From Thozetella sp. PMI_491 (lineage: Eukaryota; Ascomycota; Sordariomycetes; Chaetosphaeriales; Chaetosphaeriaceae): a DNA stretch of 64,000 nucleotides. Below are positions 1 through 64,000 of the stretch, piece by piece. The notes below the pieces were generated by a model that was not told the DNA's origin, ran no database searches, and saw only the letters and a program-made list of their open reading frames with translations. The stretch is from assembly GCA_021432635.1 (NCBI GenBank), contig MU270091.1, positions 240,895 through 304,894 on the forward strand. The letters are read 5' to 3'. Positions within the stretch are counted from its first letter, which is position 1, and each line of letters begins with the position of its first letter. The position numbers were made by a program, and so were the translations under genes.

Positions 1-1110
1 GAGTGGCTTGACTGCGAGGCCGCTTTCTTCGAAGCCATCCGCGCCGTCGGAAGACCCGGAGACTGTCTGGAAGGACATAGTCGTATTGAACAAGGGCTTT
101 CCTCCTGTGTCTAGGCGATGCTGTATCTCAGCCAATGAGCAGGACTGGTGCGGAATGCTGCCAATGTAGTCGGATCGCATTTGCTTGACCAGCTCTAGTG
201 CCGTGCAATCGGGATCGATGTGCGCATGGCAGACCAACATGTTGACAAAAAGACCCACGGCCTCTTGAATTCCGTCAATTTCGGCATCGCGACCCGCGTT
301 GAGGTAACCGAAGCAGACATTGTTGGAGCCGGCGAAACTGCGCAGTACCAAAAGCCAAGCAGCCTGGACAACGTTGGCCGGCGTGACCAGGTTCTTGCGG
401 CAGAAAGCGCGTAGTGGAGCGAAGCCATCGAAGGTTGTCTCGATTCTGCGCAGCTCTCGTGTAATCCCCTTGGTTTCACACAGCGCCGGGAACAGGCAAG
501 GTTCAGCGTGATGCAAATATTCGCTCCAGTAGTTCAGCGACTCGGCCGGGGCGGTACGCTGGAGATGGGACACAAAATCGCTGTATCGTGGTCCCGGTGA
601 TTGGGTAATATGACCGTCGTAGAACATACCCAAGTCGCGGATAAGGACATTGAGAGAGAAGGCGTCACAGATGGCGTGCGTAATATCGAGGCGGCAGAAT
701 GTCTCGCCCGAAGCGGCCGTGCAGACCGTGAGTCGATGCGGGCTTCGGCGCATGTAGCCGCGCACTGGAGGTTGGTCTCTCAGGAACCGCACGGTATCTT
801 TGTCAGATTTGTCGCTCTTCAGGATTGTCACCTCGGGTGCCAGCTCCTTGAGTACGATCTGGACCACTCCCCCGTTGCGGGACACGCTGTCTGTAAACAG
901 AGTGCGGAGGACCGGGTGGCGGCGCACAACATCATTCCATGCCCGCTTCAGACGAGCCACATCTATGCCTCTAGCAGTATCAGATGGAATGACTTCGAAG
1001 ACGGACTGTACGGCGTAGACTTCGGGGTCTTGTTCTTGGCTGAGCAGGATCGCATGCTGCATGGGCGTGGTGGGATAAATGTCCTCAACATCGGAGATGT
1101 CAGAGACACC
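1..1110 (-). other. NRPS C6 condensation domain, cut by window edge
   Basis: C6 begins with VEDIYPTTPMQ and continues to base 1 with no stop codon. The active-site motif reads THAICDA near residue 6930: the catalytic second His and the Asp are present, but the final Gly of HHxxxDG is Ala. The C-terminal half includes QAAWLLVLRSFAGS and GLFVNML stretches typical of C domains. It follows E3 and would accept a D-configured donor. What lies beyond (another A-T, or a terminal cyclizing domain) is outside the window. Confidence 0.8.
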
Positions 1111-4100
1111 GATTTCTGGCAGACGCTCTTGTGCAAGAGCCTCGAATTCATTGTCATCGAGATCCATGAGAGTAAAGCTCCGAGATGTTAGACGAGCTTC
1201 TGTGTTGCCAGCGTGGAGGTTCAACGGAAGCTCGGTGGCGAGATCTTGACAGAGCCGAGCCCACTCGTGGATCTGGGTTTTGCGAGCGATGGCGTTGCTG
1301 TATATGAAAGAGACCTGAAAGCAGCCTTGAAGGACAGAAACCGAGATCTCAATCAGAGCCGGTCGCTCTACATCATCTCCGACGTCCGATGCGTACCTCT
1401 CATCTCGAGGCTGGAGGGCGAGCAGAGCGTCTTGAGTCTCGAGCTGCTGGTATTGACCTGTGTAGTTGAAGATAATCTCTACCGGCTCCGTGCTTCGTAG
1501 GTTTTTAGATCCCAGGAATTTGCTGGAGAAGAAGGAGAACCCGTTGTCGGGCACAGCCTGTCGTGAATCGTGAATCTTGCGAATTGCCTCAAGCACATTG
1601 TCTCCGGCTGTTGCTGGGAGGGGAAGCATGGTGGTGAACCAGCCCACGGTGGACGCCAAGTTGATTCGTTCAGTCCATGGCTCGCGGCCGTGGCTCTCAG
1701 TGTAGAAAGCTGGCGCACTTCTGTCTGTAAAGGTCCTTGAGAACGCAGTAGAGACAACCCCAAGCAGGATGTCCAGCGGCTCTGTCCGCAAGACGTTCAC
1801 GCAATCCCCGAGGATCGCCTTTGTGATGCGTTCGTCGAGAGAGAAATTAATTTCCGCAGTGCTTCCGTAGTGGTTTTGAGCACCCTCCATGTTCCAATAC
1901 ACAAGGTTTGACTCGGGTACGGAGAATGGAAGGGAGTTCGCCAGAGGCAATTCCCTCACATGGTCGGCCTGTAGAGAAAGCCAGGTTTGGAATGGCAAAG
2001 GCTCTGGATCGGAGAGAGATCCTCGCTCCAGAAGCTCTTCCAGGTTTCCCAGTATCTCACGCCACGAAACCAGATCGACGACATGATGGTGAGCCACGAG
2101 GAAGAGGACCTGTCCACTATGAGACATGTGGCACAGGTCGGCGGCAAAGACGGGACCCTGTATCATATTGAGGCTCTCCTGGCTCCTTTCGACGATGCTG
2201 AGGAGTTGGTTGTCCGTGCATGATGAATGCGCCTCGTAGCGGAAAGATCCACGCGCCGTGGCCGCGACCGACTGTGTCCAGGCGCCGTCATGAGATCGAT
2301 GGAACCGAGCTCTCAGCATGGAATGGCGCTTGACGACTGTGGCGACTGCCTGCGAGATCTTGGCTGGATCCACGTATCGCGAAAGTCGCAGGAGAAAACT
2401 CTGGTTGAAACGCTTCCCCGCAACCTTGTCGATGAACATTTGCTGAATTGGGGAAAGGGGGAAGGGAGTGCCCACAAGCTCGCGGCTGGGAATAGCTGGC
2501 TGTTGCTGTTGTTGCTGATCGGTAGGCACGGCCAAGCCGGCCAGCTCGCTGATGGACTCGCTTCGCAAAACCTGCTGAGATGTGATGCGAAGTCCCTGGG
2601 CGCGGCAGCGAGCAACGAGCTGCATGGCAGTGATGGAATCGCCGCCGAGGCCCATAAACGATGCATCCGGGCATGCCTTGTCTACCGGAATATTGAGCAC
2701 CTTCCGGATAATTTCTTGGAGTAGACTCACGACTGACTCAGTCGTGACCTGTGGGCGCACTGCGACCCCCTTGCTCTGGATCGGCTCTGCACTATGGACC
2801 AGTTCACTCTGATTGTACAGATGTGACGCCTTGCGATCTTGCCCAAGCGACGGCTGGCTGGTTTGGTGATTGTCGTCCTCCCTAGTTGAAGCCAGCCGCT
2901 TTGGCTTTACAACATTGGCGTGGCCCTCTGTGGTATTGAGAGATATTTCTCCAAGTCGCATTCCAGGATTCTGGCATAGCTGGTCTGCCACACTCGCAAG
3001 CTGCGAGAGGAGTCGACGGATGGCCATCTCGGATAGCACCTTAGGATCATACAAGGCGGTCATTTCAACCCGAGCGCCGTCCTGGACAGAACATTCCACT
3101 ACTAACGCAGAGTCAAGGAAACTGGCGTTGGTATTTTGGGAAGGCTCCAAGCTGAGAGCAGTGCCGGTCGGCGGCCCATGGGATGACGTTTGGATGACCA
3201 AGATGTTCTGGAATTCGCATGCGTCCCTTGCACAGGAGCTCAGCTGCTTCATCTGCCCGAAGCCAGCGTGCGCGAACGGAATCACGTCGGCGGCCATTCG
3301 ATGAACAGTCTGCAAGAACACTTCGGCGGTCTCTCCAGGGTCAATTCTGATGCGTGCGGGCACCGTCGTGATGGTAGGACCAGGGAGCTGGTTAATACCC
3401 TCCGCAGCCGCATTCCGCCCAGACTGTACGTCACCAAATACCACGTCCTGGGTTTCTGATGCTGAAGAGACAACCATAGCCCACGCAGCTTTCAGTACTG
3501 TGGGAACGGTTGTTCCCGTTGTCGAATCGTGCTGTATTACCCCATGCTGGCTCAGTTGTTTGGAGGCGTGCGGCTGGTAACGAGGAGACGGCAGGCGAGG
3601 AAAATCGACGCGTGTGTACCCATCCAACTGGGCTAGCCAGTATTTTTCGATCTGCTGCGGATCCATAGATCGTAGATAGCGGATGAAGTTGGAGTAGGGA
3701 GGGACCTTCTCGACTTGGTGACCTTCGTACAGCTGGGAAGCCATGTCGAGCAGCATGTTCATCGTCCACCCGTCATAGACGGCATGGTGCAGAGTCCAAA
3801 CAAACCAAGATGTCTGACCGTCCTCGACGATGCCAAACCGCGTTAGAATGCGGCAGTGCTCGAAAGGTTCCTGGCGTTCCGATTCCATGTAATCTTCGAG
3901 AGAGGTTCCCGCCTTCCACTCCAGTGTTTTCCCGAATACAACCTGGAACGTCCCGGAATCTTCGACTTCTATGATAGCGGTACGCAGAATAGGAATTTTG
4001 GAAACGACTTCTTCCCATGCTCTACGGAAGCGTGGCATGTTGATATGATCCGGCAGACGGTACGTCTGTCGGAGCACATATGCCTCCGGGTCGCTGAGAG

Positions 4101-7100
4101 TGACGCCAAAGAGGGTCTCTTGCAGTGGGCTGCACGGATAGATGTCCTCAACAGTGGTAGAAGAAAGGTCTCCTCTCGTCCGCGATACCATGTCAAGAAT
4201 TTCTTCCTTGGCTTCAGGACTGACGAGCTCAAACGGTTTGACATTGTTGTCAACCTCAACTTCGGCCCGGGGGCTATCGGGTTTCGATTGATTCAGCAAG
4301 AGCTTCGCCGACCTGGCCAGGTCCCCGAGAGTGGTATTGTTGAAGAGGTTGGCAACAGTGATACTGACTCCCGCCTGTTTGGCTTTCAGGACAACTCTCA
4401 TGGCGGAAAGGGAGTTCCCTCCGAGTCTGATAAAGCTGTCGTCGGAGCTGATCGATTCAGGTGAGCGCTTCAGCTCCTCGGCCCAGAGAGACCTGAGCTT
4501 GGCTTCCGCTTGGCTTTCGACTGAAACCATTTCTGTTGAAGCGCCGACAGGAGCCTGGAGATCCAAGGAGTAGATACCCGCATCCTCTGGGGAGAGACGC
4601 GAAACAATGTGGCTCAACTGGTCCCGATCCACTTCCCCGTTAGCACCCTTAGGTAAGGATGTCAGGGGCAGGTATAGCGATGGAACCATGCTGGGTTGGA
4701 AGGTCTCTGCCATTGTTTCCCGGACGAAGAGGAACATGGACTTCATGGCGCTCGTCAAAGGAACGATGGTGACCCCACCTGACCTGGACTTGCCGCTGGC
4801 CTTGGGAGTTCGCAGACAGATGCAAGCTGCCAGTATGCTCATGCCTGTCTCAGACGCGATAGAGACCACAGTCGCCTCACTGCGGCCTGGCAATAGTGCC
4901 AGAAGTTCGTCTTCGATCTCGTCTGTGGTTATCTCGTCGTTCACATCGGAGTCTTGAAGGTTGGTCTTCCATTCCGCAACCACATTAGTATTCTCACCCA
5001 GTATGCATGCGCTGGAGACTAGCTGCGTCGGGTCATCCATGACCATCTCCAGAGTCTCCTTTAGCAACCCCGCCACGGCAGCGACTATTTTGTCTGGAAT
5101 CTCATGAGCCCGGTATCGAAGGACCACTTCTAGGTCGCTGGCCGAATGGCTCGCGTTAAGTGTGATAGCAAACTAGCATTAATCAGAAAGTTGCACTATG
5201 GAGAACTTTGAGTGGGAATTCACATACCTCGGAGGGATCATATGCGTCGAGAATCTTCAGCTCCATACCACGATCACTGCTGGCTATCGATATTGAGGCC
5301 GACTTCTGGATTGAAACCGCTGTATTGAACAGTTTTCCGCTGCTGGCTGCGGCCGAAGTCTCCTGAAGGTCGGCCAGCGAATAGTGCTGGTGCGGTAATG
5401 CGGACAAGAAGTCGTCCTGGATAGCGGCAGCGATGCTCTCAGGCGTTGACTTGTCGGAAAAGTTGACCTTGCATGTCAAAACGTTAATGAACGCCCCAAC
5501 CGCCTCCTGGATTCCTTCAACTTCAACATCTCTACCAGAGACGGCGTATCCAAATGACACCTGGTCTGAGCCAGTGGAAAGTCTCAGGACCAAAGACCAT
5601 GCGGTTTGGAGGACCGTCGCAGGCGTAAGACCGGACGTTTCGCAGAAGTGGGCGAGGCGGCTGGCAAGCTCTGGTGTCGCCCAGCCAGCTTTCCACGAAA
5701 GCACCTGTCCAGGATCGGAAGACAAGTATTCCTGGGACGCGGTTGGAAAGATGCATGGGTTCACATTACCCAAGTACTCGGCCCAATATTCCCCGGCCAC
5801 CTCTTTATCCTGGCTCCGGACATAGTCGATATAGTCTCGGTAGAGGAAGCCAGGGTCTGAAGAGAGTGTTCCGTCGAATGCAGCGCACAAGTCACCAAAT
5901 AGAGTCCCCGCTGAGCCTCCATCCATCAGAGCATGGCTCATCTCGAGCTTGGCATACACTCCCGTCGGCGTCGCGCAGATGGCGAGTTGGTGTGCAGCGA
6001 CTCCAAAGACTTCGAGAGTCGCGTGCGCCCCAAGGATCGCCAAAGCATCCTGCTCATTCTTGGCTTGGACGTGGACTACGCGGGGTGCCAGGTCGTTATA
6101 CACAACCTGACTATAGATCTCTGATGATGAGAGACCCTCCACAAAAACAGTTCTTAGGGTCGCGTGTCGGTTGACGACGCGACTCCATGACTTTTCCAGT
6201 TGGACAGCGCTAAGCCCCTTTGAAGACGTGGCCTCGAAGATGGTACTGACGAAGTAGTTGTCCGATGTGGCCACAGAGTGGTTGAGAAGGATTGCAGTCT
6301 GCAGTGGAGAGCAAGGATAGATGTCTTCCACATTGGCACGGTTTCCATGGCCAAACTCGGAAAGCTTCTGGGGGAGGGTCTCAAGGAGTTCATCATATGT
6401 GAACTGCATCAGCGGGAAATCGCTCATAGTGAGTTGAGGGTGATCGAGGCGAGCAAGGCTAGTGATTGTGTTCGTCAAGATGCTTTTAGAAGTTCGGATC
6501 CAGGTTTTAATTCGATTCAGATAGTTCGAGTCGGTGTTGTAATTGAAAGACAGACTCAAGCACCCGTTCGTAATGATGGCGGACACCTCGAAAAGTGCAA
6601 ATCGAAGTGTGTCCTTGCCAACGTCCTGGGCGGAGGGAGGGAGTGGGTAGTCGACTTGTCGGAATAGTCCGTCCTCGCGCTCAAGGTTTTGGTAGAGTCC
6701 CTGATAGTTAAACATAATTTCGGCCGGCCCATGGTGGGCAAACGCATCTCGTCCCAAACCATTAGCATATCGTGAGACAAAATATGACCAGCCGTTGGCT
6801 GGGATCTTTCTGCGGACATCCTTTGTCTGGCGCACGCAGTGCACCAAGTCACCGCAGTGATCCAGCTCAACGTGGACTGGGCTAACAGTGGTGAACCACC
6901 CAACCGTAGAGGCAATGTCGAGTTGTGGTTCCCACGGCTCGCGTCCGTGTGCCTCAACGAAGATTGTTGGTGATTCTCGATCTGGGAATGCTTTGCGGAA
7001 TGCACACAGTACAGAAGCGATTAAGACATCCGAGATATCCGTCTGCATTGCTTCATGGCATCGGCCAACCAACAAGTCTGTAAGTTTTGCGTCGAATGTG

Positions 7101-10100
7101 ATACATTCTTCAGAAGTGTTGCCATATGTGTTGGAAGCGATGGCGCGAGGTCCCCAGTATTGTATATTCGGAGTAGGAATGTCGATGGGAAGTGCAACTT
7201 CGGGTGCCAGGTTCTCACGACCGTGTGCTTCCTGGAGGTTGACCCACTCGCTGAATGACAGCGATCCGGTGGCGCTCAGGCTTGCCCCTGTCAAGATGCT
7301 CTCGAGGTCGTCAACGATGATACGCCAAGAGACTAGGTCAATCACCAAGTGATGCGCAACAAGAAACAGGAGCTGGCCTTGGTTGTCGACAGAATTGTCG
7401 AAAAACACGGCCTTGAATACAGGCCCACGGAGAGGATCGATGGTTTGAGCGGCTGCCAAGATGGGAATGACGGCATCCATAGTCTCAGTAGCATACACCT
7501 CGAAGCCAAAGACGCCAGGGCGGTCAGGGAGATAATGCTGGGTCCATTCACCGCGTTCCGTTGTGCTGAACCGAGCTCGAAGCATCGCGTGTCGCTGAAC
7601 AAGAGTTCGGAGTGCTCCCTTGAGGTCGAAGGTTGACACCTGACGGTTGATGCGTAGGAAAAAACTCTGGTTGAAGCGATGCGAGTTGTCGAACCATGTC
7701 GAGGGAGTTGCGGAAGACTTGGCGAGGGTGTCGAGATACATGGTCTGGACCGGAGCAAGCACGAACGGCTTATCGGACTCAACAGCACTAACAGAGGCAG
7801 AGACTAGCTGCTGGGATGGCTTCACGGTTAAAGCAAGTTGGGAGAGAGTCTTAGGGCTCATGATATCGCTGACGCGGATCGCTAAACCCTCTGCCCGGCA
7901 TTTCGATGTGAACTGGATCGCCGAGATGGAGTCGCCGCCGACATTGACAAATGATCGGGCCATGTTGACGCGCTCTGATGGAAGGTTGAGTACTTGGCAG
8001 CAAATTGCGCGGAGCTGCGCTTCAATGCCTGTTTCTGGCTCCTGCTCGCTCTCTGCGCCATTGAGGCTGTCGATCTGTTCTTGCACCTCTTTGGTCCATC
8101 CTTCCACCCACTTCTGAATCGCACCGCGGTTCGTCCTGCCGGCAGGAGACAGGGGTATGGCGGTGGCTGGGACCACGACGTCCGGCAACATATAGGTAGG
8201 GAGCTTCTCGGCAAGCGATTGTTGGATACTGGCAATAACCGAGGAGACAGCGCTTCGGGGCTCGCTTTGGACTAGCTCCAGAGGAGTCTCGGCTTCGGAG
8301 ATGTAGTCGCGAAGAACAACAACTGCGACGAGCTTCTCGGCATGTGGGCCGAACTGGGGGCAAACCACGGCGGCATGCTTAACTGCGGACTGGAGTGCAA
8401 GATCCTTGTCAATCTCGCCGAGTGTGATCTTGTGGCCACGGAGCATGACTTGAGTCTCTTTCCGCCCAATGTAACGGACCATGCCGGCCGAGTCGAAGTA
8501 TGCAAGGTCGCCAGTCCGATAGAAGCGCCGGGCGGTCGAATCGGGTGCCCATTTGAGATTCTCTAGGAAGGCAGCCGAGTTGGGGTCCGTGTGGTCGAGA
8601 TATCCGCGAGCGAGATGGTGGCCTTCAAGTAGAAGCTCTCCGGGACATCCAACTGGAACTAAGCAATTCGATTCGTCGACATCAACTATCCAAGCCCTCC
8701 CTCCTGAGGGGGTGCCGATGTTGGAGGCTTCAGTGGACGATGTGACATGAGAGTTGATGACAGAGAGGATGGAGGACTCGCTGGTGCCATATCCGTTGAT
8801 AAGTTGGAGGGACGAGGCCCAAGTCTTGACATTCTCGCTGTCGAGTGCTTCGCCGCCGAGGACAAGCGTGCGCAATGTTGGTACATCTCGCGGCTGCATA
8901 GACTTGACGGTTGACGGCGTCATGAACGCCCAGTTGGCCTTTGATGCCTGGATCATGGCTGCCGCGCCATGCCGGCGCGGTTCGCTGTCGGGGATACAAA
9001 TGCAGGCACCAACGGTCAGAGAGCCGAGAGTCTCCAGGAGGCTTGCATCGGATGAATACGACGTGGACTGGAGGATCCTCTTGGTGTGATCCATGTCCAT
9101 TCGTTTAGTGAAGGCCGACGCGCTTGTCAGGAACGCATCATGCTGAACCATGCACCCTTTGGGCTCTCCGGCACTTCCCGACGTAAAAGCAACATACAAT
9201 AGGTCTTGCGGGCTAGCCTTAGGCAGAGAAGCGGCCCTTGTAGAGGGGAGATTCCAAATCGCGGCATCGCTGATTGGGAGGGTGAGAAGCTCGGACTGCC
9301 ACAGCTTCTGGCAGCTTGGGGATGTAAGGATAAACTTGGCGCCCGTTTGGGCAACAATCGAGCGCAGCTGGTCGATGGGGTTAGCTGGGTCTAGTAGGGC
9401 TATAGCACCCGTCGCCTTGATGACCGAGAGCATGGAAACAACGGCCCATGCAGACTTCTCGAAGCACAGAGGCACCACGGTCTCTGGACCCACCCCCATA
9501 CCGGCGAGGTAGGAAGCAAGTTTGGAGGAGAGCCTGTCAAGCTCCCTATACGTGATCTCCCCATCCCAGGCAGAGATGGCCAAAGCGTCAGGTCGATACC
9601 GGATCTGGAGGCCGACCACGTCCTGATAAAGCGATGTGACTTTGGCAGGGCAGTCTCGGTTCCAGCGCAAGATGTCGTCCTGGTCTTGCGGACTGATTAT
9701 ATCGAGGGTACCCAATAGCATGCTGCTCTGTTGATGCTTGACCAGCTGTCGTACGAGGTGTTCCAGCTGTTGCATGAGGCGCTGTGCCTCATCTGCAGCA
9801 ATGACCTCCGGGTCGTGCTGCACTAATATCTTGACGGCTTCCCTACGGACCTCACACTCCACGACGAGAGGGTATGTGTAGAATCGGGTCAGGGGTACGT
9901 CAATTCTCTCAACCCCAGGCAGACTCGTGTCATCTGGTCCGCTGTCAGGCTGGACGACAAAAAGGGTGTTAAAGTCACAAGCGAACTGGCACTCAGGGCT
10001 GTAGCGTCGAATCTGCTGTAGCCCGACATGCTGGTATGGGATCGTGGATATGATGCGCTGCTGAACACCGCTGACAAACTGGGCGATGGTCTGTGTGCGT

Positions 10101-13100
10101 TCCAGGGACACGCGGACGGGTATGGTGGCGATGGTCGGTCCGACAATCTCTGTTATGCCTTCTAAGGGGACGTCCCTTCCGGTTGCAATGGTCCCGTAGG
10201 TAATGTCAGAAAGCCCCGAGTATTTTCCGAGAAGCAATCCCCAGGCCGCACGTAAAAGCGTCGAGGTAGTGATGGAGGACTCATCGCTGCGGGTGAAGGA
10301 AAACTCGTGGACGGCTGTGGCGTCGGCGCATACGGCGCGGCCCAATTTCGGGGATCGGGGAAAGACTGATGCGGCAGACCCTTTGAGGTCGGCGATCCAG
10401 AAATCCCTGGCAGCATCGGGGCTCGTTTTGCTGAGGTAGTCCACGTAAGGAGCAAAACCCTGTATCCCGGTGACTGGGTTACCGAGGTACGCTAGCTCGA
10501 GCTGATCCATGATGCTCTTCATGCTCCAGCCGTCGTATAAGGCGTGGTGGGCCGTCCACACAAAGTGATGGCTGCCCTTCTCGACAACCCAGCCATAGCG
10601 AGAGAGGCGGTACCCATAGCCCATGGTATCAACTTTGTCTTGGGAGAGGTACTCCTGGAGTGACGAAGTCGACTGAGCGACGACGAAATCCTCCGCAAGG
10701 ACAATTTGGCGAGATCCTTCAGGTGTGTTGATGACCCTGGTTCGAAGAATCGGGTTCGCTTTCGAAATGGCCCTCCAGGCATCGAGATACTTGTCATGAT
10801 TGGCTTCCTTTCCGAGACGCCATACCGACTGGAGTATGTAGGCACCGGGCTGGTTAGCAGATAGGGCAAGTAGACTCTCCTGCAGGGGCGTGCAAGGCAT
10901 GATGTCCTCCACCTGGGCTGCTTCGACTCCGAGTGACTCTACTCCGCCAGCCATTATTCTCTTCCTTTCTTCTTGAGATATCAGTGAAAATGGGGGGATT
11001 GCCACCGTTGTCTGGGTCACACCTTGAAACTTAGCAATGCGAGAAAGCCCGGTAATAGTACGGTGTTCGAATACATCAGCCACGGTGAAGTCGAGGTTAG
11101 ATCGACGGGCGGCAGCAACGAGCTTTATGGCACCGATGGAATCTCCGCCACGCTGGAAGAAGTTGTCGTCGATTCCGACATCTCGCTGCGGTATGCCCAG
11201 GACCTCCTCCCAGAGGCGAGTGAGCTGCTGTTCCATCGCGGTCGTTGCCGGTCGTTTCGAAAACAGTGCCAAACTGTACTTGGCGGCTTGGGCGTTGTCC
11301 AAACCACACGCAATGGATGCCAGTAGTTTTGTGTCCACTTTGTCGGATACCGTCCGGGGAATGCGGTTGACGGTTACGAACATGGATGGCACCATGTAGG
11401 GAGGAAGCGCATTCGCCAGGGAGGCAGCCGCTTCGGTTAGCTCTTTGACCATCTTGTTCGACAGGTCTACGGCTGTGCAATCCGTTTGGTCGGATGAAGA
11501 GGGTGCACCAGACAAGCAGATAAATGCAACGAGCTGACGGTGTGCCGCCTCACCGGTGCGGGACACGATCTGGGCCGTGACCTGCTGGGCGATGGAAAAG
11601 TGGCGAAGAACATGATGCTCAACTTCGGCAAGCTCCAGGCGCTGACCACGAAGCTTAACTTGGCCATCCTTTCGGCCAAGGAAGTTGACAGAGCCATCGC
11701 TATTGTATCGCGCCAGGTCTCCCGTCTTGTAGAACCGAAGGTTGCGTACGTCCCGGCCGCCGGCCGGCAAGCTGCTGGAGGGTAACCACGCAGGAGCCGG
11801 CATAAATACTTCGTCAGTTTTGGCTGGGTTGTTGAGATAACCGCGCGCGACGGTTGGTCCGCCGACAAGGAGTTCGCCTGGGCACCCAATGGGCATGAGT
11901 CGGTGATGGTTCTCCGGATCCACGATCCACACAGTGCTACCCGCGGGGCGGCCGATGTTGCTAGAACCTCCGATAGTATCCCTGCGCACGCGAGCGTTGC
12001 CCAGCGCCATCACAGAGGTTTCGGTCGGGCCATATCCATTGACTAGTGTCAACGCGTCAGCCCAAGTGGCAACATCGTCCCCGGACATTCCCTCGCCGGC
12101 CAGCACGAGTGTCTTAAGGGTAGGGAGATCCTTCGGCGAGAGAAGGCGTGCGAACGATGGGGTGATGGCGGCCCAGTTAATCTTCATCCTATTGATAAAG
12201 CCGGCGATGTTGTTTGATCGCTCTGCGTTGGTGGGGATGCACACGCAACCGCCGAGGAGAAGTGGCGCGAATGTTTCCACGATGGACCCGTCAAAGGCAT
12301 AGGACGAGAACTGCAGCGCCCTCGTAGCTCGGTCAATATGGAGCTTGCTTGACATAGACTTTAGGTTGCTGGCGAAGGCATGATGCTCGATGACCACGCC
12401 TTTGGGTTTCCCCGTAGTGCCTGAGGTAAAGATAATGTAGGCGGCGTTCGTAGAAGCTCCCGAGTGCTCGTCTATCCTAGTTGGAGGCATCGTCTGGATG
12501 GTTGACTGGTCGACGACGACTGTGGGCATAGCCATTCGTTCCCAGATACCGGGCTGCATAGTAGAGCTGAGAAGGAGAGGAGCCGCCACCTGCTCGATAA
12601 TGCTCTTTAGACGTTCCATGGGATGAGCGGGATCGAGAGGTACGACGCAACCCCCGGCCTTGAACACGGCAATATAGGATACAACAGCCCATACGGACTT
12701 CTCAAACAGGATTGGAACCTTTGCTCCAGTGTCTACGCCCAACATTTCGAGACGTGCTGCAAGACGGTCGGACAGCCCGTCTAGCTGAGTATATGTGAGG
12801 CTGGTAGCAGTCGAGCAGAGTGCCATGGCGTCTGGTTTCAGTCGAACTTGCTCTTGGAAAATGTGGTGGAGACACCGATTTCTTGGCTCGGGGATGGGAA
12901 GGTTCCAGTCTAGAAGTTGCCGGCATCCTTTTGGGGAGAGCAGCGACAAACTGGAGATCTGCCTGTCGGGGTTCTCAAGAATGCCACCAACAGCCATCAC
13001 CAGCGTCTCGGCCACTGTCTGGGCGTGGGCGTCGTTGAGGCTGGTGGTCCAGTAGGTCATGTTTGCAGAAGCTGTTTGTTCTCCCGCTTCGAAGTGGACT

Positions 13101-16100
13101 AGGATGTCGAACTCGGTCGGGTCCCAGCTAGCCACTTCACGGAACGCGATCGCTGCCTTCAGGTCGGGCTCAGTTCGTCGCTGGAGATCAATTCCGGTGT
13201 TGAATATCTTTTGGCCCGAATAGCCGAGGGCAGATTGGATCTCCCCGAGCGAGCAGTGCTGGTGGTCGAGGCTGTCTAGAGTCGAGGATGCTATGGACTC
13301 GATCACCTTGCGAACCGAGTCTCGACTGTCGATGGTGGCGTGAGAGAGCATGGTACTAACAAACATCCCAAGCATGTTCTGCCCGCCTGTTCCCAATCCA
13401 TCCCTACCGGTGGCGAGATGACCAAATACCACGTTCCCAGACCCCGTATAGGCCCGTAGAACAAGCGCCCACGCGGTCTGGAAGATGTTGAACCAGGTCA
13501 CGTTATTGTTCGCGCAGAAAGCAGTCAAGGTTTCCGGCGATACCTTAAGGTCGATTGGGAGGCACCGCAACTCCTTGGCCACCTTCGCGCCGCCAGCTAG
13601 TTCGGAAAGATTAGGAAAATAGCATGGCTCAGTACCACGCAGCTGGGACTTCCAGAAGTCCATACTTCCTGCCCGATCTCGCTTCTCGACGAAGTCGACG
13701 AACTCAGCATAAGAGGGGCCCCGGCCCCGTGGCAGTCGGCCCTCATACGCAGAAGACAAGTCGCGGAGAAGGGTTTTGACGGACAAACCGTCCAAAATAG
13801 AATGGCTGAAGTCGAGTTGGCACATGGCTTTACCGCCTTCAGAAGTGCAGAGGGTTAGTCGATGGGGGGGCCGCAGATGGCTGTAGCACGGGGCTTTCTG
13901 TGCAGCAGCAAAGTCCTTAGCGTTTGTTGTGTGTACAAACACAGGGGCGATTTTGTCCAATACAACCTGAACATACGTGCCCGGCTCCACGAGATCCTGC
14001 ACGAAGACTGTCCTGAGTGCAGGGTGCCGCTGGACGACCACATCCCACGCCTTTCGAAACCGCGCGGCATCCAGCACGGAACCGCTTTGTGGTTTCATAT
14101 CCCAGACATATTGGACAGCGTATGCTTCGGCTTGTTGTGCTTGGCTCAACAGTATGCCCTGCTGCACTGGAGTGCAAGGATACATGTCCTCGATGACGGG
14201 GGTCTCGGGGCAGCTCTCCTGGAGTTTAGGAAGTATTTGTGAAACGAGCATGCTGAGGCCGGATTCCTCAAGTTTGACTCGCGGGAAGTCGGTGATGGCG
14301 TACTTCTTGGAGGAAGCCGCGAGGCGAGCAGCAAGTTGTCTCAGGGTCCGCTCAGTACGGAAGGCCCAGGATCGGATCCGTGCCTGGTGAGCGGCCCTGC
14401 GGCTGTATGCGAAAGTGAAATGAAGTTGGCGGGCTTTCACTACTGCGGAGATCTCAAAAAGGCACATTCGTCTGGCACTCTTCCCCACGTCTGCTGCTGG
14501 AAGATCCAGGAGCTGGAACAAGCCGTCGGCCCTCTCTAGCTGCTGGTACTGGCCTTCATAGTTGAAAAGGATCTCCATGGTGGTGTCTTGCTTCGGCGAG
14601 GAGGTTTGAGAGGCAGGAAAGAGACTTGCGAGAAAGTCGGCTCCCTGTGCTTTCGTTTGCTGGCGATGCTCTTGGACATTGCGAAGATTGAGGAGAAGGT
14701 CGCTCTCTCGGCGGATGATGGGTTGGAACTTAGATATAGTGGTGAACCAGCCAACAGTCTCCGAGATGTCAACGCTGGCATCAACATCGCGACCATGCCC
14801 CTCGACAAAGATGGCAGGAGGTGAGTGGGCCGGGAAGGTATGAGCGAAAGCGTCGAGTATTGCCACTAGGAACAAGTCCACGGGTCCGGGACTCGTCGCA
14901 TCGCGGCCAGTCTCTAGCAGAACCTTTGTATTCGACTCATCCATGCCAAAGATTGTTTCCATCACAGCATCTTGCCGGTTGTGGAGTGGTGACATGGACC
15001 AAAAGTCCCATTCGACCGGTGCAGGCTTCGAGGGTGCAGCCGGCGCAGTGGCAGGCTGGCTTCGAAGTTTTGCCCACGACTGGAAGGATCTGGGGACCGG
15101 TCCTAGCGGCTGGGAACGGATGATACTTTCCAGTTCGTTTAGCATGGACCGCCATGAAACTAGGTCAACAACCAGGTGATGGGCAACCAGCAATAGCTCC
15201 CGGGCGCCTATCCCTTGAAACAGGGTCGCTGAGAATACGGGGCCGTCGAAAATGTCCAGGGAGGCCTGCGCAGCTTGGGCAATGTCGCGAATTTCGAATT
15301 CCATCTCCACATCGCAGACCTGGAAATGATAGTTGAGGTCCTTGGGTGAAGAGGTGGCCTGGGCCCAAGCCCTGTCCCATTGCCTCTGGAACCGCGCGCG
15401 GAGCATCGAGTGCCTGGCGACAAGGGTGTCCAATGCTGATCGGATAGTTTCTGTCCTAACGGGGTCGCGGAGGCGGAGCATGAAGCTTTGATTGAAGTGA
15501 TTTTCGCCCTCGGGGGCGTGACTGAAAAAGAGTTTCTGGACCGGAGTGAGACTGAAAGGCGAATTGTATTCCTCGGCTTCGGCCACGACGGCATCAGCTT
15601 CTTCATCCACCAAGGCAGTCGCACAGGCAGCCACCTTTTGAAGCGTCTGGCTTCGGAGAATATCCTGGACGCTGACGCCGAGCTGGGCAAGCTTGCATTG
15701 TGTCCTGACCTGTGTCGCCGTGATGGAGTCTCCGCCGAGTCCAAGGAATGAACTGTTCAAACTGATGTTCTCCGTTGGGAGGTTAAGGACGCGGGACCAG
15801 ATAGCCTGGATTCGTTTCTCCGTGTCAGTCATCTGGGCTGGAGTTTCCGTCGTTGTTGCAGGAGCGGTTGTTGTGAATTGTGAGATAGCGAGCAGGGTGT
15901 CCTGGTGCATGTTGTCCACCCACTCCTTCAGACCCTTCCTATAGGTCTTCCCGGAGCTAGTGAGTGGCATTCGGGTGATCGCGGCCCAGAATGTTGGGAC
16001 CATGTAGGATGGGAGCGCATCTGTGAGGGTTTTGCGGAGGACACCGACCAAGGCGGTGGCAGATTGCCTCGCCTCGGCGGGGATGATCTCGATGCCTTCG

Positions 16101-19100
16101 TCGCTTTCCATATCAGCACCGGCAATGCCCTGCTGGTGGAACTCGATCAAAGCAACAAGACGCTCCCGGCAGCGCCCTTTGGTACCCTTGATGACGGCGA
16201 CGTGCTTAACGAGGACATGGCTCGAAATATGATGCTCAATCTCGCCGAGCTCGAGCCGCTGTCCTCGAATCTTGACTTGGTGGTCCTTACGTCCAACGAA
16301 GTCCATCGTACCATCACTGTTGTACCTAGCAAGGTCGCCAGAGCGGTAGAAGCGCGACCGCGGACTGCCTGCGTGGGCCCACGAGGGGCTCTCAACGAAG
16401 ACCTCCGCCGTCTTTTCGGGCAGGTTGAGATAACCTCGCGCTACGGTAGGCCCTTCGATAGTAATCTCGCCCACACACCCAATGGGAACTAGCTGGTTCT
16501 GGTTCCTGGGATTCGTGAGCCAGACGTTGTTGACAAAGCCCCGACCAATGTTGGAGGCCATAGATGCACCGGTGACCTTGCCACTCCACATGGTGTGGAT
16601 GGTACATTCTGCCGGGCCGTAGCAATTGTTCAGGTCCACAGCAGGTGCCCATTTGGTTGCCACCGACTTGGTGAGTGCCTCGCCGGCCGTGACCAGCACC
16701 GCCAGAGACGGCACTGCAGCTGGCTTGATCAGCTCAGCAACGGTAGGCGTCAGGCACGCCCAATTGCAGCGCATCTTGTTAATGGCACCCTTGACGTCGT
16801 TCATTCTGTCGTAGTCGGAAGGGACACAGATGCAGCCGCCATAGATCAGAGTGGTGCAGGTATCCTGAATGCTAATATCGAAGGTGTAGGCAGCAAATTG
16901 GAACACGCGTGACTCGGGACCCATGTGGAGGATCTCCCCGTGCTTGTGACAGCTCGTGACAATTGCCTTGTGCTCCAAGACAATACCCTTGGGTGTGCCC
17001 GTGCTTCCAGAGGTAAAGATGATGAAAGCAGGGTTGTGAGACGCCACTGTCGTGCACGGAGTCGACGAATCCTCCTCCAGGTCGCCCATAAGGGCAGAGT
17101 CAACCGGTACAATGGTAATGCGTCCGCCCGACAAACCGCTCAGAATGGGGACATGCTGAGGGGCAGCAAGAATCATGCTAGCGCCGGTGTCGCCAACAAT
17201 CTTTTCCAACCGAGAACGCGGGTGTGCCGGGTCGAGAGCTACGCAACCTCCGCCGGCTTTGAGAATGGCCATGATGGCTACCGTGGTCCACATCGACTTA
17301 GAGAAGCAGAATGGTACCAGAGTCTCCGGTCTGACACCTCCCCTACGCACAAGATGGTGCGCCAATTTCGTTGCGTAGCGGTCTAGCTCGGCGTATGTGA
17401 GGTTCCCGTCGTGTGCATGAACTGCCTGGGCGTTGGGGCGAAGCTGGACTTGTCGCTCAAAAAGAGTGTGAAAGCATGCGTCCAGTCCGCTGGACACGGT
17501 TGGGTTCCACGAGTATATTTGGCTGAGTTGATCCGCGCCGATAAGGTCCAGCTCTGCGATGGTTGTGTTCTTCGCGTTCACAATGCCAGCCATTGTTTTG
17601 CTGATGGTGGAGGCGAGATTGGCTGCTTGTTGTTCTGACACCATATCAGTCCAATAATTGAAACTTACCGTAACCCCTTCTTCGCTGGCGCTGACAATGA
17701 TGACGATGGCGTACTACGCATGGTTAGCACTGGAGAGAAATTATAGAAGAGGGCAGCCCGTCCGCACCTCGGTAGGGTCGTGTTCATTCAGCTGCTGAAT
17801 AGCTAACGAGGTGGCAAGCTCTGTCTCGGGGACGGCATTTTGGAATGCGAGGACAGTGTTGAATAGAGTCTCGCCGGATAGACCCAAGGCGTGATGAACA
17901 TCGGCCAATGACACGTGGTGGTATTCCAGGTTTTCCATACCGCGCTTCTGGAAGCCTTTGAGGACATCTCGGATCCTCATTGAATCTTCCAGTGCCATGT
18001 GGCAGGGCAGGACGCTAAAGTAGGCACCTACGGCGTCGGAGATGCCGGGAAGATCAAGGTGTCGGCCGGATGTAGCGTAGCCAAAGGAAACCTCGTCAGT
18101 ATTCGCATAAGCTCGGAGAATGATGGCCCACGCTGCCTGGAAGACATGGAACAGAGTGATTTCGTTTTGCCGGCAAAAGGAGACGAGTGATTCCGCAGTG
18201 ACCGAAAGGTTGACTTTTCTTGACCGGAATTGTTTTGGGATGTTTGTCTTGCTCTCGTTGAGTTGTGGGAAGTGGCAAGGCTCAGAGCCCTTCAGGGACT
18301 CCTTCCAATAAGAGCGGAGTCGGTCCGCTGGTCGAGACGTGAGGTGGTGAACAAAGTCCCGATATGGGGCCATATCCTCGACTCCACTGTTGAGCTTCTC
18401 ATCGAAAGCCAGCTGGAGGTCACGAAGGAGCAAAGACACGGAAGCGCCATCAGCCACGGCGTGGCTAATCTCCAATCGCCCGAAACTGCCGCCATGCTTG
18501 TGGGACATGACGATCAGGCGCTGACAGAGCCGCTCCAAGCCAAAGTTGATGTGCTCGTATTCTTCCAATCGACGGATAGCATCTTGGACGCTGTCCGATT
18601 GATCTTGAAGGTGGAGGAATAATGGCTCTACCCCTTTGACAACCACTTGGGCGAATGGGCCCTGTGTCGTATCGGGGTTCTCGATGAAAGCTGTGCGCAG
18701 AGCCGCGTGTTTCTTCACAACTGCAAGCCAGGCTTTGCGAAGCCGTTGCAGGCTCAGAGGAAGCGAGCTGTTGCGCTGCTTTATCTCAAATACCTGGTGA
18801 AGTCCGTAAAGGCCAGTGTCCGATTTCCCTTGTGCGACAAGAATGCCTTGCTGCACGGGTGAGCAGGGGTACACATCATCGATGTGAATTCCACCCGCCT
18901 CGGAAGTCATATGCGTCCGGAATCGTGGAAGGCTCTTCTCCGCAAGGGCAAAAAGCGCCTCGTCGCGATGGCTCACGGCGAACTGTGGCCCGCCGTGAGA
19001 GGCTGCCGTACAGGTTGCGGAATTGGTCATGATTAGTTCCTGAATTGTTTTGCCACTGAGGAGGTCTGACACCAGAATCGAGAATTTGGCCGCTCGTAGC

Positions 19101-21632
19101 TGTTTGGCAGCCCGGATAGCGGCAAGCGAGTCACCACCTAGCCGAAGGAAGGACCGATCCGTCCCGACTCTGTCGGGTGGGATACCGAGCGCAAGGGCCC
19201 AGATCTCCTGCATCCTTCGCTCCTCGCTGTTAGATGGAAGGGAACCGGCGGTGGCTTCGTCAGCACCGGTCGCTAACTGGAAAGTCTCCGCATCCATGTT
19301 GTGCACCCATTGCTGGATGAAGGATCGATACGTCTTGCCGGAGACGGTGAAGGGGATGGCATTGACCGGCAGCCACAGCGAAGGAATCATGTGGGGAGGC
19401 AGCAGAGATGTGATAAAGTCTCGTGCAGAATCCATCTCATTCCATATATCTGTGTGCATCCTATCGACCACCTGGATTCCAGACTGAGACAGGCTTGTCT
19501 CGATGTCATGGTGGAGTCCCACGAGCGCGACCAGTTTGCCCTGGCACGGACCGGACTTGGCCAACACCACAACTGCTTCTGCAACGGCGGGGATACCTGT
19601 GAGGTAGTGCTCGATCTCGGCCAGTTCAACGCGCTGTCCGTTGACCTTGACCTGTGCGTCGCGACGCCCGATGTACTCTAGAGTGCCATCGGCATGGTAA
19701 CGCACCAGATCGCCAGTTCGGTAGACACGCGCAGGTTGGAAGACCGAGTCGTTATACCCACCCGCCTTCCAGCTGGGCTTGCTAACGAAGACTTCCGCTG
19801 TCTTTTGCGGAAGATTGAGGTAACCTCGCGCAAGCGAGGGTCCATCAATAAGCAGCTCGCCTTCACACCCAATCGGGAGGAGGCGGTTGCAGTTCTTGGG
19901 ATCGGCCACCCAAAGTTTGACGCCAACAGCGACACCGATGGTAGACGGCGAATGCTGTGTGCCGTCGAAATCGGCGAAAGAGCACATGACACTGCTCTCA
20001 GCCGGTCCGTAGGCGTTGGTGAATCGGACCGATGGAGTTGAAGACCATATCTCTGCGCAGCGCGCCGTCACGGCTTCCCCACACTGAATCAGGTGCTTGA
20101 GAGTGGGCACCTCGGCCGGGCTGAGCATGCATGCCACAGTGGTTGTCAAGCACGCAGTGTTGCAGCCAAGCGTGGTGATGATGCCTGCCAGGTCGTTGGT
20201 CTTTTCGGCGTTGGACGGAACACAGACGCAACCTCCGAACATTAAGGTGGCGAAAATGTCGAAGATGTGAATGTCGAACACATAGTCGGCGAACTGCAGC
20301 ACGCGGGAGGCGGGACCCATTCTCCAGGCACGACCCTGAGCCTGAAGGCTACCACACATGGCCCAGTGCTCAAGAACCACACCCTTAGGAACGCCGGTGC
20401 TTCCGGAGGTAAACACAACGAACGCAGGGTCATGAGGGCTAGCCCTCCGAGCAACACCGGCCCGGGAGAGTTCGGTGCTGTTTTGAATGGCCGGGGTTGT
20501 GCAGAAGTCTTCGCCCAGAACTACCACATTCTGCACGAGTTCTCTAAAGACGGCTGAGCCAGCAGGCGACACGATGACAACCTTGGCCCCACAGTCCTTG
20601 ACAATAGTCTCGAGGCGTGCCTTGGGGTAGCCTGGGTTCAGGGCTACGCATGCCCCACCGGCTTTCATAATCGCCAGCATGGCAACGATTGCCACTGGCG
20701 ACTTTTCGAAGCAGTGAGGAACCAGGGTGCCAGCTCGAACACCTAGAGCTGTGAGTTCTCGAGCTAGCTTGGAGGCTAGGCGATCCAGCTCCCGGTAGCT
20801 CAAGGAGACCATGGAAGAGTGAATAGCCGGAGCCTCTGGCTGAGCTGCCGTCACGGCCTGGACGACCTCGTGGATGCAAGCATCGACGGTCGGCAGATCG
20901 TACGAGTTCCATTTCGTGATAGCAGCTCGATCCTTGGGACCAAGGATATCAAGTTGGCCAACGGGGAAGTCGTTACCCCCAGAAATGATCTGAGAGAAGA
21001 CGTAACCGAAGACGTCGGCGACGCTCGAGGCCTGGTCAAACCCAAGGAGATTTTTGGCGAACTTGATGGAGACGTCCAGGATATCAGTGCCCTCGATGTC
21101 GACATAGAGATCAACCTGGTTTGTGTAAGCCAATCTTCGAGGAAGCCGTCCAGATCAAGATCAAACCTACGTCATGAGTCGGGAAATCTACCGGGATCTT
21201 AGAAGATCGCAGGAAACGCATCATGGTGTTGAAGCCGCGGTTCGAGGCCATGCCGTCCCCATTGATCGACACCCCAGACCCAACGGTCCGGATCAGGTCA
21301 GACACGGACGACTTGGGATCCACAGTGAGATTCACAGTGCCGCCCGAAGTCGACGGGTCCAGGGTTACACCGAAACAGACGTCGGTGCCGCCGGAATAGG
21401 TCGCCAGAACGACGGCCCAGGCAGCCGTGAGGACGTGCACGGCGTTGCAGCGGTTTTCGGCACAGAAGGCCTCGATTTCGCGGGCGTCGGCTCCTAACCC
21501 AACCCCCACCATTCCCATCCCCACCGCCATGATGGTGTCGTTTCCGGTGCGAAGACACGGGAACAGGCACTTCTCATCGTTTCCGAGAACCTTCTTCTCG
21601 GAGGTGGGGAACGGGGCACACACGGATCCCAT
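1..21632 (-). CDS. Giant multimodular non-ribosomal peptide synthetase, 3' end outside window
   Basis: Assembles a peptide on phosphopantetheine arms without ribosomes. Exons are 21171-21632, 17768-21115, 5228-17713 and 1-5172; introns are 21116-21170, 17714-17767 and 5173-5227, all phase 0. At least 7156 residues are visible and the frame is still open at base 1. Order from the N terminus: partial C (C*), A1, T1, C1, A2, T2, E1, C2, A3, T3, C3, A4, T4, E2, C4, A-domain remnant, T5, C5, T6, E3, C6. T serines sit in GGDS or GGNS motifs near residues 817, 1933, 3461, 4530, 5687 and 6278. The three E domains carry HHxxxDxxSW. The ATG at 21632 was chosen because the frame opens there and leads directly into the shortened C domain; the ATG at 17644 is internal to exon 3. 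I do not recognise the product. Family and domain order are clear; the start codon and the unseen C terminus are less certain. Confidence 0.96.
1180..4165 (-). other. NRPS segment C5-T6-E3 lacking an A domain
   Basis: C5 has YPCSPLQE and HHAVYDG near residue 5895, apparently intact. It is followed by only a linker of some 80 residues before T6 (LGGDSI near residue 6278); no A-domain motif was found in that linker. The linker encodes a short CAG/CTG-type glutamine run near base 2505. E3 has HHHVVDLVSW near residue 6462, ESHGRE, VGWFT and FNYTGQ, so it looks functional. An epimerase acting on a T domain with no neighbouring A domain is unusual and implies loading in trans or chain passage from T5. 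Confidence 0.82.
4300..6340 (-). other. NRPS segment C4-(A remnant)-T5
   Basis: C4 has YPCSPLQ and SHALMDG near residue 5199; the intron 5173-5227 lies just after DPSE. Between C4 and T5 there is no complete A domain. About 4590-4990 encodes a stretch resembling only the C-terminal A subdomain, ending in LPKGANGEVDRDQL. This matches the layout of the A10 motif PLTxxGKxDR with glutamate in place of the lysine. The large N-terminal A subdomain (A1-A7) is missing. T5 carries LGGNSL near residue 5687, with the attachment serine kept. T5 therefore cannot be loaded by its own A domain. Confidence 0.82.
5173..5227 (-). other. NRPS intron 3 (55 nt, phase 0)
   Basis: Donor GTATGT directly follows a DPSE coding sequence; acceptor is GCTAG with TGATTAATGC as a possible branch region. 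Removing it joins two open frames in phase 0 and restores the C4 C-terminal strand. The position matches those of the other two introns in this gene. Confidence 0.85.
6440..10920 (-). other. NRPS module C3-A4-T4-E2 with atypical A4
   Basis: C3 has MPCTPLQ and HHALYDG near residue 3660. A4 departs from consensus at several core motifs: A3 reads FTSGSAGEPKG, A5 reads NGYGTSE instead of YGPTE, A8 reads MLRGHKITLGEID, and A10 reads SPAGRTNR, placing arginine (codon AGG near base 8128) where the catalytic lysine belongs. Pocket residues by eye are D-A-L-S-V-G-G-I-L. T4 has VGGDSI near residue 4530. E2 has HHLVIDLVSW near residue 4725, EAHGRE and VGWFT. If A4 is active the fourth residue would be D; if not, T4 needs loading by another A domain. 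Confidence 0.85.
11030..14215 (-). other. NRPS module C2-A3-T3
   Basis: C2 starts with YPCTPVQQ and has SHSILDG near residue 2575. It follows E1 and should accept a D-configured donor. Its DPTE position is uninterrupted, unlike C1 and C4. A3 has FTSGTTG near residue 3034, NGYGPTE, YKTGDL and an A10 of the form VSDKVD, so the lysine is present although the usual Gly before it is Asp. Pocket residues by eye are D-G-V-S-V-A-G-V-M plus Lys, suggesting a small or hydrophobic pocket, but this is inference only. T3 has RGGDSI near residue 3461. No E domain follows. Confidence 0.86.
14230..18920 (-). other. NRPS module C1-A2-T2-E1 (epimerizing)
   Basis: C1 begins with YPCSPVQQ and has SHAVADG near residue 1042, with the catalytic His and Asp present. 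The intron 17714-17767 falls inside C1 just after DPTE. A2 is complete (FTSGSTG, NCYGPAE, YRSGDL, A10 with SSGKTYR); pocket residues by eye are D-I-Q-T-V-A-C-I-H plus Lys. T2 has LGGDSI near residue 1933. E1 follows with HHLVVDLVSW near residue 2115, then EGHGRD, VGWFT and a FNYEGQ stretch, which together separate epimerases from condensation domains. The second residue is therefore predicted to be delivered as the D-isomer. The substrate is not assigned. Confidence 0.88.
19040..21632 (-). other. NRPS segment C*-A1-T1 (truncated starter C, first A and T)
   Basis: The first about 230 residues match only the C-terminal half of a condensation domain (an AAWAVVLATYSG-type helix followed by a GTDVCFG stretch). 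The N-terminal half with HHxxxDG is absent, as in several fungal synthetases that start with a short C*. A1 is complete: FTSGSTG near residue 388, NAYGPAE, YRTGDL and A10 with SGKTYR, so the catalytic lysine is kept. By eye against GrsA the pocket residues read D-I-F-T-I-C-A-V-M plus Lys; I cannot assign a substrate. T1 has LGGDSL near residue 817. A1 should load the first residue, and no E domain follows T1, so that residue should stay L unless A1 itself selects a D-form. Confidence 0.88.
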
Positions 21633-23260
21633 TGTTAGCAAGCGTCAAGCGGGGGTTTTACAATACCGTTCTTTTGGCAGATATTGCGATTCGGCGGAAA
21701 GTCAAGCGGCAGATGCTTGTGAGAGGTTGAGCTAGGCACAATAGAGGGCAACAAGGGATGGATGAGCTTGTCAGTGTGACAGAGTTGACGCTTGTGGTGA
21801 CGATGATGTCGAGCCAGAGTGGTGAAGGACACAAGTGGGCACTTGAGAGACTGATGGAGTCTTGGGACCTGGCAGGCTACGGGAAGCTCAGAGACCTCGA
21901 GAAGAGAGGCCATTCTCGAGTATAAGCTAGATTTCTCACGATCGGCTTACACCATTCACCCGAGCAGGCCATTACTCTCTATAACGATCATCTATCTCCT
22001 GTCCCTCGATAGAGCTGAGCATCGCCGGCCTTGGCTAGTGCCAAATCGCCCTGCCTCTTGCCCGTCTGCCTCGATATGCCGGATATTCCTTATTGCACCA
22101 TTGTGAATGGCCTCGTCCGGCCACGCGATAGAGCTGCTCGCAGAGAGAGCGTCGTCGGGATGTCACGTGGTCACGATGAAGCTGAAAAGAAGGCAACTCC
22201 GCCCTGAATCCTCCTGGGCCGTGACAACGAGTAAGCGCGGGGCATATACGCCAACGGCATCCGCGAAGTGCAGGATCGTTGATCACCCGCGTCGGGGATA
22301 ACTGTATTTCCATCGCCGTCGCACGTGGCAGTGGTTCAGGTCCCGTACAAACGCGAGGAGTTGGCCCCGCTCTCTGAGGTAGGTAAGGCAGTATGTGTAA
22401 CCCGATTTACGAGGTAGGGCGGATCGCAGCATCTATATTCCTTCCTTCACTCCGCACCGCCACCAACCTGTAGCATCTGTAGTGGCGGCTGAGGCGTTGA
22501 GCCCAATTGGCCACGCCCCTGAGCTGAGGCTGGATGGCTGCATCTTGCCCCAGTTTTAGATTGCACTCGGCCCTGGGATGTTTATCTGCCGAGCTTACGG
22601 GCTAGATCAACCAGATCGACTCATAGTCTTCCTAAATTGGTAGGGCTCTATAGCCCTAAGTGCTACTCCATTGTTTGATTGGAGAAGCCTCTCAAACAAG
22701 AATCCTTTTTTACTCGCGTGTCCCGAGGCGCAGGCGCAGGCGCGCGGGAAAGGGCGTGTCGTTAACATACATCCCCAGCAAGGCACAGGAGGTACCGTTA
22801 CTTGCTGGACCCGACTGACAAGCTCTGCCGCCAACTTGGATCGTTGTTTCAGATCTTTCTAATTCTAGCCAGGGCCACGTGGGACACCAAGTGCCATCCT
22901 TCGTTCGGTGCGTAAGAGGGATTACCCCGGGGGCTTACACTTCCGCCAAATCACCGCAATGCAATTCTCGTAAAATCTGGAGTTATACGACACCTTGTCG
23001 AGTTTTTAGTTGGTAATTATCAATACGGTCGTCAGCTATAGAGGGGGTTTCTAAGCTGTGGGCTGTTTCCGCGGGCCACGTTCATCCCATATAGCGCAAG
23101 ATGATCTCCTGCCTGATCCAATTTCTCCTACTCTCAACAGCAACTAGATCTTCAAAGAGTACCTTCCCCCTAAGTCACTTCTGATACAAAAATTGCATTC
23201 CGGCTTGCCTACTTGACCTAACTACATACGTGTCTATATTCGTATCTAGTTGCTGTCACC
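21633..23260. promoter_or_regulatory. Divergent intergenic region between NRPS and the 23261 gene
   Basis: About 1.6 kb without a convincing gene. It must hold the promoter and 5' leader of the NRPS (leftward) and of the small gene at 23261 (rightward). A 92-codon minus-strand frame starting with ATG at 21913 and ending a few bases before the NRPS start is in a different frame and resembles no family; it could be an upstream ORF or chance. A CCAATTGG palindrome lies near 22505. No clear TATA box was seen for either gene. Confidence 0.5.
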
Positions 23261-23755
23261 ATGACTGCCGCGGAAGACTTCACAGCGCCGGCGCAGTCTG
23301 CTGCCATGGCATACATCACATGCCGTCCTCCGCCGGCCAAATCTCCCACCGACACCATCGTCTTCAACCTTCCAGTCACCGCGACGACCACGACGGTGCG
23401 TTTTCCCGAGCCTGAGCTCGTCTGGATGCACCGGGACGTGGACAAGCGAGACTGGAACACGTTCATCAAACAGCTCGGCCTTCAGTCTGGACCCGCAGAA
23501 AGCGACGGCGCGCGACGCCGTCGTATCGACTACGTGGTCCGAGAATGGAATGACGAGTTCTTCAAACCACGCGGCCTCCGCGTGCAGCCCTCATTCGGCG
23601 ATGGCACAGAGGTAAACCCAAACAAGGGCTTCGGCTTCAAGGCCGGTAACTCGTTTGTCGGTTTTGCGCCGCACTCGAGCGGTTTTGGCCTGCGCCTACC
23701 TGGAGGCATGCTCCTAGGCGTGGCTACCGGCAAGTCGGACGACCACAAGGACTGA
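23261..23755 (+). CDS. Small protein of unknown function, 164 residues
   Basis: Single exon starting in a good fungal context (CACCATGAC) and ending TGA. I do not recognise the family. The middle is rich in charged residues (about residues 58-105, with a DKRDWNTFIKQL stretch and an RRRRIDYVVREW stretch), suggesting a helical or basic surface. The last about 45 residues are rich in Gly and Phe and end in a Lys/Asp tail. No signal peptide or membrane segment is visible. Codon use is GC-rich at third positions, like the neighbouring real genes, and no competing frame is better, so it is probably a true gene. It is divergent from the NRPS across 1.6 kb and convergent with the ABC transporter; a link to peptide synthesis is only positional. 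Confidence 0.7.
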   Translation: MTAAEDFTAPAQSAAMAYITCRPPPAKSPTDTIVFNLPVTATTTTVRFPEPELVWMHRDVDKRDWNTFIKQLGLQSGPAESDGARRRRIDYVVREWNDEFFKPRGLRVQPSFGDGTEVNPNKGFGFKAGNSFVGFAPHSSGFGLRLPGGMLLGVATGKSDDHKD

Positions 23756-24178
23756 GAGGAGGTATTGGGAGAGAATATCACGCGGCACTGGCCTTATACT
23801 ACTTCTTACATCGGCAGAGATTATCTTTCCTGTTAATTATTATTTTAGTCTAGATACTGGTTACGTAGGTTGATCGGATAAGTAAATTGAACGAGGAACG
23901 AAATTGCAGAGGTACTGCCCTTGAAAATGCTTGCTTGACTGTGTTGAGTTCCTGCAACGTCAAATATTTTCTGTGTAGGCTTCAAGTTATTTATTCACTA
24001 ACACTTAGTTGCGATTAATTACGGACATGTAGATATTTCGAGTATATTTATCTTAGGTAGAATATGAAATACATGTTTACATCCCTTTTCTTTCAAACTT
24101 TAATCAGCAGTAATATTATACTTTTACGTTTAGGAAAGATAAGGAGATAACCGAATTAACCAAAATCATAGCCCAACG
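23756..24178. other. AT-rich convergent intergenic spacer
   Basis: Holds the 3' ends of the small plus-strand gene and of the minus-strand ABC transporter. It is clearly more AT-rich than its surroundings, with several TTAATTA-like and TATTTAT-like stretches that could serve polyadenylation. No coding signal was seen. Confidence 0.6.
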
Positions 24179-27100
24179 TCAATCGCCGCGCTGCAGGTCA
24201 TACAACCTCCTGAATTCCGATTGCCGTCCGAGAAGCGCTGCAGGACTATCATCCTCTACAATCCTGCCCTTCCCGAGAACAATGACCCTGTCGAAATCCA
24301 GAATAGTGTCCAGGCGATGCGCAACGGATATGATGGTCGAATCTCTGAAGCGCTCTCTGATGAGCTGGTGCATAATCTTATCCGTAGCGGTATCGACACT
24401 ATGATATTCATGTCAACGGTTGCCTGACGTGCTTTGAGAGTTCTTTCTCACGTACCTGCTCGAGGCCTCATCCAAGATGACTATCTTGCTCGGGTTCAAT
24501 AATGCCCTGGCCAGCGCAAAAAGCTGGCGTTGGCCGTGAGAGAACGAGTCTTGTGTGACCTCCATGTCGAGACCGCCTTTGCTGTCGATCAAGTTCCAGA
24601 GCTGCACTTGGTTGAGGGCTTCGCCGATCTCCCAATCGGAGTGGCATTCTCGGGGGTCTGCGTTAAGGCGCACCGTGCCCTTCAGAAAGTAAGGCTCCTG
24701 TGGGACAGCAGTTATATGCTCTCTGACAGTGTCACGGGGCAGCGTTCGAATATCCACACCGTCAATGGTCACACGGCCGTCCTGTATCTCTAGCATCCGC
24801 AGCAGAGACAACGCGAGCGAGCTCTTCCCACTGCCGCTGCGGCCGCACACGCCCACTTTCTGGCCCGCCGGGATTCTCAGTGTTATGCTTGATAGAGCCG
24901 GGGGGCTATTGTCTTGGTAGGAAGTGGTCATTCCGCGGATGTGAATAGAGCCACGCGAGGGCCAATGTTCCGGTGGCGGCGATGTCTCGCCAGGGCGTTC
25001 CTCGGATGGAGTGCCATCGTAGAAAGTCCGCACCCTGGACACGGCCCCGATCGAAGTCTCCAAGACTGTCCACATGCTGACAGCCGACTTCATGACTGCG
25101 CTGAGGGTCATGATATTATATAATGCGATGCCGGCAAACCCCGCACTGACACTTCCGCGAAGTCCCACTGCGACAGAGATCAGGGTAATGGCGAGTCCTG
25201 CTGCGACGAGGTCGAGCACCAGATTGAGCCATCTCTGAATACAATAAAGCAGGTAGAATGGCTTCTGAGAGTAGTTTAGGCGCTTGTCCATCTGTGTAAT
25301 GAGCTCATCTTGCCAGGCGAAGGCGCGGATAGTCGCAAGGCCTCCTAGGGTCTCCAGAAACTGAGAGCTGTAGATATTCGTCAGAAAATGGGTCGTGAGA
25401 ATGATGACTAAAGGATAATGCATACTATACTGGACTCTTGGCTTCTAGATCCAGATACCGGAGCTGCCGGGCTGTCCTCAGATAGAATCGTTGAATAGCC
25501 CAAAGCACGCCGGCGAGGACGGGGTAAGTGGCAGCTAGCCAATATGACGTGGGAAGTAGCATAATTATTTGTGCAAACGCTACGAAGGTATCTTTTTCCT
25601 CTCTTGTTAGTGCGAGAATATCGAGTGATCAAGCGTCGGGTCAGGCTTACTGCCAACAACGTTGAGAAGAGACAAAGGCAGCTCCGCATCAATCAGTTGG
25701 ATATCTTGACTAAAACGATTGACGATTGAACCCATGTCGGTTGTAGTAAAGAACCACCAAGGCGCCCTTAACAAGCATTAGATATTGTCGGATGTCGGGC
25801 AGGGCAAAATGTGTCTTACCTAGAGACGGTTTGAACGAGAACACTGTGAAGCGTCGTTCCTGACTGCACAGCCATCACCAAGATGAGATGCCTTTGAAAT
25901 TGTCAGCAGCCGGTTACTCTGAACACATCCTCGATAAATCCCATCACTTACCCACAGAGTAGGGCTAAGGCGATGAGACTCCCTCCTTGGAACCCCGCGT
26001 AAACTCCCAGGTATTTTGCAGTCTCCCGGTTTGGATTTTGCTGGTTGGAGTTTCCCCACCAAGCAAGCCATATTTCTATGAAGTTTTTGTTAGCCTGAGC
26101 CGACAGAAGTACGCACTCCTTTATGGATCATGATCCTACCGGGAAACTTCAGCAGAACCATCCAGGTGGCCTGAAGTGTAAAGAAAATGATCACGTTCCG
26201 GATACCTGTTGACTGGAAGTAGTATTTGTAAACCGCACGATCGCCGAGTCTCCGGGTGTTGTCATCAACAGTTTTCTCGGCAGGGTCGTCCAAGGCGGCC
26301 AGAGGTTTGAAGTTAGTTGTGCCTTCCTTGGAACCGGACCTGTCCGGCTCGCTTGCCCGCGCCGAGCTGACATTGAATCTGTGCAGGGGACCTTGCGGCG
26401 AGTTCAGAGCATCGAAGGTGCCCTGGTCAACAACCGACCCGCTGCTGTCGAGAACCACAATGTAGTCCGCGAACGGTAGAAGGTGGTCTGGCTAATAGTT
26501 AGAGCTAATTTTTGGATCCGATATGGCTTAGTTCCTAACATACCCGCATGAGTGGCGAGAACCGATGTGGTTCCCTGAGCTCGCAGAAGCCCGAATTGGC
26601 CAAAAAGGCCATCAAAGACCTGCTTCTGAGTGCTCGCATCTAGCCCGCTAAACACGTCGTCAAATAGGGCAATCTCGGGTTTTGAGTAGATGGCTCGCGC
26701 GATCGCCTGATTGCGCGTTAGTCGAACCTGCACGCCTGCGACTTGGGGTGTGCAGCACTTACGACACGTTGTTGTTGTCCACCACTAAGTGAGACACCTT
26801 TGCTACCAAGCATGCACTGGTCAAGCTCCGGAAACAATGCGATGTCTTCGTTCAAGGCTGCGGCATTGATGACTCGAGCATACCAGTAAGGGTCAAAGTG
26901 GGCGAAGGCTGTTACGTTTCTTCGGAGGGTTTCGTTGCTGAGCCAGGGCGTTTGATCGCAGAAGGCAATGTCTTCCGTCGATAGTTGTACTTTCCCGCGA
27001 TGTAGGGGCGTCTCCCCGAGAATAGCCTTCAGCAAAGTGGACTTGCCGCAGCCCACAGGGCCGACGATCATAGTGAGCCCAGAAGCGGGAATGCTCAGCG

Positions 27101-29439
27101 TAATATCATGCAGAGTCAGCTCCCCATCCGCTGCCCATCCAAATTGCCCGTTCACGATCTTGACTGCGCTACCCTTTGGTTCGACAGCAATAGCGCTTAC
27201 CATCTTGTTCTCAGTTAACTCAGAAACCTGTACTGGAGCCCAGTCTACCGACACCGATCCAGCTTTGGTCAGCGAGCTGGTGTCCTGACGGTCGAGAAGA
27301 CGCGCGTCTTCTCGCGGTTTGGACAAGAGAAATTGTTGGATACGTCCGAAACACGCGACCGCAGCAAATATGCTCGGTGACGCGCCAAAGACGAAGGCGA
27401 GCGGTTGGGTGATGAGTGAGAGCAGGGACAATGTTTTGAAGATCCTCGTGGAGGTGAGGATCGTCCCGTCCCTCTGCGATATGACCGTGTAGGCACCAAA
27501 GACGAGAACAGGAGAGAGTGTATCGGGGGCGTAAGCTGCCAGTCATGGTCAAATTTCGAAACATAACTGGGGCATCTGCGATAAGACCTACACATGACTA
27601 TGGTCGCAACCAGCATCGCCCTGAAACGTGCCGCGGCTGCTAGCTCAAAGAGGCGGAGCCTTTCGATGACTCCGAGGGCTTTTCGTAAGTACCCAGACAT
27701 CTTGACGCCTCTCATGGAACCCAAGATAGACGAAGTCACTCCTAAAATGCCGTTAGACGGCTATGATAAACTAGGTACTTGGGCATATCCTCAGAGGGCA
27801 TATTGGCTTACCGACACGCTTCTCAGTGGCCTTCATCCATTCCGCTTGGAAGCGGCCTGCATTCCCCCCTAGGAAGCCGACGATGAACCCAAATACTATT
27901 GCATATTAGCGCTAGCCATATTTTCGGGAGAGAGGAGAAGTTCTGATGGGGTCTAACCGAGAAATAGCCCCAGGGGTGCCACAAACGCCACGCCAACCTC
28001 GCGCTCTAAGAGAAATAAGGCAATAATAATCTGTATCAGTGTTGTCCACAGCTCATGTAAATGCGTCATGCCCTTAACAATCCTCTCCACGTCGGTGCTC
28101 ATTAGAGTAACAGCCGAGGCATCATCTAGGCCGACAATGTCTAACTCAACCGTCTTGCGGTAGATGAGGGTGACAAGGCTGCCACGAAGCATCGTGACGA
28201 AACGATAAGCTGCGTGTTGGGACCATGCGGTGACCACCTATCAAATAACTGTGCTTAGCCTTGATCCTAGTGACAGGTGCTCTAGAATGGGCCGTCATCG
28301 GTCACTTACCGCTACGCAAAGGTATACAAGCCCGTAAGCGGCAATTAAGGAATAGCCGATATTCCGATCAAGCTCCGACCCGCTACTAGTAGAATTCAGG
28401 TAATCCATGACTGTCTGGATGAGGAGAGGCTGGGCAATGGCCAGGGCAACACCCAAAAGATATGGGATGACTGGGGCCAGGGCTGCCCCCCGCAAACCGC
28501 TGAAGACAGTTGTTAAAAGGACATGTTTCCCTTCCTTGGGGCCTTAAAAAGGTGACGCAGTTAGCCACAACATGAGGTATCATAGAAGGATATAGCAAGA
28601 TTACGAACCACGTTCCCACTTCTTTCCCACACGCTCCCAGAGGCACTCAGAGGACATGGAGGAGTCGATCGTGGGCAGTTTCTCGACCGAGAGCGGCTGA
28701 GAGTATCCCAGTTTCATCAGTCCATTGACCCACCAGAACACAGTCCGGCTGATGACACCTGCACGTTCCTCGCTGCTGCACTGGCCCTCTTCACCCGAAC
28801 CGCTCATCTCCTCTAGAGTCAGGACAAGAACCTTAAGCCCCAGAGACGCAGTGAACAGTGCGGTGAGTGGGGTAGAGAACCCCATCAGCCACAGAGTTCT
28901 TATCCGCACGGCATCAAACAGGGTCGAAAGGAACAGGTAACTACCAAGGAGCACCGAAGGACCATGAGACGATGTGTGAGTCTTGAACGATAACGCAATG
29001 AACATCATTGAGGCAAAAAGAGCTATCGCAGCGGTAGGGATAGATGCTCTAGTCTTGCTGGTGGACTGGATCGCCCATAAGCCTAGAATGGCGGCGTTTG
29101 CTCCCACCAGAAGGAGCATGACTGCCTGTTCAGTTTGCAAAATATTGTGTTAGCATAGCTCTGCTATGGATACAAAATCACTGGAGGATTCTAGAAACTT
29201 GGTCTTACAGTTTTCCCAAGAGCGAATCCATGGTGGACAGTACTTGTCTTCCGTTGCCTGGCGAGAGCGAGTAGCCGGAACGCTGACAGAATGAGGAACA
29301 GACCAGTGGGCACAATGCCGAGGACGGTCTCTTCAAAGAGAAGAGTGAAGTCAAATGATCTCGTTCGAGCGTCTACGACTGGCCCAAAGACATCGTCAGC
29401 ACTCGTCGCGAGTGACGCCGGTGAACCGAGCTCAGGCAT
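24179..29439 (-). CDS. ABCC-family (MRP-type) full ABC transporter, 15 exons, 1462 residues
   Basis: Membrane pump likely exporting conjugates or peptides using ATP. Exons: 29209-29439, 28609-29125, 28310-28542, 27958-28237, 27812-27895, 27592-27741, 26763-27535, 26544-26706, 26140-26487, 25952-26075, 25820-25891, 25651-25766, 25426-25591, 24456-25367, 24179-24398. All 14 introns are GT-AG and keep the frame; the sum is 4389 nt. An N-terminal hydrophobic TMD0 is followed by TMD1, then NBD1 (Walker A GPVGCGKST, signature LSGGQQQR, Walker B ending in LFDDVFSGLD), TMD2, and NBD2 (GRSGSGKSS, FSHGQRQ, VILDEASSSVD, and VAHRLDT for the H-loop). Asp instead of Glu after Walker B in NBD1 is usual for ABCC proteins. 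The start could also be an in-frame ATG further upstream. Close to the NRPS, so a candidate exporter of its product, by position only. Confidence 0.9.
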
Positions 29440-30777
29440 GGTATAATTGACGACACAAAATTGTATTTGACGAGTGTGCACAGGAAACCAGCCAGATGGA
29501 GAAAGATCTTCAGAATCACCCAATGTCTGGGGGTTACGGATGCAACCTGGTCTAAATGTTTTTTCTTCTTGTCATTCCAAGTACATTGCCGCCAAAGCTG
29601 GGTATTCATCGGGCGACTCACACCCTCATGCTATAACGCATAGGAGCTGACATCCTCCATCGCCACATTGCAAGAGGTTCTCGGCGTCTATGTGATTACC
29701 CTAACCCTGTAGACACCGGCGCTACATACGCGGCGCAGCCTCCGCAGAATAATTAGATGCCAGAGCGGATCTGCGAGGTCACGGCTGAACCGCGATTACC
29801 ATTCATTATAGCAAAAGTAAGACGTTGGCTAGTCGGGGAAGAAAATGTACAGTACTTGGGGGCTGTACGTCCCAAGGTACCGACTTCTGGTGGGGGGGTG
29901 TATGCGGCGATCTGCGCCGATGCGTTGGTCAGATCGGGGCTCTCAAGCTGCCCGCCAATCAACTCTGCAGCCCAGGATCTCTTGGCTTGGCGGAACCCTA
30001 CACAGCCTCCCCACACTACAACGCAACAAAGTTCCTCGTTCGGTGGAAGAAGTAAGCATTTCCACAAACGTGCCAACCTCCAACAACCTCGCTGTTTCGC
30101 GCTATAGCTGAAGGCCAAGCATGGCGTGTGGGTTACCAACGAGTAAGCCAACCACGATTGGACGGTTGGGGTAGGATTTCCGTGGAGAGCAAGTTCGACG
30201 CCACCGACGTCGCGCCAGAGGGAAAGGATTGTGGATACTGGCTATTCACAGGCGGTGAACTCCATAGAGCGAGCAGAGCTGAATGAGCTGTGCTAATAAA
30301 ATCTGCCTGCCGAGAAAGGTAGAGGCGCACGCGCGGCGCCAATAAGCCTCAGTCTGCCCGCCTCGACGGTTTTAGAGCCGCGGTATTCCATGTTCTTACC
30401 CCGTGGCGGCGGGCAAGGGGCGGCATCGGGACAAATAGACCAACGCAGAGACCCGGGTCAGTATGCTGTAACACGGCCCGTCAGGCGCGGCTTTTGGCTC
30501 GGAACAGAAGCAGCTATATATGAAGGAGCCAGCCCCACCGGCCCTGGCAACTGAGCTAGAGAGGCATGATCATCTAAGTCGAGCCTTCGGCTAGGTGATC
30601 GACGTGCTTAGAAGTCTAGAAAAGGGTATCAGCCTCACACCTACCCGGCCGCCATACAAGCTGGCGAACATTACGCCGCCAAATTTGGGTGAGACTTGAT
30701 CCGCGCACTAGAACAGAGGCTCTGGGGTGCCTCCTCCAGCAAAAACATGTCACAACGCGCTGACATGAAGTGTTCAT
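29440..30777. promoter_or_regulatory. Divergent intergenic region, ABCC transporter / CENP-B-type gene
   Basis: About 1.3 kb with no supported gene. A TATA-like TATATATG at 30515-30522 lies about 260 bases before the ATG at 30778 and could serve that rightward gene. Open frames near 29750-30150 exist on both strands but resemble no family. No repeat or tRNA was recognised. Confidence 0.5.
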
Positions 30778-31314
30778 ATGTGTAGACCACCCACTCCACC
30801 ATCTCCCCGCGCCCTGATGTCGGAGCCTTCCGAAGTCAAGCGGCGCCGCCGATGCATCACCAACGCGCAGCGACGAGCGCTGCGGGCGTGGTTCCAGGCG
30901 CCGCCAACGCCGCCAGAGGCGCAGCCCAAGAAGCACGCCGACGCATCGGCTTGGTGGCAGCAACAATATGGTTACTACCTCAACTCGAGCACTGTCTCCG
31001 AGATCCTCAGCTACAAGTATGATCCCCTAGACGGCGAGGACAACAGCACGTGGGTCCTAGCTGGCGGGCGCAAGCGGCAGCGCGCTCCGAAGTGGGAGGC
31101 CCTCGAGGAGGAGCTGATGAAGTGGGTGCTCGGCTACGAGATGATGGAAGGCAAGGGTAGCGTAACGGGAGAGATGTTGAAGCGATGGGGAACCCAGCTT
31201 TGGCTTGCCTTGCCTTGCTACCGCGGGCTTGAGTGCCCTAAATGGAGCGAGGGCTGGCGCTGCCGTTTTCGAGCCCGCTATAAGAACCGGCGACAGACCT
31301 TGTTCACCATCTGA
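30778..31314 (+). CDS. CENP-B / Tc5-type helix-turn-helix protein, 178 residues
   Basis: A probable DNA-binding protein. The first domain (about residues 20-75) has the RRRCITNAQRRALRAWF start and a QQQYGYYLNSSTVSEIL helix typical of CENP-B N-terminal HTH domains. The second (about 97-172) begins RAPKWEALEEELMKWV and ends WSEGWRCRFRARYKNRR, resembling the second HTH of CENP-B, Abp1 and pogo/Fot1 transposases. The DDE nuclease part of a transposase is missing: the frame stops after the second HTH. It could be a host regulator or a domesticated or truncated pogo-type relic. An alternative start is the ATG at 30817. It lies between two ABCC transporters. The family is fairly sure; function and status are not. 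Confidence 0.7.
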   Translation: MCRPPTPPSPRALMSEPSEVKRRRRCITNAQRRALRAWFQAPPTPPEAQPKKHADASAWWQQQYGYYLNSSTVSEILSYKYDPLDGEDNSTWVLAGGRKRQRAPKWEALEEELMKWVLGYEMMEGKGSVTGEMLKRWGTQLWLALPCYRGLECPKWSEGWRCRFRARYKNRRQTLFTI

Positions 31315-31530
31315 CGGCTCGATCAGGTCGATATCTTTCACCGTATTCGGCTTTGATATACCAGATCCCACTTCTGGCTTCGAACTTCTAGTATATAGTT
31401 TTCAACCAGTTTCGCAGTTGCACACATGCTTATAACTTAAGAGTGCCTACCGAATTTATCATGTCATCGATCCTGATTGCTGGCGCTGAACAGGGTCCAT
31501 ATGGACGACACACACAAATATCGTTCTAAC

Positions 31531-34500
31531 CTAATCTTCGTTCCCTTCATCTATCCCAAGTGCTTGCAGTTTTTCTGGCGTCCATTCGCCGCCTTTTCCC
31601 TGTTGGATACTCTTTTTAAGCATAAGCGCGAATGCCCCTTTCTTCCGATGCAATCCCAGCGGGGATCCCATTTCGCGAATGCGCCCCGATTCCATGACAA
31701 TGATGCGGTCGTAGTCCATAATGGTTGACAACCGATGTACGATCGCTAAGATGGTCTTTTTCTGGAAAGCAGATCTCAGGACGGACTGGATAGCCGCGTC
31801 AGACTTGTGATCTACTGATGCCGTCGCCTCATCCAATATGACGACCTGAGAACGTCGCACCGTGGCGCGGGCAAGACTCAAAACCTGGCGTTGGCCGACG
31901 GAGAAGTTGGAGCCTCTAGGAGCAACAACAGAATCAAGACATAAACCGTCTACACTCGGGGTGCTGGCGCCGCTGGAGTCTGACTGGCCCTCCAGAACGT
32001 TCATCCCAGGGCCAGTCATCAATTCCATCACACCACAGGCATCAATGGCTTCCGCAAGCTGCCTCCAGTCCGACGTCTGCGAGGGATCGAGATTGAACCT
32101 CACATCCCCACCGAATAGGACTGGCTCTTGCGGGATAACTGTTAATCGCTTGCGCAATAACGCCTTCGGAATATTTGTGATGTCTACACCATTAATGATA
32201 ATGGAGCCGCTCGTTATGTGCGTAAAAGCGATAAGCGACAGGGCTAGAGTAGACTTGCCACTACCTGTACGCCCAACAACAGCCACACGCTCGCCAGGCG
32301 AAATAGTAAAGGAAACCTCTTTCAATATTTCAGGTCCGTCAAGCTCATATCGAGCGGTGACGTTGCGGAATTCGATCTTGCCCTCCGAGGGCCAGTTCTC
32401 GGGAACAGTTACGCCCGCTTCGGGGCCTTCATCCGCTGGTTCTTCCTCTGGCGGCAGGCTAGCGTACTCTCGCACTCGGTAGAAGCAGTTGAGCTCAACT
32501 TCCATTTCGTTCATGTTCCGCACGAGGTTGAGAATCGTCTGGCCCAGTCCGATAGCGTTCGTCAAGGAGAATCCAACCAGGCCCGCCGGGATGTCGGACC
32601 GAACCGAGAGAGCCAAGATGCCGGTTGCCAATGCGATAAATGCCGCCGAGGCATCTGCGCGGACACATATCCACCGATTGAGATTGTACTGCGTCTCGGC
32701 CGCACGTGCATACACCCTCATTCTCCGGGCCAGGCCATCGGCAAACAACACTTGCATCCCACGACGTGCGCGTATGGCTACCTGGCCAGTGATGCTCTCA
32801 TCGAAGTAGGAGAAGATTGGCGATTGGGCTGCGGACGCAAGGGCCTTGACCGATAGCTGCGTGCGTGTGTACATCTCAGCACACACAAACGCTATGGCAC
32901 ATATGAAGGCGGCCGGGAGGGCAAAGATGGGCATTATGGACCCGATAGCAGTAATACGGAGGAGGAATCGCAGCCCATTGTCGAGGGTGATCCGTAGATA
33001 ATCGACAAGTATCGAGTCAAGGGAAAAGATGTCGCGCGAGAAGCGGTTGACAACCCTACCCGGTGAGTTGTTATCGTACCAGTGCGCCGACACACGCATC
33101 ATAGCTGAGACTAACTTCTCGTGCATGTGGTGCGCGGCTTTCCAGGCGCTCAGTTGGAAGTAAGTCTGACTGAGGGCGGAGAAGATGGCGAAGGACGTAA
33201 GAATAGCTCCGTACACTGCCGTGTAAAGGCCAACTGTTTTAGCATCATTTTGGGAGGCAGCACCGACCCATACTGAAAGCCACAGGGGAATGGAAAAGAA
33301 AGTAAGCTGCGCTAGGAGCACCAAAACTATAGCGAGCATGGCGCGGCCGTGGCCGCCAAAGAGAAGCATGTATTGATAGAACAACAGGCGTGGGCTCCTC
33401 TTTTGGCCAGCCGTCTCTTGGCTAATCTTGTGCTCAATATCTTTCTCCATTTGAGATGCAACATCGACGTTTCTGGAATTTGCTACTGTCCGTGGAGGGA
33501 TTTGATTGATAGTTGATTGCGGGAGTTCCGTCCTATTGTTGTGCCGCGCGCCCGAACCACGTCTTGTTGCCACAATATTGCCGAATGAGAGCTCCATGAC
33601 CAGCTCGGCGGCGTCAGTGGCGGCTTGCATTTGAGTCACTAGGATGATTGTACGGCCTTCAAGAATAGATCCTTGGAAGCATTGCTCCCAAATGTGTTTC
33701 TGGGTTAGAGAATCTAGGGCCGAAAAGACGTCATCGAGAAGTAGCGTCGGTGACTTCGAGTAAACTGCTCGGGCTAGATCAATTCTCTGCCTCTGACCTC
33801 CTGACAAATTGGAACCACCTGGGCCAACCTCAGTTAGATCACCCTTATCGAGCTTGTCCAAATCGTGGAGCAAGGCACAGGCCTGCACGACTCTGTCGTA
33901 GCGTTGACGATGGAACGGCTCGTGCAGTGTGATGTTTGCGCGAATGGTATCATTAATAAGCCACGGAACTTGAGATGCGTACGCCACATCATCGGGACAA
34001 CTGGCGCTTCCGGATTCCAGCACCGTCTCCCCAAGAAGCGACAAGAGGAGACTGGACTTGCCGCTTCCGGATTGGCCAGAAATGACGTTCAAAGCACCCG
34101 TGACGAACTCTCCGTCAACGTACAGGCGGAAACTGTCCTTGTTTAGAGCACGGCGAAAAGTCGCGTTGTGAAAAGCCGGTCCTCTTTTCTCGTGACGTAT
34201 CACCTCGGGCTCACCCAGCATGTAGCGGTCAATTCGGCCGAAGGCGATTAGCGCTTGAGATAGGAACCGCGTGGCATTGGCCATCCACACAAACTGTAGA
34301 CGCAAGGTTTCAATAATCGAGACAGCTGTAAATGCTCTAGCAGCTGTGAGGGGCTGTCCGAGGACTAGCGCGTAGGTGACGAACAAAGTAAATAGGCAGA
34401 ACAAGGGGATGAAGTCGCCCATCGACATGACCGCCACAGCGGCAAGGTTGCGTCTCCAGGTCGAAGTTTCTTCGGAGCGGCGCGCGACATTAATGTTCTC

Positions 34501-36162
34501 CGCCATTATATCCTCCCAGGCAAGGTACTTGATCGTGCGGATAGAGTGGAGGTATTCGGAAATGATCGAGACACGCCGGTCGGTTCGCTTCATGACTTCA
34601 CGCTGTAGCCGTGACATTCGGCGCGAAAGTAGCGCCGCTATCGGAAAAGAGCACAGCAAGACAGCTAGAGCGATGAAGGCACATTTCCCGAATAGCATGT
34701 AGAGAAAGATCATCCCGGCGGTGATCTCGATCGGTGTCGCAGTGCAGACGAGGATGAAGTCACGAGAGTTGGCAATAGCATCCACATCGTAGGCGATGAG
34801 ATTTGTGATGTTTTCGGCCTTGTGCCCATTGCTGTCGTCACCTGCACGTGCAGAGGCTTTAGTGTTGTCCTCCTCCTCGACGTCTTGCTTGCTTTTGCCG
34901 TGGATCACATCGGATCCATAAACCCGCCCAGCTTTAGCGTAGAGTTCCTGCACGAGACACAACTTCGTACGCACAATCAAACGAGTGCTGGTAAAGAGAT
35001 ACTGCTGGTAAGACACGGACCGCAACATGGGCCCGAGAAACATCAGCGCAGGCCACACCCAGGGTTGTATTTTTGCCTCGGTCGGATCTTGCAGGTAATT
35101 GAGAAGCTGGTAGAGCGAGAACGGCGCAATAAACTCCACTAGCGCGGTTGTAGTTGCGAAGAAGATCATCCCTCCAATAGTTTCGCGGAGCGCATAAAGG
35201 AGCGTTGGAAGCGTCGACTTGAAACGCTTCCTAGCCTCTAGGATACGCTCCCGCCATAGCAGTGGCTCGTCGTACCCCGGAAGTGGAAGGGCATCGTCAA
35301 GGCTCAGACGACGTTTCGAGCCCTTCATAACGATGGGCGTAAGCCAGTGGTAGGACACAAAGTAGCTGAAGTAGGAACAGGTCTGTTCAGGACTTGGGGC
35401 TGCGTCTTCGCGCTGTGCCAGCTCGAGTGAGACTGGTGCGGGCGTCCATGTTCGTGGTGCTGTGAAGGAGGAGAGCAGCACCAGGAAGAGTGCGGAGCAC
35501 TTGAGGATAGTCTTGATACCTGCCGGCGATCGAGAACTAGTGAATAGGAAGCCAGGTGCTACTTGGCTGGTGGCGATACCAAGTTCTAGCAGAAAACATG
35601 CGGCTGAGTGCCAGTTCAGGAGCCTCTTCGTAACTGCGTTGCTAGTAGTAAAGGCGCCAGCACTCAAAATCAGGGCATAGCCGATTAACGCGACCTCAAC
35701 CCAGCTGGATTGGCTAGTTTGCAGGCTGTCTAGCGCAGCCAAGGTAAGCGCCAAGAGTTGGAAGAGAACTCGCGCAGAGTGATAGGTCATGTGAGTTTCA
35801 TATTGACGCGCCCATCTAGGAGCCAGCTCCTCTTGGGAAGCTTTCTGTCTTCGAATCAACCTGAAGACCAGGGTAGAAAAGGAAGCCCCCATAACAAGGC
35901 AGGCAAGGCCATGAGACACTGGAGCTCGCCATGCCCTGATAGTCGACATTAGTACTATGGCGCTCTGACTAGTCTTGACTCCATCTTTGAAGCTGAGCTG
36001 CTCAGTTAGCAACCTTTGGCATTCACAACACTCGGGAGTAGTAGAGCGACTCATGGCATACCCTAAACTCTCAAGGTATATGTGGTCATTGTCAAGACTA
36101 TATTGCAATTTTTCTGCTAGGACGGCAGGTAACTCTTCCATGGTGGTGATAACTGGCGGCAT
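31531..36162 (-). CDS. ABCC-family full ABC transporter without introns, 1543 residues
   Basis: One uninterrupted frame. The N-terminal hydrophobic region (about residues 65-240) is a TMD0-like set of helices. TMD1 follows, then NBD1 with Walker A GQSGSGKSS near residue 694, signature LSGGQRQR and Walker B LLLDDVFSALD. TMD2 is followed by NBD2 with GRTGSGKST near residue 1296, FSVGQRQ, VVILDEATASVD and the IVHRLS H-loop. A Ser/Asp/Lys-rich insert near residues 415-440 sits between TMD1 helices. The frame extends upstream of the first ATG through a GTG at 36276, so the ATG at 36162 was preferred; ATG 36141 is an alternative. Likely exports an organic anion, conjugate or peptide at the plasma or vacuolar membrane. 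It is divergent from the amidohydrolase gene over 525 bases, which may share control. Confidence 0.93.
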   Translation of the reverse strand: MPPVITTMEELPAVLAEKLQYSLDNDHIYLESLGYAMSRSTTPECCECQRLLTEQLSFKDGVKTSQSAIVLMSTIRAWRAPVSHGLACLVMGASFSTLVFRLIRRQKASQEELAPRWARQYETHMTYHSARVLFQLLALTLAALDSLQTSQSSWVEVALIGYALILSAGAFTTSNAVTKRLLNWHSAACFLLELGIATSQVAPGFLFTSSRSPAGIKTILKCSALFLVLLSSFTAPRTWTPAPVSLELAQREDAAPSPEQTCSYFSYFVSYHWLTPIVMKGSKRRLSLDDALPLPGYDEPLLWRERILEARKRFKSTLPTLLYALRETIGGMIFFATTTALVEFIAPFSLYQLLNYLQDPTEAKIQPWVWPALMFLGPMLRSVSYQQYLFTSTRLIVRTKLCLVQELYAKAGRVYGSDVIHGKSKQDVEEEDNTKASARAGDDSNGHKAENITNLIAYDVDAIANSRDFILVCTATPIEITAGMIFLYMLFGKCAFIALAVLLCSFPIAALLSRRMSRLQREVMKRTDRRVSIISEYLHSIRTIKYLAWEDIMAENINVARRSEETSTWRRNLAAVAVMSMGDFIPLFCLFTLFVTYALVLGQPLTAARAFTAVSIIETLRLQFVWMANATRFLSQALIAFGRIDRYMLGEPEVIRHEKRGPAFHNATFRRALNKDSFRLYVDGEFVTGALNVISGQSGSGKSSLLLSLLGETVLESGSASCPDDVAYASQVPWLINDTIRANITLHEPFHRQRYDRVVQACALLHDLDKLDKGDLTEVGPGGSNLSGGQRQRIDLARAVYSKSPTLLLDDVFSALDSLTQKHIWEQCFQGSILEGRTIILVTQMQAATDAAELVMELSFGNIVATRRGSGARHNNRTELPQSTINQIPPRTVANSRNVDVASQMEKDIEHKISQETAGQKRSPRLLFYQYMLLFGGHGRAMLAIVLVLLAQLTFFSIPLWLSVWVGAASQNDAKTVGLYTAVYGAILTSFAIFSALSQTYFQLSAWKAAHHMHEKLVSAMMRVSAHWYDNNSPGRVVNRFSRDIFSLDSILVDYLRITLDNGLRFLLRITAIGSIMPIFALPAAFICAIAFVCAEMYTRTQLSVKALASAAQSPIFSYFDESITGQVAIRARRGMQVLFADGLARRMRVYARAAETQYNLNRWICVRADASAAFIALATGILALSVRSDIPAGLVGFSLTNAIGLGQTILNLVRNMNEMEVELNCFYRVREYASLPPEEEPADEGPEAGVTVPENWPSEGKIEFRNVTARYELDGPEILKEVSFTISPGERVAVVGRTGSGKSTLALSLIAFTHITSGSIIINGVDITNIPKALLRKRLTVIPQEPVLFGGDVRFNLDPSQTSDWRQLAEAIDACGVMELMTGPGMNVLEGQSDSSGASTPSVDGLCLDSVVAPRGSNFSVGQRQVLSLARATVRRSQVVILDEATASVDHKSDAAIQSVLRSAFQKKTILAIVHRLSTIMDYDRIIVMESGRIREMGSPLGLHRKKGAFALMLKKSIQQGKGGEWTPEKLQALGIDEGNED

Positions 36163-36687
36163 TCCACACGGTCCTGCAGTTTTGGGAAAGGAATGTACTT
36201 GGCATATAGTGTAAAGATGAAGAGATAAATACAGAGACAGAACCAATGGTTCGATGCAGTGCCAGTCCCAGCCCACCCGGTAACTCCAGCTACACCATAC
36301 AACTTACCTCCCTCTATCATCTAGTCGGCGGGTCTGGCCCCAGACAATTCGTACATGAAGCGAGGCGCCTATCGGATGGGATGTCGTTGAGCGGCCCCGA
36401 CTGCTAATCGCTCGGGAGTCACAAGCTATGCTAAGTGCGCTCGGCTCGCTTCTTCCTCGGCTAGTGGCTTGCCAAATTAGGAAATCCATAAGCGAGCATG
36501 ACGAATCTTTATCGGGCAAGTTCTCCTTTTTTGCCCCGCCGTGCAAGTGTGCGGCGGCGAACAGCGCTAGTCCCAAAACAGGCACCGATAGATGCTAAAG
36601 GGCACTTCATAGGTGGGAGGAAGGATTGGTCCGCCTCGTATTGGACCAGTGCAAATCGTAACTCGGAGCTACCTTCTTACTTTCAGT
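36163..36687. promoter_or_regulatory. Shared divergent promoter region, ABCC transporter / amidohydrolase
   Basis: 525 bases between two start codons facing away from each other. No gene is supported. The short distance would allow common regulation. No clear TATA box or repeated operator was recognised. Confidence 0.5.
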
Positions 36688-39585
36688 ATGAGCAGTCACT
36701 CGAAGCCGGCCAGATTCGATCCTCACGGCGTGCAGAAGCGGCCTCGCACAACACACCTTGCCCTTACATGTCTAGGTGTCGCCGTCCTAGCTGCGCTTCA
36801 GTTTGTCTACTCTTCGCAACAGGTCGTCCAGGGGACTCTACTTACAGACTCTACACTGTCCCGCGGGTTGGCTCTATGCAGCAATGACGAAGTCCGCCCC
36901 TTTGTTGACTATGGACTCGCCCAGCGCCGGCTGGGCTCGAGGCGAAGCAAGGCGTCAGCAACTGTCTTGAGGAATGCAACTCTAGTTAATGGAGATGGCA
37001 CAGTGGAGGATAATATGGTAATAATCTTTGAAGACGATATTTTCATTTGTATTGCCAGGCTCGGAGATGGGTGCAGGGCCACCCCGTACGGTGCCACGGT
37101 TTTTGACCTGGCGGGCCGTTTTGTCACTCCCGGCCTTGTCGACATGCACTCCCATGTAGGTGTGCGACCGGTTCCTGAACTCTGGGCATCTGAAGATGTC
37201 TCCGAGCTCAAGATCGGGCCAATGTCGCCGTGGGCTCGCGCTTTGGACGGCCTCAAGCCTCAGGACAGCGGCATCCCGCTCCTCCTTAGTGGTGGCATCA
37301 CCACGTCGCTTGTCCTGACAGGAGCGAAGAACCTCATATCTGGAGAAGGGATTGTGATCAAGATGAAAGAGACGCAGTCTCCCACCGATTTACCGCTTGA
37401 CACTCGTGGCATGAGCCGGAAACCGCAGCGTCATCTGAAGATGGCTTGCGGTGAGAACATTAAAGCGACGCTGGGATACACGAGAGAAGGGATGTCGTAT
37501 GAAGTGCGTCGCGCATTTTCTCTAGCACATGCTCTGAAAAGACGGCAAGATGATTGGTGCGCCATGGCCGCGAGCCCTCAAACTCGGGTTTCGCTCGACG
37601 CCGGTTACCCTGAGGACATCTCGCTGCAAACCCTCGTCGACGTGCTTCGGGGCGACCTCCGCACGCATGCGCATTGCTACGAGCCGGAGGATGTCTGGTC
37701 GCTGTATGACCACGCTGACGAGTTTGGGTTCAACATCACGGCGATGCACCACGCACTCGAGGCCCACCACGTTGTCGATCTCATCAAGTCTCACAACACC
37801 ATGCTAGCCACTTTTTCGGATGAGTGGGGTTTCAAGAAAGAGGTGTACGGCGCTAGCGCCTACATGCTTGCGCAGGCAGCAGCCGCTGGGATCCCAATCG
37901 CCCTCACAAGCGATCACCCGGCAAAGAATGGACAGTTCCTGGCGTACGAGGCCCAAATCGCCCATCACTTTGGCCTTGACACTGGACTCGCTTTAGCTTC
38001 CATCACCGGAGTTCCTGCCAAAGCGCTAGGGATCGACAACAGGGTCGGGTATGTTGTCGAGGGATACGATGCTGATCTTGTGATTTGGGACCGACATCCT
38101 CTCCAGCTTGGCGCTCGCCCACTCCAAGTCATGGTGGAAGGAAAGACGGCTGTAAATGCTTCTCACAAGCAGTGGACCAAGAGCTTAGCCCTTACGAGTA
38201 AAGCCGTCGGAGCGCCCCCACACAGAGTGCAGGTGTCTCCTACGAATACAACTTGCGCACTTGGCGCAGGCGATGTCGTTGTGACTGGGCTCCGGAGCGA
38301 GTATATTACGGCGGAGCACCGGTCCTCCAATGGATCGTCCAATTTAACCCTAGTCGCCAGGGCCGGGCAGATAGTGTGCCTTGGCTTCCGCGACTGCGAC
38401 CAGGCTGCTTCCAAGGCCCGTTTAGACGGCGTAGCCGAGATGCATGTTGAGGATGGGCATCTACTTCCAGTACGCGTCTCCCATACTCGACAAGGATGTT
38501 CTCGCTAAAGACAGTTCAGGGTCTCACCATGGTCACGAGAAACCACGGCCTAGCTGAGATTCTCAGCGAGGGATCTACGTCGGACGGTATCGCAAATGGG
38601 GAAGATTTCGACGCCCCTCGCCACACCAAGTACGGACTTTCGTTCGATGGTTGGCATCTAGATCGGGCTCACAGAGCGGGCATTACGCGGCTGGTCACAC
38701 CTCCACGAAGTTCCGGCATGCTGCACGGCGTCAGCACCACCTTCCGGCCTGGTGCCGCATCCCGTGCGTTTTTCTCGGCCCCAGCCGAGCTTGCGGCGTA
38801 ATATACCCTGACTTAGTATCTGTAGGCCTCGAAACGGGCGCAATTGCCAAAGATGACACGGCCATACACTTCACTATCGGCCACGAAGCAAAGAGTAAGC
38901 TTAACGCCGCCCGCTGATCTGACAAGCGGCACGACACACCACTTACAGTAACCAATTGGCAATAGGCGAAAAATTCCCCACAATTTCATCCCAGTTTGAG
39001 AAGCTGCGGTACCTCCTCAAGGGGGAGCACAAGAGTAGCTCCCTATACGAGGATGCAGCCCAGGGAAGGCTTCCAGTGGTGGTTCACACGGGGAACAAGG
39101 ACGTGATATCTCAGGTTATCCAACTGAAACGAGAACAACCACAGCTCAATCTTGTCATCATGGGGGGAGCTGAGGCCTCGCATGTTGCGCCCCACCTAGC
39201 GGATGCCGCGATCCCGGTCATCATTGCACCGTGGATGTGCCACCCTTGGTCTTGGGACGTGCGGACTTGCCTTCTCGGGCCGCCGCTTACAGACGAGACG
39301 CCGGTATCCGCGCTTGTAGGAGCCGGAGTGAAGGTGGCATTGGGAAACTGGGACCCGCGAGACAGGTACGTGCGGAATGCGATCTGGGAAGCCAGCTGGG
39401 CGGCCGGCCCAGACAATGCGAGCCTGGCTATCGATATGGTGACCCGGAATGTTGCGGAAATCCTGGGGCTTCCGCAATCCGACGACTTTGTTGTTTACCA
39501 GCGAAGTCCGCTGGAATTTGGTGCCAGTGTGGCCATCGTCTTTGAGCAAGGCAGGATTACGAGATGTTGGCCTGACGTAGAGTAG
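36688..39585 (+). CDS. Membrane-anchored amidohydrolase-family protein, 4 exons, 904 residues
   Basis: A metal-dependent hydrolase of the amidohydrolase superfamily. Exons: 36688-38469, 38520-38763, 38826-38894, 38966-39585; the phases fit and sum to 905 codons. A hydrophobic segment (about residues 30-50, ALTCLGVAVLAALQFVYSS) after a short basic tail suggests a type II signal anchor. The metal-binding start reads VDMHSHVG near residues 152-158, and later motifs are AMHHALEAHH, TSDHPAKNG near residue 408, and GYDADLVIWDRHP, all usual in this family. The C-terminal part (exons 2-4) resembles the second half seen in large fungal members, with APWMCHPWSWD and a VALGNWDPRD stretch. The ATG at 36688 was chosen because the frame upstream has only a GTG. 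The substrate is unknown; peptide or amide cleavage is possible. It is not frameshifted, although the unspliced frames look broken. Confidence 0.85.
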
Positions 39586-41681
39586 CTCAACAATGGTAGC
39601 CCACAACCCCGCACAATTAAGACAAAACCTTGAGTTTGACGTTGCTTCTGCGTCTTGAATGGTGAATGTCTAAGACATCCCGGGAGCGCTGACCCCGCGG
39701 TGAGAGGCCACGAGAACCAGGGAACCGATTGTCCCCCCCCCGTTTTTCAATACCTTGCGTTCTCCTGAATCGGCTTGATTCTGCGGGTTAACCCATCGCC
39801 GATCAGCGCGCCACGCTAATAACTGGGGTAGCAACCAGCGGAACTGGCTGAGAGCGGGGCAAATGTTCCGTACAGGCCAAGTATCCCATCGATGTTGCCA
39901 CCGTCGACCCTCCAAAAAAGGAATGTCTAGACCAGCAGTCTCGTCGAGAGCATCGAGACTTGGTTCGAGACTTGATTCAGAGACAAGGTCGGCTGGTGAG
40001 AGGCGCAACTGAAACTAGGAGCGACGGCTGAGCCTCTCTCCTTATCGCATGGTAATATCTCCCTGGACATTGGACAGCGCACAATTTTGTGGACATAGCC
40101 CGAATACCACACTAAAAATAGGAAAGCATTGCGACAGGGCACCAGAAGGGCTAGCTCGTGATCCTCAGCCGTCAAATCTCACCGTCTCGACTCGAAGGCT
40201 ATTTAACTGCGTGGATCAGGGCTAGCCATCAGCTTTATGCTCCGGCGAACGCTGCGCTTATCGACCTGCTGATTTGGAGGCCGTTTTACCAATTCCAGGA
40301 GTTTGTACGAAATAAAGCGAGAACAAAAAAGTGGGACAAATCGTTAGTAGCGTCCGCTGAGTCTACCGACCGTTTGTTCGCGGTGGGCCGCCTGCCAAAA
40401 TGAGGAACGATCTGGGTCCCTCGCTTACCGAACGCCCCCCCCGCTGGAATTGGCAGGTAGCTCGAGCTTGCTAGTGGATTTCGGGCAGACCGTGGCCGTC
40501 GCATGGCGATCGCCAAAAACTGCTGCGCCGTATCCCGCGGCGCAGGTTCCCAGGAGATCTGAGGTGCCCAGGCCCACGTCCATGCGCTGGGTCGGGTTTA
40601 TTTAACAAGGAGCGAAAATGCTCTAGGCCGTCCGTGGCGATAGCAAAGATTGTTGCAGCTGCAGGCGATCGACAAAAGACTGCTAGATGGGTGGGCCGAG
40701 CCGGGGGCCCCGAGCACATTGCTACGCCAAAGTCCTCTGCTGGCCGCCATCCAGACTGCTGGAGCAGAAAAGGGGGGGGAAAGGGGAGGAAGGGGGGGAG
40801 GGGAAGGAGGCTAAGGGGCTAGGGGGGGCGAGGGAGCCAAGGTCTGGGCAAAAGGGAAGGTGCGCTAGAATTGGCCACAGTTCGAGAAGAGGCAAACGGC
40901 TGATGGGACGATCGTCCCGGAACGCATCTGTCTAGGCCTCGGCGAAGCGACAAGACGGATGGCTGGTGATAAGCTTCTGCACCCCATACTTGGAATTTTC
41001 TTGGGATTTCTTAGGGGTTATTGCTAATGCCAAGTGCACTGAGCTTAGTCCCTGATAAGCCGATCCATGGCTTGGCTGGTGCCTTGGTGCGGCTTGTGCG
41101 GTTTATTGGCGGGGCGGGAGGAGGGAGATGGAGGGAGATGGCCAAGGGGGCGATCCCCTGTCTTGGAGAGTATGGAGTAGGTGCAGGGTACGGCAATGCT
41201 ACTACTATCCAGCTTCTCAAATCGGATGGTGGTTCCGGGGCTAGGTGCTTGGCCGGCTCTTGGCCAAAGTCGTTTGAGAAAGCGCATAAAGGAGCGCTAT
41301 GCCGATCGGCCAATCAGAGGGCGCCTAGTGGTATAATCCACATAGATTGCAATCAGAACTGCCAAAACGAGAGCTGGTGACTTTTGCGCAGGCGAGTGGA
41401 TATTCCCCACTGGGGAATGTCACAGGATCCCCGGCAGCTCCCTCGGTCGATTGCGGTGCTAATGCGAATGCAAGCCGAATGCAAGAGTGCCCCCCCTGCA
41501 ACGCCAGGCGCGCCGCGCCCGTCCCTCGATCGTATAATTATCGCTGCACCCGCGCGTCTGAATCCCGCCGCCCATCTCGAGCTGCTTTCCCCCCCCAGCC
41601 TTGAGCCGCACGCCAGCCTTCCCGGCCGTCAATTCCTAGTCAATCTAGCGGAAGGCGTGATCGTCTATCAAAGCCGCAAGT
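39586..41681. other. Gene-poor spacer with G-rich tract
   Basis: About 2.1 kb with only short frames that lack family likeness. It contains the 3' flank of the amidohydrolase, a run of nine or more C at about 39736, the G-run block at 40772-40835, and the 5' flank of the OPT gene. No transposon ends or repeats were recognised. Confidence 0.6.
40772..40835 (+). repeat. G-run block, potential G-quadruplex
   Basis: On the plus strand there are at least six runs of four or more G separated by one to a few bases within about 65 bases, which satisfies the general pattern for intramolecular G-quadruplexes. It lies in the spacer about 850 bases before the OPT start. Function is unknown; it may be only low-complexity DNA. 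Confidence 0.6.
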
Positions 41682-44377
41682 ATGGGTTTTACTATGCGCA
41701 AGTTCCGGGGCGAGACCACCACCTCGGAGGTCAACAGCACCGCCCTGGAGGGGTCCGACTCGATCGGCGAGGAGACCGTCGCTGCCGACATGCACCTCAG
41801 GCGTGTGAAGGACCAGCACCAATGGGATCCCTTTATGGACTACGACCAGATCGACGCTGTCGATGCTGCCCTCGCCACTGGGGACCCTGAGAAGGAGGCT
41901 GCCGTCGAGCAGTCCATCCTCCAGGAGGACTCGCCCTACATGGAAGTGCGCGCCTCGGTAAGTCAAATCTCGAGAACCTATCCTACGCTGCCCCAAACAT
42001 GGCGCGGAATTGGGGCTAATTGGGAGCTCAGGTCAAACCTACGGATGACCCGACGGAGTACGTCGAGACGATCCGCGCATGGACCATCGGTTTCATTGTC
42101 TGCACCGTGGTTGGTGCCGTCAACGTCCTGCTCTACGAGCACTACCTCGTCGTCTCCATCACCAGCCCCGTCGTCCAGTTGATTGCCTACCCCATGGGTA
42201 CCGGCTGGGCCAACTACATGCCCAACGTCAAGGTTTTCGGATATGATCTCAACCCCGGCCCGTTCAACAAGAAGGAGCACACCCTCATCACTATGATGGC
42301 CGCTGCCGGTACCACGATTAGTTACTCTATCTCCATCCTGATCGCCCAGCAGATCTTCTACGGCCAGATGTGGGGCTGGGGTTTCCAGATCCTCCTGATC
42401 ATGTCGACTCAGGCTATGGGTTTCGGTCTCGCTGGTGTCATGCGCCGCTTCCTGATCTGGCCTGCTGCCATGGTGGTAAGTGCATCTGCAACAGAATTCT
42501 CGAGCCATCAGGCCGTGATTTCTAGGCCTCCCCCTTTTTTTCTATTTCCATTTCGACCCTTGCTGACCGTTCATGTAGTGGCCTGCGACTCTCATTACTT
42601 GCTCTGTGATGGACAGTCTGCACAACCACGCCTCTGGCGACCCGGTCAACGGCTGGAGGATTGGTCGTTACAAGTTCTTCATGATCGTTGCCGGCGGTAC
42701 CTTCATCTGGCAGTGGATCCCCAACTCCATCGCGCCGTTCGTCGCGTACCTGGGACAGTTCCCCACCTGGATTGCCCCCAACAACGTCGTCGTCAACCAG
42801 GTCTTCGGTGGCCACAACGGCATGGGCTTCATCCCCGGCACTCTTGACTGGAGCGGTGTTTCTGGTTTCTTCCTGAACCCCCTGCAGTTCCCTTCGTTCG
42901 CCATCTGGAACTCGCTCGTCGGCGGCGTGGTAATTCTTGTCTGCGGTTACTCCCTCGCTTTCGGTGGCGCCGACTTCTACAAGTACCTGCCGCTGAGCGC
43001 CAACAAGAACTTCGACCACTTCGGCAAGACCTACAACACGTCCAGGATCCTCAACGCGGATCTGACCCTGAACGTGGAGGCCTACGAGGAGTACTCGCCT
43101 CTCCTGATTGGCCCTGCCTTCACCATGGCCTACGCCCTTGGATTCGCTGCCCTCATGTCCACCGTCGTCCACGTCATCCTTTTCCACGGAAAGGACATCT
43201 GGCGCCGCACCAAGAACGCCCGCTACGAGGAAGCCGATGTCCACCTCAAGCTCATGAGGAAGTATCCTGAGGCTCCCGAGTGGTGGTTCATGGGCGTCTT
43301 CGTCATCTCTTTCATCTTCGCCCTGGTTGCCTCCCTCGTCTGGGACACCAAGCTCACCTGGTGGGGATTCATTCTCTGCGTCCTCATCGGTGTCGCCTTG
43401 ACCCTGCCCGTTGGAATCATCCAGGCCATCACCAGCCAGCAGACCGGTCTCAACATCATCACCGAGTTCATCGTCGGTTACATGCTTCCCGGCCGTCCTA
43501 TTGCCATGATGCTTTTCAAGTCATGGGGTTACATGCTTATGGCCAACGGTCTCACCTTCGTACAGGGTAAGCCTCCCCCCATCGTCTCTCCCATCAAATC
43601 ATTTCCCCCTTGATCTTCCACTGACTTTGAAAAAAGACATGAAAGTTGGTCACTACATGAAGGTGCCTCCTCGGTCGATGTTCCGTGCGCAGCTTTTCGC
43701 TGTCGTCTGGCTGTCGCTTGTCCAGATCGCCACCTTCAACTTCCTGGTCGGCAACATTCCTAACTTCTGCTCTGAGGACCAGGCGCAGGGCTTCACCTGC
43801 CCGGCTGCCACGACCTTCTACAATGCCAGTGTCATCTGGGGAGTTGTCGGCCCGAAGAGGATGTTCGGACCCGGTGCCCTGTTCTCGTGGATTAACTGGT
43901 TCTGGCTGGTCGGCGCTGGCTGCACCGTGATCCACTGGCTCATTGCCCGCCGGTACCCCCGCAGCATCGCTGTAAGTACACCACGCCAGGCACATTTTCG
44001 ATTTACTGGAGACTAACACGTGGCAGCGTTACATCTACTTCCCTGCCATCTTCAGCATCGGCGGTATGATCCCCCCCGCTACCCTCTGGAACTTGTCCAA
44101 CTGGCTCCTTGTCGGTGCCTTCTTCAACATCTGGGTCATGCGGCGGTACAAGGGCTGGTGGTCTCGCTACACCTACGTCATGGCCGGTGCGCTCGATGTC
44201 GGCAATGCCCTCTGCCTGGTGCTCTTCGCTCTGGGTCTCGGTCTCTCCGGCAGCTCTTTCCCTGAGTGGTGGGGCGTGACGGTTGCCGACAACACCATTG
44301 ATGCGACGAGGCAGGCTCGGACCCGGCCAGCGCCCACGGACGGTTCCTTCTTCGGCCCGCCTGCGGGCAGCTGGTAA
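41682..44377 (+). CDS. OPT-family oligopeptide transporter, 5 exons, 797 residues
   Basis: Proton-coupled uptake of small peptides at the plasma membrane is the usual role in fungi. Exons: 41682-41957, 42032-42475, 42579-43566, 43637-43971, 44027-44377; they sum to 2394 nt. A soluble acidic N-terminal tail (about 100 residues) is followed by many membrane segments. The family hallmark NPGPFNKKEH lies near residue 166, with VIHWLIARRYPRSI late in the protein and a C-terminal WWSRYTYVMAGALDVG segment. Third positions are strongly GC-biased, suggesting high expression. The first ATG in the open frame was taken. It could recover peptides from the medium; an actual substrate is not indicated. Confidence 0.93.
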
Positions 44378-45080
44378 TTGCTGGTGGTGAGCTTAGCTTT
44401 TCCGGTTGGAATATGGCATCGTGACGAACGAGTTTCCAGAATATCTGGGGGCTTACTTCCGTCGACGCTGCATACCGATTCACAACCTGCCTAGCATAAA
44501 ATTGTAATCTTGAAAATCTTACTCTTCAAACGATCCTTGGTAGTCCATGTAATCTTGAGCACTCATTGCCTACGACGAGGTTAAACCCGCCGGTGCCGGC
44601 CCCAGCAAGCAGATTTTCAGTGAAACGTTTTTCCTCATTTAATTCAACAAAAAGCCGCGTAATGATTACCAGGAACAGCTAGGCCAGGATATATATATCC
44701 ATCTAATCGTGGGCCCTGGTGGCGCGATCTACGGAGTAAATTTGCCTTGGCATACAGGCTTCCCGAAGCCCCTCCCCACTTCGCTAGATGCTCTTCAAAC
44801 GCGTACCCCTCTTCAACCCGCCCCTTGTATGGCTATTAGCTCGGCACAAGACAGGCTAACCATATTTGAAGCCCTGAAAGCTAGTAGACGGCTCTCCTAG
44901 CTCGTTGCTGGCCTCGTGGGCTTGTTTCTGGCCCTTCCGCCTTGTTGGTGGCCCTTAAAAAACAAAACACAAAAACAAACAAACAGAGGCTCTATTAGAA
45001 TATGCTTTCTATTCTCCATCGCAAACGGCTGAAGAATCCCGGGTCTCTATGCAGATGCAGATGTGTGCATTTGGCAGTTA
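44378..45080. other. Convergent intergenic spacer, OPT / glycosyltransferase
   Basis: About 700 bases holding the 3' regions of two convergent genes. It includes an A/C-rich simple stretch near 44955-44985. No coding signal was seen. Confidence 0.6.
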
Positions 45081-46775
45081 CTACGCCCGTCCGGATCGGG
45101 CGAGTTTCGCGATCACCTGGGCCGCGACCTCTCTCCCGGGTTTGTTCTGAGCCACCTTCCCCAGCTTCTGCGCATTCTCTCTAAAGGTTGAGGACTCGTT
45201 ACTTGCTACCACTCTTATGATGGCCTCGCTCAGGCATTCCGGTGTCCACGACGGGCTGGATTCTCGACAGCCCCAAACTCCGACCCCGATCTGCTCGACA
45301 AGTTGCGCAAAGTTGTAGAGATCAAGCCACAACGGGAGGACAACCTGGGGCACACCAGCCCTGCGAGAATTAGTAGCTGCAGAAGCAAGTGTGAGGAGCA
45401 TAAATAAGAGCTTGAATACGTACGCGATCCCCTCGTGGTAACCACCGGACCCGCCATGTGTGACGGACAAAGATATGTGCCCTGACTCGAGCAACGCCGA
45501 AGGATCCACAGACAACCACCTCGACACCTTCACCCTTCCAGTGTCTGTCAACGGCTTGGCAGCCTCCTCCCAGTCAAAAGTCAAATTCTCAGAGGGATTC
45601 ACCTTCCACAAAACCTGTAGGTCGGTGTCTTCGAGGACCTTGGGGATGGCGCTGATCATCTGCCGCATCTGCGTAATGCTGTAGCTAAATCCACTGCCCA
45701 GGTTGATGAGAATAGTGGGCTTCTGTTGCATCCATCGAGAGAATTCTGGGTCTTGTTCCTCTGCCGGCGCAGCGGATAGAACAATCGGCCCCGTGCACGT
45801 CACGTTCGCCGGAACATACTCCATCGGCACCGATGCACCTGGCAGCGTCTGGGTGACCCAGGGCACATCCGCGCGGTGGGTTCCATAGAACTTGATCGGG
45901 TCAAGCACACCGTGTTCCTTGAGGAAGGTACGCTTGGCCGCAACGTCCGGCATACGGGTAAGGCTAGATATTATCCGGGCATTGAGGATCGCGTTCAAGG
46001 GAATCTGCCGCCACGGAACTGGAAAGGGGAAGCCCGAGCCCATCCTACACGATGGTAAGCTTCAGAGACGCCAGAGAGACATCTCAAACACTCGGCTGAG
46101 GACTCACGCAGGATACTTCCACAACATCCCCAGCCACGGCTGCTCGCCCACGAAATTTTCAAGCAGCGTGTTTGGCGTAATAAATGCGTGCAGTCGCTTT
46201 CTACCCCGTGTGGCCTCGATTGCGGGCATGAAAAGGGTATCTAGGACGACAACAGCGGGGTCTACTTCATCGATTATCTTGCCTATGTTATCGTGCAGCG
46301 CTAGGTGGTCCTCGGCGCTCCACGGCGCCAAGTAGCGCTGCATGCTGCGAGCCAGCTGCTTGACTCCCGCCAAGCCGGGCGGCTGGACGCTGGAGAGGTG
46401 GCCATCCTCGTCGGCGAAGTCTTCGCCGTGCAGTTTTATAGCTTCAAAGTACGAAAGACCCACTAGCAAGTGGAAGCTGACTTCCTGTGCCTTCGGCTCG
46501 CGCCGTTGGGCAAACGATGTCAACCTCGGGAGCTTCTTGGCTAGCTTGGGGTACGAGGCGAAGTGCACTTTGATATCCGGATACTGCTCCAGCAGCGCTT
46601 GTGTGGTAGCCAGGTGTACATTTGACAATCCGTTATGTTCGAGCGCTAAGAAGAGGACAGTATTGTTGCGGCCTTGGACGTGCTCAAACGGAGGCGAAGG
46701 TTGGCTCAGCAGTCGTGGCAGGACTGCCACCAAGACGGCAATTATTGCCCCTATGAGAGTAATACGTCTGAACAT
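45081..46775 (-). CDS. UDP-glycosyltransferase (GT1-like), 3 exons, 522 residues
   Basis: Expected to transfer a sugar from a UDP-sugar to a small molecule or lipid. Exons: 46108-46775, 45424-46044, 45081-45360; introns are 63 nt each and the sum is 1569 nt. An N-terminal hydrophobic segment (about residues 5-25, ITLIGAIIAVLVAVLPRLL) suggests a signal anchor. The donor-binding region near residue 415 reads THGGSGGYHEGIAAGVPQ followed by LPLWLDLYNFAQ, the fungal equivalent of the UGT signature with its conserved HGG and late Gln. ATG at 46775 is the first in frame. It may decorate a secondary metabolite, but nothing ties it to the NRPS except distance (about 25 kb). Confidence 0.88.
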
Positions 46776-47540
46776 GGCTGTCTAGTGAAGGGAAAAGCTG
46801 GAAATGGCTTTAGAATAGACTGAGTGAGGTTAGCTGTTGGTTGGTAGTCATATATTATTTTTTCAACGAGCCAAGTCAGATCTCTCTGCAGGCCGGCGGC
46901 GTTCAGCCGGGGTCCGGGCCGTGAGTTGACCTGTAGACCGCTATGAGACACCGTACTGTACCGTGCCACCATAGGACTTCTGTACATAGCTACTTAGGGA
47001 ACAGGGCGTCCTTGCCAAGCTTTTGGGAACAAACGGATCCTTGCACCCCCACTTCGCCCTCGTTCCTTCGGCTCGAAACGCAATAAACCCGTCCTAAGCT
47101 GCTCCGTGCTCTCTCCCTGCACACTTTGCTGTGCCGTAATCGCGCCTCCTACCCAATCCTGAGTTTGCCAGTACCACCTGGTTTCCAGGATCTGATTGGC
47201 GCATGCCTACTTCGGCTCGGACCACCGTAACGAGTGTTATCGTTGTTGGCTATTCTCGTCCTCCGAATCCTCGGGTGCGTGGGGGCGTATGCATGAATGC
47301 ACGAGGCCAATATTCGATGCTATAAGCTATTGCGCACAGGGAGCAAGCATTGGCCCGGCACGGCAGATATATGTGTACCTACCGTAGGTACTTATGTATT
47401 CTCCTACTCAAGTACGCTCTGCAACCGTGCCCCGGCTGCAGCATCTGCTCTGCCCTATGAGCACCGGCAGAGATATCGAAACTCAGCCTTTCACAATACA
47501 TGCAATAGCCAATTAGCTTGCGGTTGTGATATCCTCGAAA
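46776..47540. other. Intergenic region upstream of the glycosyltransferase
   Basis: 765 bases between the glycosyltransferase start and the 3' end of the MFS gene, both on the minus strand. It should hold the glycosyltransferase promoter and the MFS terminator. Short frames at 47196-47563 lack family likeness. Confidence 0.5.
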
Positions 47541-49277
47541 TTAATACACGTAGCGAAACCTAGCCTTCTGCTCTTGATCAGTGGTGTCGAGTAGTCCATC
47601 ATGATGCTGGACCGACTCTCCCTCCACGATGGGATGGGCTTTATCCCTCCTCCAGTTGCACCACATCAAATAGCCTTGCAGCACCATTGGAAGAACTGTC
47701 AAGAAGACGAAGCAAATGAATTGGGCCAAGAAGACGGTGGGGTAGCGAGGCGCCTCCGACTCCAAAAACAGCTGGGGGGCAATAACTTGGCCAGCGCACC
47801 AGCCCATGAAGATGATGGCCGCCGCAGTGCTCTTCTTGGTGAAGCCCGCGTAGTTGGAGCCCAGCATGACCATTAGAAGGCTGAAGCTAACGCTGTGCGT
47901 GCTGAGGACGTAATAGGATATTAGTTTTCCGGTACGATTGCTGTCGGGAAGGACGTAGAGGAGAACGGAGCCGATAAGCCCGGGAATCTGGGATAGTGCC
48001 ATCACCCAGCAACGGGTATTCTTGAAGTGCGATGTGAACCAGCCTGACGAGACCAATGACACGAGCTGGATGGCCCCTTGTGGCACATTTAGGAGCGTGG
48101 TATTGAGCGAGCTGAAGCCAAAGCCCTTGATCACGATGCTTCCGTAAGAGGAAATGCCACCAGCCGGAATCGTGTTCAGCAAGGCAAGTGCAAAGAGGAT
48201 AAAGGTTTGAGGGTCGAAAAGCGCTTCGAAGAATTGGTTCCACTTCCACTTGTGGTTGACAAAACCCGTTCGGTTCTGCAGCACTCGGAGGACGGCGATC
48301 TCCTTCTCTTTCTCCGACAGCCAACGAGCATTCATGGGGTTGTCGGGTAGAAAGACGAACAGCACGATGGAGTAGCAGAATGTGACGGCTCCAAATATGA
48401 TGAAGTACCAGATCCACGCCCCAAGGTCCTTATACTCTATGTGACCGACGCCGTAGCCAATGACGCCGCCAAGGATCTGGCCAATGGCGTTGCCGACGAA
48501 CCAATAGCTGACACGAGCAGGCTGTTCATCTCTGGTATACCACTGGGAGGTGATGACGACGAAGGCCGGGTTGATGCAGGACTCAACGGTGCCTAGGAGG
48601 AAGCGGACGGCCATGAGCGTGCCAAACGAGCGGGAGGCGGCGGTGCACATGAGGAGGATCCCCCACGTCATGACCATGATGCTCACAAATCGACCGATGG
48701 GAAACTTTTGGAGGGATCGAGAAATCACAGGCTGTGCAACCATGTATGCTTGGAAACCGTATTAGGATCGGTGGATAGTATGTGAGTGCCACGCTGCTTA
48801 CCTAGGTAGAAGATTGAGCCGCTAGCCCAGCTGTACTGATTTCCAGTTAGGTGCTAAGGGATATAATTAGCTTTTGATTCGCGATTCCTGCTTGCTTCAT
48901 AGGCACAGCCTACATTGTCTTCTTTCAGACCAAAGTTGGCCGAGTATGACAGAGCTTGCTTGTCCATAAAATTAAGCATATATGTGACGAAAAGCTGCCA
49001 TCCAGGGTCAATAAAGAGCAAACCTATTCACGTCTGAGGTGGTACATACCATAGGCATCAGCCTCATGTCGATCTTGCGGCACATTCGACGGCTCTCCTC
49101 CTCGGTCACGGTGGCGTTATCGACACCACGTTCCAGGACAAACTTCAATGCATCATCTGCGCCTCGGCTGTCACAGAGTTCGACTTTGCCTTGTTCGGCT
49201 TCTTGCGCTGAAATCGCCTGTGAGAGTCCTTCAGGTTCCTGGCCCTGAGGCTTCTCCGAAGGACTTTGCGAAGCCAT
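47541..49277 (-). CDS. MFS permease, Dal5/allantoate (anion:cation symporter) type, 4 exons, 522 residues
   Basis: Uptake of an organic anion such as a carboxylate, vitamin or dipeptide is usual for this family. Exons: 49050-49277, 48914-48994, 48802-48853, 47541-48748; introns are 53-60 nt and the sum is 1569 nt. The soluble N-terminal tail ends at RKIDMRLMPM, then TM1 reads LFVTYMLNFMDKQALSYS and leads into NQYSWASGSIFYLAYMV, both typical Dal5-family signatures. LPDNPMNARWLSEKEK lies in the central loop. About 12 membrane helices are visible. The ATG at 49277 was taken because the frame upstream offers only a GTG. It is divergent from the C45 enzyme gene over 751 bases. Confidence 0.93.
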
Positions 49278-50028
49278 AATCACGGTTAGGATGGGCTACC
49301 ACAGGGAGAAGATTGTCTGGGTGCTGAGAGGTAAGAGCAGCTATGGAAGACTGAAATCTCTGGGTGCAGAGGGATTCTCGTCGCTGCCTTTTGACCGCGT
49401 CTCCTAGCAAGGCCAAGCCGCCAACGGTGGCCTCGACATGCGGGGTGACGAGGGCTGTTCCCCGCTGGTCTACCCCAGAGTGTATCAATATCAGGCTTAT
49501 CTTTGGAGATTGCCGTGTTTACATCACACGAGTCCGGAGGTTGAGAAAGGTGATGGGAGACATATTGTCCCTCACTGGAGATTGGCGACCGGCCGTTCAG
49601 GGTCGCATGCATGACTCGGTCCAGGCACTAGGGGATTGGCACTCGATCTCGCTTGTATGCTTTCCTAATCCGGTAAGTCGATAGCCGAACCCGTGGTCAC
49701 GCACCGTCGGTTAGAACTAAGTATTACGTATCTACGCGAATAATCAAGGCCAAGGAATTATCTCGGGTTTAGTAAGGCTTACCTGGAAGTGAGGGCCGGC
49801 CGAGCTCTTCGCCTGGTATGAGGCGACGCGCAAGCGGGAGGGTAGCACACAGCGGGGGAGCAGTATTGGAGCTGAGTAGTATGGTATCAGATGGTCCATT
49901 TTAATGTCTGGGTATTTTAGGCAGGGAGAAGGATCTTCTCATTGTGTAGAGACACCCAGCCTATAGCCGCGCCGCCACGCTACAGACATCATCTTTGCCC
50001 TTTACCAGTGCCTTTATCCACCGCCAAC
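49278..50028. promoter_or_regulatory. Shared divergent promoter region, MFS permease / C45 acyltransferase
   Basis: 751 bases between two divergent start codons. A 106-codon frame overlaps it but shows no family likeness. No repeated operator was recognised. Confidence 0.45.
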
Positions 50029-51345
50029 ATGCGAGTCACCAGCAGCCGCGTGCAGTATGAACACATTGTTGTCTCTGGGATGCCCGAAGAGCGTGGCAAG
50101 CGATACGGCATGAAAGCTGCCGAGAAGATCCGAAAGAACATCGCCCACTATCTGGAGCCAGGCCAGTTGCCGCCCTGGGAAGATGTCGTGAGATACATCC
50201 ACTCGATGTATATCCCCGGCCTCAAGCAATACTTCCCCAGTGCGCTAGAAGAGATGAAAGGCATAGCCGCTGGGGCTGGGGTGTCCCTGGAGGAGATTAT
50301 CATGGTCAATGCTAGATACGATTTGTCGAGAGCCCCAGGTGGCTCTAGGCACCATGCTAGGGCAACTCACGGCGAGAAGATCCGTAGGGCGGATGCTCAG
50401 ACAGTCATTCGGCCAACGGTACTGAGTGGGTCGCGTGCTCGCGGTGTACCCAGCGTCGTGAACATGTCGGCCTTCGACTCCGACTTTGACGGCGATGCAA
50501 ATGAGTGTACGAGCGCGGCATTCCTCCCTCCCACCACGGAGGACGGTGTCGTGCTCTGTGCGCAGAACTGGGACATCTCCGGCTACCTCTACGCAGATGA
50601 CCTTGTTATCCTCCTCGAGATACATCCAGATCCCTCCGAGGGAAAGCCATCCATGTTCGTCCTGACCGAAGCGGGCCAGATGGGGCGCTCCGGCATGAAT
50701 TCGGCCGGTCTCGGCCTCTGCGCCAATGCCCTAAACTCCTCTAACGACTACGTCCCTGCCTTAGACGACGAAAAACCGACTCCTTGTCTCCCTATTTCGA
50801 TTCTGCGTCGGCTGTATCTCGAGTCTAAGTCGTACCCGCAGGCATTACAGGCCGTAGTCAACGCACCGCGCCACATGTCGGGCAACTTAACGCTGGCGAC
50901 GGCAGAGGGGCATGCTATATGCCTAGAGCTCACACCACACGAGGTCTTTGCCCTTGCCCCAGAGAAGGGTGAGCACTACGTTGCCCACTCGAACCACTAC
51001 CTGCACCCTGCGATGAAGGCCCGGCCACGATCGGATGTCTACGACGCCTACCTTGGCGGCAGCAGCTGGTACAGAAAAGATCGTTTCGAGGCGGGTATCA
51101 GGCCACACCTTAGTGGAGGAGTTAATATCGACACGCTCAAGCGCGCATTTTCTGATCACCTGGGCTATCCCCAGGCGCTGTGCCAACATGTAGACCAATC
51201 CCCCGGCACTAGGCTTCCGGGGTATCCGTTCAAGGGCAGCATGACGGTAGGATGTGTGGTGTATGATCTGACGAGGAGGGTCATCACGACATGCAAGGGA
51301 ACTCCTTGCACGGGGGTGTTCCAGTCGTACAAGTTGGACGAATGA
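50029..51345 (+). CDS. Peptidase C45 / isopenicillin N acyltransferase-like enzyme, 438 residues
   Basis: Family members are Ntn hydrolases that cleave themselves before an N-terminal nucleophilic Cys and then exchange or remove acyl groups on amide substrates. It has a single exon. The N-terminal part has GMPEERGKRYG and EMKGIAAGAGVSLEEI, both usual here. The predicted cleavage site reads ANECTSAAF near residue 160, so the Cys follows Glu rather than the Gly found in the penicillin enzyme. Downstream CAQNWD and GMNSAGLGLCANAL fit the beta-subunit fold. The ATG at 50029 has a good context (CCAACATG); the frame upstream has only a TTG. A basic, Arg/His-rich insert precedes the Cys (about residues 100-145). 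It may act on a peptide or N-acyl amino acid; the link to the NRPS is positional. Confidence 0.88.
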   Translation: MRVTSSRVQYEHIVVSGMPEERGKRYGMKAAEKIRKNIAHYLEPGQLPPWEDVVRYIHSMYIPGLKQYFPSALEEMKGIAAGAGVSLEEIIMVNARYDLSRAPGGSRHHARATHGEKIRRADAQTVIRPTVLSGSRARGVPSVVNMSAFDSDFDGDANECTSAAFLPPTTEDGVVLCAQNWDISGYLYADDLVILLEIHPDPSEGKPSMFVLTEAGQMGRSGMNSAGLGLCANALNSSNDYVPALDDEKPTPCLPISILRRLYLESKSYPQALQAVVNAPRHMSGNLTLATAEGHAICLELTPHEVFALAPEKGEHYVAHSNHYLHPAMKARPRSDVYDAYLGGSSWYRKDRFEAGIRPHLSGGVNIDTLKRAFSDHLGYPQALCQHVDQSPGTRLPGYPFKGSMTVGCVVYDLTRRVITTCKGTPCTGVFQSYKLDE

Positions 51346-51433
51346 TACTCCTAGGCAAGACGGGAGAGCTAATGATTGTCTTTAATATATCTCGGGTGTT
51401 CATTATCAATGAGTCTTGCTAGAGCCCTGGATA

Positions 51434-53433
51434 TCAGATGACGAATAGACCCGTTGTTTCCTGCATAACTTGCACGAAGTCCTCGCGTTTTCCAGATCGA
51501 TTCTGCCGCTCAATGATGGTTTCTAATAATACCCGAGTCTTGAGGAAATTGTTCCCCCAGACCTCAGCGCCTTGGAGCGTCCGCACGGCCCAGATCTGGT
51601 AGATAGGGTCGCGGCACACCATTCCCGCCACAAAAATGATGTGCCGCCAGACACCTTGCGGGGAATCGGGCCGCGCCATGTGTACACGGTTCACCAACCG
51701 GATAACCCTCAGCGCACATTCTGATGATGGCAGAAACTCATCGACGGCGAGAGATGCGGTAGGAGGCCTGTATTCCTGGTAGAGAATGACAGCCGTGTAG
51801 AAGGTAGCTAGAAGCATCACGCCATTATACTGGCCGGAAGAGACATCCGGCATGGCATCAGTCTCGCCTAGCGCGATTCTCATGGTCATCTGCGTCTCAG
51901 GGAAGTGCCTATTGTCCAATTCTTGCCTGAGGACACGCAGGCTTGCGTCCACAGCATCCCAACCCTGCTGCTTCGCCTCATTATCCGGCCATAGCTTCAC
52001 GAGCTTGATCTGGCCCATGACCATGCGCAGCCGCAAGGCTAGTCTTAGTGTAGCAGAATAGGGCGAACGACGTGAGCTATGCTCGCGTCTAGAACAGTCT
52101 CGGCGGCAGGCGCACATCCATCAATGAGGTCGTAGACGTAGGGACAGCTCCTTAGGCACCCGAGGAGGTGGCCGGCGTTCCCAAAAGTCGAGGCTCGCGC
52201 GTCATATGCGCTCATCCAGACGATGCCTCGAATGCCCATTGGCCCTAGTCGGGCAATCGCTTGGTCCTTGTCGCATTCATCGAAGAGACTACGGAGGAGG
52301 CTGGCGGCACGATGGAGCAGGCTGCAGAAGATGTCGATCCCCTCCGCCCGTAGGCATTCGTATTGTAGAAGGAACCATATGGTCGTAATGGTCGCATCGA
52401 TATGGTCCAATGGTCGCCGGTCCTCCATGAGCAGCTCATTCGCGCGCGCATACCGTTCCTCAGCATCGTCCGTAGGCTTGTGGCTTGACTGCGCAAGGTG
52501 CAGGCTGCTCCAGGCCATCATTGCCTGGAATAGCTGCTGATGGGACAAGGCCAATGTAGAGAATATGGAGATATAGACATTCTCCTGACGCGAATTCTTC
52601 ATCTTGGAAAATTTGATCATCGTGTTCAGGAAATGCTCCAGCGGAGCGTGGTCGGCAGCGCGTATCTCGACGAAGCGCCTTGATGCATCGCCGGCGCTTT
52701 CATCATTTTGGCGCGCTTCTGTAACTGGTCGGGTTGGGTCGGTTATCTGCGAATCCTGCAGAGATGCGCCGCCCCGGATTGTATCAATATGACCTATGGT
52801 CGGGTGCAAGAGGTCTAATGATGTAGGGAACTCAAACTCGACGTCTCCGGTGTGATCCATAATGTCCCATAGATCATCAAAAATATCTAAAAGGCCGGGT
52901 TGCGTCGGCACATTATGATCCTGGAACTCGCCGGGCACCATCTGCTCGATACCAGAAGCGTCGGGGGGTTCATCGGCCGTTACGGAAATGGCAGTGCCCG
53001 CCGGGGACTCATCTGATATGCTTGCATCACCGAGAGCTGCCAATTGATCGGCAGAGTAAAGGTGGAAATCATAGGAGGAAGCGTCGGGGGGGGCATTCAA
53101 TTGCCTCTCAAACAAGCCAGCCGGTTCGGCGAATCTCACGTTGAACCTGGGAGGCCGCGACGAGTTGGGCTCTGCCGGAAAGGCACAATCTAATCTCAGA
53201 CGGCAACAGGCGCGGCAAGAAGGCTTCTGCTCGTCGCACCTGACCTTTCGACGGCGGCAGTGTTGGCATCCTGTCGGGATGTATTAGAGCCCGTCCTCTC
53301 TAAAGCGAGCCGGGAGCGAGGCACTGCTCTCACCAGTTTTGGTCCTCCGTGAGCGGGGAGGATGTGGTGACGTCTCAGCTTGGCGGGGAGACTTGGCAGC
53401 ATCGTCTGTAGGCCGGTCTACGCCCTCAGACAT
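51434..53433 (-). CDS. Zn2Cys6 transcription factor, 3 exons, 619 residues
   Basis: A fungal binuclear zinc-cluster regulator. Exons: 53334-53433, 52116-53270, 51434-52038; introns of 63 and 77 nt, sum 1860 nt. The cluster at about residues 35-62 has spacing C-x2-C-x6-C-x6-C-x2-C-x6-C and begins CQHCRRRKVRC; intron 1 lies just before it, a common place. An acidic, low-complexity stretch (about 75-190) precedes the middle homology region. The C-terminal part has a QLYQAMMAWSS-like helix region and a late QGVWRHIIFVAGM segment typical of these regulators. The donor of intron 2 (GTGCGC) is the least certain boundary. It is divergent from the MDR dehydrogenase with paired CGG-N8-CCG sites between them, so it may control that gene or itself. 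Confidence 0.87.
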
Positions 53434-54070
53434 GGCTTACAGCACCCGACCTGCCTTGGCGCTACCTATTATCTAAGCACGTTGATTGGGAGGTGTCCTC
53501 GGGGGTAGCGCCGGGGATAGAGTCGGTAGGGCTGGAGTAGATGCGGTAGTTAGAAACGAGGTGCCTGCTTCAATGTAGCGCAATGAGAGTAGAGGGTCAG
53601 GAAACAGGGCGATGGCTCAAGTCACCACCTGGGTTAGTGTGGTCAAAGGGCACTAAGAGCCAGCTCTGCGTGGCTGGAGAGAAGGCAATCGCCACAGTGT
53701 GGCTATCCGGAAGAAGCATAGTCTTCCTAGCATTCACGGAGCGCTGTGGGGAAAGCGGATATTTACGGGGAAATCTCCGTTTTACGGGAAATTTTCCGTT
53801 AACGGGGACTTGCGGGGTTGACATACACACGCGGCCGGCTTACTGGAGCTCGCTGAGAAAACAAGGGAACTGCATGTTAGACTACAGACTATGGATATAG
53901 ATTAGAAATACATTGAAGGTGAACCTGGGTGCCGTGCGGGCTGAATATAAATAAGAGCCAGCACGATGCTTTCCCTCATACCACCGCTCAACACACAAGT
54001 TCCAACATTTCGACAATTCATTTAATCACTGTTCTAGTCACACACTGCTTTCTCCCTACTTGTAATTCCG
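53434..54070. promoter_or_regulatory. Divergent promoter region, Zn2Cys6 regulator / MDR dehydrogenase
   Basis: 637 bases. A TATA box TATAAATA at 53946-53953 lies about 120 bases before the dehydrogenase ATG. The CGG-N8-CCG repeats at 53762-53799 lie about 150 bases upstream of it. A 105-codon frame at 53583-53900 overlaps these signals and has no family likeness. Confidence 0.65.
53762..53799 (+). promoter_or_regulatory. Two tandem CGG-N8-CCG inverted-triplet sites
   Basis: Two adjacent 19-base units, 53762-53780 and 53781-53799, both start TTTACGGG and end TCCGT. Each contains CGG, eight bases, then CCG (53766-53779 and 53785-53798). Inverted CGG triplets are the classic target of Zn2Cys6 dimers; the spacing decides which factor binds. 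A further CGG (AACGGGG) follows directly. The neighbouring zinc-cluster gene is an obvious candidate binder, by inference. Confidence 0.6.
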
Positions 54071-55367
54071 ATGGCTCCAACAACTAGGAACGTTCTCCGG
54101 AGACAGGGTGGTGGCGTTGTCCGATTCTCCAGCGAGCTTATTCCCTCGCAGGGATCGTCGGATGTGCTCATTCGCGTCCGAGCCGTCTCGCTCAACTACA
54201 AGGATGTGGCCATGGTGGACGACCGGTTCCCTTTCGCAGCCCTCAAGGGTGCCATCGTCGGCACCGAGTTTGCGGGCGAGGTAGTCTCGGTGGGGGACAA
54301 GGTTCGGCTGTTCGAGGTAAACCGCCGCCCCATTCAGTGCTGCTTGACGTAGGGGGCAACTCCGCTGACATACCTTAGGCCGGCGATCGGGTTGTGTCCC
54401 TCATGAATTATGACGATATCACTGGGAGAGAGTCTACTTTCCAAGGCAAGGCTTCTGTATTTACTATGCGGCACACCAAGGGTTCACCTAACAAGCTTCC
54501 TAGCACTCGGCCAGAATATCGATGGGTCCTTGGCAGAGTATCTCGTCGTGCCGGAGATCGCATTGGCGAAGATCCCGGCACACTTGACGTGGAACGAGGT
54601 CTGTAAACAGTATCAGTTCGCACCATTAACTTCGATTAACATACGCCACAGGCAAGCATGATTCCGTGCTCTGGCCTTACCGCATGGTCTGCCTTGATGG
54701 GTACCCGCCTGTCCGGGAAGACCGTTCTGATTCAAGGTGAGTCAAATGGATTTGTTCTCGGTGGGTTGTTCTCTAATAATAGTAGGAACCGGCGGTACCA
54801 GTATTATCGCACTTCTCTTGGCCGTCAAGGCTGGCGCTGCCGTGATCATCACTTCGTCCTCTGACGAGAAGCTCGAGCGAGCCAAGAAGCTCGGCGCGAC
54901 CCATACCATCAACTACAACACACATCCAGACTGGGAAGCGGAGGCTCTAAAGTTGACCGGTGGCCAAGGAGTGGACGTGGTCATTGAACAGGGAGGCGCA
55001 GGAACCCTTGTGAAGAGCGTGACTGCGCTGAAGAAATGTGGCAAGGTTCAGCAGTGCGGATTCCTATCCAGCGCCGAGCAGGGTGATCTTTCGGCGATGG
55101 TCCAGATGCTGATCTTCAAGGTCGCCAGTGTTGTGTAAGCTCTGACCCTCACTCTTGTGTTCCAGAATCTTCCGCTAACCATCACGAAGGGGTGTCCGCG
55201 TCGGGCTCAAGCCCGATCTTGAAGATATGATGGAGTACCTAGGCGCGACCCAGCTTGAGCTCGCGCCCTGCATTGACAGTGTCTACGATTTCAGCAAGGT
55301 TGAAGAGGCCATTGAGCGTGTACGCAGCGGCAAAATGTTTGGCAAAGTTATTGTCCACTTCCCTTAA
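54071..55367 (+). CDS. MDR-family NAD(P)-dependent dehydrogenase / quinone-oxidoreductase-like, 6 exons, 339 residues
   Basis: Medium-chain dehydrogenase/reductase, oxidizing an alcohol or reducing an enone or quinone. Exons: 54071-54316, 54379-54445, 54504-54598, 54652-54736, 54786-55134, 55190-55367; sum 1020 nt. Intron 2 (54446-54503) appears to be a GC-AG intron: AAG then GCAAGG as donor, the only choice that keeps phase and motif. LNYKDVAMVDDRFPF and GTEFAGEV mark the GroES-like domain. QGTGGTSIIALLLAVKAGA near residue 145 is the nucleotide-binding Rossmann turn. The usual catalytic-zinc Cys/His ligands are not apparent, so it may be zinc-independent. A strong TATA box and CGG sites precede it. 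The substrate is unknown. Confidence 0.88.
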
Positions 55368-55552
55368 TGTTCGGATGGAGGGGAGGCTTGTATCCCAGTA
55401 TAACTAGTAGTTATGGGTAGACAGTAGCACTGACGAAATTGACCTCTCTTGACTGTTGTAGCAACCGATTGATTTTAACTATCTATTGAAGTTCTCTTGA
55501 AGTCTTACATCAGGTCTATTCGCCCTTCTCTTCATCCAACACTGAAAGTTAG

Positions 55553-57076
55553 CTAGGCTACTGGCGTCTTCTGCACCTTTGCTGGATCTAGCTCCACCAC
55601 GCTCATTGTAGGATCGCGGTTACCTGCGTTTAGCGGGTCAAAGTCAAAGCGATCTGGTATACGGAGGCCATCACGGTGATAGCCGTGGGCACGGTAACGC
55701 CAGATGCTTGTCCCGTCCCTCCACAGCCACAGATCTTCGGTATCATTCTGCCACTGCTCTAGTGCTGCCCGCATTTCCAACAGCTTCTCTTTATACTGTG
55801 GATCATTAGCCAAGTTTCGTACCTCAGCCGGGTCTTGTTCCAAGTCGTATAGCTCTTCAGCGGGCCGGAAAATGTAGTCCTGGAGTGTGCGCTGGCCCAC
55901 CATGACGGGCTTGCCGGTAGCTGGGTCGCCGGTGTTTCGCATGCCCTCGAAAGAGAGGGACGCGTAGAGGTCCATGGCAAATGGGAAATCGAGTTTCCAG
56001 CAGACATTTCTGTGGTATTTGTAACGTCTTTCACGCATGTATCTCGTAGGCCAGTAGTTGGTGACCTCGTGAAACGTGTGCGATCCGAACACTCGGGACC
56101 AGGCTGTGTCTTCCTGGTTAGTATCGACGATAGGGAGAAAGGACCGGCCGCGCCGCGGGCCCCAGCAACCACTCGTGGGCTGTCGACCAGCATGTCCAGC
56201 CCAGTCGAGGAAGGTGGGCAAGATGTCTACCCAGCTGACCATATTGGGGTTGATAATGCCTGCCTCCCGACCTGGTGCTCGCACCAAGAGGGGGAGCCTA
56301 ACTCCGGCATCGTACAAGGTTGTCTTGGAGTTGATGAATGGCGGCCCGTTATCACTCATGAACACGACCAATGTGTCTTGGCTATATCCCATGTCCCCGA
56401 GGTTCTTTAGGATCAGGCCGATACCCTGGTCCATCCGGTGGATGGACCGGTAGTACTCGGCTAGCTCCTGGCGAACTTCGGGAAGGTCATTCGCCCAGGT
56501 CGGAATCACCACCTCCTCGGGTGTGTAGATACGATCCTGCAGTCGTGGATCATAGTTGCCGTCGACGTTGCCAAAACCACCGCGGTGCGGGATATCGCGA
56601 TGTGGGTCAACAAAGCCAATGGTGAGAAAAAATGGCTTCGCTTCGTCGCGTGATGCTTGGAAGAAAGCCTTGGCCCGGTCGGCTATGAATGCTACATCCC
56701 GAGAGGTACTCTCCTCGCGGACTTGCCAGGGATACTGGCTGTCGGGGCTAACATGGACCTTGCCCAGGATGCCGGTCTTGTAACCGATATCGTTGAAGAC
56801 CTGAGGCGCGGTCTCGATATCCCCGTGGGTCTGGAAGCCGTTCTTATCGTGGTTCAGACCGTAGCTGCCGTTGTTGTGCGTGTGCAGGCCGGTATAGATG
56901 GTGGTGCGGCTGCCACTGCATGAGGCTGTCGAGGCGAAAGCAAAGTCGAACCTAGTCCCTGATGATGCCAGGGAATTTAGGTGAGGCGTTTGGACGGCCT
57001 GAGAGCCGTAGCAGCCCATTACTTCCCGGCCGAGATCGTCCGCGATCATCAACAGGATATTCTTTGGCCCCGCCAT
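55553..57076 (-). CDS. Sulfatase related to N-sulfoglucosamine sulfohydrolase, 507 residues
   Basis: A formylglycine-dependent sulfatase releasing sulfate from a sugar sulfamate or ester; the overall pattern is closest to the SGSH branch. It has a single exon. The metal site starts NILLMIADDLG. The active site reads SCSGSRTTIYTG near residues 53-64, with Cys as the residue converted to formylglycine and Gly where most sulfatases have Pro (CxPSR). Later signatures are YKTGILGKVH, FVDPHRD, MDQGIGLIL, VVFMSDNG and a C-terminal ELYDLEQDPAE. The ATG at 57076 was taken; the upstream frame is open to a GTG at 57346 but has no ATG and no good signal peptide, so the protein may be cytosolic. It is divergent from the double zinc-cluster regulator. 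Confidence 0.92.
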   Translation of the reverse strand: MAGPKNILLMIADDLGREVMGCYGSQAVQTPHLNSLASSGTRFDFAFASTASCSGSRTTIYTGLHTHNNGSYGLNHDKNGFQTHGDIETAPQVFNDIGYKTGILGKVHVSPDSQYPWQVREESTSRDVAFIADRAKAFFQASRDEAKPFFLTIGFVDPHRDIPHRGGFGNVDGNYDPRLQDRIYTPEEVVIPTWANDLPEVRQELAEYYRSIHRMDQGIGLILKNLGDMGYSQDTLVVFMSDNGPPFINSKTTLYDAGVRLPLLVRAPGREAGIINPNMVSWVDILPTFLDWAGHAGRQPTSGCWGPRRGRSFLPIVDTNQEDTAWSRVFGSHTFHEVTNYWPTRYMRERRYKYHRNVCWKLDFPFAMDLYASLSFEGMRNTGDPATGKPVMVGQRTLQDYIFRPAEELYDLEQDPAEVRNLANDPQYKEKLLEMRAALEQWQNDTEDLWLWRDGTSIWRYRAHGYHRDGLRIPDRFDFDPLNAGNRDPTMSVVELDPAKVQKTPVA

Positions 57077-57559
57077 TTTTTCCTGCCGCAAAGCGACTTT
57101 GGAGCTCACAGCACAGCGGTAAGAAGAGTTTACAGAACTGAGATGGAGTAGCTTGGACGAGAAGGCAGCTCTTGTCACAGAGAAGTGTGTGAGAAATACA
57201 AGCAGACCTCGGGATCTGGCGAGCTTAAAAATTCCTGAGAGACAGATCGAGATAACTCTAGTATATTTCTCCAAGCAACATCGCCAATCGCGGCGGGACT
57301 CGGCCGACGAGATCCGAGGGGTGGAGTCTTCTCCAATTCCCAGCACTCGATCGTCGCCAGTCCATATTACAATGCGGAGTAGCTAGTGACAGGGTTTTCA
57401 TGTTGATTGGCCCTCTACGATGGGGCGTTCACTCCGCAACTTCTAGTCCCCCACAAACCCCACACGCCCCCAGACTTCATCCAGGTCAAGAGCCCATCCA
57501 ATCTTTCGGATCTCGCGTCTTCCAATTGCGGGCCGGAGTGGCCCTGATCAACATACAGG
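57077..57559. promoter_or_regulatory. Divergent promoter region, sulfatase / double zinc-cluster regulator
   Basis: 483 bases between two start codons facing away from each other. No gene is supported. The arrangement suggests the regulator may control the sulfatase; no clear operator pair was recognised. Confidence 0.45.
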
Positions 57560-60233
57560 ATGCAGGAAGCAGGCCGGGTTCGCCTCACAGGAATTGGCCA
57601 GCCATCGGGGCCTCAGTTGGCCCGCTGCTCGACTTGCAGGCTTCGCAAGGTACAGTGACGAGGACCAGACCTAATGGCAGAGGCCAACTGGAACTGGATT
57701 GCACATGATTGGCTAACTGCGGCGTTCTGTAGGTGAAGTGCAGCGGCGGTCCGCCGCCGTGTCACAACTGCAATCGGCTCGGCCTGGACTGCAGCTTTAT
57801 CGCCCTAAATGTATCTGCAGGAGGGGCTGGAGGTAGGTGGAAGCTCCCTCAGCCGGCCTAGGATTTCCTTGACGCGTGACGATGGTTACTTATCTCGCCT
57901 TCTCGTGACCTAGGAAGCAACACGGAGTCTGGGCTTGTCAGTCCGGACGAACGGCGTACCGAGGCCGGCACCCCACGGCGCCGGACAACGAATGCTTGCA
58001 ACGAATGCCGAGGCCGAAAACTCAAATGCTCCGGCCATCACCCAAAATGCCACCGTTGCCAGCAACGTAGCCTGACTTGCACCTACGCGTCAACTAGACA
58101 TCGACAGTCACTCTCCCCCTCGCTATCGAGGAGGCCTATCCACCCCCGTTCTCCTAGTCCGGCGATAGACCACCTGCAAGGCATGCCCTCGGCCCCCGAG
58201 GAGGCTACTATAGAGGAATCCACCTCCATCGTGCCGCTACATACAGCACTTGAGAAGCGGCTCCTTAGCAGAGATGTTCTAACACGGCATGTTGATGCTT
58301 ACTTTGTCTATCTCTACCCGCTACCAGGATATGACTTCTTTCACCGCACCTCCATGCTGGAAGATTTGCATAACGACCAAATTACCCCCATATTGTCCAC
58401 TGCTCTATGTGCATCAGTGGCAATGTATGTCTCTCGGTCTAAAGAAAGCAGACAAATCTCCGTCGAGTGGGCGCGGGAGACCGACGCATACATCTTGTCG
58501 AACCTGAACAGCCTGAACGTGCTGAACCTACAAGTCATCGTCCTCTCCATGTTTCACCACTTCGTCTACCGGCAGTTTGGACGCGTCTGGCTCATGCACG
58601 GCCTCGCAACTCGACTTGTAGTGGGCCTGCAGATGAACAGCGAGGCTTCAGTGGGTGCCGAGGGCGCCGGGGTCGCCTCCCGAGAGTGTCTTAGGAGGTT
58701 GGCTTGGGCTGTCTTCGTGCACGACAAGCTGCACTGCGGTGGCGTCGAGGAGTTTGTAGCTCTTCCGAGCCACTGGATGCGCATTCGACTTCCGCTGAAC
58801 GAGAATGACTTTCGCCATGAGCAGGATCGCCACGTACAACGCCTCGATGAACTCGACGCCGGGCTGTCTTGCGAGGATCTAGGCATCAGCGGCTACATGG
58901 TGATGTTGGCGAGGATCCGCTACCCTGTCCTGAAGTATGGCCGTGAATCACTTACGTTTGAGCCAATCGTACCGAAACCGAACACCACGGAAGCTAACCG
59001 CATTTTGGTGACCTTAGGGAGACAAAGGTGGTAATATTGACGCGAGAATCCACGATTAATGAGGCGGAGGCGATCCTAGCACCCATCTCAAGGCTTCAAG
59101 GCCAGCTAGAAGCATTTCTTGCAGGTCTGCCGCCCCATTTGACGCTCTCTGACCGCAACATCCTTGCACATTCAGCTACACCTGAGTTTGTTAGCTACCT
59201 CTCCTTACACATGTGGTACTTTCAGTGCTGCTGTGATGTCTTCCGAATCTGCCTACCAGGGGTATTCAGGGAGAGTGCACCAGCAAGCCTTTTAGCAAAT
59301 GTGCCAGGTGACTTGGTGCCGAAATGGCGATCTCTTGCGGTGTCATGCGCATTAAAAATGGCGTCTACTTGGCAAAGATTACTCGAAATGCGAGCAACCG
59401 GTGCTTTGAGCGTACCCGGAGATCTCCTGGCCTTGAGCCCGGCAGGTTGTGTCAGCATTTACCAGTGCACCAAGATTCTTCTAATCGCTAAGAGATACAA
59501 GCTGTACTCCGGTATTTTGGATCCTCTTTCTGGAGTCAATATCTCCCTCGACGACGACAAGGTGGGAATACTATGCCAGAGCAATGTATCCTTCCTGAAC
59601 GAACTAGCAGCCATCGCCCCCATAGCTGCAGTCATCCAGCATGACATTAAAGAGATGATCGACATGGAAAGACGAAGCACACCGGCGACTCTAGCCTTGC
59701 AAGAGTATCCACCAGTTTCCAGCAGCGTGCAGCAGGACAAACTCCTGAGCCGTTACAATATATTAGCAATGGGCGTCGCCGCTAGCAGTGAGTCTGGCTT
59801 TTCGCAGGCTTCGTCTACTGCATCGCCCGTTGCATCTTTCTCTCATAGCCCGCGAGGCCAGGCCCCGTGCCACGACACCCAAAGTTCTGCCCAGCGCAGT
59901 GCCGAAGTAGCAGCGGATGGCTGGTATTCCAACGCATCTGATGAGCATCAGTCTCGTACACTCGCAGCTTCGTCTACCTCCCGGCAGCAGGAGCAGCGAT
60001 ATGAGCACCAACGCCACGGCCCTGTCAACCATGCGGAGAATGTTGCCGGATTCGGGATCCCTGAAGTTGGCAGAAGCGATTCATCTCACTGGGCCAATAT
60101 TCCTCTTTCTGGATTATTGGCATCGGAATACACAGTCACCGCCTCACCACATGACATGGGCGGGGAACTTGACTGGTTCCTTATGAACAGCATTCTAGAC
60201 CAACAAGCGGAAGGGTTAGAACCTATGAGCTGA
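57560..60233 (+). CDS. Fungal transcription factor with two tandem Zn2Cys6 clusters, 4 exons, 808 residues
   Basis: Exons: 57560-57649, 57733-57832, 57914-58934, 59018-60233; sum 2427 nt with consistent phases. Cluster 1: Cys 23, 26, 33, 40, 43 and 50, reading CSTCRLRKVKC then CHNC. Cluster 2: Cys 92, 95, 102, 109, 112 and 119, reading CNECRGRKLKC then CHRC. Both have C-x2-C-x6-C-x6-C-x2-C-x6-C spacing. The intron inside cluster 1 sits after RLRK, a common place in this family. The fungal-specific middle domain (about 160-400) begins VDAYFVYLYPLPGYDFFHR. The C-terminal third is rich in Ser, Gln and His, as in activation regions. The ATG at 57560 gives 22 residues before the first Cys. It lies between the sulfatase and a sugar transporter, so it may control them. 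Confidence 0.85.
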
Positions 60234-60555
60234 ATGAATAATCTCGATATACTTCTGTGATACCTGTTCTCAATCTTTTGACAACGAATTTTAAACTGCA
60301 TAAATAATATTTGAAGTTGTTAGACACATCTCCGATTCAGAGCAAATGGAACCGAACCTCCGGCTCTGCGCGCTAGCCGTCAAGCACAAGAAGACCAACT
60401 CAATCGCGTCTCCAGTAGAATGATTATGGGCAGAAAACACTCAAGATATAAAATGGACTGATGGCTCGAACGTGGCTAAAGTATCTTCTGCAACCCTGGC
60501 TCCTGGCAAGCAGAATGCATTACAGGTCTTCATATCGTCGATAACACTGCCGCTT
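60234..60555. other. Convergent 3' spacer, regulator / sugar transporter
   Basis: About 320 bases with the two 3' regions. An AATAAT-like stretch near 60300 could serve polyadenylation of the regulator. Nothing else was seen. Confidence 0.5.
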
Positions 60556-62469
60556 TCAAGCTACCTCCTCCACTTTCGGCCTGTGCTCCTCTTTCTTATC
60601 TAAAGCTAGCCCGGTATTTTCTATTTCTGCGAGGAGACGTCCAGCCCCGCTAGACTCGTAGTGCTTGAACTGTCGAGCCCCCAGTCCTGCTTCAAAGAGT
60701 TCGTCGACCTCCTCCAGGGATCGTCCCTATCAGATAGTGTAAGCACAAGTACAAGACAGTGAATGCCGGATCACCAAGGGGAAGGAATAGGTAAAAACGT
60801 ACCTTGAGCTCGGGAAAGAAGAAAAATGCCCAAACGCCGGCGAAGAGTGCAACGGAGCCAAAGATCCAGCCGATATTAACGCCCATGTTAGGGAGCAAAT
60901 AAGGCGTGACAAAGGTTACAAGAAACGCAGCAGCAACATCGCATGCAGTTCCAAATGCCTTGGTGGGCGTTAGCACAACATAAAGCTGGAGTAGTTCTCG
61001 CTCCGGGGACGCTCACCATTGTCTTCTTTCGCATTTTAACTCCGCCAATCTCGGCTCCTGTCAAGAACGATATTGTGGATGCGGAGATACGCGTAAAAGC
61101 AGGAAGCAGCATGAAGCATGAAAGAATAGTGTTTGCTCCGTTTTGGTCCAGATTGGACCGTAATCCGAGGCCGGCTGCTAGGAAAAGCAGGAAGCAACAC
61201 ATGAAACTGCCACCGATCATGAGGTGGCGGCGGCCGACAATGTCGAGCAGGACGAGGCAGACGGCACAGCCAACAATGCCGATGACCTGGCCGATCATGT
61301 TATAGGTAAAAGACATGGCTCCCAGACCCCGCTGGACGTAGAAGGTGGCGGCATAAGATTGTACGAATTGATTGCCGTTGGTTTGCTCTATGACGAAGAG
61401 AGTCACGGAGATCTGTGGTAAGGGGAACTCGTTAGCTGCATAGCATCCTTGATCTATTGGAAGCGGAAAGTGCGTGCTTACCCAAGTCCGCCTGAGGTAG
61501 TTTCCCCGGAACAGATCCAACCAAGTTCCAGATTCCCGGGCATCGGCGTCTGCGATCATTTGGGTGAGGGCGTCGACTTCAGCCTGGGTCGCGCCGCTCT
61601 GAACATCATGGGAGGGTCTTATCCTGTCCAGAGACGCCTTGGCCTCGTCTCGACGGTCCTTTGTGAGGAGCCATCGGGGGGACTCGGGTGTGAATGGGAC
61701 GAAGGCGAAAAGCAAAACGGCCGGGATAAGCTGCATGCTGGTTGGGATGATCCAACCCTCTTGGCCAGAAGCGGTAGCGTAAGCGCGGGACATGCCGGCA
61801 CCCCAGAGGTTTCCTACCGCCGTGACTAGCATGATTGACCCCGAGAGTAGACCGCGGAGAGCAGCGGGGGACACCTCGGCGTTGTACGAGGGGACGGCGT
61901 TTTCGACTAAGCCCACCGCGCTGTAGGCAATCATGCGGCCGACTACGAACTGCGGCCATTCGTGCGAGGTCAACTCGACTAATAAGTCACTGTGTCAGCA
62001 ACCCCAGTGCCAGAATAACAGGAGATTAAGCGGCCTGCATTGGGAAAAGTGGCACTGGCATTACTTACTGATAACTCCCACGATCTGCACAGCGGACGCG
62101 ATGTACATGGTTTTCTTGTATCCCAATCGATCGATCACTGGCTCGGACCCAAGGCAGCCGGATATCTTTCCGATCCAGGGAAGCGAGTTCATCAAAGACG
62201 CGCGGTAGGCGGGCAGCGAATAGCTACCATTTGGGTTTTGGACACCGAAACGGGATAGGAACGAGGGCAGTGCCTGGAGGGACCCGAAAGATCCGGTGTC
62301 ACTGAGCTCGAGACACCGTATTAGCTACTGCGCAATGCCTAGGGAGATACCGAGACTCTGGGAACATATAAACCTACATGCCGAATAGGATCGCCCCCTG
62401 CAAGAAGGCCAACACGCTGAAGACCAGGGTTGGCGTCAACTGACGCCATGCCCTGAAGCTGGACGACAT
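60556..62469 (-). CDS. MFS sugar transporter (hexose type), 6 exons, 514 residues
   Basis: Uptake of a sugar or related polyol across the plasma membrane. Exons: 62378-62469, 62069-62301, 61482-61978, 61017-61412, 60803-60958, 60556-60726; sum 1545 nt, all GT-AG. TM1 leads into GIDTGSFGSLQALP, the usual fungal form of FGYDTG. Loop signatures are PESPRWLLTKDRR and DIVGRRHLMIGGS, and the C-terminal helices end in FFFPELKGRSLEEVDELF, the standard sugar-porter PETKGxxLEE motif with PELKG. A charged tail of about 35 residues follows. The first splice fuses GGC-AT to T-GAC and restores the motif. It probably works with the sulfatase and regulator next door in using a sulfated sugar, by inference. 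Confidence 0.92.
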
Positions 62470-62985
62470 GCTAGAGGTCTGTAGATGTATGGAGGGCCTT
62501 GACCCTGTTGCTACCGTCGCTTTGGATTATGTCGGGTACTGCCGTGGATCTTGCATGCCATTGAGCCCGATGTGAAGTTCTCCACGGCTGAGGTTTTGCT
62601 TTATATCATCGGAGTGGTTACTATTCGAAATTTGGTCAATTGGGTCAGCCCCGGATGTCGTCGGGGGTTGCCGGCAAGGCCGACGAGATCCGCGCTATGG
62701 GGCAGCGCGTCCCCTGAAAAGCTGGAGTCACGCGGGGCATGATGGGTGTCTAGCTAGCGAGTCTAGGTCATGAACTACTAGTGGCAGCCCATGCGATAAC
62801 TAGTACGCGTTTGAATTAAGCACTGGGCTGCCACTAAGGAAATGGCAGATGAGTCGAAGTTCGACCTTTCGCACTAGTTTGCCAAAGGATTGAGGAGCCC
62901 ATGAATTTTAGTACTGTAGCTAAGAAGCCCTGGAGCGGAAGTATGTGAATGCTAAATACACGGTGTATATAAACCCTTCGGCAAA
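62470..62985. other. Intergenic region with inverted repeat
   Basis: 516 bases upstream of the sugar transporter and downstream of the DUF3883 remnant. It should hold the transporter promoter. The only structure seen is a perfect 13-base inverted repeat (listed separately). Confidence 0.5.
62779..62836. repeat. Perfect 13-base inverted repeat, 32-base loop
   Basis: Left arm 62779-62791 (TAGTGGCAGCCCA) is the exact reverse complement of right arm 62824-62836. It could be a hairpin, a terminal-repeat relic of a small mobile element, or chance. No flanking target duplication was recognised. Confidence 0.45.
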
Positions 62986-63703
62986 CTATGAAATAGTTCC
63001 CGGCACAATAGACCAGTTCTCGGCTGTAAAGCATAACTGTCCAGACTCTCTCAGAGCCTCTGGGTCGAGGTAGATCTTAAGGCCCATATTGTCTTGGCCG
63101 AGGTTATACACCCGGAAGATGGCATAGATTGTATCCCGATTCTCCTCTGTAAGGGTACTATCTCTCATCTGTAGCAATGTTAGGAGCTTTCTCTCTAGGC
63201 TGACTGTTTTTTGGCGGGGAAGTCGGTAAGATACTCACTCTCTGATACTGTCCCTTACTCATAAAGAATGGTGTCTCGCAAGATATGGTAGTAGTCTTTA
63301 CTTCAATGAAGTATTGAGGTGTCTTGCCTTGCCACGTCGCCCGAGGTAGATAGCCGCGGTTAATAAAATATCCCGTTAAAATGCTCCTGCTGTCCAGGTA
63401 CGTGATGTCCGAGGTTTCTCTACCCGACCATGGATCCATGTTGGCATATTCTGGATGTACTGTAACGTATTTCCGGATAGTACTTCTCCAATTGTCTCGG
63501 GAGAACTGAGGCAGTGGACGAAACAGGGATATATGAGACAGTATCTCGAACACCTGACACGGTTCTTAGTCAGAGCATTACATAGAGTTGGTAAGGACAT
63601 AGTATATACTTACATTGTTGGAACAGTAGATTCGCAGCGCTCGCTCGCTGTGGATATGGGAGCTGGAAGCTCCATGGGAGCCACGTGGGGAGCAACCACG
63701 TGA
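62986..63703 (-). pseudogene. C-terminal remnant of a DUF3883 (NO VEIN C-terminal) protein
   Basis: Exons that splice cleanly: 63239-63553 and 62986-63168 (intron 63169-63238), with a preceding open stretch 63614-63703 joined by the intron 63554-63613. The protein part contains RKYVTVHPEYANMDPW, YFIEVKTTT, FFMSKGQYQRM and IFRVYNLGQDNMGLKIYLD. I recognise these as the DUF3883-type nuclease-like domain that ends very large fungal proteins with an N-terminal ATPase-like part. Here only about 195 residues remain: the upstream stretch is closed by a stop at 63704 and has no ATG in frame, and the normal glycine-rich run before VFEIL is replaced by ALRIYCSNN. Most likely a 5'-truncated relic; a short live gene with an unseen first exon is possible. 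Confidence 0.6.
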
Positions 63704-64000
63704 TCAAGATGGAAGCTATTTAAGAGCTCTCTGGAGCTCCTAGACTGCTTTCCACCAGATACACAGAGAAGACCAGACCAACAGTATGAACCAGTTTTAG
63801 CCCTTTGTTTTACCCCAGGAATGGGATCCTAGTATTGAACCAACACTGATCAGTGTTGCTTTCAAAAGCAGCACAGATGAGCTAGGCGAGCATACGAACA
63901 CTATTTGGAAGATCCCGTTCTTTGGATTAAGAAATCAGGGGCTTTTGAACAGTGGTGATTTGAGAGAGTATCCGTTCCGTGGATTCGGAAGCCAGGTGAT
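63615..64000 (+). promoter_or_regulatory. Promoter-like DNA with nested palindromes at right edge
   Basis: Between 63659 and 63745 lie several short palindromes, including two CACGTG boxes (63682-63687, 63697-63702), followed by TATTTAAG near 63718 and an ATG at 63786. That ATG is closed by a stop after four codons. The same frame is then open from 63801 to the window edge without an ATG. It may be the start of a rightward gene with an unseen exon structure, or a relic; I cannot decide. Confidence 0.3.

Follow-up and report, generated by a model that had tools for sequence, protein, structure and literature searches.

Truncated and absent A domains in a C4-dA-T5-C5-T6-E3 tract of a large NRPS from Thozetella sp. 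PMI_491

Introduction

T domains without an A domain of their own have been described in bacterial and fungal synthetases. The bacterial mannopeptimycin synthetase has the order C-A-T-E-C-A-T-C-T-E, in which the second A domain serves both of the following T domains; loading by free-standing A or A-T enzymes, as in syringomycin and ramoplanin, is described in the same review for bacteria only (PMC8949500). In the fungal siderophore synthetases, A3 of SidC charges T3, T4 and T5, and A1 of SidD charges the T domain of the dA module (PMC10192304). HcpA, the fungisporin synthetase of Penicillium chrysogenum, contains A-T-E-C-T, in which one T has no A; the explanation preferred by its authors is an A4 that acts in trans, the alternative being that A3 loads both (PMC4041764). 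Here, we describe an NRPS gene of Thozetella sp. PMI_491 that lies partly within a stretch of 64,000 nucleotides (contig MU270091.1, here C77, positions 240,895 to 304,894), which is called the window below.

Results

Layout of the NRPS gene

The NRPS gene is on the minus strand and overruns the left end of the window by 10 kb (Table 1). Spliced in silico, it has six exons and five GT..AG introns of 54-74 bp and encodes 10,562 amino acids. The modules of the spliced protein are half-C-A1-T1, C1-A2-T2-E1, C2-A3-T3 and C3-A4-T4-E2, followed by C4-dA-T5, C5-T6-E3, C6-A5-T7, C7-A6-T8, C8-A7-T9 and C9; the N-terminal C domain is a half only. No stop was found across the 10,562 codons, and in exon 4 (1,731 codons) the frame is open from the end of C4 to beyond E3. 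An error of frame or intron was ruled out by the frame-keeping GT..AG introns and the single open frame. Catalytic sites were kept throughout: the Ser in all nine T domains, the motif His and Asp in all nine full C domains, and HH..D in all three E domains. GC3 per domain showed nothing unusual.

Table 1. Positions of the NRPS gene and of its domains around the tract, numbered from the first base of the window.
Feature	Position	Strand	Remarks
NRPS gene, part in the window	1..21632	-	extends to C77:230530, 10,364 bases beyond the first base of the window
A4	8099..9652	-	nearest upstream A, candidate loader; borderline: Lys517 to Arg, TSGSAG loop
T4	7826..8044	-	GGDS
E2	6389..7777	-	motifs intact
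C4	4996..6328	-	post-E C clade; contains 55-bp intron 5227-5173
dA	4597..4950	-	A_sub remnant, A HMM 412-526 of 527; A core absent; A10-like NGEVDR
T5	4309..4527	-	GGNS; among a T group without any E-preceding member
C5	2872..4149	-	HHAVYDG; clade without post-E C domains
C5-T6 linker, ~53 aa	2752..2910	-	A sequence absent
T6	2533..2751	-	GGDS; without A domain; groups with E-preceding T domains
E3	1144..2466	-	HHHVVDLVSW, ESHGRE, FNYTGQY
C6, N-terminal part	1..1086	-	post-E C clade; THAICDA motif; remainder left of the window

No complete A domain in the tract

In C4-dA-T5-C5-T6-E3, neither T has a complete A domain: module 5 contains only A_sub, the C-terminal subdomain, and module 6 has none. 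Over this tract, Pfam called Condensation, PP-binding, Condensation, PP-binding and Condensation, and made no AMP-binding call. An A-domain HMM built from A1-A7 matched the C4-T5 linker only at positions 412-526 of 527 (35.8 bits) and did not match the C5-T6 linker. When window positions 2400-6400 were searched in six frames with an A-core HMM at maximum sensitivity, nothing exceeded the inclusion threshold, and the best domain was the dA stretch itself, at 1.8 bits. A hidden A domain was thus found in neither linker by Pfam, the A HMM or the six-frame A-core HMM. An earlier note on this DNA had claimed that neither T domain has a complete A domain. This holds for both, but T5 keeps an A remnant and T6 none, so that the layout is A-less at T6 and not cleanly so at T5.

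Control domains were taken from 20 stretches of 10 contigs of the same genome, which represent part of its other NRPS genes. T5, C5 and E3 scored at least the control median. T6 scored 72 bits, whereas no T control out of 21 fell below 75, although two further T domains in this gene, T1 and T8, scored 73. E3 contains the HHxxxD, EGHGRE-like and NYxGQ-like motifs of E domains, the nine E rows formed a single clade at 100, and its PDB matches were TycA, GrsA and PvdL. With TIGR01720, E3 (44.2 bits) and E2 (66.2 bits) were both below the cut-off of 74.2. Ten E domains were detected at E below 1e-10, all within the chosen stretches or the window gene. The AlphaFold model of linker-T6-E3 was poor (pLDDT 50, three rows), with a pLDDT of ~26 in the C5-T6 linker, and it carries little weight here. 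The two T domains and the intact-looking E domain that the earlier note placed after C4 are present by the motifs of T5, T6 and E3.

Stereochemical order in the C and T trees

All ten E-following C domains, including C6, fell into a single 16-member clade (98), and C5 was in another. All nine E-preceding T domains in the tree, including T6, were in one group of 13 (90/96), with T5 in the other group. The stereochemical order is therefore preserved, with C5 among the non-post-E C domains, T6 among the E-preceding T domains and C6 among the post-E C domains. This grouping, like the anatomy and the motifs, was seen directly. Within the gene, C4 was closest to C1 and C6 (31%), C5 to C7 (34%) and T5 to T7 (45%); E3 alone was closest to E2 (40%), and T6 was tied between T2 and T4 (34%). 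These closest matches did not support a recent duplication of C2-A3-T3-C3-A4-T4-E2 into C4..E3.

State of the A domains

The curated A-domain cut-off was passed clearly by A1, A2, A3 and A6 only, leaving four clearly intact A domains for nine carriers. A4 reached 317.8 bits against the TIGR01733 cut-off of 317.4, and scored 545 bits where all but two of 22 controls scored at least 563. A4 is thus itself suspect as a loader, for its Arg in place of Lys517 and its low scores. A5 and A7, which lie left of the window, have lost the ATP-loop and Asp235 motifs. The loss of A function thus extends beyond the tract to these two domains, which are disabled by motif; a sound A domain is missing in four of nine modules, and A4 is borderline. 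The four losses comprise one deleted core, one complete deletion and two motif losses in non-sister A domains. That A5 and A7 are copies of one dead domain was unsupported, as they are 35% identical and not sisters; the A domains of the NRPS are 32-43% identical to one another. Pfam AMP-binding_C was uninformative, being below cut-off in A1-A4, A6 and A7 and absent from A5 and dA.

Comparison with known systems

The earlier note regarded an A-less T directly followed by E in mid-protein as an unfamiliar layout, but the mannopeptimycin synthetase provides a bacterial precedent (PMC8949500). Both synthetases have a C-T-E module without A, and C5-T6-E3 matches in layout only. As described, the A-less mannopeptimycin module adjoins its donor module, without dA or E between, whereas in the Thozetella NRPS A4 is separated from T6 by a dA module and from T5 by E2. 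A fungal A-less C-T-E is not named in the open-access literature searched, from which layouts given only in figures would escape.

A truncated or absent A with intact T and C, the mark of the inter-modular loading kind of SidC and SidD, was found in the Thozetella NRPS. SidD/Nps6 and SidC likewise have a dA or an absent A, and loading by another module has been shown there, up to two modules downstream; A4 is one and two modules upstream of the orphan T5 and T6, but is borderline as a supplier. The T5 remnant is comparable to the dA of SidD/Nps6 (PMC10192304), although ~290 N-terminal residues are missing from the SidD dA and ~411 of 527 HMM positions from the Thozetella dA. Unlike the Thozetella NRPS, SidD/Nps6 and SidC have no E domain in their described architectures. 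The SidC and SidD loaders have no E between loader and orphan T; here E2 intervenes. Contig C49 of the same genome carries a SidD-like layout, the dA of which matches HMM 312-396. With three E domains and nine modules, the NRPS is not of the ferrichrome/fusarinine siderophore synthetase type, which is free of E domains and built as (A-T-C)n with T-C repeats or as A-T-C-dA-T-C, and in the A tree A1-A7 separate from the contig C67 and C9 sequences.

The NRPS is not of the HcpA type either: it has no tandem A and ends in C8-A7-T9-C9. The published HcpA has a tandem A4-A2, a C-T-C-T end, and an A-less T followed by C rather than E (PMC4041764). The HcpA A3 code DAMFVGGIF/VF resembles the Thozetella A4 code DALFVGGIL.

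An NRPS on contig C19 of the same genome has a dA truncated as in the window gene (HMM 412-526), and in it, too, a T without A precedes an E; T6 pairs with its T in the T tree (87/80). However, the dA-T units of the two synthetases are in different groups, both with long branches. The two T domains before the first C of the C19 NRPS read GGDEE and GGDEL, its A3 motif is broken, and it looks dead.

Discussion

Several units of the synthetase, among them the epimerising module 6, have their A domain lost or disabled, and probably depend for loading on other regions of the enzyme. We consider, with a probability of about 0.6, that the dA and A-less modules are working elongation modules that receive their amino acids through a different module's A domain in the same synthetase. 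We infer this inter-modular loading, the identity of the loading A and the product from the domain layout. Modules 5 and 6 would have lost their own A domains, module 5 down to A_sub and module 6 wholly, and T5 and T6 would rely for charging on an A domain from a different module, most simply A4. C4 would couple the D-residue that E2 produces to the one carried by T5, and C5 would couple the T5 chain to the residue on T6. E3 would then epimerise the T6 residue, picked by another module's A domain, and C6, a post-E type C, would hand the chain onward. With A5 and A7 apparently dead, modules 7 and 9 may be fed likewise, perhaps by A6. Loading by A4 would give one and the same amino acid at residues 4, 5 and 6, in D-L-D order. 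Among the loading routes proposed earlier, the use of a different module's A domain agrees with the evidence and with the fungal precedents; transfer of the chain from an unloaded T5 to T6 is without positive support.

It is unlikely that the synthetase is instead decaying, its product no longer selected for and the tract a passing relic, although the state of its A domains and its half N-terminal C would fit. The plainly degenerate C19 NRPS has a frame that is open for 2,993 codons, so that an open frame says little about function. However, the synthetase has no stop in its 10,562 codons, and the losses spare all nine T, nine full C and three E sites, which differs from the C19 NRPS, where the two T domains before the first C are without Ser. 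The rough chance that four losses would all fall on A domains is 0.005 with equal odds or 0.04 by length, as a post hoc count. It appears improbable that T5 and T6 receive their residues from a free-standing A or A-T enzyme whose gene lies elsewhere. The many AMP-binding candidates of the genome (169, of which 14 were scored) and the precedent in bacteria speak for it, but bacterial cases are the only ones named in the cited account (PMC8949500). Furthermore, C77:215000-304894 (90 kb) holds no A domain beyond A1-A7 and dA, and none was found among the window neighbours searched by Pfam.

The missing A domains could also mean that modules 5 and 6 are skipped, or that the chain moves from T4 via T5 to T6, gaining no residue on the way, and is only epimerised at T6. 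Module skipping is known in bacteria. Here it seems quite improbable, since the C5 condensation motif is intact, T5 and T6 keep their Ser, and unloaded chain transfer found no support in this analysis. Deletion of two A domains by an assembly error is very improbable: A domains are repeated units and a usual site of mis-assembly, but collapse of a repeat is unlikely because the 32-kb gene has no 16-mer that is repeated on one strand, the A domains have diverged to the identities given above, both junctions are in frame, and dA is eroded, unlike the product of a fresh collapse.

Loading from other modules thus remains the preferred reading. We tentatively suggest that a non-siderophore NRPS is here shifting from a dedicated A domain in each module to the sharing of a few, with four or five for nine carriers. 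If A domains are shared, they might reach across E domains and several modules, and an epimerase might act on a residue whose choice lies outside its own module. Under the same reading, A function could have been lost about four times in this gene without the loss of any T, full C or E site, which we regard as possible. Prediction of products from NRPS sequences assumes one A domain per residue. If true, sharing of A domains would not be confined to siderophore synthetases, and this synthetase would be a natural test of the reach of A domains and of the reason for retaining an A_sub remnant.

Domain organisation of the synthetase

The giant synthetase gene on contig C77 (MU270091.1) is cut by the edge of the window (C77:240895-304894) and was complete after 26 kb of contig was added to the left. 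Spliced genes and the protein families in the window suggest a filamentous fungus. Its five introns are GT..AG and 54-74 bp long. HMMs built from the gene's own condensation (C), adenylation (A), carrier (T) and epimerisation (E) domains, numbered along the protein, gave the layout half-C, A1 T1, C1 A2 T2 E1, C2 A3 T3, C3 A4 T4 E2, C4 dA T5, C5 T6 E3, C6 A5 T7, C7 A6 T8, C8 A7 T9, C9, where dA is an A remnant. The N-terminus is read as a half-C ahead of A1 because its HMM match is partial; the NRPS of contig C11 also begins with a similar half-C. The domain calls on the spliced protein upheld the tract T5-C5-T6-E3 that the earlier note described after C4, adding the dA before T5, and Pfam concurred, with Condensation, PP-binding, Condensation, PP-binding, Condensation and AMP-binding absent. 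An intron site after DPxE, which C2 lacks, is common to C1, C4 and C6 (window 17768, window 5228 and, for C6, 20 bases beyond the left end of the window) and is taken as a trace of their common descent.

Coordinates of the synthetase, its neighbours and related genes
Feature	Location	Description
NRPS gene	C77:262526-230530	minus strand; 6 exons, 10,562 aa
Partial C domain, NRPS N-terminus	window 21632-20920	HMM 181-256, then weak 359-428
A5	C77:240583-239030	full-length; ATP loop (motif A3) broken, Asp235 to Asn, Lys517 to Thr; left of window
A7	C77:234115-232541	full-length; ATP loop (motif A3) broken, Asp235 to Asn, Lys517 kept; left of window
NRPS end E-C-T-C	C85:96504-98700	A-less T, no A remnant
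Degenerate NRPS	C19:187460-196439	open frame 2,993 codons
Repeat peptide and UstYa region	C77:221220-221824 and C77:223671-224294	outside window
Acyl-CoA:6-aminopenicillanic acid acyltransferase family protein	window 49921-51345	PF03417 (Pfam)
ABC transporters, amidohydrolase, OPT transporter, MFS transporter, sulfatase	window 24413-36303, 36613-38508, 42020-42847, 47541-48761, 55553-57382	Pfam
Two Zn2Cys6 regulators	window 52045-53283 and 57880-59034	Pfam

Missing and impaired adenylation domains

Neither T5 nor T6 has a complete A domain, as had been claimed: only a C-terminal subdomain stands before T5 and none before T6. The remnant dA, between C4 and T5, matched positions 412-526 of 527 of the A HMM at 35.8 bits, with the A10-like motif NGEVDR. 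Against an A_sub HMM derived from other NRPS genes, the remnant scored 50 bits, compared with 94-130 for A1-A7 and 49-129 for 22 controls, the lowest two of which (49, 58) were a degenerate domain of contig C20 and an exon-end-cut domain of contig C85. The AlphaFold model of dA (pLDDT 74, alignment of five rows) resembled the A_sub-PCP parts of LgrA, PvdL and SrfA-C (query TM 0.3-0.5) and matched the A_sub of benzoate-CoA ligase at 3.2 Å over 111 columns. The C5-T6 linker (~53 residues), where a hidden A domain had been allowed for, held no A sequence in any frame.

The earlier observation was right and somewhat understated, since more A domains are disabled than could then be seen. Motifs were tabulated for 36 A domains of the genome (72.3 Mb, 157 contigs), excluding intron-split domains and three dA. 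The ATP loop was broken in four, namely A5 (FTPDSN--LRG), A7 (YTSRNTERLRG), one of contig C20 and one of contig C19; Asp235 was replaced in two, A5 and A7, each by Asn. Lys517 was kept in 32 of the 36, the others being A4 (Arg), A5 (Thr), the contig C20 domain (Arg) and the exon-end-cut contig C85 domain. With TIGR01733, a model curated for bacteria and archaea (cut-off 317.4), A2, A1, A3, A6, A4, A7 and A5 scored 388.6, 385.7, 377.3, 368.4, 317.8, 299.7 and 272.0 bits, respectively. As judged from sequence, four A domains are clearly intact and A4 is borderline; A5 and A7 fall short, module 5 keeps a remnant and module 6 has none. A6 is the only clearly intact A domain in modules 5-9. Against A7 being dead stand its retained Lys517 and a whole-domain score of 605 bits, little below the median of the controls (614). 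A5 and A7 were not sisters in the A tree, so their losses look like separate events.

Carrier, condensation and epimerisation domains

Motifs were kept in T5 (GGNS), T6 (GGDS), C5 (HHAVYDG) and E3 (HHHVVDLVSW, ESHGRE, FNYTGQY). Across the synthetase, Ser was present in 9/9 T domains, the motif His and Asp in 9/9 full C domains (C6 reads DA for DG) and HH..D in all three E domains. Scored with HMMs from other NRPS genes of the genome only (contigs C19, C67 and C9 excluded), T5 reached 87 bits (21 controls: median 86, minimum 75), C5 391 bits (22 controls: median 349) and E3 441 bits (5 controls: median 430), in agreement with the claim that E3 looks intact. T6, at 72 bits, was under the lowest of 21 controls (75), with T1 and T8 of the same protein similar at 73. 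On motifs and scores, these four domains are judged sound.

A quick tree was built from 50 C and E domains. All ten C domains that follow an E (C2, C4, C6, three each of contigs C85 and C20, and one of contig C19) fell within a single 16-member clade (SH-aLRT 98), whose other six members included C1 and C9, while C5 was in a clade of 17 (93) without any post-E C. A second tree, built from 32 T domains, placed 9/9 pre-E T, including T6, in a single 13-member group (90/96, with a bootstrap that had not settled), together with four T not preceding an E, T1 included; T5 was in the other group. These placements indicate that the tract keeps the order of normal L-then-D extension, and D residues would be predicted at positions 2, 4 and 6.

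A-less carriers elsewhere in the genome

Of the ten E domains found, eight follow a T with a full A domain, the exceptions being E3 and the E of contig C19. The T before the latter is preceded by a dA starting at the same HMM position as that of the tract (412-526). In the A_sub-T tree the two dA-T units were long-branched and did not group together, so the truncations, near the hinge between the two A-domain parts, look separate. T6 paired with the contig C19 T, at a support (87/80) too low to carry weight. A-less modules recur on contigs C49 (SidD-like layout), C67 and C9 (SidC-like T-C tails) and C85 (E-C-T-C end); the A domain ahead of the last has the code DAMFVGGVL, resembling the HcpA valine code.

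Genomic surroundings

Beyond the window, a repeat peptide in which HVDVLFGPAHYWR occurs six times, flanked by KR sites, adjoins UstYa (PF11807) exons. The region has the look of a dikaritin-type RiPP cluster neighbouring the NRPS. The PF03417 protein could be a candidate for peptide tailoring. Pfam found no A domain among the window neighbours searched, and no stand-alone A domain was found in C77:215000-304894, an exclusion that applies to that stretch.

Proposed loading of T5 and T6

Inter-modular loading of T5 and T6 is the most likely reading, with a probability of about 60%. A4 lies one module upstream of T5 and two upstream of T6, and each carrier has its own C domain. A4 would be the first loader, or A3 or A6 if A4 is dead; as a candidate it is borderline, at 317.8 bits against 317.4 for the bacterial and archaeal model and with Lys517 replaced by Arg. 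Its code, DALFVGGIL, resembles the HcpA valine code DAMFVGGIF (code positions read against a reference sequence), which weakly hints at an aliphatic residue. According to published work, T3, T4 and T5 of SidC are charged by A3, the isolated T5 needing its C domain for loading, and the T of the dA module of SidD is charged by A1 (PMC10192304). HcpA contains an A-T-E-C-T stretch whose second T is A-less, and the product there is D-Val-L-Val; its authors favoured a trans-acting A4, with loading of both by A3 as their alternative (PMC4041764).

Decay of the synthetase is a less likely rival. The same genome does hold a decay case, the contig C19 gene, in which GGDEE and GGDEL stand at the carrier motif of the two T ahead of the first C. 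If four losses struck the C77 synthetase at random, with 30 domains to choose from (nine each of A places, T and C, and three E; N-terminal half-C excluded), the chance that every one struck an A place would be 0.005 under equal odds and 0.04 when weighted by length, a rough estimate framed after the data were seen. The contig C19 order is a T-like domain lacking Ser, dA, a T also lacking Ser, E, C, an A whose A3 motif is broken, T and C; its product may be a non-catalytic protein or the gene a young relic.

The earlier note had regarded an A-less T followed by an E as unfamiliar, but a review gives mannopeptimycin synthetase C-A-T-C-T-E with a single A for both T (PMC8949500). Since a bacterium provides an A-less C-T-E and fungi provide cases of A sharing, the layout is not categorically new. 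It varies a known theme: dA and A-less modules, with A domains that are putatively shared, are combined with an epimerase in mid-protein and extend to four of the nine modules.
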